Below are positions 1-64,000 of a stretch of 64,000 bases of DNA, piece after piece. The stretch spans positions 31,380,136 to 31,444,135 of the forward strand of contig OW028580.1 in assembly GCA_932294295.1 (NCBI GenBank), given 5' to 3'. Each line of letters starts with the position of its first letter. The first letter of the stretch is position 1. This DNA comes from Alitta virens (taxonomy: Eukaryota; Annelida; Polychaeta; Phyllodocida; Nereididae). Made by a program: the position numbers and the translations under genes. A model generated the notes under the pieces. It searched no databases. It was not told the origin of the DNA and saw only the letters and a list, made by a program, of their open reading frames with translations.

Positions 1-2155
1 TACTTTGAAATAGAAAACACATGCAAAATCTAAGCTTCAATCAAAATTCATCCATTTTCCTGTCGTTGATGGCTATGCAGAATTAAACAAAATGCACAGG
101 GTATATGAACTGCTGCCGTCTTTCTATAAAGTCAATGTCCAGTGTTCAGTATCTTTTAATGTAAAAAATCGGCAAACTGTATAGTATAGTTACTATGTGC
201 TAAATTATGTAAAATTATGTTTCATATTTTTTGGCATCATTGTTATTATTACAATTCATATGCACGTGATCCAAATCAATTTTAGTTAAAGCAGGCCCTG
301 TTTGAAAGCATAAAATTACTGATAGCCTGCCTCAATGGTATACACTGATAAAAAGTTATGTCCAGAAAACAAAATTAGGTTTTTGTACTTGTTCCCCATA
401 CCATACCAGTTTAGGTTTTTTTAAATCGAAAGAACTGTAAATACCAACTTTAGTATTTAGAAAAATCTACATTTCTGGTGCTTCACAAAACTTAAAAACT
501 ATATAACCATTCAAAATTGTAAAATGGAGTTTCAGAGGTAATAAACCAAGACAGCCTAAACAATTTTGGATTTAAAAAATTCATTAGTTTTTTGAACGAC
601 CAAATTTTTTAGAGTGTACCCAAACATATACAATCTTTTCCGCCATTCTCCGGAATTCTGTATTTATCCATTATGCCAAAAGTCCGTAATATATTATCCA
701 TCAATAATGAGGTAACCATAAAATTAAAATGAAACAAAACTAGGTAGCTGAAACTGAAAGCTATTATGAATAATTTCCCATCTTGCTTAATAATACTCCA
801 TGATAAGCTGAATGTTTTCAAAATTAATAAACAGGCAGTTCTAAGAATTAATGAAGATAAACTTGCAATGAGCCACATATATAAATGTCAATTGGCCGCA
901 ATTTCTATTTCAGAATATATTTCTATGGGCCTGTTTAAAATGGGGTCTCTAGCATCTAAACCTGACTATTTGCATTTAATATTAAAATCTTTAATTTGGC
1001 AATTTTACTGGGCAATGACTATTCCACTTCTCAATTTAAACATGAATACGTGGACAGGTCAGCGTCAGCGCGATACATTTGTGAAGAGAGTTAGGGCGAG
1101 ACCCAACAGGGGGCGTCAAGAAGACAAGGACGACACCTGATGTATAATAGTGGCACTACTCAATCGTTTCATCAAACAGTGAAGACAACCCACCATCCAC
1201 CCCAACTATACCTGAAGCTTTACCTCCCTGGGCTAGTCTCTCCAGCTGAACGCTCGGTGCCTGTAATCTGTCAACACCAGTGGTTGTCCACCCTCTTGAT
1301 GGCGGAATGCCACAAGGTTTGGTGGACCCTGGTTTGGGTGGTCACTCTGTTTCCAGCCAAGAAGTGAGAATTCACCATGTGTGTTTCATGCCAACAACAA
1401 CAGACTGTCAGGGGTCACTATAGATCTGACTTAAATGGACATTATCTACTTCTAGCTTGCCACACAGATTTAAATATTTACTCACGATGACCTCTGTCTG
1501 AGGAATAAGATTCACTAATACTCCATTGTGTCAATTCAACGTTTGTAAATTACATTTATATTTGAATTTTATAAATTGTTAATTAGTTACAGGCATCCAT
1601 GTGGTTCGAGTCCTATCTTGACACAAATATACATGTTAAAAACACTGAAACTGTGCAGATGTATTTCTTTGTCATTTAATGCAAATCTGTTTTTCCTGAT
1701 ATATGCTTGGAACTGCATATATATTTCTGCATTTTTTGTTGTTTGTTTACATTAGTGATTCCTGCCTAATTATGAGGTAAACCAGACTAATACTGCATTT
1801 CTTTATGTTATGTTTGTACAGCATGAATTTTTTTTTCTTTTCAAATTTTAAATCTCAAAAAGGGGGGGGGGGGAGGGGATCTGTGGTCAAAACTTTTTTC
1901 ATGAGGCATACTTCAAGGTTTCTTCATATCAATTTGTGGAAAAGTCCCAGGCCAATCTGCAGATTCTGTGTTGCCACTGTTTTTTTTTTTTTACATAATT
2001 GAGGGGTTGGGGTGGTATAACCTATTGATATGAAGGCTCCTGTTGTTGCACTTTGTCAGTAATAAGCCTCTACTTCTTTAGGAGAATAATTAAAAAAAGA
2101 CGTACAATAACAATATAACTTACCAAAAGACAAGTTATAATATAAAGACTCATAC
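1..2155. other. Intron 5 of copy A (partial), no gene seen
   Basis: This stretch follows the donor of copy A exon 5 on the minus strand and should be intronic. I searched it for the exon 6 pattern (WHPVCFDFLANFLRAVK) and exon 7 pattern (GGPVRYSWLEPDD) and found neither. A plus-strand open frame at 766-1140 (124 codons) has no recognisable domain and is probably chance. Poly-G (1861-1873) and poly-T runs occur. Confidence 0.55.
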
Positions 2156-2288
2156 CCATTCAGTATATATATCCTTGGTGTCTTTCTCCTCAACTCGCTC
2201 CAGAATTCCGTCAGCTGATAAGAAGCCTAATACAATAGTAGGGGTCCCTGAGATGTATGACTGAAGCCACCATCTCATTTGTGAGGAC
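2156..2288 (-). CDS. DXO-like copy A, exon 5
   Basis: This 133-nt exon has acceptor CCTTTCAG and donor GTATGAG. It reads [20 protein letters not shown], then [16 protein letters not shown] and TKDIYTEW. The RWWLQ and GF positions correspond to conserved substrate and metal-site motifs of the family. It ends in phase 0, matching the phase-0 start of exon 6 in copies B and C. Confidence 0.82.
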
Positions 2289-5200
2289 CTGAAAGGAAAA
2301 AGAAAAGAAAAACACTTTAAGATAACTAATGAAAGATGCTATTTGGCATGCTATGGTAAAAAAAAAAGAGACAATGCATAAGTTGTTTTTTGTTGCACCT
2401 TTTAGATGCATACATTGCATAGATATTTTCCTTTGCTTATTCTTCTGAAATGAAATGTACTATAGGTTGATTTATTCTAGACACCATCAAAATCTATTTA
2501 TGTGTGATGCTAGTGAATATGGTAAAAAGACTTGAAGGGTACATACCACGTTGGGGTTTGTTTAGGCTTGTACTGGGAGTACGTCTTCAGCTCCACTGAT
2601 TCACCATCTTTTGTACAGCAATCAATTTCAGCACTGAAAACTTAAACAATTTGATGAAGGTAACACAAAGAAAGTAAAAGTTGGCAGATAGAACGGCATC
2701 CTGATGGAAACAAAAGGGATATCTCGCGTGAGAACATGAAATAAAATAATATACATGTATTCAAGAGCTGTATATGATGGGTAGACCCTAAAGCCGCCGC
2801 CAGCCAGTTTTGATGTTTGACAGAGCCAGCCACGAACTTTCTGAGCCATTCTACGCCAATAGCCGCCATTAAAATGTTAAGCCATTGCAATAGTGAAGAC
2901 TAGGGACAGATTGCAATTGAATCAGTGACATCTTCAATTTAAGTGTCAAGTACCATGCATTAGGCCTAATTGCAATTCACTATTCAAAAGCTGCTAGTCT
3001 CTCAACAACAGCTTTGTAGATATGTGAATTACTGCTTAGGTAAATAACCCACATGTCATACATGTACCATTATTTTGTCACTGGCCTGTAGTGTTCAGTG
3101 TGAGCAGAAGTGTGCGTAAAAATCCCTTCCTGTCAATTTTGAAAGTTAATAATTTTTAGTTATACCACACATCCCACCTATGAGCCAGAAGTACCGTGCA
3201 AGTCTAGGATATAATGTACATCTTATGCTTTGTTGTTGATGAAGTCACCAAGAATTCTTGAGACTTGTGCTTAAACAGATTCGTCATCTTTGTGGGTAAT
3301 TCGCTTGAATGAACAGAATTGTTTAACAACACGTCAAACTCATCTTTTTGGCTAATAATAACACTTGAGTGAAACAATCAACTTAAAACTTGGCTATATA
3401 CCCATTTTAATTTCTGGTGCTTCTACAACCATAACAATTAAATGGCCATAATAATGGAATGGTGGCAAAAAATGATCATCATGAAGATTGAAGGTACTTG
3501 GTACTGAGAGGGATTTTTATGGGTTAAAAAGTTGGGTTTGACCTATAAGTAACATTTCTGTCCATTTTGTGCTGCTCCAAGCTCCATACATGAGGACACT
3601 GAAAGATGGTTGGTGTGACCACAGATTATATATAAGACCACAGATTATATATAAGACCACAGATTATATATAAGACTACAGATTATATATATGATAAAAT
3701 ATGACTAAAACGTGAGTGGACATTTTTTATGGCCACTACGAACCAGCAGATGGACCAGTACGACTGCCAGTACCTCATAAAGTTAATCCATTGACAAAAC
3801 AATACTATATCTTGGTTTACCAAATACTAGTGCAAATTTGTATTTTTTCACATATTTTGCATTTTTATTTTTATATTTTTTCCTCTGTCAATTAAATATT
3901 TCTTATTCCGCCATACCACCACAGGTCCACGGCCTCAGCCGTTTCTAGCCAAAAAGTTCATGAGCCCTTATCAGCCATTATGTAATATGGCTCAGCCGGC
4001 TTAGCCAGCCATTTTCCTGTTAAGCCAGCCATCAGAGTAAAAATAAATGGCTTCTGGATCTAATGATGGGCCAGCAAGGAGAACAGAGACGGTGGAAGTG
4101 AACCAAGCACCTTTGAAATCAGTAATATGGGCACCTCTGGCAATGAGGAAAGTACAGGATGGGAAATCACAAGGAAGAGGCCAAATAGAGACCAAAATCA
4201 TGAGGACACTGATAGATGGTTGGTGTGACCACAGATTAAATATATTATATTACAGTTAGTTTTCTACCGAAAAAATAGTTTCTGTTTTTGACACTATGGG
4301 CACTGCAATGCAAATACCATAGATTAAGTAAACACAGATGGGTCACTGCTTAGGCCCAATATCTCAATATCACCACCTCCTGTAACCCTCCGCTTATACG
4401 TTTGTTTTGACAGCGTAGACTGAAAGCCAAAGATCTATCACTGGCTTAGGCACAATCATACAAATATAAGATAGAATGTTGTTCACTATATCAAAACCCT
4501 CAAAATAGGGAAAACAATCAGTGAAGTTGGATCAGTAAGATGATCCATGGGAGGGAGCATACATTTTACATTATCAAGGGATTCAATTTGAACAGCAAAT
4601 AAATTTTAGCCAATTACATGCTGCTCATAAATACAATATATATTTGAAATCTCAAAATATGAGTTTGACTTTAAGTTCATAAAACATACATTTATATCAG
4701 ATACAAAATGCTCCCTAAGACGTCAAGTAATATAGCATAATAGACAAGTCCCCTGCTTTGTACACATTCAGAAAAGTAAGCAGCTCCGCATAAGACAGTC
4801 TTAATATGCATATATGCAGCTTTTATGGCAAACATTACACATTGGCAAAAGCTTTTAAAATTGTCAACCATTGTTTGATTGAGTGACATAAAAGTATTTT
4901 ACTCGAGCAGCATACATGTATATAATTATATGTCACAAAGGGGTGCACTTTGGCAGGATAATGTATACTTGCGTCAATGACATATCACGCCGCCTGTTGT
5001 ATTGTGTGAAATATTGAAAATAAAAAGTATAGATTACGTATGCAGTGATTTGTTTTATCCGCAGTGGACAGCCTGGCTTGCAGCACTCGGTAAAAAGAGA
5101 GATTACTATTCACAGGTGCACTGAGGTCAGGGACTCCACCTGGTTCATCTGCATGGAAAACATATGCCTCTGTTATTTTCATCTATTAACAGGTTGCTCG

Positions 5201-8200
5201 GGATATCATAGACCAATCTCAGAGACATTTATATAGTAAAATACATGAACTTCAATGATCTCATGTTTGATTTTAAAATGATCTCATATTTTAATTACCA
5301 AATGATCTCAATTAAAAGACATCCACCATAATAATTGCTCCCTTGTGTTGAATAGTGACTGGATGCACAAGTCCACCACAATAAACATGATAAATATTGT
5401 ATTATATTGGCAGGTTTGTTGTCTACCTGAAGTTGAAATTTGTTCAAATTTAAATGCCCGGTAATCCCGCTTCCTGTCTCTTCGCCACTGTTCTTCATAG
5501 AAATTTGCTTTGACACCCATGTAGTATTTGCCTTTGAAGAACTCCACCCAGACATTCCACCCTTGCTCTTCTTTCAACCAACGTGTTGTGCAGAGATTGA
5601 TTAATGCCCCTCGTCTCGTCACAAATTCCTCATCTTTGATTCTATAAACAATTACATATATACATTAAATCATAAATTACTGGAACATCTATGCAGTGAC
5701 ATAATTAAGTTAAACATTTTATTTATTTTCATTTTGAGAGAAGATGGAAGGTATGCTCTAAGCCATGTGTAGAATAATATCATAAATGTTTGGTAATTAA
5801 AGTGTATATATGTACGTTTTAAAATTTTATAAGCTTTTGGACATATTTGTATTCAGGACATATCATGAGGGAAATTTTGGAAATTTGTGTTTTCCCAAAC
5901 TTCTACATCTCAACTATTATATCCTATATGCATGGAATTTTTGTTTAAAAATGTGTGAATCATAGTACTTTCACTTTCACTTTCAAAAAGTTTACATTTA
6001 TTTCATACTTTTTCATGATAATGGAAAATATGGAAAATTGCTCAAATTGAGTTGGATGCTACATTTCCTAAATGACATCCATATATACTATGGTACTGGA
6101 GGAATAACGTGTATACAATGTCATGACTAAATGACATCCATATATACTACGGTACTGGAGGAATAACGTGTTTACAATGTCATGACTAAATGACATCCAT
6201 ATATACTATGGTACTGGAGGAATAACGTGTATACAATGTCATGACTAAATGACATCCATATATACTATGGTACTGGAGGAATAACCTGTATACAATGTCA
6301 TGACTAAATGACATCCATATATACTATGGTACTGGAGGAATAACGTGTATACAATGTCATGACTAAATGACATCCATATATACTATGGTACTGGAGGAAT
6401 AACGTGTATACAATGTCATGACTAAATGACATCCATATATAATATGGTACTGGAGGAATAACCTGTATACAATGTCATGACTAAATGACATCCATATATA
6501 CTACGGTACTGGAGGAATAACGTGTATACAATGTCATGACTAAATGACATCCATATAAACTATGGTACTGGAGGACTAACCTGTATACAATGTCATGACT
6601 AAATGACATCCATATATACTATGGTACTGGAGGAATAACGTGTATACAATGTCATGACTAAATGACATCCATATATACTATGGTACTGGAGGAATAACAT
6701 GTATACAATGTCATGACTAAATGACATCTATATATAATATGGTACTGGAGGAATAAAGTGTATACAATGTCATGACTAAATGACATCCATATATACTATG
6801 GCACTGGAAGATTAACGTGTATACAATGTCATGACTAAAAGACATCCATATATACTACGGTACTGGAGGAATAACGTGTATACAATGTCATGACTAAATG
6901 ACATCCATATATACTACGGTACTGGAGGAATAACGTGTTTACAATGTCATGACTAAATGACATCCATATATACTATGGTACTGGAGGAATAACCTGTATA
7001 CAATGTCATGACTAAATGACATCCATATATACTAAGGCACTGGATGATTAACGTGTATACAATGTCATGACTAAATGACATCCATATATACTACGGTACT
7101 GGAGGAATAACGTGTATACAGTGTCATGACTAAATGACATCCATATATACTACGGTACTGGAGGAATAACGTGTATACAATGTCATGACTAAATGACATC
7201 CATATATACTACGGTACTGGAGGAATAACGTGTTTACAATGTCATGACTAAATGACATCCATATATACTACGGTACTGGAGGAATAACGTGTTTACAATG
7301 TCATGACTAAATGACATCCATATATAATATGGTACTGGAGGAATAACCTGTATACAATGTCATGACTAAATGACATCCATATATACTATGGTACTGGAGG
7401 AATAACGTGTATACAATGTCATGACTAAATGACATCCATATATACTACGGTACTGGAGGAATAACCTGTATACAATGTCATGACTAAATGACATCCATAT
7501 ATACTACGGTACTGGAGGAATAACGTGTTTACAATGTCATGACTAAATGACATCCATATATACTATGGTACTGGAGGAATAACGTGTTTACAATGTCATG
7601 ACTAAATGACATCCATATATAATATGGTACTGGAGGAATAACCTGTATACAATGTCATGACTAAATGACATCCATATATACTATGGTACTGGAGGAATAA
7701 CCTGTATACAATGTCATGACTAAATGACATCCATATATACTACGGTACTGGAGGAATAACGTGTATACAGTGTCATGACTTAATGACATCCATATATACT
7801 ATGGTACTGGAGGAATAACGTGTATACAATGTCATGACTAAATGACATCCATATATACTATGGTACTGGAGGAATAACCTGTATACAATGTCATGACTAA
7901 ATGACATCCATATATACTATGGCACTGGAGGATTAACGTGTATACAATGTCATGACTAAATGACATCCATATATACTATGGTACTGGAGGAATAACGTGT
8001 ATACAGTGTCATGACTAAATGACATCCATATATACTACGGTACTGGAGGAATAACGTGTATACAATATCATGACTAAATGACATCCATATATACTACGGT
8101 ACTGGAGGAATAACGTGTATACAATGTCATGACTAAATGACATCCATATATACTAAATGACATCCATATATACTATGGCACTGGAGGAATAACGTGTATA

Positions 8201-11200
8201 CAGTGTCATGACTAAATGACATCCATATATACTAAATGACATCCATATATACTATGGTACTGGAGGATTAACGTGTATACAATGTCATGACTAAATGACA
8301 TCCATATATACTACGGTACTGGAGGAATAACGTGTATACAATGTCATGACTAAATGACATCCATATATACTATGGTACTGGAGGAATAACCTGTATACAA
8401 TGTCATGACTAAATGACATCCATATATACTATGGTACTGGAGGAATAACGTGTATACAATGTCATGACTAAATGACATCCATATATACTATGGTACTGGA
8501 GGAATAACCTGTATACAATGTCATGACTAAATGACATCCATATATACTATGGTACTGGAGGAATAACCTGTATACAATGTCATGACTAAATGACATCCAT
8601 ATATACTATGGTACTGGAGGAATAACGTGTTTACAATGTCATGACTAAATGACATCCATATATACTATGGTACTGGAGGAATAATGTGTATACAATGTCA
8701 TGACTAAATGACATCCATATATACTATGGTACTGGAGGAATAACGTGTATACAGTGTCATGACTAAATGACATCCATATATACTACGGTACTGGAGGAAT
8801 AACGTGTATACAGTGTCATGACTAAATGACATCCATATATACTACGGTACTGGAGGAATAACGTGTTTACAATGTCATGACTAAATGACATCCATATATA
8901 CTAAGGTACTGGAGGAATAACCTGTATACAATGTCATGACTAAATGACATCCATATATACTATGGTACTGGAGGAATAACCTGTATACAATGTCATGACT
9001 AAATGACATCCATATATACTACGGTACTGGAGGAATAACGTGTTTACAATGTCATGACTAAATGACATCCATATATACTATGGTACTGGAGGAATAATGT
9101 GTATACAATGTCATGACTAAATGACATCCATATATACTATGGTACTGGAGGAATAACCTGTATACAATGTCATGACTAAATGACATCCATATATACTATG
9201 GTACTGGAGGAATAACCTGTATACAATGTCATGACTAAATGACATCCATATATACTATGGTACTGGAGGAATAACGTGTATACAATGTCATGACTAAATG
9301 ACATCCATATATACTATGGTACTGGAAGAATAACCTGTATACAATGTCATGACTAAATGACATCCATATATACTATGGTACTGGAGGAATAAAGTGTATA
9401 CAATGTCATGACTAAATGACATCCATATATATTACGGTACTGGAGGAATAACGTGTATACAGTGTCATGACTAAATGACATCCATATATACTACGGTACT
9501 GGAGGAATAACGTGTATACAATGTCATGACTAAATGACATCCATATATACTATGGTACTGGAGGAGTAACCTGTATACAATGTCATGACTAAATGACATC
9601 CATATATACTATGGTACTGGAGGAATAACGTGTATACAATGTCATGACTAAATGACATCCATATATACTATGGTACTGGAGGAATAACGTGTATACAGTG
9701 TCAGGACTAAATGACATCCATATATACTACGGTACTGGAGGAATAACGTGTATACAATGTCATGACTAAATGACATCCATATATACTACGGTACTGGAGG
9801 AATAACGTATATACAATGTCATGACTAAATGACATCCATATATACTAAATGACATCCATATATACTATGGCACTGGAGGAATAACGTGTATACAATGTCA
9901 TGACTAAATGACATCCATATATACTAAATGACATCCATATATACTATGGTACTGGAGGAATAACCTGTATACAATGTCATGACTAAATGACATCCATATA
10001 TTCTATGGCACTGGAAGATTAACTTGTATACAATGTCATGACTAAATGACATCCATATATACTATGGCACGAGAGGATTAACGTGTATACAATGTCATGA
10101 CTAAATGACATCCATATATACTATGGTACTGGAGGAATAACGTGTTTACAATGTCATGACTAAATGACATCCATATATACTATGGTACTGGAGGAATAAT
10201 GTGTATACAATGTCATGACTAAATGACATCCATATATACTATGGTACTGGAGGAATAACGTGTATACAGTGTCATGACTAAATGACATCCATATATACTA
10301 CGGTACTGGAGGAATAACGTGTATACAGTGTCATGACTAAATGACATCCATATATACTACGGTACTGGAGGAATAACGTGTTTACAATGTCATGACTAAA
10401 TGACATCCATATATACTAAGGTACTGGAGGAATAACCTGTATACAATGTCATGACTAAATGACATCCATATATACTATGGTACTGGAGGAATAACCTGTA
10501 TACAATGTCATGACTAAATGACATCCATATATACTACGGTACTGGAGGAATAACGTGTTTACAATGTCATGACTAAATGACATCCATATATACTATGGTA
10601 CTGGAGGAATAATGTGTATACAATGTCATGACTAAATGACATCCATATATACTATGGTACTGGAGGAATAACCTGTATACAATGTCATGACTAAATGACA
10701 TCCATATATACTATGGTACTGGAGGAATAACCTGTATACAATGTCATGACTAAATGACATCCATATATACTATGGTACTGGAGGAATAACGTGTATACAA
10801 TGTCATGACTAAATGACATCCATATATACTATGGTACTGGAAGAATAACCTGTATACAATGTCATGACTAAATGACATCCATATATACTATGGTACTGGA
10901 GGAATAAAGTGTATACAATGTCATGACTAAATGACATCCATATATATTACGGTACTGGAGGAATAACGTGTATACAGTGTCATGACTAAATGACATCCAT
11001 ATATACTACGGTACTGGAGGAATAACGTGTATACAATGTCATGACTAAATGACATCCATATATACTATGGTACTGGAGGAGTAACCTGTATACAATGTCA
11101 TGACTAAATGACATCCATATATACTATGGTACTGGAGGAATAACGTGTATACAATGTCATGACTAAATGACATCCATATATACTATGGTACTGGAGGAAT

Positions 11201-14200
11201 AACGTGTATACAGTGTCAGGACTAAATGACATCCATATATACTACGGTACTGGAGGAATAACGTGTATACAATGTCATGACTAAATGACATCCATATATA
11301 CTACGGTACTGGAGGAATAACGTATATACAATGTCATGACTAAATGACATCCATATATACTAAATGACATCCATATATACTATGGCACTGGAGGAATAAC
11401 GTGTATACAATGTCATGACTAAATGACATCCATATATACTAAATGACATCCATATATACTATGGTACTGGAGGAATAACCTGTATACAATGTCATGACTA
11501 AATGACATCCATATATTCTATGGCACTGGAAGATTAACTTGTATACAATGTCATGACTAAATGACATCCATATATACTATGGCACGAGAGGATTAACGTG
11601 TATACAATGTCATGACTAAATGACATCCATATATACTATGGTACTGGAGGAATAACGTGTATACAGTGTCATGACTAAATGACATCCATATATACTACGG
11701 TACTGGTGGAATAACGTGTATACAATGTCATGACTAAATGACATCCATATATACTACGGTACTGGAGGAATAACGTGTATGCAATGTCATGACTAAATGA
11801 CATCCATATATACTATGGTACTGGAGGAATAACCTGTATACAATGTCATGACTAAATGACATCCATATATACTATGGTACTGGAGGAATAACGTGTATAC
11901 AGTGTCATGACTAAATGACATCTATATATACTAAATGACATCCATATATACTATGGTACTGGAGGATTAACGTGTATACAATGTCATGACTAAATGACAT
12001 CCATATATACTACGGTACTGGAGGAATAACGTGTATACAATGTCATGACTAAATGACATCCATATATACTACGGTACTGGAGGAATAACGTGTTTACAAT
12101 GTCATGACTAAATGACATCCATATATACTATGGTACTGGAGGAATAACGTGTATACAATGTCATGACTAAATGACATCCATATATACTATGGTACTGGAG
12201 GAATAACCTGTATACAATGTCATGACTAAATGACATCCATATATACTATGGTACTGGAGGAATAACCTGTATACAATGTCATGACTAAATGACATCCATA
12301 TATACTATGGTACTGGAGGAATAACCTGTATACAATGTCATGACTAAATGACATCCATATATACTATGGTACTGGAGGAATAACGTGTATACAGTGTCAT
12401 GACTAAATGACATCCATATATACTACGGTACTGGAGGAATAACGTGTATACAATGTCATGACTAAATGACATCCATATATACTACGGTACTGGAGGAATA
12501 ACGTGTATACAATGTCATGACTAAATGACATCCATATATACTAAATGACATCCATATATACTATGGCACTGGAGGAATAACGTGTATACAGTGTCATGAC
12601 TAAATGACATCCATATATACTAAATGACATCCATATATACTATGGTACTGGAGGAATAACGTGTATACAGTGTCATGACTTAATGACATCCATATATACT
12701 ACGGTACTGGAGGAATAACGTGTATACAATGTCATGACTAAATGACATCCATATATACTACGGTACTGGAGGAATAACGTGCATACAATGTCATGACTAA
12801 ATGACATCCATATATACTAAATGACATCCATATATACTATGGCACTGGAGGAATAACGTGTATACAGTGTCATGACTAAATGACATCCATATATACTAAA
12901 TGACATCCATATATACTATGGTACTGGAGGAATAACGTGTATACAGTGTCATGACTTAATGACATCCATATATACTACGGTACTGGAGGAATAACGTGTA
13001 TACAATGTCATGACTAAATGACATCCATATATACTACGGTACTGGAGGAATAACGTGCATACAATGTCATGACTAAATGACATCCATATATACTAAATGA
13101 CATCCATATATACTATGGCACTGGAGGAATAACGTGTATACAATGTCATGACTAAATGACATCCATATATACTAAATGACATCCATATATACTATGGTAC
13201 TGGAGGAATAACGTGTATACAGTGTCATGACTTAATGACATCCATATATACTACGGTACTGGAGGAATAACGTGTATGCAATGTCATGACTAAATGACAT
13301 CCATATATACTACGGTACTGGAGGAATAACGTGTATACAATGTCATGACTAAATGACATCCATATATACTATGGTACTGGAGGAATAACCTGTATACAAT
13401 GTCATGACTAAATGACATCCATATATACTATGGCACTGGAAGATTAACGTGTATACAATGTCATGACTAAATGACATCCATATATACTATGGCACTGGAG
13501 GATTAATGTGTATACAATGTCATGACTAAATGACATCCATATATACTATGGTACTGGAGGAATAAAGTGTATACAGTGTCATGACTAAATGACATCCATA
13601 TATACTACGGTACTGGAGGAATAACGTGTATACAATGTCATGACTAAATGACATCCATATATACTACGGTACTGGAGGAATAACGTATATACAATGTCAT
13701 GACTAAATGACATCCATATATACTAAATGACATCCATATATACTATGGCACTGGAGGAATAACGTGTATACAATGTCATGACTAAATGACATCCATATAT
13801 ACTAAATGACATCCATATATACTATGGTACTGGAGGAATAACCTGTATACAATGTCATGACTAAATGACATCCATATATACTATGGCACTGGAAGATTAA
13901 CGTGTATACAATGTCATGACTAAATGACATCCCTATATACTATGGCACGAGAGGATTAACGTGTATACAATGTCATGACTAAATGACATCCATATATACT
14001 ATGGTACTGGAGGAATAACGTGTATACAGTGTCATGACTAAATGACATCCATATATACTACGGTACTGGTGGAATAACGTTTATACAATGTCATGACTAA
14101 ATGACATCCATATATACTACGGTACTGGAGGAATAACGTGTATACAATGTCATGACTAAATGACATCCATATATACTATGGTACTGGAGGAATAACCTGT

Positions 14201-17200
14201 ATACAATGTCATGACTAAATGACATCCATATATACTATGGTACTGGAGGAATAACGTGTATACAGTGTCATGACTAAATGACATCCATATATACTAAATG
14301 ACATCCATATATACTATGGTACTGGAGGATTAACGTGTATACTATGTCATGACTAAATGACATCCATATATACTACGGTACTGGAGGAATAACGTGTATA
14401 CAATGTCATGACTAAATGACATCCATATATACTATGGTACTGGAGGAGTAACCTGTATACAATGTCATGACTAAATGACATCCATATATACTATGGTACT
14501 GGAGGAATAACGTGTATACAATGTCATGACTAAATGACATCCATATATACTATGGTACTGGAGGAATAACCTGTATACAATGTCATGACTAAATGACATC
14601 CATATATACTACGGTACTGGAGGAATAACCTGTATACAATGTCATGACTAAATGACATCCATATATACTACGGTACTGGAGGAATAACGTGTATACAATG
14701 TCATGACTAAATGACATCCATATATACTACGGTACTGGAGGAATAACGTGTATACAATGTCATGACTAAATGACATCCATATATACTAAATGACATCCAT
14801 ATATACTATGGCACTGGAGGAATAACGTGTATACAGTGTCATGACTAAATGACATCCATATATACTAAATGACATCCATATATACTATGGTACTGGAGGA
14901 ATAACGTGTATACAGTGTCATGACTTAATGACATCCATATATACTACGGTACTGGAGGAATAACGTGTATACAATGTCATGACTAAATGACATCCATATA
15001 TACTACGGTACTGGAGGAATAACGTGCATACAATGTCATGACTAAATGACATCCATATATACTAAATGACATCCATATATACTATGGCACTGGAGGAATA
15101 ACGTGTATACAGTGTCATGACTAAATGACATCCATATATACTAAATGACATCCATATATACTATGGTACTGGAGGAATAACGTGTATACAGTGTCATGAC
15201 TTAATGACATCCATATATACTACGGTACTGGAGGAATAACGTGTATACAATGTCATGACTAAATGACATCCATATATACTACGGTACTGGAGGAATAACG
15301 TGCATACAATGTCATGACTAAATGACATCCATATATACTAAATGACATCCATATATACTATGGCACTGGAGGAATAACGTGTATACAATGTCATGACTAA
15401 ATGACATCCATATATACTAAATGACATCCATATATACTATGGTACTGGAGGAATAACGTGTATACAGTGTCATGACTTAATGACATCCATATATACTACG
15501 GTACTGGAGGAATAACGTGTATGCAATGTCATGACTAAATGACATCCATATATACTACGGTACTGGAGGAATAACGTGTATACAATGTCATGACTAAATG
15601 ACATCCATATATACTATGGTACTGGAGGAATAACCTGTATACAATGTCATGACTAAATGACATCCATATATACTATGGCACTGGAAGATTAACGTGTATA
15701 CAATGTCATGACTAAATGACATCCATATATACTATGGCACTGGAGGATTAATGTGTATACAATGTCATGACTAAATGACATCCATATATACTATGGTACT
15801 GGAGGAATAAAGTGTATACAGTGTCATGACTAAATGACATCCATATATACTACGGTACTGGAGGAATAACGTGTATACAATGTCATGACTAAATGACATC
15901 CATATATACTACGGTACTGGAGGAATAACGTATATACAATGTCATGACTAAATGACATCCATATATACTAAATGACATCCATATATACTATGGCACTGGA
16001 GGAATAACGTGTATACAATGTCATGACTAAATGACATCCATATATACTAAATGACATCCATATATACTATGGTACTGGAGGAATAACCTGTATACAATGT
16101 CATGACTAAATGACATCCATATATACTATGGCACTGGAAGATTAACGTGTATACAATGTCATGACTAAATGACATCCATATATACTATGGCACGAGAGGA
16201 TTAACGTGTATACAATGTCATGACTAAATGACATCCATATATACTATGGTACTGGAGGAATAAAGTGTATACAGTGTCATGACTAAATGACATCCATATA
16301 TACTACGGTACTGGTGGAATAACGTTTATACAATGTCATGACTAAATGACATCCATATATACTACGGTACTGGAGGAATAACGTGTATACAATGTCATGA
16401 CTAAATGACATCCATATATACTATGGTACTGGAGGAATAACCTGTATACAATGTCATGACTAAATGACATCCATATATACTATGGTACTGGAGGAATAAC
16501 CTGTATACAGTGTCATGACTAAATGACATCCATATATACTAAATGACATCCATATATACTATGGTACTGGAGGATTAACGTGTATACTATGTCATGACTA
16601 AATGACATCCATATATACTACGGTACTGGAGGAATAACGTGTATACAATGTCATGACTAAATGACATCCATATATACTATGGTACTGGAGGAGTAACCTG
16701 TATACAATGTCATGACTAAATGACATCCATATATACTATGGTACTGGAGGAATAACGTGTATACAATGTCATGACTAAATGACATCCATATATACTATGG
16801 TACTGGAGGAATAACCTGTATACAATGTCATGACTAAATGACATCCATATATACTACGGTACTGGAGGAATAACCTGTATACAATGTCATGACTAAATGA
16901 CATCCATATATACTACGGTACTGGAGGAATAACGTGTATACAATGTCATGACTAAATGACATCCATATATACTACGGTACTGGAGGAATAACGTGTTTAC
17001 AATGTCATGACTAAATGACATCCATATATACTATGGTACTGGAGGAATAATGTGTATACAATGTCATGACTAAATGACATCCATATATACTATGCTACTG
17101 GAGGAATAACCTGTATACAATGTCATGACTAAATGACATCCATATATACTATGGTACTGGAGGAATAACCTGTATACAATGTCATGACTAAATGACATCC

Positions 17201-19539
17201 ATATATACTATGGTACTGGAGGAATAACGTGTATACAATGTCATGACTAAATGACATCCATATATACTATGGTACTGGAGGAATAACGTGTATACAGTGT
17301 CATGACTAAATGACATCCATATATACTACGGTACTGGAGGAATAACGTGTATACAATGTCATGACTAAATGACATCCATATATACTACGGTACTGGAGGA
17401 ATAACGTGTTTACAATGTCATGACTAAATGACATCCATATATACTACGGTACTGGAGGAATAACGTGTTTACAATGTCATGACTAAATGACATCCATATA
17501 TACTACGGTACTGGAGGAATAACGTGTTTACAATGTCATGACTAAATGACATCCATATATACTACGGTACTGGAGGAATAACGTGTATACAATGTCATGA
17601 CTAAATGACATCCATATATACTATGGTACTGGAGGAATAACCTGTATACAATGTCATGACTAAATGACATCCATATATACTACGGTACTGGAGGAATAGC
17701 GTGTTTACAATGTCATGACTAAATGACATCCGTATATAATATGGTACTGGAGGAATAACCTGTATACAATGTCATGACTAAATGACATCCATATATACTA
17801 TGGTACTGGAGGAATAACCTGTATACAATGTCATGACTAAATGACATCCATATATACTACGGTACTGGAGGAATAACGTGTATACAGTGTCATGACTTAA
17901 TGACATCCATATATACTATGGTACTGGAGGAATAACGTGTATACAATGTCATGACTAAATGACATCCATATATACTATGGTACTGGAGGAATAACCTGTA
18001 TACAATGTCATGACTAAATGACATCCATATATACTATGGCACTGGAAGATTAACGTGTATACAATGTCATGACTAAATGACATCCATATATACTATGGCA
18101 CTGGAGGATTAACGTGTATACAATGTCATGACTAAATGACATCCATATATACTATGGTACTGGAGGAATAACGTGTATACAGTGTCATGACTAAATGACA
18201 TCCATATATACTACGGTACTGGAGGAATAACGTGTATACAATGTCATGACTAAATGACATCCATATATACTACGGTACTGGAGGAATAACGTGTATACAA
18301 TGTCATGACTAAATGACATCCATATATACTAAATGACATCCATATATACTATGGCACTGGAGGAATAACGTGTATACAGTGTCATGACTAAATGACATCC
18401 ATATATACTAAATGACATCCATATATACTATGGTACTGGAGGAATAACGTGTATACAGTGTCATGACTTAATGACATCCATATATACAACGGTACCGGAG
18501 GAATAACGTGTATACAATGTCATGACTAAATGACATCCATATATACTACGGTACTGGAGGAATAACGTGTATACAATGTCATGACTAAATGACATCCATA
18601 TATACTAAATGACATCCATATTTACTATGGCACTGGAGGAATAACGTGTATACAATGTCATGACTAAATGACATCCATATATACTAAATGACATCCATAT
18701 TTACTATGGCACTGGAGGAATAACGTGTATACAATGTCATGACTAAATGACATCCATATATACTAAATGACATCCATATATACTATGGTACTGGAGGAAT
18801 AACGTTTATACAGTGTCATGACTTAATGACATCCATATATACTACGGTACTGGAGGAATAACGTGTATGCAATGTCATGACTAAATGACATCCATATATA
18901 CTACGGTACTGGAGGAATAACGTGTATACAATGTCATGACTAAATGACATCCATATATACTATGGTACTGGAGGAATAACCTGTATACAATGTCATGACT
19001 AAACAGTCCAGTGAATTATCATGAAATGGTAGCTGTCTATCATTCCCATAAATATGGTAGCGGTAGGAGAGCTACCATCAAACAGTAATGCTCTACTGTT
19101 ACTAAATTCTGGTAGCGTTTGCAGTTCTTTACTAATATGTTAGATGGCAGCAGTATCCACTTGAAAAGGGGTGATTTAGATCTTTATCAGGGATGATTGA
19201 CACCAGCTGATGCTGAGTGTTCAACCCCCTCCCTTCACCTCTCTGTGATTCCACCCCCTCCAGCTTGTCACCCCTCCAGTAGCAGCTGATAGCCACATCT
19301 TTATCATGTACAATATATTGGTATCATTTAAGGATGGGGTTTTAGAAATTCTCCATGGAAGTTTGAGAAATTTTCTATCACACAACCCATTCATTATTTG
19401 TATATACAGACACGAAACTATTTAAGCAGAAATCTAAAATGTTTGTTTAACATTGATAAATATTAAATATTAAAGGTTACAATCACATTTTTATCTTCTT
19501 CTCTTTTTTGATTGCAAACAACCAATTAATCAATCAATG

Positions 19540-19570
<31 letters not shown>

Positions 19571-22500
19571 TATAAATCTAACTATTAATCAGTCAGTCTA
19601 ACTATCAATCAATCAATCAATCAAACTATCAATCTATCAATCAATCAAACTATCAATCAATCAATCTGTCTGTCTAACTATCAATCAATCTATATATCAA
19701 TCAGTCAATCAATCGAACTATCAATCAATTGAACTATCATTCAATCAATCTAACTATCAATCAATCCATTAATCAAACTATCAATCAATCAAACTAGCAA
19801 TCAATATGTCTGTCTATCAAACCATCAATCAATCAATCTATCTATATATCAATCAATCAATCAATAAATCTTACTATCAATCAATCTATCTATCCATCCA
19901 TACATCTATCAATCAATCAATCGAACTATCAATCAACCAATCAACCGAACTATATATCAATCAGTCTACCTATCAATCAATCAATCTTACTATCAATCAA
20001 TCCATCTATCAATCAATTAATCAATCCAAATAGAAACCAATCAATCAAACTATCAATCAATCAATCTAAATATCAATCTATCTATCTATCTATCTATCTG
20101 TCTGTCTGTCTGTCTGCCTGTCTAGCTGTCATGCTAGCTGTCTGTCTGTCTGTCTGTGTATCAAGCTATTATGCAGTGTGTGAAATATCATTATATAAGT
20201 TACTGTCATTCTTTCTCTTTAATCAATTTAACAATCAATCATTCTATCTAACTATCTATCTATTTATCATCCATCCTTCTATCTATCTATCTATAAAGCA
20301 ATATATCTGCTATTTCATTTTGACTGACAGGTTATTTCAAAAATCTTAAACCTTGAAGAAATTACATCATCCAGACAACCTTACCATTATGACTACCTTG
20401 CTATAAAGACCACTTCATTGTTAGGCCATCTGCAGACCAACTTACTATCAAGACCTCACTAATAAGGCCACCTCATTACTGACTACCTCACTGTTAAGAC
20501 TACCTTGCCACTAAGATCAGCTTATTATTCAGACCACCTCACTATTGAGACCACCTCTGAAATAGGCCACCTTACCATAAAGACCACTTTTACCAATTAT
20601 TGACCTCCTAACTGTTAAGACCAACTTACTATTGAGGCCGCCTTACAGTATTATAGCACCTGGCATACTACCTTACAATTTAACAACCTTGCAATTGGGA
20701 TCAGCAATGCAAGGTTGGCATGATGCTATTATGGAACCACAACATGATTTACAAATTAATTCAATCACTATATTTGCTGGTCATTATCTAATCTATGCTT
20801 GCAAATGGATTTATCTCTTCACATGTAATCAAGATTGTAATAACTTGGTTATTAAATTTTAGTTCTAGTTTCAAAGTTGGCAAGAGTTGTTTTCTTGGTC
20901 ATTGGATAACACAAGTGTATCAAGAAAATACATGCAAAATGACACCAAACATGATACATATTTCATAATCCAGACAGAGGAAAAATGTGTATACAAAATG
21001 TAGTAAATATTGGTTGGCCTACACTGCCGTTTTACCTGGTAGTGCCTGCAATTTCTAGTTCAAAGTTTTTGCCCGCTAAAGTGGTTCACTGACGCATCAG
21101 GAAGGAATTTCTGTTAGTCATGTGAAAAAAAAAAATTCTAAGATGTCAACAAATGGATTACCTTTAAACAGACATGGATACTTCACCACCATTTGGCTGG
21201 CTCTGGAGTTAAAACCCGACACAGATGGCTGGCCCTTTCAAAGAGAAGCTTGGCTTCAAAACAGAAATTAAGTCCCTTGTCAAGGCCCCCAGCTGCATAT
21301 GCAGTGCCAATGTGTGTAATGCTAAAGCCATGTATGCCTCTTCTTCAGGTTTAGATATTTTATTAACACTTTTTCATGTATTTCGAAAAACAAAAACAAG
21401 TTCATAGGCAGGGTGCATACAAGGGTGAGTCAGTCAGTCAGTCAGTTACTTACATTTTGCTACATTATGACATTTATATTTCCATCTAAATCCTAACATA
21501 AACATTTGTGGTGACTCAAGACCATTTTGCATAAAACAAAACCAATCTGGCATGAAGAATGGATTGAATCAGGTAGTGCTGGCTTCCACTTTCTTGACCT
21601 ATGTACGTAAGAATTTATTTATTTTGAATTCCCACACAAATGTTATCAGATTATTATAGGCATTATGATAATTTTTAGGCTATAGACATGGTAATTTGTT
21701 ACGATGAATTAATCCAAGTATATTTCACCATTGAGCAAAGGTTATTACATACAATATGTTCGAGGCATTTTTATGCTTCATGTTTAGATGGCCCCTACTT
21801 CTATAAGTCAGAGCAAGGATCTCATCATGTGTCTTGGGCTAAATCATTAGGGACCATCTCAAAACGATAAACTGCTGAGAATTTGTAGTTTTTAGAAACT
21901 TTCTACTTTTTATCAGAAGTTATATAAATCAGTTTATCTATATAATTATTAATATAACATGTTAAAGTACACTTACTTTATACCCAGATAGCATTCCAAA
22001 TCGGGCAAGCGTCATTTCTACATTGTTTTGACAGATAAAATCAAAGTCTTAAAATCTATAAAATCTAATTAAAATGAAGTCAACTGATTTACATAGGCCA
22101 TAAGTCTTGACAACGCTAGCTGGACAGCACCTGTGTTTAAAACTACAGTGTCTAGGAGGGGACATAGACATTATTTTCATATCTCTTTCCAACGAGAAAA
22201 AAATTGTTTTAAGGAGAAAGTAAATTGTTCTAATGAGAAAGTAAATTGTTCTGATGAGATATTATCTCCTTTTATCTCTTTAAAACTAGATACCATCTCG
22301 TTTGAACGAAATAATATCTCGTTCTAGCAAAATAACATCTGGTTGTAAAGATAAAGTATCTTGTCCTGACGAAAAACTAAGTTGTTCTCGTTTGTACAAG
22401 ATAGTTTTTGGTTGGAACAAGATATTATTTTAGCATTAATTTGCTAGAATGAGATATTATCTCATTTGACCAGATAGTTTTTCGTTGGGAAAATATGTTA

Positions 22501-25500
22501 ACTCCTTAGAACGAGATATTTTCAAAAAAAAGTCCATGTCCCCTCTAGAAAACTGACACTGACGTGTTTTTCCTTTAGTGGGGAGGTAAGCCATTCCAAA
22601 GCAAGGTATTATTGAATGAGTCTAATTATGTTTAACAAGAACAATTTTGGATGGAGACAATTCAGAGAAGTACAGATAGATAGTTAGATAGACATACAGA
22701 TGGACAGATAGATAGACAGACAGACTCACAGATAGACAGCTAGACAGATAAATAGACAGATATTTAGGCTGATAAATAGATAGATAAAAATATAGATAGA
22801 TAGATAGACAGATGGACAGATAGACAGACAGAAACACAGATAGACAGCTAGACAGATAAATAGACAGATATTTAGGCTGATAAATAGATAGATAAAAATA
22901 TAGATATAAAGATAGATAGATAGATAGACAGATACACAGATAGATAGAGACAGATATACAGAGATAGATAGACAGATAGATAAATAGACAGATAGATAAT
23001 TACATAGATAACTAGATAGATAGTTAGATAGATAGACATAGGGTGATAGATGGTAAGATAATAAGATAGATAGATAGATAGATAGATGGATAGATAATTA
23101 GATAGATAGATAGATAGACAGGCAGATAGATAAATAATAAGGTAGACAGATAAATAGACAGATCTAAATAGATAGACAGATAGATAGACAGTAAATAAAT
23201 AGATAGACAGATAGATAGATAATAAGATAGACAGATAAATAGACAGACAGATAGACAGAAATATTGATAACAAGATAGACAGATATAGATAGATAGACAT
23301 AATTAGATAGATAGACATATAGATAGATAGACACATAGACATATAGATAGATAGATTAGAAGAATAATGTGATATTAACAGTGAGGTGGTCTTTTGTAAC
23401 AGTGATAGTGAGGTGTTATAGTGAAGCGGTCTTAAAGTGGTCTTTTTGGTATATGCCCGTGGAGGGGGGGGGGGGGCACTTATGACTAGATTCCAGTTTT
23501 CGGATTAGCTTATACAGTGTACATACTGAGGTTAAATATGATCAATCAATCAATCAGTAAATCAGTCCAGCAATCCATCCACCCATTTATCTATCTATCT
23601 ATCTTTCTTTCTTATTTCTATCTTTTTTTCTTTCTTATTAATTTCTATCTTTCTACTTTTCATTTTTTCTTTCTTTCATTCTATCTTTAAATCTATCTTT
23701 CTTTATATCTTTCTTTTTCTTTCTTTCTATCTTTCTTTCTATCCATCTTTCTTTCTTTCTTTCTTACTTTCTTTCTATCTTTCTCTATCTTTGATCTTTC
23801 TTTCTTACCTTGTTTCTATCTTTCTTTCTTTCTTACCTTGTTTCCATCTTTCTTTCCATCTTTCTTTCTATCTTCCTCTCTTTCTTTCTTTCTTTCTTTT
23901 CCATCTTTCTTTCTTTCTAACTTTCTTTCTATCTTTCTATCTTTGATCTTTCTTTCTTACCGTGTTTCCATCTTTCTTTCCATCTTTCTTTCTATCTTTC
24001 TATCTTTGATCTTTCTTTCTTACCGTGTTTCCATCTTTCTTTCCATCTTTCTTTCTATCTTCCTATCTTTCTTTCTTTCTTTCTTTCTATCTTTCTTTCT
24101 TTCTTTCTTTCTATCTTTTTTATTTTATTTTCCTGTTCTGTAATACGTTTTTACCCTTCACACTAACTTGTACATTATTAATATGCATTATAATTATTAT
24201 TACTAATTTACATTTTATATAATTTTTTTCAGTGAACATTGTTTAAAATAAAATGAAGTTCCTTTAATTGTGACAGATATCTAGCAAACAAGCTTAAACA
24301 GCCATTTAATTGTGAACTTTATTATTAAGACAAGAAACTGAGTTGATGAGGCTAACTTATCAAAGGAGAGAGATATCATCATAATGTACACTGCTATCTG
24401 AATATAGTAGACACCGGGTCAAGGGGTGTCCAGCTGATAGTTGAGAGGGCAGTCAAAGAAGGGGGGGGGGTGTTAATTGGCTATCAGATAAGAGAGGAAT
24501 GTCTTTGCCTGACCTCTGGGGTGAAATTGACAAACTATGACAGGCTATTAAGAGGGGTAAACTTCTATCATTACCATTCTGTCGGAAACGCTACAAATTA
24601 TGAAAACAAACTGTTACGAGCACTTTTTTCCCCTTACGATCACTTTTGATGAAAAAAATCATGAGTAAACTAGAGACACTGGTTCAACTTTTAGTGATGG
24701 TTTGGGGTCGATAGGGCAACTAGAACATATTCAGAATCACGTTTAAAGGTGAAAATGAGCCTCAGAGCGTTACCACAGAAGTGTAGCTGTTGCTGCCTGC
24801 CTGCCTATCATTACCAATTAAATGGTAGCGCTAGAGCGCTACTATTTCGTGATAATTCACTCGACTGCTAAATGACATCCATATATACTATGGCACTGGA
24901 AGATTAACGTGTATACAATGTCATGACTAAATGACATCCATATATACTATGGCACTGGAGGATTAACGTGTATACAATGTCATGACTAAATGACATCCAT
25001 ATATACTATGGTTTTCGAGGAATAACGTGTATACAGTGTCATGACTAAATGACATCCATATATACTACGGTACTGGAGGAATAACGTGTATACAATGTCA
25101 TGACTAAATGACATCCATATATACTACGGTACTGGAGGAATAACGTATATACAATGTCATGACTAAATGACATCCATATATACTAAATGACATCCATATA
25201 TACTATGGCACTGGAGGAATAACGTGTATACAATGTCATGACTAAATGACATCCATATATACTAAATGACATCCATATATACTATGGTACTGGAGGAATA
25301 ACGTGTATACAGTGTCATGACTTAATGACATCCATATATACTACGGTACTGGAGGAATAACGTGTATACAATGTCATGACTAAATGACATCCATATATAC
25401 TATGGTACTGGAGGAATAACCTGTATACAATGTCATGACTAAATGACATCCATATATACTATGGCACTGGAAGATTAACGTGTATACAATGTCATGACTA

Positions 25501-28500
25501 AATGACATCCATATATACTATGGCACGAGAGGATTAACGTGTATACAATGTCATGACTAAATGACATCCATATATACTATGGTACTGGAGGAATAACGTG
25601 TATACAGTGTCATGACTAAATGACATCCATATATACTACGGTACTGGAGGAATAACGTGTATACAATGTCATGACTAAAAGACATCCATATATACTACGG
25701 TACTGGAGGAATAACGTGTATACAATGTCATGACTAAATGACATCCATATATACTAAATGACATCCATATTTACTATGGCACTGGAGGAATAACGTGTAT
25801 ACAATGTCATGACTAAATGACATCCATATATACTAAATGACATCCATATATACTATGGTACTGGAGGAATAACGTGTATACAGTGTCATGACTTAATGAC
25901 ATCCATATATACTACGGTACTGGAGGAATAACGTGTATGCAATGTCATGACTAAATGACATCCATATATACTACGGTACTGGAGGAATAACGTGTATACA
26001 ATGTCATGACTAAATGACATCCATATATACTATGGTACTGGAGGAATAACCTGTATACAATGTCATGACTAAATAACATCCATATATACTATGGCACTGG
26101 AAGATTAACGTGTATACAATGTCATGACTAAATGACATCCATATATACTATGGCACTGGAGGATTAACGTGTATACAATGTCATGACTAAATGACATCCA
26201 TATATACTATGGTTTTGGAGGAATAACGTGTATACAGTGTCATGACTAAATGACATCCATATATACTACGGTACTGGAGGAATAACGTGTATACAATGTC
26301 ATGACTAAATGACATCCATATATACTACGGTACTGGAGGAATAACGTATATACAATGTCATGACTAAATGACATCCATATATACTAAATGACATCCATAT
26401 ATACTATGGTACTGGAGGAATAACGTGTATACAATGTCATGACTAAATGACATCCATATATACTAAATGACATCCATATATACTATGGTACTGGAGGAAT
26501 AACGTGTATACAGTGTCATGACTTAATGACATCCATATATACTACGGTACTGGAGGAATAACGTGTATACAATGTCATGACTAAATGACATCCATATATA
26601 CTATGGTACTGGAGGAATAATCTGTATACAATGTCATGACTAAATGACATCCATATATACTATGGCACTGGAAGATTAACGTGTATACAATGTCATGACT
26701 AAATGACATCCATATATACTATGGCACGAGAGGATTAACGTGTATACATTGTCATGACTAAATGACATCCATATATACTATGGTACTGGAGGAATAACGT
26801 GTATACAGTGTCATGACTAAATGACATCCATATATACTACGGTACTGGAGGAATAACGTGTATACAATGTCATGACTAAATGACATCCATATATACTACG
26901 GTACTGGAGGAATAACGTGTATACAATGTCATGACTAAATGACATCCATATATACTAAATGACATCCATATATACTACGGTACTGGAGGAATAACGTGTA
27001 TACAATGTCATGACTAAATGACATCCATATATACTATGGTACTGGAGGAATAACCTGTATACAATGTCATGACTAAATGACATCCATATATACTAAATGA
27101 CATCCATATATACTATGGTACTGGAGGAATAACTTGTATACAGTGTCATGACTAAATGACATCCATATATACTATGGTACTGGAGGAATAAAGTGTATAC
27201 AATGTCATGACTAAATGACATCCATATATACTACGGTACTGGAGGAATAACGTGTATACAATGTCATGACTTAATGACATCCATATATACTACGGTACTG
27301 GAGGAATAACGTGTATACAATGTCATGACTTAATGACATCCATATATACTACGATACTGGAGGAATAACGTGTTTACAATGTCATGACTAAATGACATCC
27401 ATATATACTATGGTACTGGAGGAATAAAGTGTATACAATGTCATGACTAAATGACATCCATATATACTACGGTACTGGAGGAATAACGTGTATACAGTGT
27501 CATGACTAAATGACATCCATATATACTATGGCACTGGAGGATTAACGTGTATACAGTGTCATGACTAAATGACATCCATATATACTATGGTACTGGAGGA
27601 TTAACGTGTATACAGTGTCATGACTAAATGACATCCATATATACTACGGTACTGGAGGAATAACGTGTATACAATGTCATGACTAAATGACATCCATATA
27701 TACTACGGTACTGGAGGAATAACGTGTATACAGTGTCATGACTAAATGACATCCATATATACTACGGTACTGGAGGAATAACGTGTATACAATGTCATGA
27801 CTAAATGACATCCATATATACTAAATGACATCCATATATACTATGGTACTGGAGGAATAACGTGTATACAGTGTCATGACTAAATGACATCCATATATAC
27901 TACGGTACTGGAGGAATAACGTGTATACAATGTCATGACTAAATGACATCCATATATACTACGGTATTGGAGGAATAACGTGTATACAATGTCATGACTA
28001 AATGACATCCATATATACTAAATGACATCCATATATACTATGGTACTGGAGGAATAACGTGTATACAGTGTCATGACTAAATGACATCCATATATACTAC
28101 GGTACTGGAGGAATAACGTGTATACAATGTCATGACTAAATGACATCCATATATACTACGGTACTGGAGGAATAACGTGTATACAATGTCATGACTAAAT
28201 GACATCCATATATACTAAATGACATCCATATATACTATGTCACTGGAGGAATAACGTGTATACAATGTCATGACTAAATGACATCCATATATACTATGGT
28301 ACTGGAGGAATAACCTGTATACAATGTCATGACTAAATGACATCCATATATACTAAATGACATCCATATATACTATGGTACTGGAGGAATAACGTGTATA
28401 CAGTGTCATGACTTAATGACATCCATATATACTATGGTACTGGAGGAATAACCTGTATACAATGTCATGACTAAATGACATCCATATATACTATGGCACT

Positions 28501-31500
28501 GGAAGATTAACGTGTATACAGTGTCATGACTAAATGACATCCATATATACTATGGCACTGGAGGATTAACGTGTATACAGTGTCATGACTAAATGACATC
28601 CATATATACTATGGTACTGGAGGAATAATGTGTATACAGTGTTATGACTAAATGACATCCATATATACTATGGTACTGGAGGAATAACCTGTATACAATG
28701 TCATGACTAAATGACATCCATATATACTATGGTACTGGAGGAATAACGTGTATACAATGTCATGACTAAATGACATCCATATATACTATGGTACTGGAGG
28801 AATAACGTGTATACAGTGTCATGACTAAATGACATCCATATATACTATGGTACTGGAGGAATAACCTGTATACAGTGTCATGACTAAATGACATCCATAT
28901 ATACTGCGGTACTGGAGGAATAACCTGTATACAGTGTCATGACTAAATGACATCCATATATACTATGGTACTGGAGGAATAACCTGTATACAGTGTCATG
29001 ACTAAATGACATCCATATATACAACGGTACTGGAGGAATAACGTGTATACAGTGTCATGACTAAATGACATCCATATATACTACGGTACTGGAGGAATAA
29101 CGTGTATACAGTGTCATGACTAAATGACATCCATATATACTACGGTACTGGAGGAATAACGTGTATACAGTGTCATGACTAAATGACATCCATATATACT
29201 ACGGTACTGGAGGAATAACGTGTATACAGTGTCATGACTAAATGACATCCATATATACTACGGTACTGGAGGAATAACCTGTATACAATGTCATGACTAA
29301 ATGACATCCATATATACTACGGTACTGGAGGAATAACCTGTATACAATGTCATGACTAAATGACATCCATATATACTACGGTACTGGAGGAATAACGTGT
29401 ATTCAATGTCATGACTAAATGACATCCATATATACTATGGTACTGGAGGAATAACCTGTATACAGTGTCATGACTAAATGACATCCATATATACTACGGT
29501 ACTGGAGGAATAACCTGTATACAGTGTCATGACTAAATGACATCCATATATACTACGTTACTGGAGGAATAACGTGTATACAGTGTCATGACTAAATGAC
29601 ATCCATATATACTACGGTACTGGAGGAATAACGTGTATACAGTGTCATGACTAAATGACATCCATATATACTACGGTACTGGAGGAATAACGTGTATACA
29701 GTGTCATGACTAAATGACATCCATATATACTACGGTACTGGAGGAATAACGTGTATACAGTGTCATGACTAAATGACATCCATATATACTACGGTACTGG
29801 AGGAATAACGTGTATACAATGTCATGACTAAATGACATCCATATATACTACGGTACTGGAGGAATAACGTGTATACAGTGTCATGACTAAATGACATCCA
29901 TATATACTACGGTACTGGAGGAATAACGTGTATACAGTGTCATGACTAAATGACATCCATATATACTACGGTACTGGAGGAATAACGTGTATACAGTGTC
30001 ATGACTAAATGACATCCATATATACTACGGTACTGGAGGAATAACGTGTATACAGTGTCATGACTAAATGACATCCATATATACTACGGTACTGGAGGAA
30101 TAACGTGTATACAGTGTCATGACTAAATGACATCCATATATACTATGGTACTGGAGGAATAACGTGTATACAGTGTCATGACTAAATGTCATCCATATAT
30201 ACTACGGTACTGGAGGAATAACGTGTATACAGTGTCATGACTAAATGTCATCCACATATACTACGGTACTGGAGGAATAACGTGTATACAGTGTCATGAC
30301 TAAATGTCATCCACATATACTACGGTACTGGAGGAATAACGTGTATACAGTGTCATGACTAAATGACATCCATATATACTACGGTACTGGAGGAATAACG
30401 TGTATACAGTGTCATGACTAAATGACATCCATATATACTACGGTACTGGAGGAAAAACGTGTATACGATGTCATGACTAAATGACATCCATATATACTAC
30501 GGTACTGGAGGAATAACCTGTATACGATGTCATGACTAAATGACATCCATATATACTACGGTACTGGAGGAATAACCTGAATACAATGTCATGACTAAAT
30601 GACATCCATATATACTACGGTACTGGAGGAATAACCTGTATACAATGTCATGACTATATGACATCCATATATACTACGGTACTGGAGGAATAACGTGTAT
30701 ACAATGTCATGACTAAATGACATCCATATATACTATTGTACTGGAGGAATAACGTGTATACAATGTCATGACTAAATGACATCCATATATACTATGGTAC
30801 TGGAGGATTAACGTGTATACAATGTCATGAATGTTGTAAATTTTAATGGCTCATTTTCACACTACAAGACTTTACATTCATGACAAAAATGCACCTCAAT
30901 AATTACCATCCATGCTATGATGCCCTTTTAAAATTACATTGCAATCGATTTTTTATTTCGGACCCCCATAAATAAGGTCACATGTCGATACTAAAAATGT
31001 GTACACTCAGACCAAAATTCATTGCACACTTTTCTCAAATTGGCCAATGGTATGCTGCCGAAGAAGCCTATGTTTGTATATGCATTGCAATAGTTTTCTC
31101 TGGTATATGCTTTATAATAAAAGTAATCAAATACTTTTTACAATAAAGTAATCAAATACTTTTTACAATAATAATGACTTCACCTAATCCAGGTTATCAT
31201 GTAGCACTTAATGGTATGTATGTATTCAAATTAAAAAATTCTTTGGATAGGATAGGATAGGATAGAATAGGATGGGATGGGATAGGATAGGACAGGATCA
31301 TGGATCACTTTCTGAGCCAGCAAATTGCACTTAATAATGACGGTCCACTTATTTCTAGGTGGATAATATCATTATTATGAATATTGCTGGTTCTTAATAT
31401 ACTTAGTTATGATTCATGTTAGTACAACTTGTGTGCCCAAGCATACATATAACCAGCAATCTTAATTGCACTTGTTACTGGAGGTTTTCTTTTGTTTTAT

Positions 31501-32327
31501 ACCACTTCTGCCTGTGCACTGGAGCATATCACTACTTGGCTCACAGCCAACTGGTTACCAGTTAGCTAATAATGTTAAATCTCTCAAGCGCAATCTGCAA
31601 AGATTCAGCTTCAACTGACTGCATGTGGGTATGTTTTGTAAACTATCTATTTGCATGGTTTGGTGAAGAATTGGTGTGGCATGTTTACTTTCCTATACAT
31701 TTTCTAAAGGCTATTAATATACTTTTTTTGAGTAGACTTCGAAACTTTCTGCACTTCACGACCTCTGACGTGGCCTACAGATTCAACACGATCCATTAAG
31801 ATGCACCCCGATCATAAAGCGGACTTTTGACGACGCCTGACGAATTTGCTAGTCATGATAGATTGTCGTCAAAATCGCATAGGTGTCAACTAGGCTTCAG
31901 GCGATGAACACGGCATGTTAGGGTGTGCCAAGGAGATGGAGAAAATTGATACATAAATATTGTCACTTAGCATGCTGATTATGCACAGCAGAAGTTTTCA
32001 CAGTTTTGCCCATATAAGGCCAGTTTTGTTACCATTTACTCACCTGGAGGGGTCCAGCAGTATCCATTGGAGAATTCGGGTGAGATCATTACTGAATTTT
32101 TCTGTTTCTTTTCGATGAAAAGACTCAAAACCTTCTTCAAGGTTAGACTTGAGATATTGCTTTGGATTGGCATAATACTTCAGCTGGGATTGATCCGGAA
32201 TAAATTCATCATTTGCATCAACGGAGAAGAAGCCCGCTTCCTGAGGATCATGATATTTTGTTTCCGTGTCACCTGGGGTTTTTGAAGTGTCCACGTCTGT
32301 CAGAATTTGCAAAGAACTCTCAGCCAT
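2156..32327 (-). CDS. DXO/RAI1-family decapping exoribonuclease, copy A (exons 1-5, 3' end off window)
   Basis: Five minus-strand exons (32327-32044, 5641-5427, 5148-5038, 2640-2547, 2288-2156) join in frame into about 279 residues. Visible family features, in order, are an N-terminal part with FSVDANDEF and NLEEGFESF, then [28 protein letters not shown], the metal-binding pair EID and ELK, RWWLQSY and a GF turn. Known members of this family remove aberrant or non-canonical 5' caps from RNA and degrade the RNA 5'-3'; that role here is inferred. Exons 6-7, present in copies B and C, are not seen in 1-2155 and should lie further left. The usual GYKFE motif reads AFKFE here. Exon order follows the colinear copy B. 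Intron 1 is about 26.4 kb and mostly satellite. No stop or frameshift is seen in the five exons, so this copy may be functional. Confidence 0.82.
2547..2640 (-). CDS. DXO-like copy A, exon 4 (EID / ELK metal site)
   Basis: The exon reads [20 protein letters not shown], then [12 protein letters not shown] across the junction. EID and ELK are the characteristic acidic and lysine catalytic residues of DXO/RAI1 enzymes. To keep the frame set by exon 3, the acceptor must be GTTTAAG at 2641-2647. The AG seven bases further in (TTTTCAG) would shift the frame. The donor is GTATGT. Confidence 0.8.
2782..4062. mobile_element. hAT-like non-autonomous DNA transposon in copy A intron 3
   Basis: This interval is flanked by a perfect 8-bp direct repeat ATGATGGG (2774-2781 and 4063-4070). 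The matching place in copy B, near 48377-48384, has a single ATGATGGG and no insert. The ends read TAGACCCTAAAGCC and, reverse-complemented, TAGATCCAGAAGCC, agreeing at 11 of 14 positions. An 8-bp duplication with TAG-type ends fits the hAT superfamily. No transposase is encoded. The inside holds AGCC-rich segments near both ends and a 19-bp tandem repeat. Confidence 0.72.
3617..3693. repeat. 19-bp tandem repeat, four units
   Basis: The unit ACCACAGATTATATATAAG occurs four times in a row, the last with one change (ACTACAG) and an altered end. The same words occur once outside the hAT-like insert near 4230, in the copy A intron. Confidence 0.85.
4071..5037. other. Copy A intron 3, paralogous to copy B
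   Basis: There is no coding exon here. The stretch aligns along its length with 48385-49320 of copy B, which marks the segmental duplication. The overlapping short open frames in both copies (for example around 4047-4259) are not conserved as protein, so I treat them as intronic. Confidence 0.6.
5038..5148 (-). CDS. DXO-like copy A, exon 3
   Basis: This 111-nt exon has acceptor TTTTCCATGCAG and donor GTAATC. It reads [16 protein letters not shown] and then [17 protein letters not shown], matching the conserved 'D-PG---D-S--VN-N--F--VL--RL' block of the family. Copy B has the same exon at 49431-49321 with several substitutions (VNNSPSFYRML). Confidence 0.82.
5427..5641 (-). CDS. DXO-like copy A, exon 2
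   Basis: This 215-nt exon has acceptor TTTATAG and donor CAG/GTAGAC. It completes the Arg codon split at exon 1 and reads [17 protein letters not shown], then a Trp-rich stretch ([21 protein letters not shown]), ending [13 protein letters not shown] and KFEQ match conserved positions of the DXO fold; the Glu of KFE is expected to help bind the catalytic metals. Copy B exon 2 has exactly the same length. Confidence 0.85.
5642..6067. other. Left end of copy A intron 1 before the satellite
   Basis: Intronic sequence with similarity to copy B intron 1 (for example GAGAGAAGATGGAAGG at both 5739 and 50452). It leads into the satellite at 6068 without any recognisable element end. Confidence 0.55.
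8605..11634. repeat. 1515-bp higher-order repeat, two copies
   Basis: Rare monomer variants recur exactly 1515 bp apart: TCAGGAC at 9701 and 11216, and CATATATTCTATGG (its TTCTATGG part) at 10001 and 11516. The length equals 25 monomers of 59 bp plus two 20-bp extra blocks. Boundaries are approximate. Confidence 0.85.
12410..16900. repeat. 2245-bp higher-order repeat, two copies
   Basis: Private variants recur exactly 2245 bp apart: GTGCATAC at 12781 and 15026, CACGAGAGG at 13946 and 16191, CTGGTGGAATAACGTTT at 14066 and 16311, and ACTATGTC at 14341 and 16586. The length equals 35 monomers plus nine 20-bp blocks. A 276-bp sub-repeat (four monomers plus two 20-bp blocks) lies inside each copy. 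Outer boundaries are approximate. Confidence 0.87.
18999..19003. repeat. Target site duplication CTAAA, left
   Basis: CTAAA precedes the left terminal repeat of the nested transposon and is repeated at 24868-24872. Removing the insert and one copy restores the normal monomer junction ATGACTAAATGAC. Confidence 0.9.
19525..20160. repeat. (ATCA)n / (TCTA)n / (TCTG)n microsatellite tract
   Basis: This is a degenerate tract of CAATCAATCAAT and TATCAATCTATC words that turns into clean TCTA repeats and then TCTG repeats near 20075-20155. The Gln/Ser/Ile-rich open frame at 19806-20033 is only a translation of this tract. Confidence 0.93.
20370..20645. repeat. Degenerate minisatellite of AAGACCACCTCACTAT type
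   Basis: About a dozen diverged units of roughly 20-25 bp share ACCACCTCACT or ACTACCTT followed by TAAGACC. Reverse-complement units (GTGAGGTGGTCTT) occur near 23380-23450 in the same transposon, so the family lies inverted in its two halves. Confidence 0.75.
20646..22140. other. Unique centre of the nested transposon, no gene
   Basis: Non-repetitive AT-rich sequence. Open frames at 20632-20862, 21225-21407 and 21688-21870 are 60-76 codons with no recognisable motif. I see no transposase signature. Confidence 0.5.
22144..22563. mobile_element. Foldback MITE-like element with internal palindromes
   Basis: The ends are inverted: ACAGTGTCTAGGAGGGGAC on the left and, reverse-complemented from the right, CAGTGTCAGTTTTCTAGAGG continuing GGACATGGAC. 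Between them are many diverged short palindromes of the type AACGAGATATTATCTCGTT. The element is about 0.4 kb, non-coding, and sits inside the larger transposon. No clear target duplication was identified. Confidence 0.7.
22672..23362. repeat. (GATA)n/(GACA)n microsatellite
   Basis: About 690 bp of AGATAGATAGACAGATA-type repeats. A segment near 22680-22780 is partly duplicated near 22800-22890 (both contain TATTTAGGCTGATAAATAG). The 156-codon minus-strand open frame here (poly Ser-Ile-Tyr-Leu) is a repeat artefact. Confidence 0.95.
23540..24125. repeat. (TTTC)n/(ATCT)n microsatellite
   Basis: A pyrimidine-rich tract of CTTTCTTTCTAT words, preceded by a short CAATCAATC run. A block containing TTTGATCTTTCTTTCTTACC repeats three times (about 23790, 23943 and 24006). 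The Phe/Leu/Ser-rich open frames are artefacts. Confidence 0.95.
24868..30830. repeat. 59-bp satellite array, right block
   Basis: The satellite continues in the same orientation and phase after the transposon, ending at GTCATGA before ATGTTGTAAATTTTAATGG. A 1201-bp higher-order repeat (19 monomers plus four 20-bp blocks) is visible: GGTTTTSGAGG at 25011 and 26212, CACGAGAGG at 25524 and 26725. From about 28800 to 30450 units are nearly uniform and enriched for the TACGG and ACAGTG variants, suggesting recent homogenisation at this end. Confidence 0.97.
30831..32043. other. Right part of copy A intron 1
   Basis: No exon is seen. The segment 31570-31730 aligns with 50745-50940 in copy B intron 1 (shared GCAAAGATTCAGCTTCAA and GAATTGGTGTGGCATGTTTA), placing the satellite at a site that is only about 0.3 kb long in copy B. 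Short tandem duplications of AGTAATCAAATACTTTTTAC occur near 31120-31170. Confidence 0.65.
31244..31298. repeat. (GGATA)n microsatellite
   Basis: About eleven copies of GGATA with a few changes (GAATA, GGATG, GGACA). Confidence 0.92.
32044..32327 (-). CDS. DXO-like copy A, exon 1
   Basis: The exon encodes 94 codons plus two bases, beginning [16 protein letters not shown] and ending [10 protein letters not shown]. The donor is GTGAGT directly after CCAG. The ATG is chosen because copy B aligns from the same methionine and because upstream similarity becomes non-coding. An AG (CCACAACAG) two bases before the ATG could be an acceptor for a 5' UTR exon, so this may not be the first transcribed exon. 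Copy B exon 1 is one codon shorter and about 75 percent similar in protein. Confidence 0.8.
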
Positions 32328-33244
32328 GCCTGTTGTGGAAGATTTGAACTCACTTTAGAAAACATTTAAACTTAAAATTGCTTTTTTTTTTCATGTAAAT
32401 CTTGGAAAAGTCAGAACTTCTACTCGGGTAGTCACATCTTTTAAATAGTGAAAGTTTTGCGCCAACTTAATCACTTACCTGTAAACACTAATTTTGTTCT
32501 TCAAACTGCGTGGTTCTTACTGGAGGGATGAAATGATAACACAAGCAAATGTCTTTCTGAAAAATTAACATGCTTTATTGGTGAAACCGGCCATAACATT
32601 TTGGGGAAATGGCTATCTTAAGATCTGTGTGCAGCCAGCCAATGAGACCAGATCTCGGTAACTTTTGTGCACAGCTGCTTCATGATTCAGAATAGAAAGC
32701 CTATGGTTCCAGCCATTAGTTATTCATGAGAATATTATATATATATAATTTTATTGACGAAAGATATCAGACAAGACATATATGTCAAGTACAAAAGATA
32801 AAAAGAAATTAAAGAAATCAGAAAATAATCAAAAATAGGGAATACAACAAAGACTATAGTTACAGATGGTTCCAGCCACCAAAGTAAAGTATTTACATAG
32901 AAGTGGACATTATTTTAGCTGTTAATCCACTCTTTATAAATTCCAATCAGAATCTTTCATACATACAGCTTGTATCATAAACACAGTTATATTTTACATA
33001 TATAATACATATTAACATGTTCAACATAATACATTCTTTATACAATGTGTATGATATAACTATTTATAGAAATGATTTTACTTCAAAATAGAGCTAAATA
33101 TATATTAATAGGAAGTATATCTGTATATATTTACAGAGATTATCTGGGGGGGGGGAGGGGGGGGGGGGGGGGTTGCTGATCTTTTTTTGTTTATTTGCAT
33201 GTTCAGTGAAGGTAATGTACATTTTGTAAATTTCAATTTTACAG
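32328..33244. other. Region upstream of copy A, no gene
   Basis: About 65 bp just upstream of the copy A ATG are similar to the copy B upstream region; similarity then fades. The rest is AT-rich with no supported gene. A G-run with one A interruption lies at about 33146-33172. Confidence 0.5.
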
Positions 33245-36172
33245 GTATGAGAATACTACATGTGCTCATGGTTTTACCACTCAACATGATCCAGACTCAG
33301 ATGCTGATGCTACACCATTGAAACTCCGGTAATAACTAGTAATTAATAATTGCTTGTACTGATGTTCATACTTCTTATGTATTTAACATAGCAATATAGC
33401 AGTTTGTGTTGTTTCAGGTTTGAGCAGGTTACGAAACTAACATCAACACCACTTTTGTCTGAACATCCGTATGGTGTGACTGGGGATCATGATGATCAAG
33501 ATGATGAATCTACTTAACTTAACAGATATCAGGAGTATGCCCCGTTGTTCATCTTGTTCATAGAGACCTTTTCGATTTACATCAGATAAAAAAAATGATA
33601 TTCAATCACAATAAACCTGTTATTTGCATTCCTGATTTAATTAGGTCTGTTACTGATGTAGACCACACATCTGCAGAGTCTGACAAGGGAAATATTTTAT
33701 CAGGAAGGTACAGTATTTTTTTTTTAATATGTGAGCAATTTCACATGTGAGGTTTAAATATATTCATGAATGAAATAATCTTTCCGACATACAAACAGAA
33801 TTCATGCAGAATTCACCTTAAAATGTACAAACAGTTTTGTAATTTACAGATATAACATTTAGATGATTTTTACATAAATACCATAGTAAATGCCATTACA
33901 CCGGTCACACATTGGAATGTAAATTTGTCTAATTAAATCCGCCTTTAGTTCAAACAATTAAAGGACCTGGGCAAACAGGCATTCTGATTGAATAGTTGTT
34001 GAGTGTATAATTATGGTGTCTGTACACCAGTTGTGTCATGATGATTTAGCTGCAACAAGTTACATATATGTATTACTGATGGGTTTTACTTTGCAGCATT
34101 GTGTCCCAGGATGATGATCCATTTGGGTTGAGAATGGCAGAATTGGGTGATGAAACTATGTACAAGCCATCTGAGATTTCCTTGAAAGAGTTTCACGAGA
34201 AGACATACCGGAATGCAAGGTATTTGACCAAGTAGGGCACTCTGAACATCAGGCGCTATCATATTGTGTGAAGTGCTGTCAACACTGAGCATCTAAACAT
34301 ATAACGATGGGCACTAAAACTTTAGCTTGTTAATTTTAACTTGGCAGCAAACAATTTAATCCTTTAGATTTTGGCTTGAAGCAAAGCACTCTTAATAAAC
34401 CACAAAAGTATTAAAGTATTTACAGAGATGTCACAGATAAATTTTTACATGTATATGTTTATTCATTATGGGTAAAACAATCCTTTAGATATTGTCTGAC
34501 ATGTCTTTGCTTTGTTTTATGAAGTCGTTGTATTTTGTATTGTTACTGTGAATAGAAACTGATTGACACACTGTTAAATTCGATGCTCCCCCAAAAGATT
34601 GTTGTTCCACAGATTTCCTGCAGACCCTCTTGCAATGGAAAGAGGGTCTAATTTTCAGACTGGTACTAATTGTGAATAACTTTTTTCTTACCAGAGCTTA
34701 CCATATCTGCAGTACTGATGACCTAGATGAGGTGGATTTGGAAGATTTAGTTCACAATATTGAATGTGACGAGACTTCCATTGAGCCAAGCCATGACAGC
34801 AGAAAAGTTAAAGTCATTCGCAGACCAGAATAATTGCTGAATGACAACACTTTCATTACATTTGCCTCATGTTTGCTTGAATTGGCAAACCTTAATGTAG
34901 GTAGATTTTGTGACCAGTGCCAGGAGAGAACTGAAATTCATGTTTCTAGTGTAGAAACTGCAGCTATATTAACCTGGGTAAGTGACACTAGTGCACCACT
35001 CTGTATTCAGAATATCTATATTTACACAACACACTGAAATACTGGCACATGTAATTTAAAACATGCAAAATTACTAATTACAGATGTGCAACAACCAACA
35101 TGTAGCTTGGAAATGGAGTTCCTAGGCCCGGTTGACCAGCCAAGGTGTCAATGCAGCGGACTTTCTGCTTGCTGTGAATATTCTTCTTTCAGGGAACAAT
35201 TTCACAAAAATAGCTCTATTGATGAAATTCATGGGAATGAAACCCATGGGAAAGTCTTTCTTTTTCCAAGTCCAAGGACTCTATACAGTGCCTGTCATTG
35301 ATTCCTATTGGAATGGTATACTTGATGGAAATAGGAACAGATACAGTGACGAGGAGGTAATTTTAGCAGGTTAGTATGTGATAAACATAATTTGTATATA
35401 ATATTCATGCTTCATTGCTTCAGTATATATCACATATAATGTGTTATTCTTTCAAATATTTTAGGAGATGGAAGGAATGATAGCCCTGGATACAGTGCCC
35501 AGTACTTACAGTACACTGTTATGGAAGAAACGACTGGGGATATCTTGGGAGCTTCTTTTATTGATAAGCGTCAAACTGGACTGAAATCTCCCAATATGGA
35601 GCCGCTTGGATTGAGGAATGTTTTGAAAGATCTGAAGGACAGTGGACTTCATGTGAAAGAAGTTGTTACAGATGCTCACTCCCAAATTCCCAAAGTATGT
35701 GATTAATAGTACTCTGTTTCAGAATTTTTTTTAATGTATATAAAATTTAAGATCTTCAATTTCTTAACTGTCACTAATATTCTTTGCAATTGGGGATTCT
35801 TTGATGCAGGATTTAAGGTTCTTGATAACAGTAACAAGAGTATAGAAGATAGCTGTATGAATTTCAAATTTTCTTTTTTCTAGGAGAAATGGGCATTTCT
35901 CACCAGTGGGACGTGTGGCACGGCAGCAAAAATTTGCAGAAAAAGCTCTTGCAAGTATGCTTTTGTTCTGTTTCTCTTTATAAAAAGTAGCCAAAACACT
36001 TTCAAATGGGAAAATTTTATGACAACAGACAGGATTAGTTCTATCCCCCCCCCCTCCATTTCAGGTTGCATCAGGGAAAGGAAAAGAAGATCTGTTGCCT
36101 TGGATATCTGACATTGTCACACACTTTTGGTATACAGCTGAACAAGCAGGAGGGAATGTTGTATTGTTCAAG
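33245..36172 (+). pseudogene. DDE-transposase-like multi-exon pseudogene
   Basis: Exon-like blocks with GT-AG borders lie at 33245-33328, 33418 onward, 33645-33707, 34097-34219, 34695-34977, 35084-35369, 35465-35694, 35884-35954 and 36065-36172. The conserved part reads GDGRNDSPGYSAQYLQYT, then EVVTDAHSQIPK, then HQWDVWHGSKNLQKKL, then LLPWISDIVTHFWYTAEQAG. This D...D...H-WDVWH pattern is a transposase-like family that I recognise as widespread in fish and invertebrate genomes; I cannot name its superfamily with confidence. It is broken by in-frame stops at 34831 (TAA) and 35123 (TAG), and the 35884 block is out of frame with the preceding one. Downstream exons are not seen; another transposon begins near 36.8 kb. 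It could be a decayed transposon or a dead domesticated gene. Confidence 0.68.
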
Positions 36173-36770
36173 GTACTAATTTATTGCACAAATTATCCCA
36201 CACCTGGAAAAAGAATCAAGTTTTGAATTCCGAATATATATCTAGGGCATGAAGATCCAACAAGTAACAGTGTTTCTTCCTGATGCTTTGGTTGCTTTAA
36301 TATTTATCATTATATTGAACATTACAGGAAATCATCACAAGCTGTTTACCCCATGTTGTAAATGAACAACCCATTCAATTTTCGTCCGGTTTTCAAACAA
36401 GAATATTCTTTTTCAAAAAAAAAGAATAGATCCCTGGTGTTGTGTGTAGAATGCCAGCAGCACTAGGCCTACAATGTAAACACTTTAATACAGTATGATG
36501 GCTACTGCCTCATTAAGACCAGTGTTTGGGCCTTGTATACTCCATTCTTTACTCAGAATTTTACAAATTTATTTATCTATCAGACTAGCCCCATATATCC
36601 TTCAACTTGGATTGCCCATCAGACCACGAAATGCATTGTTATATGCCACCCAAGTAAACTATATAATATAATTACTAATTTGTTCTGTTTTCACAAACCA
36701 TTTTGAAGATGAAAAATACCGTCATCTAGCGTTTGAACTATAATATAAATTCTACACATTTCCTTAAACA
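36173..36770. other. No gene seen
   Basis: AT-rich sequence between the transposase-like pseudogene and the Harbinger region. I find no continuation of the pseudogene. Confidence 0.5.
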
Positions 36771-36835
36771 ATTCAGTCTTTATTTGAAGAAAATCAGACG
36801 AATATTAGGGGAGCAGCAGCCTTTTAAAGTATATA
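36771..36835 (-). repeat. GGCTGCTGCTCCCCTAATAT repeat, inverted copy
   Basis: A roughly 65-120-bp repeat, here on the minus strand. Plus-strand copies are at 37378-37440, 37602-37720 and 38288-38420. The 36771 and 37378 copies form an inverted pair around the left Harbinger end. Confidence 0.75.
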
Positions 36836-36894
36836 TAATAGCGTAGGCAACCCCATACATGATACGCTGCTGCTGCGCTTAGGCGTTTTAAGCG

Positions 36895-36955
36895 CCTCTC
36901 TCACATACCCGGTTTTGCCGTAGTGAAGCCGTAGTATTACGCAATGGTTACGCAA
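36895..36955 (+). repeat. Harbinger left terminal inverted repeat
   Basis: Starts CCTCTCTCACATACCCGG and continues through TTTTGCCGTAGTGAAGCC. The complement is at 42995-43055, with weaker similarity extending inward (TTACGCAATG against the reverse complement of the CGTTACGTCAC side). Confidence 0.75.
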
Positions 36956-36999
36956 TGCGATTCTCGGCTCCAAGCCCACGGCAATCCGGCAGTTCTCGG

Positions 37000-37345
37000 C
37001 GACACTCGGCGATACTCGTCGAGTCACTCGTGGGACTCGGGCCTAAACCGGGATTCCCGGGCCCGGTAGCCGGAAATTCAATGCGTGCATTGAATTCCCG
37101 TGGCAATATCGCGGGTGTCCAAAGGTAAACAATAAACCGGTGTAACCCGTCGGATTACCCCTCAAAGTCGTCGAGTCACCCCTGAAGGCCGTCGAGTGAC
37201 TCGACGGCTTGGACGGGTTTCCCGTCGCTAATTTTAGGCGTAGTGAACACGACGGCTTGTTCAGGGCTAGTACGAGTAACTCGACGAGTATTAGGAGTAA
37301 CTCGACGGCTTCCAGGAGTAACCCGCCGAGTTGTAGGAGTAAATC
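37000..37345. repeat. Subterminal CGACGAGT-type repeats, left
   Basis: Dense short units such as ACTCGTCGAGTCACTCG and GGAGTAACTCGACGGCTT in both orientations. A second copy of 37235-37340 is at about 38480-38570, and related units lie at 42695-42940 on the far side. Clustered subterminal motifs are typical transposase-binding candidates, which is an inference here. Confidence 0.7.
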
Positions 37346-37847
37346 GCCGACTTCTACCAGCGTCAGCAGGGAGGGGTTGTATATACTTTAAAAGGCTGCT
37401 GCTCCCCTAATATAAGGCCGATTTTAAAATAAGAATGAATTGTAGTCTAGTTCATACTGATTCCATACATGTTTTCGGATCGAAAATAGACCAAATATTA
37501 AGCGAGATATACGTCTGAGAAGGCAGGGAGGCGGCAAACACTGATGCTCCCTAAAGCGTCCGCGCCCAGACAGTATCAATGCAGGCAGAGCTGAGCGCTT
37601 CTTTAAAAGGCTGCTGCTCCTCTAATATTCGTCCGATTTTTGTCAAATAAAGACTGAATTGTTCAGGGAAATGTGTAGAATTAATATAATAGTTAAGGTG
37701 GGGAAAATTATTATTATATAGTATAATGTAGTATAGTTCATACTGATTCCATAAGTGTTTTCGGATCGAAAATAAACCAAATATTAAGCGAGATATTCTA
37801 TATTATATAATAAGCATATAAATCTATCTGTCTCTCTAAACTATCTA

Positions 37848-37930
37848 TCGACATATCTAAATATATATATATCTACATATCTACATATCTATCTATCTAT
37901 CTATCTACATATCTATCTATCTATATTAAC
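37848..37930. repeat. (ATCT)n/(ATCTAC)n microsatellite
   Basis: Tandem TATCTACATATC and ATCTATCTATCT words. Confidence 0.9.
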
Positions 37931-38735
37931 TATCTACATTAAAGAACAGCGATTAATGTTTTTTACAAGAATATTCTTGTTTTTGCCTAGTATACTCCAT
38001 TAATTTTCCTCACCTTATCTATTATATAAATTTTATTTGATGAAAATCGGACTAAATGACAATTGACACCCAGATTATATATGTGTGATGTTCAAAGTGG
38101 CTTCTTTTTAATTGTGAATTGAAGGACATGACATTAAACCTGTAATCCAGGTTAATTGTAATTGACTAATGACAATTACCTTTGTGAAGGACTTCTTTAC
38201 ATTTATTAGGGTAATTGAATTGAATTACTTATGTTATGATACTCATGTCTCACAATGTTATCATTGTTTTATTTTCATTTTTTATTGATTTTTTTATATA
38301 CTTTAAAAGGCTGCTGCTCCCCTAATATTAGTCCGATTTTCGTCAAATAAAGACTGAATTGTTCAGGGAAATGTGTAGAATTTATATAACAGTTAAGGTG
38401 GGGAAAATTATTATTATAGAAATATTTAGCGAGATATTCTATATTATATAATAAGTATATAAATATATATAATTTTTGGCGTAGCAAACACGACGGCTTG
38501 TTCAGGGCTAGTAGGAGTAACTCGACGAGTAGTAGGAGTAACTCGACGGCTTCCAGAAGTAACCCGTCGTGTTAACTAAGGGGCCATGGGTGACTCGACG
38601 ACTTTAAATTGGCACTCCTCGGGTTTTATATGAGTGAATAGCTTTGATACAACACGCATAATGACGCAATGCCATCTGGGTTTCACAGCGGGGTACGCTA
38701 TCTAGGGTGAGTCTAGGGCTACATAATTTAGGCAG

Positions 38736-38744
38736 TATATAAAG
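38736..38744 (+). promoter_or_regulatory. TATA box of the Myb-like gene
   Basis: TATATAAAG lies 53 bases before the ATG at 38797, leaving room for a start site about 30 bases downstream near 38765. No other TATA-like word is as well placed. Confidence 0.5.
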
Positions 38745-38796
38745 ATCTTGCTATCACACAGAGAAGTCGAATCTACCGCTCCAGAACTTTTGAATC

Positions 38797-40351
38797 ATGC
38801 CCATGAAAAAGACGAGGATTACCAAGAAGCCTGCAGTTCCTTCTGAGGATGCAGAACAGTCTCATCCCTCTGTGACTTCATCATTGCAACCAAGTGATGA
38901 TGATGGATCTTCAGAGACCTCGAAGATGAAGAAGAGTGCCATTCCAGTGAAAGAAAAGACCTAGAGGACTGCACCTTTAAAGTCGCCTGCAAAGCGGCCT
39001 GCACCTTCTAAGTCACCTCGAAAAAGGCCTGCATCTTCAATTTCGGCCTCAAAGCGTATTGGATCCAAGTCATCAGATGCTGGCAGCACTGACGATTCAC
39101 AACAGAGTAAAACTGCAGCTAGTGCTCCTGTTAGTGCTGCAGTTCGTGCTTCTGTTCGTACTCGTCCTGCTACTCGTGTTTCTGCACCTTCTTCGCCTGC
39201 TCCTTCATCTGATCATCCTGCAGCTCCTTCACCTGATCATCCTGCAGCTACTTCACCTGATCATCCTGCAGCTTCTGCACCTGATCGTGCTGCTGCATCT
39301 GCTTGAAATGAGAAAACAAGAAAAGCTCTTCCTGCCAGCCAATGACGAACAGGATGTTGCTTATTGGTACCACGACAATCCCCTATTCTATGACCGGACT
39401 CTCAAGGAATACAAGGATGCAGGCAGGAAGATGGCCCTCCTAAATGAAATGGCTAACAAACTGAGTGTCCCCTGCAATGGGTTCCAACTCAAGACCTGGC
39501 TGGAATCAATGTGGACAAGCGCAGGGAAGCTTATGAAACAGGGGCCATCCGGAACTGCAAAGAGAAATCCAACCGACAAAGAAAAATGGACATGTGCAAA
39601 TTTTGGATTCCTGGTGGATCACATCACCAGAATTCCAAGTCGCCAGGGCAGCACCATACTTGCAAAGCGGATTGCCAAGACCAAGAAGACACTCCGGGAC
39701 CTCGAAGAAAGCTCGACTGGTGCGGAAGAATCTGGGAACCAGGATAATTCAGATCCTGACATTTCAATGGATGCCCCTCCTGCCAAGCAATCGAAGGGCG
39801 GTCCCTACAAAAGAAAAAGGAAGGCAGCTGCAGGTGGACTTGATGATCTAGTTGTCCTTGCAAAAAGTTCATCCGGAATTATGCAGGAAACTATACAACA
39901 TTTGGCTCCTTCTCCTCCCAAAAGTCTCAATGAGAGACGAATCCGGGTGATGGGAGACTTCATTGTAGCATAGTGTTTGACTCTCGAACCGGAAGCCTTT
40001 GATGAGCTACATTCTCAACTGCTGCCAATGTTCCTCCAACTGAAAGGAAACGTTCAGAGACCCAAAGTTCAGCGGCAGCAGCAATTGCAACCCCAGCAGC
40101 AGCTCCAGCTCCAGCACCAGCTCCAGCAGCACCAGCAGCATCCCCAGTTCTTCGCTCCTCCTCCTCCTGGGCCTCATCAGCAACACCATGTCCACTACTC
40201 ACAGCCACTTCTTAGTCCAGAAAAGACTTGGTCATCAGCAGCAGTACCTGGAACTTCATCCGTACCTCCTACTGGACCACCATCCATGATATCGGAAATT
40301 CCAGGAAGTACATCAACACTGATGAATATGAGCCAGTACTTGAACCTCTAG
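38797..40351 (+). pseudogene. Harbinger Myb/SANT-like accessory protein, broken
   Basis: The frame starting MPMKKTRITKK is rich in Lys/Pro/Ser/Ala with repeated SPDHPAA units. It is cut by a TAG near 38962 and ends near 39305, where a shift of one base leads into the main frame. That frame encodes a Myb/SANT (MADF-like) trihelix domain, with VAYWYHDNPLFYDRTLKEYK and GFQLKTWLESMWTSAGKLMK, followed by a basic KRKRKAAAGG patch. A TAG at 39971 interrupts the frame, which then runs on as LEPEAFDELHSQLLPMFLQL and a Gln/Pro-rich tail to 40351. In autonomous Harbingers such proteins bring the transposase to the nucleus and to DNA. The apparent long leader of the open frame from 39059 is an out-of-frame reading of the Ser/Pro tract. 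Confidence 0.72.
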
Positions 40352-40354
40352 ACA

Positions 40355-40496
40355 GCCAACCAAAACAAACCCGGTCTTTTTCAAGGCCAACCAAAGCAAC
40401 CTCGGCCTTTTTCAAGGCCAACCGAAACAACCCCGGCCTTTTTCAAGGCCAACCAAAACAACCCCGGCCTTTTTCAAGGCCACCAAATCCTCCCAA
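40355..40496 (+). repeat. 30-bp tandem repeat at the 3' end of the Myb-like gene
   Basis: Four units of CAACCCCGGCCTTTTTCAAG type followed by GCCAACCAAAA. The last unit and its flank (GGCCACCAAATCCTCCCA) recur inverted at 41405-41447. Confidence 0.88.
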
Positions 40497-40624
40497 AAGA
40501 GCATGCCTTGTACACATATTTGTGTTAACAATCAATCAAAAAAAGAAAGTTCCAAAACCCTCCAAACTTTTGTCTATCTTTGTCCAAGAAAGTATAATAT
40601 TTTAGTCCAAAATCAATTTCTTCA

Positions 40625-41250
40625 CATCAAGTAACTTGTTCATATTTCCTTTTGATTAGATCACAAATACGTATTGGTCCATTATTTTGTAATATTTCTT
40701 TATTATACACTTGAACTATCTTTCAGTAAATTGCTTCTTATCACACTTTACTAAAGTTTTCATATTTCTTTAAGCAAACAAAATTGCTACTAACTTAAGT
40801 GTGGTTGTGTCAGGATTAATAATTTTGAGCAAAGAAGACATCATTTTTTTGGTTCAGAACTGCCATAGTTTTTTCTTGATCAGAAGTGCCGTACTTTTTT
40901 TTTTTTTGGTTCAGAAGTGCCGTAGTTGTGTCTTGTTCAGAAGTGCCGTATTATTATTTTTTGCTTCAGAACTGCCGCAGGTTTTTCTAGTATACTGCCA
41001 TGAATAATGAAAGTACGGCACTTCTGAACAAGAAACAACTACGGCACTTCTGAACAACCAACAACTACGGCACTTCTGAACAACCAACAACTACGGCACT
41101 TCTGAACCAAAAAATTTTTTTTTTTTAAATTCAAGTAACTTGTTCATATTGCCTTTTGCGTACAGCACAAACAGATATTGATTTGTCCATTATTTTGTTA
41201 TATATTTTTAAAGTTACACTATATTTCTTTAGTAAATTTGTTGCTAGCAG
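40625..41250. repeat. Direct and inverted repeats between the convergent genes
   Basis: A roughly 115-bp direct repeat (40628-40740 and 41132-41250, both starting TCAAGTAACTTGTTCATAT) brackets a cluster of TTCAGAAGTGCCGTAG units (about 40855-40980) and their reverse complement CTACGGCACTTCTGAAC (about 41013-41106). The cluster can fold into a large hairpin and could separate the two convergent transcripts, which is an inference. Confidence 0.8.
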
Positions 41251-41462
41251 GGGGTTGATTTAGAAGCTGAGAGAAAGGATGGTGTCAGTCAACCCATGTT
41301 ACAAATTTACCCCATGTGTGGTGTCTTTCACTTGCCTCAGTAAAGACACAGAGTACAAGGGACTTTATTTTATTTTTTTTCACAAGAAGTGTTCATGGTG
41401 TGTTCTTTAAAATGGGAGGATTTGGTGGCCTTGAAAAAGGCCGGGGTTGATTTGTGGAATCT

Positions 41463-42593
41463 TTATACCATGTCATCTTGCCATGGGACACTTCCTTTCT
41501 CTGAATTAACATAGTCAACCAAGTACTGCCGTTGAGCCTTGGCTGCCTCAGGCATAGAATGGCCTCTAGTAGGTGGCATTTCATCAATTTCTCCAGCTTC
41601 CCTCCAAGTTCCTGGGGTAATTAGATGTGTGGTTGGATCTTCCTGGTCCACCATGTTGTTTTGGGCAGTTGGATACCTGATTCTCATCAGATTGTGGAGG
41701 CAGCAGCATGCAATGACTATGGATTCCACTGTCTTGGTTTTTTGTTTCATGGTAGTCAGGAGACACCTGAACCTTGCTGCAAGGATCCCAAATGCATTTT
41801 CCACAATTCTTCTTACCCGGGAGAGTCGGTAATTGTAGAGTCTCTGCTCTTTTGTCATGTTCCTGAGGGGCAGTGGCTTCATCAGCCAGATTCTCAAAGG
41901 AAAGGCATCATCTCCGATAATGAAGTATGGAAGAGGTCTTTCACCAGGACGAATTGGTTCTGATGGCCACATGCTTTCCATCAATGGCTCCAACACAATG
42001 AAGAATGTTCCATCTTGAAGAGAATAGTTCAGCGACTTCTCTCCACTCTTCTGGAGTTGTGAGGCAGGTCAGGATTTCATCTGCATACTCAGCAATTATG
42101 GCTTCACAGACTTCTCGCACTATGGAACCGATGGTGTTGGAGGCCACTCTAAAGCCATACATGAGGGACCTGTAGCTGTCTCCAGTTGCCAAATAGCGGA
42201 GGGTGATGGCAAGTCTGAGTCCTGGCTCCAAAGCTTTCCTCCAGAAGGTGTCTTCTTTGGTAATCCTATGACCAATCTGCCAAGGACCTCTTGGAACATG
42301 GCTGGTTCCATTCTCAAAAAAATTGTATAACTTGGGATATCCTCCTGCAGCAGTTCATTCAGTAGATGCTCATAATATCCCAACTGAGGTCTTCTCAACA
42401 GCCAGGGCTTCACCCAAAACCTCCTCCTCCTCCTCCTCCTCATGGCTGCTAGTTTTCTTTCTTCTCTCTTCCTCTCCTCCTCCTCAGTCATTAGTGCACC
42501 GATACAAGCAAGTTGTAACATATGATTATGATGGGCCTGAGCAGCTATTACTACCATTGCTCTACTTCGATCTTCTGGGTGATGCATGTACAT
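41463..42593 (-). pseudogene. PIF/Harbinger DDE transposase, frameshifted and internally deleted
   Basis: The N-terminal frame (from 42593) has an Arg-rich stretch and PQLGYYEHLLNELLQEDIPS, then FLRMEPAMFQEVLGRL. A frameshift near 42280 leads to LEPGLRLAITLRYLATGDSY, then FRVASNTIGSIVREVCEAI and GAIDGKHVAI, which holds the first catalytic Asp. About 70-80 residues are then missing: the NYKGF/VDA segment with the second catalytic Asp is gone. The frame resumes as RPLPYFIIGDDAFPL and YNYRLSRVRRIVENAFGIL, which holds the catalytic Glu. The family is the HARBI1-like DDE_Tnp_4 group. The usual length is about 350-430 residues. The enzyme cannot be active. Confidence 0.88.
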
Positions 42594-42648
42594 CCTTCCT
42601 CCTCTGCAGCTGGAGACAGACTGATGAAGAGCAAGAGATGCAGGCCCT

Positions 42649-42657
42649 ATTTATGTA
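42649..42657 (-). promoter_or_regulatory. TATA-like box of the transposase gene
   Basis: Read on the minus strand, CATAAATAG lies about 56 bases before the ATG at 42593, mirroring the placement of the TATA box of the Myb-like gene. Confidence 0.35.
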
Positions 42658-42994
42658 TTTTTGGTAAATGTACCGAAAGACGTCTAATTCCAGGGGAGAC
42701 TCGACGTGTTGTAGGGGTAAGCCGACGAGTAGTATTTGTAACTCTCCGACTCTCCCGTGGTGATATTTTAAAATTATACCAGGCGACATACACGCGTAGA
42801 AGCCGTCGAGTTACTCATAAAAGCCGTTGAGTCACCCCTGGAATTCTGCCACTAATTGGCCGTATCCCGTCGAGTCACCCGTAGTACCCGTCGAGTCACT
42901 CCTAGAAGCCGTGGAGTCACCCTTGGAAGCCGTGGAGTCATCAGTAGAACCCTTTTTCCCGCAACAAACCGTCTCTAAACCGGCGAAAAAAGCT

Positions 42995-43055
42995 GTTGCG
43001 TACCCGTTACGTCACAGTACGGCTTTACTACGGCAAAACCGGGTATGTGAGAGGG
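42995..43055 (-). repeat. Harbinger right terminal inverted repeat
   Basis: Contains TACGGCTTTACTACGGC and AAAACCGGGTATGTGAGAG, the inverted counterpart of the left end with one or two changes. Confidence 0.75.
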
Positions 43056-44481
43056 GGGCTTTAGGTGATCCCGTTGATGATTTGTACGATGTCAAAAAAT
43101 CACGGATTTTGACTGGTTTGCATTTGTTCTATAATCAAACTTTTCTCGGCTTCGACTTGTCGGATCTTCATCAAATTTGATTTGTAAGTTGCGCGTTTGT
43201 ATTACGGTTCTAATGGTGTGCAATTCATTCTCTATAGCTATGGCAGAATTTCCATATTTTGTGAAACCGCGCTATCCCCCTACCTGCCTACGCTGCTGCT
43301 GCGTTGACCCATATGTTTTCAGTCCTCAGACCGTTTGTTCGTAAATATACCTGGTCTGTCATAGAACATAGTATGATAGTTTTATACTTGCTAAAGGCCT
43401 AGGCCCAGGTATAAAAAAGTTTATTTTATGCAAAAATATCTAGGTATTTTGCTTATGACATGAATTGAAACAGTTCTGACCTCAAATTTTAATAAAAATG
43501 ACTTTGAAATCGTCAAGCGACGATGCTCTCCGATACATTTCAATGCTTGATTAGCTAAAATGTAAACAAAGTCGAAGTAATAAATTCCTGCGGCATTTAC
43601 TCTAGATATAAGGGTTCTTGAATTCATTATTAGAATCATTTTCTTCATTTGGATAGCTTTTTTGGTGGTACAAAAACCAATTGGCAATCCAGCTTAAGTG
43701 CCAATGTCTCCCTATGTTTGCCAACTGTTTAGATACTTTAACAGCAGAGGGTCTATCACTGGCTTTGGTACAACATAAAATTAACAATTGTGATGAGCTT
43801 AATCGAAATAAGAATATAGGCCTGACATTCTGGTTGTGTGAAATGTGGAGGTGCTATAGATGTAACAAGGCCAGTTGTGCGGCCACCTAGGGATAGCTAT
43901 TATAATTAGAATCTGTTTTCCAGATGGTATTCAAGGTCGGTGTCAGCATGTTATCTGGGATAGACAGTATCTTAGTTAATATGTCACTTCACAAAGACTA
44001 AACTACAACATGGCAAAGATGTTAAAAATGAAAAAAAAAAAAACACGATTTTGCCTCCTACCAGGGAAGCTTTATTGATAAATCTGTGTGGGATTTCATA
44101 AAATAACGGGAAAATGCCACCGAACACACAAGAGGATGATTCAGATGCCAATTTTATTTGACAAGATTGTGAAATGCATAAAAACCACATCTTAAAGCAA
44201 AAGGAAAAATGTCGAATTAATTATGTATAATCCTACCAAATATAACGGTAATGTACCTTCATAATAATATTAAAAATTGGGACTTGATAAATTTGCTACC
44301 AGGTTAATATTGCAAACAGCAAGGCCTCTTGATATCAAGAATAACATTTCAATTTACTAAGGGCAGCTAATAGCCGAAGCCTGTTGACTTATATGAAAAA
44401 TAGCTGATTCTTCGAAGTCTGAAATACATGGGTGCATTTGACAATGAATTACAATAGTTATATGCATATTATTTTTCTTTT
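43056..44481. other. Intergenic, no gene seen
   Basis: Sequence right of the Harbinger element. Open frames here are 60-90 codons with no recognisable motif. Confidence 0.5.
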
Positions 44482-44648
44482 TCAAACTTTAACCTTGGCA
44501 ATTTCAATATCATTCACTTCAGGCAAGGATTTTACATTGGCAAATGACTGCGTGCATCTCACATATGTGAAGTCCAGGCGGTTTCCTCGATGACATGAAG
44601 TGTTCATTTCTGTGTGCTTGAGGACTTCAATGGACTGGACAGTGGCCA
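44482..44648 (-). CDS. Unrecognised candidate terminal exon
   Basis: After a possible acceptor (TGACATTCCCAG), the minus strand reads 54 codons to TGA: ATVQSIEVLKHTEMNTS, then CHRGNRLDFTYVRCTQSF, then ANVKSLPEVNDIEIAKVKV. The composition looks protein-like, unlike neighbouring frames. It lies about 1.4 kb downstream of the copy B stop on the same strand, so it could be an alternative 3' exon of copy B, the last exon of another gene, or chance. I do not recognise the family and find no second copy in the window. Confidence 0.3.
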
Positions 44649-45647
44649 CTGGGAATGTCAGTCAGACAGTGCCACAGATCTTTTGTAACATGTAATAGTA
44701 TTAAACCAGTGTTGCCAAATAGGTGTTTGAGCATACCCCATTCTGATTAATGAACATGTAATAAAAGAAGTTGTCTAACATATTGAGTATGTAAGAAAAA
44801 TATCTCAACCACATTTTGTAGCATTTATGAAAATTAATAGCCTAATTGCCTGAACTCAACTATACAAAAAACATAGACCATGTATGTGCTGGTAGCTGAA
44901 TATTCTTCTGAATGATTGAAAGGTACATGCATTAATTTAACCTTTGTACCATGTAATAATATTGTTTGTATTGCAGATAAATAACTGTAATCAAAATGGC
45001 ACTTCATTTTATTAAACTGTAACATGAATCCTTTTTTTCTTTTTTGTTGACTTCATTACTTTATGATTTGAAAATGCTCATTTCATGTCGCTCCTCAGCA
45101 TGTGAATTTCAATGGAAGCAAATGAAGAATGTGGCATACAAGGAACACCCGAAATCAGTCAAATATTTTTGTAATCAATTTAAAAATCATAAACTTAGTA
45201 ACGATAGTACAATATGCCTGATACGAAATTGTTATATTTGTAATAGATCCTGAACCTCTAATCTATTTATGACTATATATGTTTATTTCATCCCATTCAT
45301 TCACATAAAACCATTCTCATCATTCCATCTTATACTCATTGTCATTGTTAACGGTAGACTTATTTTTTGCTAGTTTTAAAGAATATATTATATATATAAA
45401 CCTTTTCATCATTATAATTACCACTGATATATTGTATTTTTCTATATATTTATTTTTTTATTTTTCTACGGTTAAAAACTTTTTTCTCATATAGAATACA
45501 GGCAGGCATCATTCAAACAGCTTATAGCTCAGATGCCTGACCCAGCGTCCTAGTTTTTACATAATGATTAGTAATTTAAAGCCATATAAAAGTGTTATTG
45601 TAATAATTGATGTATGTACATGCATGTATGATATCAGGATGCTAAAT

Positions 45648-45682
45648 AAATTCAATTCAATTCAAATTCAATTCAAATTCAT
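45648..45682. repeat. (ATTCA)n microsatellite
   Basis: Short run of AATTCAATTCAAATTCAATT words. Confidence 0.85.
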
Positions 45683-46063
45683 CATCATATTAAATCACTA
45701 TTATACTATTATTTTGACAAGTTAAATATTATAGTGCATATAGTGCATTACATTCACTTTTATGACTTAGTGGCATCATGCTGAGGCATTAACATATTAT
45801 CACAGTTTTTTCATGTTTTTATTATGACAGTGAAAACAATTCAATAACACCTGAAAAGTCAGTCATGCACTTAATAATATGTAGCCAAATCATTTCACCC
45901 ATTTGGCTGATGACATTGTTTCCTTATTGGGATTCAGTTATACTTTGCAATCAATCTCATGAATGATTATACATTGATATCTGTCAGCCCAATGCAATCA
46001 TAATCACAATGTGTTTTCAAAGTTTTTCCAAAACTTTAGTGTTCATTTGCAATCCTTGTGCAT

Positions 46064-46163
46064 TTAACTCATCCCTGACATGTACCAGTCTGGTAAAATA
46101 TGGTCATCAGGCTCCAACCAAGAGTATCGAACGGGGCCACCTGCTTTGTAGGTGAACCAAGCA
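46064..46163 (-). CDS. DXO-like copy B, exon 7 (C-terminus)
   Basis: Reads AWFTYKAGGPVRYSWLEPDD and HILPDWYMSGMS, then TAA. Acceptor CTTTTCAG. The GGPV and PDWY words fit the family's C-terminal strand region. Confidence 0.8.
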
Positions 46164-46879
46164 CTGAAAAGATAGGGACAATCTGTATAAAACTATAATA
46201 TAGAGGTATAAGACATGAGATTTCTGTTATAAAAACATTTAGTAGCATCTATGAGTTTGATCAATACATCTTTTTAATTATTCATGATATATTTAATGCC
46301 AAAATCACCTTCATAAAGTTATTATATTTCATGTTTACAGCATGATGTTATGATGTGGGATATTCCTGCAAAGTCATTGGGGACCTTGCATGACTTATCA
46401 AAATAATAAATCTAAACGTCACAAGATATTTGGTTTTTCATTACATGAATATTGACATCATTGTAAGGATGTGTCATTTCGATGTTACCACATATGTCAC
46501 ACTATAAAGTCTCTAAAATGAATCCTAATGATAGCCAGGTTTCTTGATACTAATATATTGAAAATGTTTGTCCATTTCAGCCCATTGTCCAGCTGGCAAT
46601 ATTTCACGAATATACATTCACAATTTCAAGTGAATTGAGGAAAATTCTAGTTTTTTGTTGTTTTTTGTGAGTTAAGAACTCACTGTTCGAAACTTTTTTA
46701 ATGCTTTGAAAGTAACAATGGCTAGGGTAGTAACCCTGTGGCCAAACGGCCCTGTGCAGAGTACACTTTTGACGTGCTTGTCCGGCTAGTCTATACCTAT
46801 GACTAACATTAGTGCAGAGTGGCCATGATGGAATACAAAGCCTTGCTCAACAACTTTTGGTTCTAATATGTAGTAAAGA

Positions 46880-47110
46880 AACATCCGGGTGGCCTAATGG
46901 TTAAGGCATCCACCAATTCCACATTGGCCAGCTCTGCTGAAGGTTCCGGGACCCAGGTTTAATACCAGGTCCGGGCACTCTTCATGAGCTACATCCCAGC
47001 TAGATGTAATCAAATGAGACGTTAAATTGGAGGTGATTTGCAGTCGGTGTCTATGCTGAGGCAAGTAAAAGACCTAACCCATGGGTAAATGTGTAACATG
47101 GTGTGGACTC
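46880..47110 (+). repeat. tRNA-derived SINE in copy B intron 6
   Basis: A pol III A-box-like word TGGCCTAATGGTTAAGGC (46890-46907) and a B-box-like word GGTTTAATACC (46956-46966) are spaced as in a tRNA with extra loop. The tRNA-unrelated body follows, with GAGACGTTAAATTGGAGGTG. The same element sits at the matching place in copy C. Confidence 0.7.
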
Positions 47111-47284
47111 CAAGCCTTACCATCTCATCATTATGTTTGCCTCTGACAGACTTAGTAGTACTGAGACATTAGACATTGATTGAAGTCTTTACCATGTGTG
47201 GTATGACCCTGTTACCAATCAGGGTAGCCCCATGGAACTGCTTTGTGAGGCAGTCTGTTCAAGCTATGTATAGAGAGCACTTAC

Positions 47285-47385
47285 CAGGGATGTTCCTTGG
47301 TCACCACCTGTTTCACTGCTCTCAGAAAGTTTGCCAAGAAATCAAAGCAAACAGGGTGCCATTGAAACTCCTCCGATTGTATCTT
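47285..47385 (-). CDS. DXO-like copy B, exon 6
   Basis: A 101-nt exon reading KIQSEEFQWHPVCFDFLANF and LRAVKQVVTKEHP; acceptor CAACAG, donor GTAAGT. It matches the helical C-terminal block of the family (W-P---C--F---FL). Confidence 0.8.
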
Positions 47386-47799
47386 CTGTTGAATAAGCAA
47401 TAGTGTGGTTATTACAATCAATCATGAGTCAAAGTTTCGTAAGAACCTGAAACCAATTTGAACCTATACATGTACTACACTTATTTAAAATGAAAAATTA
47501 ACTATACTATACAGCCATGGTCAAAAGTTTTCAAACACTTTCAAACACTTCGATTTTGGTCTGGTTTCTTGCTTTGCACTTTGTCTTTATTAACTTTAGG
47601 GATCAAATTTACTGTTTTGAAAAAACATCTGCCCAACATTCCCGCCAATATATATGTAATGTCACATATGGTTGGTCAGAGGAAAGCCTCATTTTCACTC
47701 ATCCATAGGTTTTTAATTTAGGGTTTACTTCAGCGTAATTTACAACTATGGTTAGTATTTTTCTAACTCAGTGATTTTTCTATGACAAAACCCTCATAC

Positions 47800-47891
47800 A
47801 CATTCAGCATATATGTCCTTGGTTTTCATCTCCTTCACTCGCCTCAGAATCCCATCAGCTGATAATAAGCCACCATCTCTTTTTTGCGAAC
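47800..47891 (-). pseudogene. DXO-like copy B, exon 5 with 41-bp deletion
   Basis: The 92-nt exon equals the 133-nt copy A exon minus 41 bp. The break lies between two GGCTT words, and the frame stops at TGA soon after RWW. Confidence 0.85.
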
Positions 47892-48148
47892 CTGAAATGA
47901 AAGAAAAGGAAAAGAGAAACACTTGAAGATAACAAAAGATGCTACATGGCATGCTATGGTTAAATAAAGACACAATTCATAGGTTGTTTTTTTTTCGCGC
48001 CATTTAGATGCATACATTGCATATATATTTTCATTTGTTTATTCTTCTGAAATGAAATGTACTATGGGTTGATTTATTCTAGACACCATCAAAATCTATT
48101 TATGTGTGATGCTAGTGAATATGGTAAAAAGACTTGAAGGGTACATAC

Positions 48149-48235
48149 CACTTTGGGTTTTGAGTAGGCTTGTACTGGGAGTACGTCTTCAGCTCCACTG
48201 ATTCACCATCTTTTGTACAGCAATCAATTTCAGCA
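48149..48235 (-). CDS. DXO-like copy B, exon 4
   Basis: Reads [17 protein letters not shown] and YSQYKPTQNPKW. The only nearby acceptor, TTTTCAG, puts this block out of frame with exon 3, unlike copy A. Donor GTATGT. Confidence 0.7.
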
Positions 48236-49320
48236 CTGAAAACAATTTGAAGAAGGTTACACAAAGAAAGTAAAAGTTGTCAGATAGAACGGCATCTTTC
48301 CTGATGAAAACAAAAGGGATATCTCGCTTGAGAAAATGTAAATAAAATAATATACATGTATTCAAGAGCTGTATATGATGGGCCAGCAAGGAGATCAGAG
48401 ACCGTGGAAGTGAACCAAGCACCTTTTGAAAGCAGTCATACCATGAGGAAAGTACAGGATGGGAAATCACAAGGAAGAAGCCAAATAGAGACCAAAAACA
48501 TGAGGACACTGATAGATGGTTGGTGGGACCACAGATTAAGTTTATTATATTACAGTTAGTTTTCTACAGAAAAAATAGTTTCTTTTTTTTGACATTAAGG
48601 GCACTGCAATGCACACACCATAGATTAAGTAAACACTGATGGGTCCCTGCTTAGGCCCAACGTCTCAATATCACCACCTCCTGTAACCCTCCGCTTATAC
48701 GTTTGCTTTGACTGTTAGACTAAAAGCCAAAGATCTATCACTGGCTTAAGCACAATCATACAAATATAAGATGGATTGTTGTTTGCTATATCAAAACCAT
48801 CAAAATAGGGAAAACAGTCAGTGAAGTTGGATCAGTAAGATGATCCATGGGAGGGTGCATACTTTTATGCTATCAAGGGATTCAATTTGAACAGCAAATG
48901 AATTTTAGCCAATTACATGCTGCTCATAAATACAATAAATATTTGAAATCTCAAAATTTAACGACTCAGTTTAATTTGGTTGACTTTAAGTTCATAAAAC
49001 ATACATTTAAATCAGATGCAAAATGCTCCCTAAGACGTTTTCAAGTAATATAGCATAATAGACTAGTCCTTTGCTTTGTACACATTCAACAAAGTAAGCA
49101 TACATGCAGCTTTTATGGCAAACATCACATTGGCAAAAGCTTTTAAAATTGTCAACCATTGTTTGATTGAGTGAAATTATTTTCCTCATGCAGCATACAT
49201 GTATATAATTATATGTCACAAAGGGGTGCACTTTGGCAGGATAATGTATACTTGCGTCAATGACATATCACGCCGCCTGTTGTATTGTGTGAATTATTGA
49301 AAATAAAAAGTATAGATTAC

Positions 49321-49431
49321 GTAGGCGTTGATTTGTTTCATCCTTAGTGGACAGCCTGGCTTGCAGCATTCGGTAGAAAGAGGGACTATTATTCACAGGT
49401 GCACTGAGGTCAGGGACTCCACCTGGTTCAT
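49321..49431 (-). CDS. DXO-like copy B, exon 3
   Basis: A 111-nt exon reading [20 protein letters not shown] and RMLQARLSTKDETNQRL. Donor GTAATC. Open. Confidence 0.75.
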
Positions 49432-49733
49432 CTGCATGGAAAGGATGCCTCTGTTATTTTCATCTATTAACAGGTTGCTAGGGTCATCATAGACCAATCT
49501 CAAAGACATTTATAAAATATATGAACTTCAATGATCTCATGTTTGATTATAAAAGGATCTCATATTTTAATTACCAAATGATCTCATATTTTATTTAGCA
49601 AATGATCTCAATTAAAAGACATTAACCATAATAATTACTCCCTTGTGTTGAATAGTGACTATTGACTGGATGCACAAGTCCACCACCATAAACGTGATAC
49701 ATATTTTATTATATTGACAGGTTTTTTGTTTAC

Positions 49734-49948
49734 CTGAAGTTGAAATTTGTTCAAACTTAAATGCTCGGTAATCCCGCTTCCTATCTCCTTGCCACTGTTC
49801 TTCAGAGAGATTCAGATTCTGACCCATGTAGTATTTGCCTTTGAAGAACTCCACCCAGACATTCCAACCTTGCTCTTCTTTTAACCAACGCGTTTCACAC
49901 AGATGGACTAATGCCCCTCGTCTCGTCACAAATTCCTCATCTTTGATT
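49734..49948 (-). CDS. DXO-like copy B, exon 2
   Basis: A 215-nt exon reading [32 protein letters not shown] and [10 protein letters not shown]. Donor CAG/GTAAAC, acceptor TTTATAG. Open. Confidence 0.8.
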
Positions 49949-49998
49949 CTATAAACAATTACATATATACACTAAAATCATAAATTGCTGGATCATCA

Positions 49999-50350
49999 CA
50001 GGGGCGTCGATTCAGGGGGGATGTGGGGGATATATACCCCCCACTTTCTGAGAAGGGGGGATGATCAATGCAATCATCCCCCCCCCCTGAAATTCACAAA
50101 TGAAAATTACCTTTTCAAACTTTGTTTTGGAACATTTGTGCTTTGTTAAACAGCTTTACACTTGATATCACACATTAGTACAAGTTTATAAGTTTGGCAT
50201 ATTAAGTGGTTCACCATTAATTTACCTGTTGGCCAGTGTCCACGCATTAACTGCTACTACTTGTACAAGTGAGGGAAAGTCACAGTAGGACAGACAAAGT
50301 AGGCCTGCACCCCCCCCCCCCCCCCCAACCGCAAGAAATCGATGCCCCTG
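49999..50350. mobile_element. Small MITE with CAGGGGC ends in copy B intron 1
   Basis: The left end CAGGGGCGTCGATT and reverse-complemented right end CAGGGGCATCGATT agree at 13 of 14 positions. Copy A (about 5685-5705) has continuous sequence at this place (ACATCTATGCAGTGACAT). CAGGGG termini suggest hAT. The flanks share CATC, but a clean 8-bp duplication is not visible. The inside has long G and C runs and GGGGGGATG/CATCCCCCC inverted words. Confidence 0.7.
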
Positions 50351-53245
50351 CATCTACGCAATGACATCACTGAGTGCTTTGTGGGTTAGGGGAACTGTGG
50401 TGGTGGATTGGTTTTGAAACCACTAGTTCAATTTTTTGGCTTTGCTTGTTGAGAGAAGATGGAAGGGATGCTCTAAGATGTCTCACATATTTGGTCGACC
50501 TTTCCTACATTCACTTGTTGTTGTTGTTTTTTTTTTCAACTTTTTTGCTTCATGTACCAGAAAATCGGTTAGTTTTTCTAAACCTGTCTTACCTTTTTTG
50601 GTATAACAAGAGGTTCTTCCTGTCCAATATAACTTTCCTGTCTAATAAAACTTTTTCAATCCAATATAACAAAACATTGGACGGTTACATGGTATATATA
50701 TGGGAAAATCTGATTCGACAAGCAAATTTCATTGGAGAATAGTCATAATGTGAACTCTCTCAAGTGCACATATCAATACTTAAATTTCAATATGCAAAGA
50801 TTCAGCTTCAAATGAGTACATGTGGGTGTGTTTTGTTATATAACAACTTTCTATTTTCACGATTTGGTAAACAAGAATTGGTGTGGCATGTTTACTTTAA
50901 CCTTCTGCTATTATAAATTTTCTACGGCTATTAATATTCTCCACATGATCTGAGTCACCATTTCTTGTTCCTAATTACCTGACTTGTGCCCTATTCTTAG
51001 ACCGAATCATTGCTGTCATATTGCAAGCATGCCGTAAGTCGTGAGTCAGTTTGTCGGACTATCTTATACTGTTATTTTCAAACCATCCTGTCCTATCAGC
51101 AATCCTGACATGAATGGTCCCATAAACCCAGTTCACACCTTCACGATTATGGTACCGATTGATGACGATCTCAATGTCATCATTATTCATGGCCTTAAAT
51201 TGATAATTAGTCCCTAATTAATGTTAAATTTTGCCTACGACCTGCTAGGAAGAGCAACAACCAAAGTACTAAGCATTTAAGAACCACTAAGGTGTGCCTA
51301 CAATTTAGTACGAATATCTAAGATGATTAATAACGTAGCTTATCGTAGCTGTTAGTCGCCCCTCATCATTTCAAGCTCGGCTACAAATCTTGGCGATCAA
51401 TGACGATCTTTCTACAACATCCTACAACTTCTTACGACATCCTAGGATTTCCTATGTGCCCTAAGATGAACTACGTTTGACCTATGCATTTCTAACTATA
51501 TATAAACAGAAAGTCATAGGTCAGGCCCGTAGCCAGCCACTTACAGGTCTTTTCGTTAAAATTGTGGACTTTCAATAAATATAAAAAACTAGAGCCTTAC
51601 GGCGCTGAATCCAGAAGGTGTTGGGTATTGAATTTTCTGCTAGGCAGTCTATTCACTGGCCGCTGCGTGTAAAAATATTTGTATCTATAATGTGGGCATG
51701 TATATTGTGTTTTATAAATAAAGTTTTCTTCTTTTGCATTTTTATTCCAATATTTTTGAAGGGTAATCCTCTCCCTAAGGTCAGTTCTGACTACGCCCCT
51801 GCTTCATGCACTTCACATATATGCTTCAGTTTCCATGGAATGGCGCCATGCAAAATTATATTGCAATAGGCTGCATTAATGGTTCACATGTCTATAGTCA
51901 AAAGGTTCTCAACATATCAACATGTGATGTCTATTAATAGTGGTCAGCTCAGTTTCAGTTCTCAGCTGCGATTTTATCCTCTGTCTCTCCCCAAACACAT
52001 TTATACAGTTGTCTGTATCATTTCCGAGCTGTTTCGGAGTCAAAATCGCGGTCTAAATCGATGTAAACAATAATTATTTTCACGTCTTCTAATTGTCGTA
52101 CACATAAAATACACCTATTAACAGAAGTGCAATTTAGTTGGCAACACTGCAATGTCAAGTTTTTGAATTCCTATCCGTTAGGGAGCTATGGATGAAAATG
52201 TTCAGTAAAGTTGAGAGCGTCATTGAACATTCCTCAGAGATTCTGCCAAGGATTGCCCGCACGTTCATGTATTTATAATTATAAATCCATGCTCTTTTCT
52301 AAGGCTATCCTACTACCTACTGCCATTAAACATTAAAACTAATATAAGAAAGTCTGATTTGGTGGCGCTATCTGTCCAAGTCTTTCATGTTCTCTCACTC
52401 CATGTGATAATTTTTTCGTAATGTGATTTTCGAAATCAATATAATGCATTAATTTTAAAATGTATTGATGTTTAAATCCTTATCAGCAGGAAGATAACAT
52501 TGTTTTGATTTATAGGAGGCTACTTATTATACAAACTTCTTACATCAATATGCAACCCCCCCCCCCCCCCCCCTTGGCCTAGTACACTTTAATTTTAAAA
52601 TGTGGTCCTTGCAATATGTTTAATTTGGCAAACCCACAAATTTCTCTCGATCCGCCTCTGCATAGGACCATGTCAGGACCCATGGTGTGTATGTGGATGT
52701 TGTCACCTCAGTGTTTCAAAGCTAAGAGTATTACAACCCTGTCACCACAAAAAACGGAGAATATCAGATATCATGAATCCCAAAATTCTTGTTGAATGAA
52801 CAAAAAGATGATTGTTTATGGTGCAAATTAAACGTAGCATTTCTGTAAAAGACATGGCAGTAGTCCAGAACACATAAACTAGACCCATATTCAGTATTGG
52901 TCCCTAGATTACCCAAATACCACCAAGAGAGACTGGAACGCATCCAGAAACAAATATCATACAATGATACATTTAAGATTATAGGTGCCTTTTTCATTTT
53001 CTATGAGTGAACTAGTATCCAAGCATAATTTCATAGACTTCACATAAATTAAGCAGGTATATCTCTGTCGTTTTACAGGTATAATTTAGAACCAAAAAAA
53101 GTTACTGAACTTTATTTGCTGGAATAAGCACACACACTAAAATTATGTGCAATTGTGACTCAGTTCTATTCTTTCCCCTCACAAGTTTTCATTTAATTTC
53201 ACACGTTTGCCCATATTAGGCCAGTTTATTGTCCCATTTACTCAC
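50351..53245. other. Rest of copy B intron 1, no satellite
   Basis: No exon and not one 59-bp monomer is seen. The segment 50745-50940 matches 31570-31730 of copy A. A run of 17 or more C lies at 52557-52574. Confidence 0.6.
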
Positions 53246-53526
53246 CTGGAGGGGTCCAACAGTATCCATTGGAGAATTCGGGTGAGATCATTACTCAATT
53301 TTCGTATTTCTTTTCGATTAAAAGACTCGAAACCTTCTTCAAGATTAAACTCGAGATGTTGCTCTGGATTGACATAATACTTCATTTTTTTATCTGGAAT
53401 AAATTCATCATTTGCATCAACGGAGAAAGCACCCACTTCCTGAAGAACACGATATTGTGTTTTCTTGACACCTGTGGTTTTTGATGTGTCCACGTCTGTC
53501 AGAATTTGGGAAGAACTCTCAGCCAT
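53246..53526 (-). CDS. DXO-like copy B, exon 1
   Basis: Reads [19 protein letters not shown] and later [20 protein letters not shown], ending [10 protein letters not shown] before donor GTGAGT. Open and in phase with exon 2. Confidence 0.78.
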
Positions 53527-56500
53527 GCCTGTTGTGGAAGATTCGAACTCACTTAGGAGTACATTTAAACTTAAAATTTTCAAAGTTGCTGAGATAAAAG
53601 GTTTATAAACATGATGAAATAAAACTTTGCTTACCAACAATCAATGTTGTGTCATACACACTTCTGTCTTTCTGGGCTGACAAGATATCTTATAAGTGAT
53701 GTTCACGCAATTTCTCAGAATGTGTCACTTTTACCTAAAAAAAAAATATGCCAGGAGTTATTGGTGACAAAAATTCAATGCTTCAAGATTCACATTAAAG
53801 CTTGTGCCTGTTCTTAACTCTAACTGGTCATCAAATATCTGTGTGTACTAATAAGTAGGCAAAAATATAAGTGTTAATGTAATTCTGTGTGCCTTTCTTT
53901 TTTATAGGACAAAGGCAATGGAGCACCAGGCTATAATTCTGGGAAATGATTGCGCGCTTGAACATTGATCATGTATGTAGCTAATTATAACTGATCTTTA
54001 CTCACAGTCAAGTGTTACTCTTTTTTTCCTGGCATTTAATTGTTCTGTTTCAAAGATTTTATGCATGCACAATAATGAGTATTCAGTTCGCTAGAATTAT
54101 CAACACAATAGCATGTTCCCTTAACTAATCTACAACTAAGATTATCATTTATATGTCCAAAATAGTCATATATGGTCTATGGCAATGATCCTAAGGAATA
54201 TATATGCCACATAAAGATGTTGGTTATAATTTCATACACAATGAACCTTTTGTATTTACTTGTATTTAAATAAATAAAGTCTAAATACAAATAAATACAA
54301 ATCTTAAAGGTTTATTTTGTATGGAATGATACTCAACACACCCATTTTAATGCCTTTATAAGTCAAAATATTTTTTTGCTTGCTGCTTACATTTAGCTGG
54401 CAACTGAAGGAACTGTATATCATCAATTGCCATATTCCCTTACTGATATATTAGGTTGCTGATTTGCATTAAATCTATGGTATTTAAATAAGTATTTATA
54501 TATATATAACCGAAAACTTTACAGGTGTATATGAAGAAATATGCAACTGATTATTATGAAATTGCTGAAAAAAAAAAAAAACTATTGAATGGGTTGAGCA
54601 TGGCAATATTTAATAATTATATGCATATAAATTGTACAACATTTATGGCAGTCATTACTAAGTATGGTATGCTAAGGAATATGAAGGAAGCATCACATTT
54701 TTCCCCCAGATTTTCCATTTTTATGAAAGAAAAAGAAAAGAAGGATGAAACATATGTCAAAATTAAGCTTAAATGTGAAAGTACTATAATCTAGATATTT
54801 CATTGACAAAATGTTACTTATGTAATGATCAAACAGTCATTAATATGAGGGTTTGAAGAGTACCAAATTTTCATATATATTCCTTATTATATAAAATTAT
54901 CTGTCATTAATGGTCATGAAACCCCAAAAGTGTATCTCTACACTATTTTAGACATATTCTTATTAAGGTTTGTATGCATGTAGTGCCAGTGTTCTGCTCC
55001 GGAAACGAGAAAATTATTTTCTATTTTTTCCAAATTTTGTAAAACATAGCCAACACATTTCAATGTGCCTATCAAAAGACCATATAGAGTAACACTGTAC
55101 AAAAATTGTTAGAGTTCTGCTCCGGAAACGAAAGTGTTACACCCACCCGTCCGCCCGCCCGTCCGGCTGATCGGACGGAAATTTGATGATAACAAAAACC
55201 CTTTTCGAACTTTGTTCGCTGAGGGTTAAAAATCGTGCTGACAGAACTATCAAATACAAAGTATTCGCCAATAGTTATGGGTGTAGATCAATAATTACAG
55301 CACTCCTGTAACACTGATTTTTGTGGTGAAATTTTGATTTTACATGTTAAAGGGTTTTGGTGCCAAGGGCATGGTGTGGTGGTACAGGTACCTGCCTTCA
55401 AGCCATGTGACATCCTTGATCAGATCGAGTTGGTAAAGAGCACTAATATGACAATTTATTTGATTCAAATCCTATCCATTTTTTTTTCTTTTTTGACAAT
55501 TATTTTTATTTTATCAAATATAAACATGAAATGATATGAAACAACTTGTGCAGTCACCAACAAGAGTAACAACATCATCTTCGACATTACTTGATGTTAT
55601 TGGGTCAAGCTGTCCTGATAATCAACCTAAGTGATCACTACCTGGTATGTACCGATATCCATTCGCCAGGGAAGATAAACAGTGATGACCATCGTCTTGT
55701 TACTTACAGGGACTTCAAAAATTTCATGAAACCACCTTTCTAAATGATCTTATCAACTGTATTTCCTTTGTTGATGTTGAACAGCAAATTTTATTTTTAC
55801 CATAAAGCTTATGCCGAAAATGACCTTAAGGAAATGTGAAATACATTACATGAACTTTTCACTGCAGCCTCCAGTGCTTTTTTCTACAGCCTGTACTCTG
55901 GACTGATTTAATAAAATGTACATACTCAATGTGACGAGTTTGTTAATAATTCTTAATACTAATGAATAAAATGTCACCAGATGGCAAAGTATATGTTTAT
56001 GTGACTAGTTCATACAATGTAGTCAATTCTACTATGGTTAATCAAGGATAAAAGTAGTCATCATTTTCATTAGTGCATCGCTTGCATTGGCTGACCTACT
56101 TAATCATGTGGGTATTTATCGCTAGAGGGCTACAGCGAAAAAAACCACGCCATTGCTATGAAATCTGGCAAGGCCACGCAAAAAAATTTGGGTGGAGTAA
56201 GTGGACTTGCCCTGGGAAGATGATAGTCATGAAGTTAATTTCAACCAGGGGCGAGTAGTATTGACTACCTCGGATGCCTTGTTCTTGGGAAAAAGGTATA
56301 TACCAGGATTCTAGTCAAAATTACTATGCCAATAGTTGTATATCTGACTAGTCTTTAGTCATTTTGACCCAAAGGCTGGTCATCTCAGGCACTTGCCAAT
56401 TACTAACCTAGGTCAGTAATTCTGAATACCCTGTGTTTGCTGTGTATGACACCTTTATATTTATAATTATTTTTTTAGTCCAGAGCTGCTATGTATTGTG

Positions 56501-58284
56501 GGTGATCGTATTCTGTGCAATCTGGGATATTCATAAACTGACTTACTATATTGCTTTTGAATACTATATAGTTACTTCATCATTTAAATTTCATACACAA
56601 TAAGTGACTGCAATGTCAGTTGCCGGTGTTGCTAAATATTTATTTGTAGACTCATTCTGTGATTATTCATGTCTTTTCGACTGAAATAAAAATGTCTGCT
56701 CTACAGGTTTATCTCATGACCAAATTTATATAACTCAAAATGCCATCACTTTGCTCTCTTATCATGTAATTGTTTCAGACATTCTTAAATCTCCATATGT
56801 AAAATGTCCAACAGGGCATGAAAACAAGAACGATTCTTTAGAAATGGTCCATCTACAACCTTCATGTAATTTAAGTTCTTGATGACAACAGGACACCACA
56901 TTTTATAGACCAAACCTTATTTTCTAGAGTGATTCATCTTTAAAATGGAACTAAATTCTTAAGAAAAATACACAAAAAACTATTGAATGGTACATATAAT
57001 AGTTTTATTTTACATGGTTGCCAAATGTATGGAATAAAAAGAATACATATGTACATATCTGTAATGTCACAGCATCAAACAATAAAGACCAAAAGGAATT
57101 TGATTTCAGAATTTAATATAAAAACAATCTTCATTAATAATATGATACTTTATCGATTTATTCCAGATTGAAGCTCCTGTTGCTGATTCACCTACAGATA
57201 CCAATAGGGCCCAGTACCAAAATAGCACATGCTAACTCATTTAGATAAATACCCTGATCGGGTCAATAACGTACCAGTAGTGGCCGACATAGGCTGTTGA
57301 CAGGCCCATGTCAAGCCAGTGTGCCATGTTATTAGAAGCCTGGGGTATATGATCTACACTAAAAGTTATGTGAAGTTATGCATAATATGTATGGTCCAGA
57401 TGCTCTTGGTTTATGGGCTAGATAAAAGTGAAATAATATATGGCTCCTTAAAACAATCCTGGTACATAAGACTAGGCAGCAGCCACACTGACTACCTTTT
57501 TCACAAGAACAAGGCATCCAAGGTAGTCAATACTACTACTCACCCCTGATATAAATTATTAGATGATTGGTAGGAATTACTAGTGTGGTAGTAGAATTGA
57601 CCACTGACTAGCCGAATGTACATCTCCACCTAGTAACATTAACTTCTTTAGTAGTAGGAATTATTAGTAAGCATGACTACCATCTTCCCAGAGCAAGGCC
57701 ACTTACTCCACACAGCTTTTGTTGCGTGGCCTTGCCAGGTTTCACGGCCAGTCGACGGCAGTTTATCCAACCAGAAAAATTTTTCTTTCCCAATTTGCCA
57801 TTTTTCAGCACTATTATGCAACTCATTTTAGACTGAGAAGTGGTGGACCAAGGGAGATCACCTTTGAAACCGGTTTGTCACTGCTCAACAGACACCTGGG
57901 CGCCATAACCCGAGAGTGAGCTCTAAAACGGGTCAGAGATGGTCCCACACATTGCTGACTGTCTCCCATTATTGTTAGTCTTGTGTTGTACCATTAAAAT
58001 TGTTGTCTGTTACACAGTGTTTTTTTTATACTCAAACCCTATAGAAATCCTGAATATGCGTAACTTTTCTCTTTCTGTGGATGTTTGGGCCAACACCAAT
58101 GGAAGTTTTCATGAAAAAGAATGCATCGATTGTCTCAGCCATTTTGTTGATAAAAATGTCTCTTTATAGACCGAATTTTCTGTACTTTGCAAAACAATTA
58201 GCCCATGAAATAAACCCATAATTCATCAATATATTTCATCATTCCAGAAACCCTTTGGAATAGTTTAATGCAATCCTTGTGCAT
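53527..58284. other. Spacer between copies B and C, no recognised gene
   Basis: AT-rich repeat remnants. Near 55000-55200 GTTCTGCTCCGGAAACGA occurs twice and is followed by a GC-rich CCGCCCGCCCGTCCGG segment. Open frames of 60-90 codons (for example 54525-54794) show no motif. Confidence 0.5.
56135..57752. repeat. Long inverted repeat, probable decayed transposon
   Basis: The arms are 56135-56300 and 57498-57752. Both hold CTGGCAAGGCCACGCAA, GGTGGAGTAAGTGG, GGGAAGATG and TAGTATTGACTACCT in opposite orientation. The right arm has an extra roughly 110-bp segment. The spacer of about 1.2 kb encodes nothing I recognise. Confidence 0.7.
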
Positions 58285-58384
58285 TTAACTCATCTCTGAC
58301 GTGTACCAGTCTGGCAAAAGATTGTCATCAGGCTCCAACCAGGAGTATCGAACAGGGCCACCTGCTTTGAAGGTGAACCATGCA
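58285..58384 (-). CDS. DXO-like copy C, exon 7
   Basis: A 100-nt coding part with acceptor CTTTTCAG, ending EMS then TAA; it differs from copy B exon 7 at a handful of residues. Confidence 0.8.
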
Positions 58385-61300
58385 CTGAAAAGAAATGGGA
58401 CAAGCTGTATATCTTGCTGAGATACAACCATAATATAGAGGTATAAAGCATGAGATTTCGGCAATAAAAACATTTAGTAGCATCTATGAGTTTAATCAAT
58501 GCATCTTAGGCCACAGGTCGGGCCTGGCCGTAGGCCTTTTATAACTAGAGAATGGCCAGGAACAAAATCTACCGAAAAGCTATTCTCAAATGAACGGACC
58601 GGAAGTGTGCTATGGGCACCGCCATTTGATTTGTGTTGTCTGAATTAATCTGTGTGTTCAAAGAATTGGTTTTGATGATGGCAGAGAGCTTTTGCTGTTT
58701 TTGATGCTCCGCCGACCACAGGCACGATTGCCACATTTATTAGAAGATAATTTGTTTCACAATTCAAGCCACCAAACTTGCTGATACCATTTGTAATTTA
58801 TTGTTAATGGCAATTGGAATAGTTCAGATGGAAGCACTGACTCAATTGGTATATACATGTAGATGTGGTGTCTTGTGTGAACTGCCATTAGGCCTAGCTT
58901 TCAAAAGCCTACTTGCAAGAATGAAGGACATCGAATTGAATGTACAAGAACACTATATACAATTTTTGTTTACAAAAGTTGCTCGAATGGTGAGTACGAA
59001 AACAACAACATTTCACGCCAAATTATACTTCTTTTATACTATTTAGATTTAACAAACTCAAAAAAAGCCAAACCATCAATTATATTTGGCCTGTTGTAAA
59101 TATTTAGTAAATTTCTGGGATTTTATTTATCAGGGAGGTTAGGCTTTCTTTTAAATTATCAGGTGTAATGAAATAAGGCTAAAAATCTTGATTCTTAAAT
59201 ATTTAGTAATAAAATACCAACAGTGCTTTCAGAAAAAGTATGTGATAATAGGAAACGATCAACCATCTAGTGTACCAGTTATCTGTTGGTTCAATTAATC
59301 AATATAGCAACAAAAATTTGCAGAGCGCTCCAAAATTATATTTTTTCTATTTTCGTTTTGCTATTTTGTCCTTCTCAAGTGCACTCAATGATCTTTCACC
59401 TTGAGTCAAATACTATATTATAAATTAGATATTTACGTGAAAATGTGAGTAATTAGAAGGTACAGCTTGATAGGTTGAAAACTTGACATTTTAAGAAGTT
59501 ACAAACTGTTTTAAATATGCAAGCTATAAAGGAATTTTTTTCTTCTTGAAGTAGTACATCATTTTGACAGTTCTGCTGTCTAATAATTTGCAAGCGATTC
59601 GAAGGTCCCAAAGCAGAGACACACAGTTCTTAAAATTTAGTAATCTAACTAATCACATCTTTGATTTTTAGGTTCTCGGGTCTTCCAGCATGATGAAATG
59701 TGCCGTTATAATGTGACCCAAAATGACTGGAAATGTTATTTAATTAATATGATATTTATTTCATTTTTGCATTCTTGACCAACCCCTTACAATTGCTAAG
59801 AGTATCTGAGAAGCTAAAGATCATATTAGTGTCCCTATAAGTAGTGGAAAAAAAAAACGCTCATAAATATATAACTAGGGATTGAAGCACTGTGTCATGT
59901 GGCCATGAGATAATAATGCTCCACACCACATAACACATTTTGTCAAAATTTAAGTAAATTATAAGCATTTATCTATGTTACCCCAGATAAACCATGATTA
60001 TGACAGTAAGCTTGATCAATATCTTGAAATTATAGATCTTCATTTCTTGGTAAAGTGTGCAATTTCTTTTCATAACTGGCCCAATTTTGATCTTCCATGC
60101 TATTCTTGATTTAGGCGTTAAGAGTAAAAATCAGATGGAAGTTAGTATGGCCTGTCTGCAGCAGAAACAAATAAATCACAATATTCATTATATTATTTGG
60201 CAGTCAATCTATACATGATATTGCTGGAACCTCAAAATTCATATTCATTTTACCAAATTGCATCCGAGTATGTAACAATTACTGATTTAGTAAATGACAC
60301 TTATTTATCATATTAATTATTCATGTTACATGTTATACGAAAATCCCCTTCGTAAAGTTATTATATTTCATGTTGCTACTCTACAACATGATGTTAAGAT
60401 GTGAGATATTCCTGTAAAGTCATTGGGGACCTTGCATGACTTAATAAATGAAATAATAAATGAAATAATAAATCTGAATGTCACAAGATATTAGGTTTTT
60501 CATTAAATGAATATTGACATCATTGTGAGGATATTTCATTTCGATGTTACCACATGTGTCACACTATAAAGTCTCTAAAATGAATCCTAATGATAGCCAG
60601 GTTTCTTGATACTAATATGTTGAAAATGTTTGTCCATTTCAGCCCGTTGTCCAGCTGGCAATATTTCACAAATATACATTCACAATTTCAAGGGAATTGA
60701 GAGAAAGTCAAGATTTTGTTTTGGTAATATAAACTCTTTTTTATGCCTTGAAAGTAACAATGGCTAGGGTGGTAGCTATGCTATACCTAGGACATACATG
60801 AACATTTTAAAAACTTTCTCAAACCATTCATCCAGTCGCTACTCATAAATTTATGACTAACGTTAGTGCAGATCGGCATGATGGAATAAAAAGCCATGCT
60901 AAGGAAGTTTTGGCAACTTTTGGTTCTAATATGTAGCAATGAAACAGCCAGGTGGCCTAATGGTTGAGGCATCTGCCAATCCCACATTTGCCAGCTCTGC
61001 TGAAGGTCTCGGGGCCCAGGTTTGATCCCAGGTCTGGGCACTATTCATGAGCTACATCCCAGCTCAATGTCAATTACATGAGACATTAAATTGGAGGTGA
61101 CTTGTACTTGGTGTTTATGCTGAGGCAAGTAAAAGACTTAACCCATGGGGTAAATGTGTAACATGGTGTGGACTCCAAGCCTTATCATCACATAATTGTA
61201 TTTCCCTCTGGCAGTTGGTCATATAAGCTGATTAAGCTTCAGGCTGGGTAGCATTGAGACATTACACATTAGACATTGATTGACTTTTTTACCATGTGTG

Positions 61301-61513
61301 GTTATGACCCTGTTACCCATCAGGGTAGCCCCATGGGACTGTTATGCAAGGCAGTCTGTTCAAACTACATCAGGGTGATGGGTTTTTTATTCTGTGTATA
61401 GAGTGCACTTACCAGGGATGTTCCTCTGTCACCACCCGTTTCACTGCTCTCAGAAAGTTTGCCAAGAAATCGAAGCAAACTGGGTGCCATGGAAACTTTC
61501 CCATTGTACTTTT
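58285..61513 (-). CDS. DXO/RAI1-family copy C (exons 6-7 only)
   Basis: Exon 6 (61513-61413) reads KSTMGKFPWHPVCFDFLANF and LRAVKRVVTEEHP, with the same 101-nt length and splice sites as copy B. Exon 7 (58384-58285) reads AWFTFKAGGPVRYSWLEPDD and NLLPDWYTSEMS, then TAA. Both are open, so this copy may be functional. Exons 1-5 are not found in 61514-64000 and should lie further right. Intron 6 is about 3.0 kb, longer than in copy B mainly because of an insertion at about 58508-60310. Confidence 0.78.
58508..60310. other. Insertion in copy C intron 6, content unclear
   Basis: Copies B and C align up to TCAATGCATCTT and resume at TATTCATG. Between them copy C has about 1.8 kb absent from copy B. 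An open frame at 58801-59046 has no recognised motif. No clear terminal repeats were found. Confidence 0.5.
60940..61170 (+). repeat. tRNA-derived SINE in copy C intron 6
   Basis: Starts GGTGGCCTAATGGTTGAGGC; the B-box-like word is GGTTTGATCCC (61019-61029), closer to the tRNA consensus than the copy B version. The body GAGACATTAAATTGGAGGTG follows. Confidence 0.72.
61413..61513 (-). CDS. DXO-like copy C, exon 6
   Basis: A 101-nt exon, acceptor AATCAACAG, donor GTAAGT; carries WHPVCFDFLANFLRAVK. Confidence 0.78.
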
Positions 61514-62892
61514 CTGTTGATTAAAACAATGGTGTGGTTACTATAATTCAATGATGAGTCAAAGTTTCTTAAGAACATGTGTGAACAACTTGGTTTTGTT
61601 ACAAAGTTCATTTCAGGAATGATATGGTCAAGACCATTTGAACATATACATATACTACACAAATAAAATATAAAATTAACTGTATTATACAGCTGTGACC
61701 AAAAGTTTTCAGACACTTTAAACATTTATATTGTGGTCTGGTTTCTTGCTTTGCAGCACTTTGTCTGGAATTATTTACTTAAGTGATCATATTTACTGTT
61801 TTGAAAAAAAAAAACATTTGCAGAATAATCCCGCCAATATATAAATAATGTGACAAATGGTTTGTCAGAGGGGAGAGCCTCACTTTTCACATGTTTCGTT
61901 TCACGGGAGTTGAGTGAAGAGCCACCAGGGTCTGAGCTGTCTATTTTGAACTTATTCAAGGTTCTTCTCTAAGATATATTACCTGTAGTTCCATAATATT
62001 TTAAATCATTAAATGACATGTCACAAGATATAATCCAAGACAAGCAGTCAGAAGGACACCAAAAACATATTGAAAGCAGGGCATTGGCCTAGATAGATAG
62101 ATTTTTATGGACAAAGAGAGGTCAATACTGACCTATTTGTCATTCCGATAGGGCAAGAGTCACTTATTTTTAAACAGGTTTATTGAATAACTAATGTAAA
62201 ACATATGGATAATATCACAGGTAATAACCAAAACAACAACTGATAGCTACATGAATGGACAAAGTTTATACTTTTTTATAAGACACCGAAGGGTAAAAGC
62301 ACAAGAGGTAAATAAGCACATGTATGTGATAAATATGTGAGAATCTAAGTTAAATTACCACAACTGCATTAATTATACAGATATATACAATTCAGGACTT
62401 GAGAGTGGTTTCCTCATCCATCTATTATACATCAAACGCTCATTTATTCACAGCACCAGCTCGGGGGGTGTTTAAGCCAATCACTCATTAAATGTTTCCC
62501 CATTATAGTTTACCGGCTGGTGGTTTAGTCCATTTCATCATTTAATTCAAGGTTAATCATATGTTGACACGAGGATAATTTTAGCTAACCTCATTTACCG
62601 TTTTTACTAAAGGGTGGTTTTAGCCATGCCCTCACTTAGAAATTTATTTCATTGAATCACTCCACATGTGTATGTATGTCAGTCCACATGTGTATGTATG
62701 TCAGTCCGGTGTATTAATTTAGTTATATTATTGCTAGTTAGTCTATTCTTATGTTTGCATCCTTATTTCTTTTATGCATGCTGTTGTGTAGAAATTTTGG
62801 TAAGGCAATGTTTAATGTCTTCACTACTAAGAGGGGTAGGTCTGATCCCTCCCTAGTTTCAATGCTAATTTTCATCCTCGATGTCCTCTAGC

Positions 62893-63380
62893 TGACCCCC
62901 CCAAAAATCACCAAAAATTTGACCCCACTTGACCTTTCTCTTTGCACCCAGGCACTTCCCATGCTAACTTTCATCGACCCCCCCCGCCGACCCCCCCCAA
63001 AATCACCAAAAATTTGACCCCACTTGACCCCCACTTGACCCTACTTGACCCTCTTTGATCCCCTGTCCCCATGCTAACTTTCATCGATCCCCATATCTAA
63101 TTAGCACACGGGCACTTCCCATGCTAACTTTCACCTTTGATCCCATGTCTAATTAGCACACCGGGGCACTTGCCATGCTAACTTTCATCGACCCCCCCTT
63201 GATCCTACTTGACCCTACTTGACCCCTTTGATCCCCTGTCCCCATGCTAACTTTCATCGACCCCCCCTTGATCCCACTTGACCCTACTTGACCCCTTTGA
63301 TCCGCTGTCTAATTAGCCCATCACCTGGCACTTCCCATACTAACTTTCATTCTCTATGTCCTCTAGCCCCACCCCCCCCC
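62893..63380. repeat. C-rich minisatellite
   Basis: Irregular repeats built from CATGCTAACTTTCATCGA, CCCCCCTTGATCC, TACTTGACC and CCCTTTGATCCCCTGTC, with units of about 60-90 bp. Confidence 0.85.
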
Positions 63381-63574
63381 CCCCCATTTACATCCCCCCT
63401 GTCTAATAAGCCACTCCCTCTCTAATAAGTCATTCTAATCTACTCAGATATATAAACAGATAGTCTAGAACAAATATAGATAGGCTAGACAATTCTAGAC
63501 AGATATTCTAGGCTAGACAACTAAACACTACAGTCCTCTGACCTAAAAAGCATACCCCCCCCCCCCAACCAGAG

Positions 63575-63700
63575 GGCTGCTGCCATTTTCCCCTTGTTAC
63601 TCACCAGGGGGGAGATCTGCTATTTTTACCCTTGTGACTCACCAGAGGGGAGACCAGTGTTATTTACCCTGGTCAAAGGTCATGACCTCACCAGGTGAGA
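63575..63700. repeat. Short tandem repeat GTGACTCACCAGAGGGGAGA
   Basis: About three diverged units of roughly 45 bp with TGCTATTTTTACCCTTGT between the shared words. Confidence 0.6.
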
Positions 63701-64000
63701 GCTGTCACCTCGATCCTCTCCTTTGAAGGATGATAGTTTAGCCTAATGCTTACAATTCTACCCCTTTGATCATTGTTGACAGTGAAAATTGACATTATTT
63801 CACATGAGTCAGTTTCTAAAAATAAATTACCTATATGCATTACTATTATATACTAGGCTCATTATACTTAAGTATGGATACATCCTACCCCCTGTCTATC
63901 CTTTGATGTTATTTGATGGTAACTGATCAAATGTCTCACTACTTCATCTTATGACTCATCTGTTTGGATCTAAAAATACTCTATAACAGCAACATGATCA

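Follow-up and report, generated by a model that had tools for sequence, protein, structure and literature searches.

The stretch of DNA analyzed here (the window: 64,000 nt of contig OW028580.1 of Alitta virens) carries on its minus strand a gene with a RAI1/DXO domain in several copies. The first intron of one of them (copy A) holds a long satellite array that is absent from the neighboring copy B, and the question raised by this locus is how the array came to be there and whether it was gained by copy A or lost from copy B. The account given below is that a non-coding satellite grew in intron 1 of one gene of a tandem cluster of DXO/RAI1-like decapping exonucleases, and taken as a whole it is held with considerable confidence.

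In total, at least three neighboring DXO/RAI1-like copies could be recognized in the window, namely A, B and a partial copy C. Copy A was modelled as follows:

32044..32327, minus strand: copy A exon 1, coding part from the ATG (Pfam RAI1, gene model)
5642..32043, minus strand: copy A intron 1, 26,402 bp (gene model)
5427..5641, minus strand: copy A exon 2 (Pfam RAI1, gene model)
5038..5148, minus strand: copy A exon 3 (gene model)
2547..2640, minus strand: copy A exon 4 (match to solved DXO, gene model)
2156..2288, minus strand: copy A exon 5 (match to solved DXO, gene model)

The RAI1 Pfam profile (PD-(D/E)XK domain) exceeded its cut-off in all four exons scanned, which were exons 1 and 2 of copies A and B. 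The comparison of copy A exons 1–5 with solved DXO proteins resulted in a best match of 6e-27 over residues 25–268, with vertebrate DXO giving the best matches and the alignment running through AEIDC, VELKT and WWLQS; the query protein of this comparison and of the search for relatives contained one extra alanine at the border of exons 2 and 3. The active site of DXO is taken by us to consist of acidic and lysine residues (E-x-D, E-x-K) followed by W-W-x-Q. Among 258 candidate protein relatives of copy A, none was found at E 0.001, and a PDB search with exon 1 of copy B gave no match.

Copy A comprises 837 coding bases without a stop in five exons, which start at an ATG and have gt/ag borders, so that it looks intact as far as it is readable. 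The first-pass annotation had described the gene as still looking intact, and this holds for exons 1–5; exons 6 and 7 had no match in the window among the tblastn matches listed, the window beginning about 2.2 kb past exon 5.

Within intron 1 of copy A, as placed by the gene model, homogeneous units are arranged head to tail over kilobases. The array and its parts are:

6068..18998, no strand assigned: satellite array, part one, consisting of 59-bp units interspersed with 20-bp short ones (TRF, unit spacing)
19004..24867, no strand assigned: inserted element of 5,864 bp whose ends are inverted copies, flanked by CTAAA and containing long CAAT, AGAT and TCTT microsatellites (end alignment, TRF)
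24868..30830, no strand assigned: satellite array, second part (TRF, unit spacing)
8569..11660, no strand assigned: exact 1,577-bp duplicate (8569–10145 and its copy), lag 1,515 bp (self-comparison)
12395..16177, no strand assigned: exact 1,538-bp duplicate (12395–13932 and its copy), lag 2,245 bp (self-comparison)

TRF reported the 59-bp array at 6068–19003 and 24868–30830. From 348 unit starts, 347 steps were obtained, of which 304 are 59 bp and 42 are 20 bp long, while the one remaining step, of 5,928 bp, crosses the element inserted there. The satellite thus amounts to 18,894 bp, made up of 306 full-length (59-bp) and 42 short (20-bp) units, in good agreement with the roughly 300 repeat units counted earlier. 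The short units are extra copies of the first third of the 59-bp unit (its first 20 bases) and 41 of the 42 are identical; as read from the sequence, the 59-bp unit has ACTA at both positions where a slip producing them would join.

The 304 scored units of full length (all but the last one and the one preceding the insertion) comprise 74 distinct sequences and on average deviate from the consensus by 1.7 substitutions. Their mean pairwise difference is 4.6%, and that of neighbors is hardly lower (3.9% at lag 1). The exact block duplicates point to recent growth of the array by exchange or duplication of multi-unit blocks, and unequal exchange or duplication of such blocks would be the way in which the array grew.

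Outside the array, the 59-bp unit was not found in the window, where the best other match covers 20 bp at 90%. The term satellite is used here for one array in a 64-kb window and in its strict sense would require abundance throughout the genome. No exact 24-mer of the satellite was present in a viral contig or a genome contig collection, both non-animal, and the searched literature contained none of three 15- to 17-mers taken from the unit.

A protein-coding array was rejected, since 59 is not divisible by three and the satellite has no listed frame of at least 90 aa; the array would accordingly be without a coding role. Structural RNA units were rejected as well, with no Rfam family at the gathering score and unremarkable folding. 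On the two strands, the fold z values were -0.50 and -0.44 for one unit and -1.83 and -1.31 for two units, and the two-unit folds were beaten by 6 and 22 of 200 shuffles.

The 5.86-kb element that interrupts the satellite had been overlooked in the first-pass annotation, as had the third copy C and the broken state of the array-free copy B. Of its 24 terminal bases, 22 are alike as inverted copies, and the 5-bp target duplication CTAAA stems from the satellite unit. Judged by these ends, the segment 19004–24867 is a DNA-transposon-like insertion with terminal inverted repeats and a target-site duplication. Since it inserted into one unit and duplicated the CTAAA of that unit, the insertion is later than the array.

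No transposase could be assigned to the inner element by a Pfam search of 76 of the 141 open frames of at least 62 aa outside arrays and microsatellites; most of the remaining frames were overlapping ones. The DDE and MADF profile matches of this frame scan belong to 38.9–42.1 kb and not to the inner element. A weak PARG match (6.3e-4 among the 76 frames) was absent from ten frames scanned singly, and a match to a lentiviral protein (0.0053, among 76 frames) was taken as chance.

The exact duplicates of more than 1.5 kb are difficult to assemble, so that the size or the placement of the array might be wrong. Such an artefact is improbable: the edges of the array and the junctions of the inner element are clean, with a target duplication that derives from the unit itself, and the gene reads in order on both sides of the array.

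To the right of the array, a GGATA microsatellite and a 28-bp imperfect inverted repeat are located. They would agree with an array that is the swollen center of a Helitron- or Helentron-like mobile element, and satellite-like repeats carried by such elements have been described in the oyster, as far as the available excerpt of that report goes (PMC7492417). However, no paired ends were found around the array, where the best alignments between the flanks score 23–24, and the oyster arrays in the same excerpt mostly have up to five monomers and at most 29, of 140–180 bp (PMC7492417). An origin as the center of a mobile element is therefore regarded as unlikely.

The neighboring copies show a different picture:

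53246..53526, minus strand: copy B exon 1 (Pfam RAI1, gene model)
49949..53245, minus strand: copy B intron 1, 3,297 bp, without satellite (gene model)
49734..49948, minus strand: copy B exon 2 (Pfam RAI1, gene model)
49321..49431, minus strand: copy B exon 3 (gene model)
48149..48242, minus strand: match to exon 4 in copy B, no AG directly before it (sequence match to copy A)
47798..47889, minus strand: remains of copy B exon 5, 92 bp (borders accurate to 1–2 bases)
47284..47367, minus strand: copy B exon 6, matched part (tblastn, among the matches listed)
46067..46168, minus strand: copy B exon 7, matched part (tblastn)
61412..61495, minus strand: copy C exon 6, matched part (tblastn, among the matches listed)
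58288..58389, minus strand: copy C exon 7, matched part (tblastn)

Copy C is partial (58.3–61.9 kb) and resembles copy B up to position 61,890; among the tblastn matches listed, none of its exons before exon 6 lies in the window.

Copy B is disrupted at two sites. At the border of its exon 4 it reads aaattg, without an AG, where copy A has the acceptor tttaag, and its exon 5 measures 92 bp as compared to 133 bp in copy A, due to a frameshifting 41-bp deletion that removed the codons of 14 residues. With these two defects, copy B was rejected as a second working copy coding for a full enzyme, at least as its sequence predicts. The start of exon 4 in copy A fits solved DXO (ILFSAEIDC versus PLLFSGEVDC), and the form of copy A is therefore likely to be older than that of copy B.

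The first introns of the two copies differ strongly in length, with 26,402 bp in copy A versus 3,297 bp in copy B, which matches the spacing of exons 1 and 2 given previously (26.4 kb versus 3.3 kb). The location of the array inside the former and its absence from the latter were confirmed. The copies are colinear on both sides of the array, with 5734–5762 corresponding to 50449–50477 (29 bp) and 31591–31691 to 50788–50898 (82% over 111 columns). Between these anchors lie about 25.8 kb in copy A and about 0.31 kb in copy B, again as had been proposed. The 25.8 kb are made up of about 19 kb of satellite, the 5.86-kb inserted element and about 1 kb of flank, and the flank likewise is without a clear counterpart in copy B.

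When the flanks in copy A were compared with intron 1 of copy B, two of eight comparisons exceeded all 60 shuffles. One is the left flank on the plus strand (107 versus a maximum of 90 in the shuffles), which includes the 29-bp anchor, and the other is a weak, inverted match of 31690–32000 on the minus strand (69 versus a maximum of 63). Homology of the flanks to this intron was thus rejected as unconvincing. In copy B, neither the segment enclosed by the anchors nor some 2.3 kb on the exon 1 side has a clear counterpart in copy A. The poor match between the anchors indicates that the introns of A and B were remodelled separately, and neither state can be read as the ancestral one.

Aligned intron sequences of copies A and B differ at about 6.3–6.6% of positions (89 of 1,424 or 110 of 1,678, depending on the stretches taken). 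In intron 3 of copy A, about 1.3 kb at 2782–4062 is missing from copy B and is likely an insertion; a 46-bp direct repeat (3589–3634 and 4199–4244) lies in and just past this segment. Exons 1–4 of the two copies differ at 72 of 701 positions, compared to 110 of 1,678 in the introns (Fisher p 0.002, and 0.023 without CpG-linked changes; the comparison covers 2289–5641 and 32044–32327 versus 47890–49948 and 53246–53526). Rapid coding change or the decay of copy B could contribute to this excess.

It had been concluded from the aligned copies that the array arose or expanded after the duplication. This conclusion is not supported, since the window contains no outgroup intron and copy B could have lost the array; as far as two copies can tell, gain and loss would fit equally well. 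An ancestral array that predates the duplication and was lost as copy B decayed and its intron was trimmed is thus a real, if less probable, alternative. It agrees with the two lesions of copy B and with the remodelling of its intron 1 between the anchors and towards exon 1. On the other hand, no remnant of the unit was seen in copy B, and the difference between the units (4.6%) does not exceed that between the introns of the two copies. The latter comparison is uninformative on age because of homogenisation: together with the exact block duplicates, it speaks for recent turnover and not for a recent origin. Both a gain in the lineage of copy A and a loss from copy B are possible, and a gain or large expansion in copy A is favored, short of proof.

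The satellite would be transcribed within the pre-mRNA of copy A and then spliced out, on the assumption that splicing across the array takes place, and it would persist because introns tolerate length. In this context, the acceptor-like 12-mer TTATTCCTCCAG was counted 256 times in the array in the sense strand of the gene and was absent from the remainder of that strand in the window. The density of acceptor-like sites is 12.3 per kb in the sense strand of the array (232 sites), compared to 0 in the antisense strand, 6.6 in the base-shuffled array, 4.5 in intron 1 of copy B and 4.6 in other DNA of the window; the rule applied is crude, passing two of copy A's own four acceptors, and base composition alone yields half the rate. 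Hundreds of acceptor-like sequences in the sense strand might burden splicing, and at this density any expression of copy A would carry a risk of mis-splicing into the array.

The regularity of the unit length was considered as well. None of the 346 unit steps within 6068–30830 deviates from 59 or 20 bp, despite 56 distinct substitution variants. The introns of A and B show 17 indels per 89 substitutions, and under a shared ratio the chance of finding no indel in the array is 2.5e-4, a value that takes the variants as independent, leaves out the 20-bp units and serves as a lead only. An array whose unit length or acceptor-like motif is maintained and which regulates the splicing of copy A would account for this constancy, for the strand bias of the acceptor-like sites, for the 256 copies of TTATTCCTCCAG in the sense strand, and for the fact that the array-bearing copy A stayed open while the array-free copy B decayed. 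Nevertheless, the motifs of any amplified unit become repeated, so that amplification alone would yield as many acceptor-like sites, and the limits of the indel estimate and the unremarkable folding further speak against such a role, which is considered very unlikely.

Intronic satellites are already known, and the array in copy A is a real and well-formed further example. The available excerpt on Drosophila describes satellite DNA in the gigantic introns of the Y-linked genes kl-3 and kl-5 (PMC6508621). The likeness lies in introns filled with satellite, which require transcription and splicing across them; there, however, the satellites are short and simple, extend over megabases of the Y and go along with a spermatocyte expression program, whereas the present array is known from sequence as 19 kb of 59-bp units in a single paralogue. 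Among human tandem arrays of more than 10 kb, several lie within an intron according to the part of that study available (PMC2588610); organism and repeats differ, and the array-free neighboring paralogue permits a comparison here. For introns on avian dot chromosomes, the excerpt at hand describes sequence stuttering, an expansion by local tandem blocks that are tens to hundreds of bases long (PMC12954441), which affects many introns and genes and is less organized and GC-rich, in contrast to the single, very regular array of about 35% GC in one intron reported here.

The central repeats of oyster Helentrons, as far as they are covered by the excerpt, resemble the array as satellite-like tandem repeats away from heterochromatin but have element-specific ends and up to 29 monomers (PMC7492417); no such ends were found here by alignment of the flanks. 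For beetles, the excerpt of the respective paper describes introns as enriched in satellite repeats, which mostly occur singly (PMC5844308). The excerpt on C. elegans lists 10 DXO homologues, six of them clustered in tandem (PMC7735679); tandem duplication of DXO-family genes is thus shared with another lineage, and a satellite is not mentioned in that excerpt. In literature searches that covered this among other subjects, no intronic satellite in a DXO gene was found.

With introns that diverged by about 6.5% and one copy without the array, the neighboring paralogues form a natural pair for assessing the cost or effect of a 19-kb intronic satellite, and the defects of the array-free copy reduce the value of this comparison. 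An effect of the array on splicing, or a constraint on its length, would be relevant to the persistence of satellites in introns; failing that, the locus is a neat case of array growth through block duplication.

Elsewhere in the window, a DDE_Tnp_4 transposase (minus strand) and a Myb/SANT-MADF-like protein (plus strand, below the Pfam cut-off) are located at 38981–42650, with 21-bp repeats nearby. This element, which we take to be Harbinger/PIF-like, contains an inverted repeat of units of about 26 bp at 40845–41114. At the right end of the window (62890–63350), direct repeats whose units resemble TTGACCCC are clustered.
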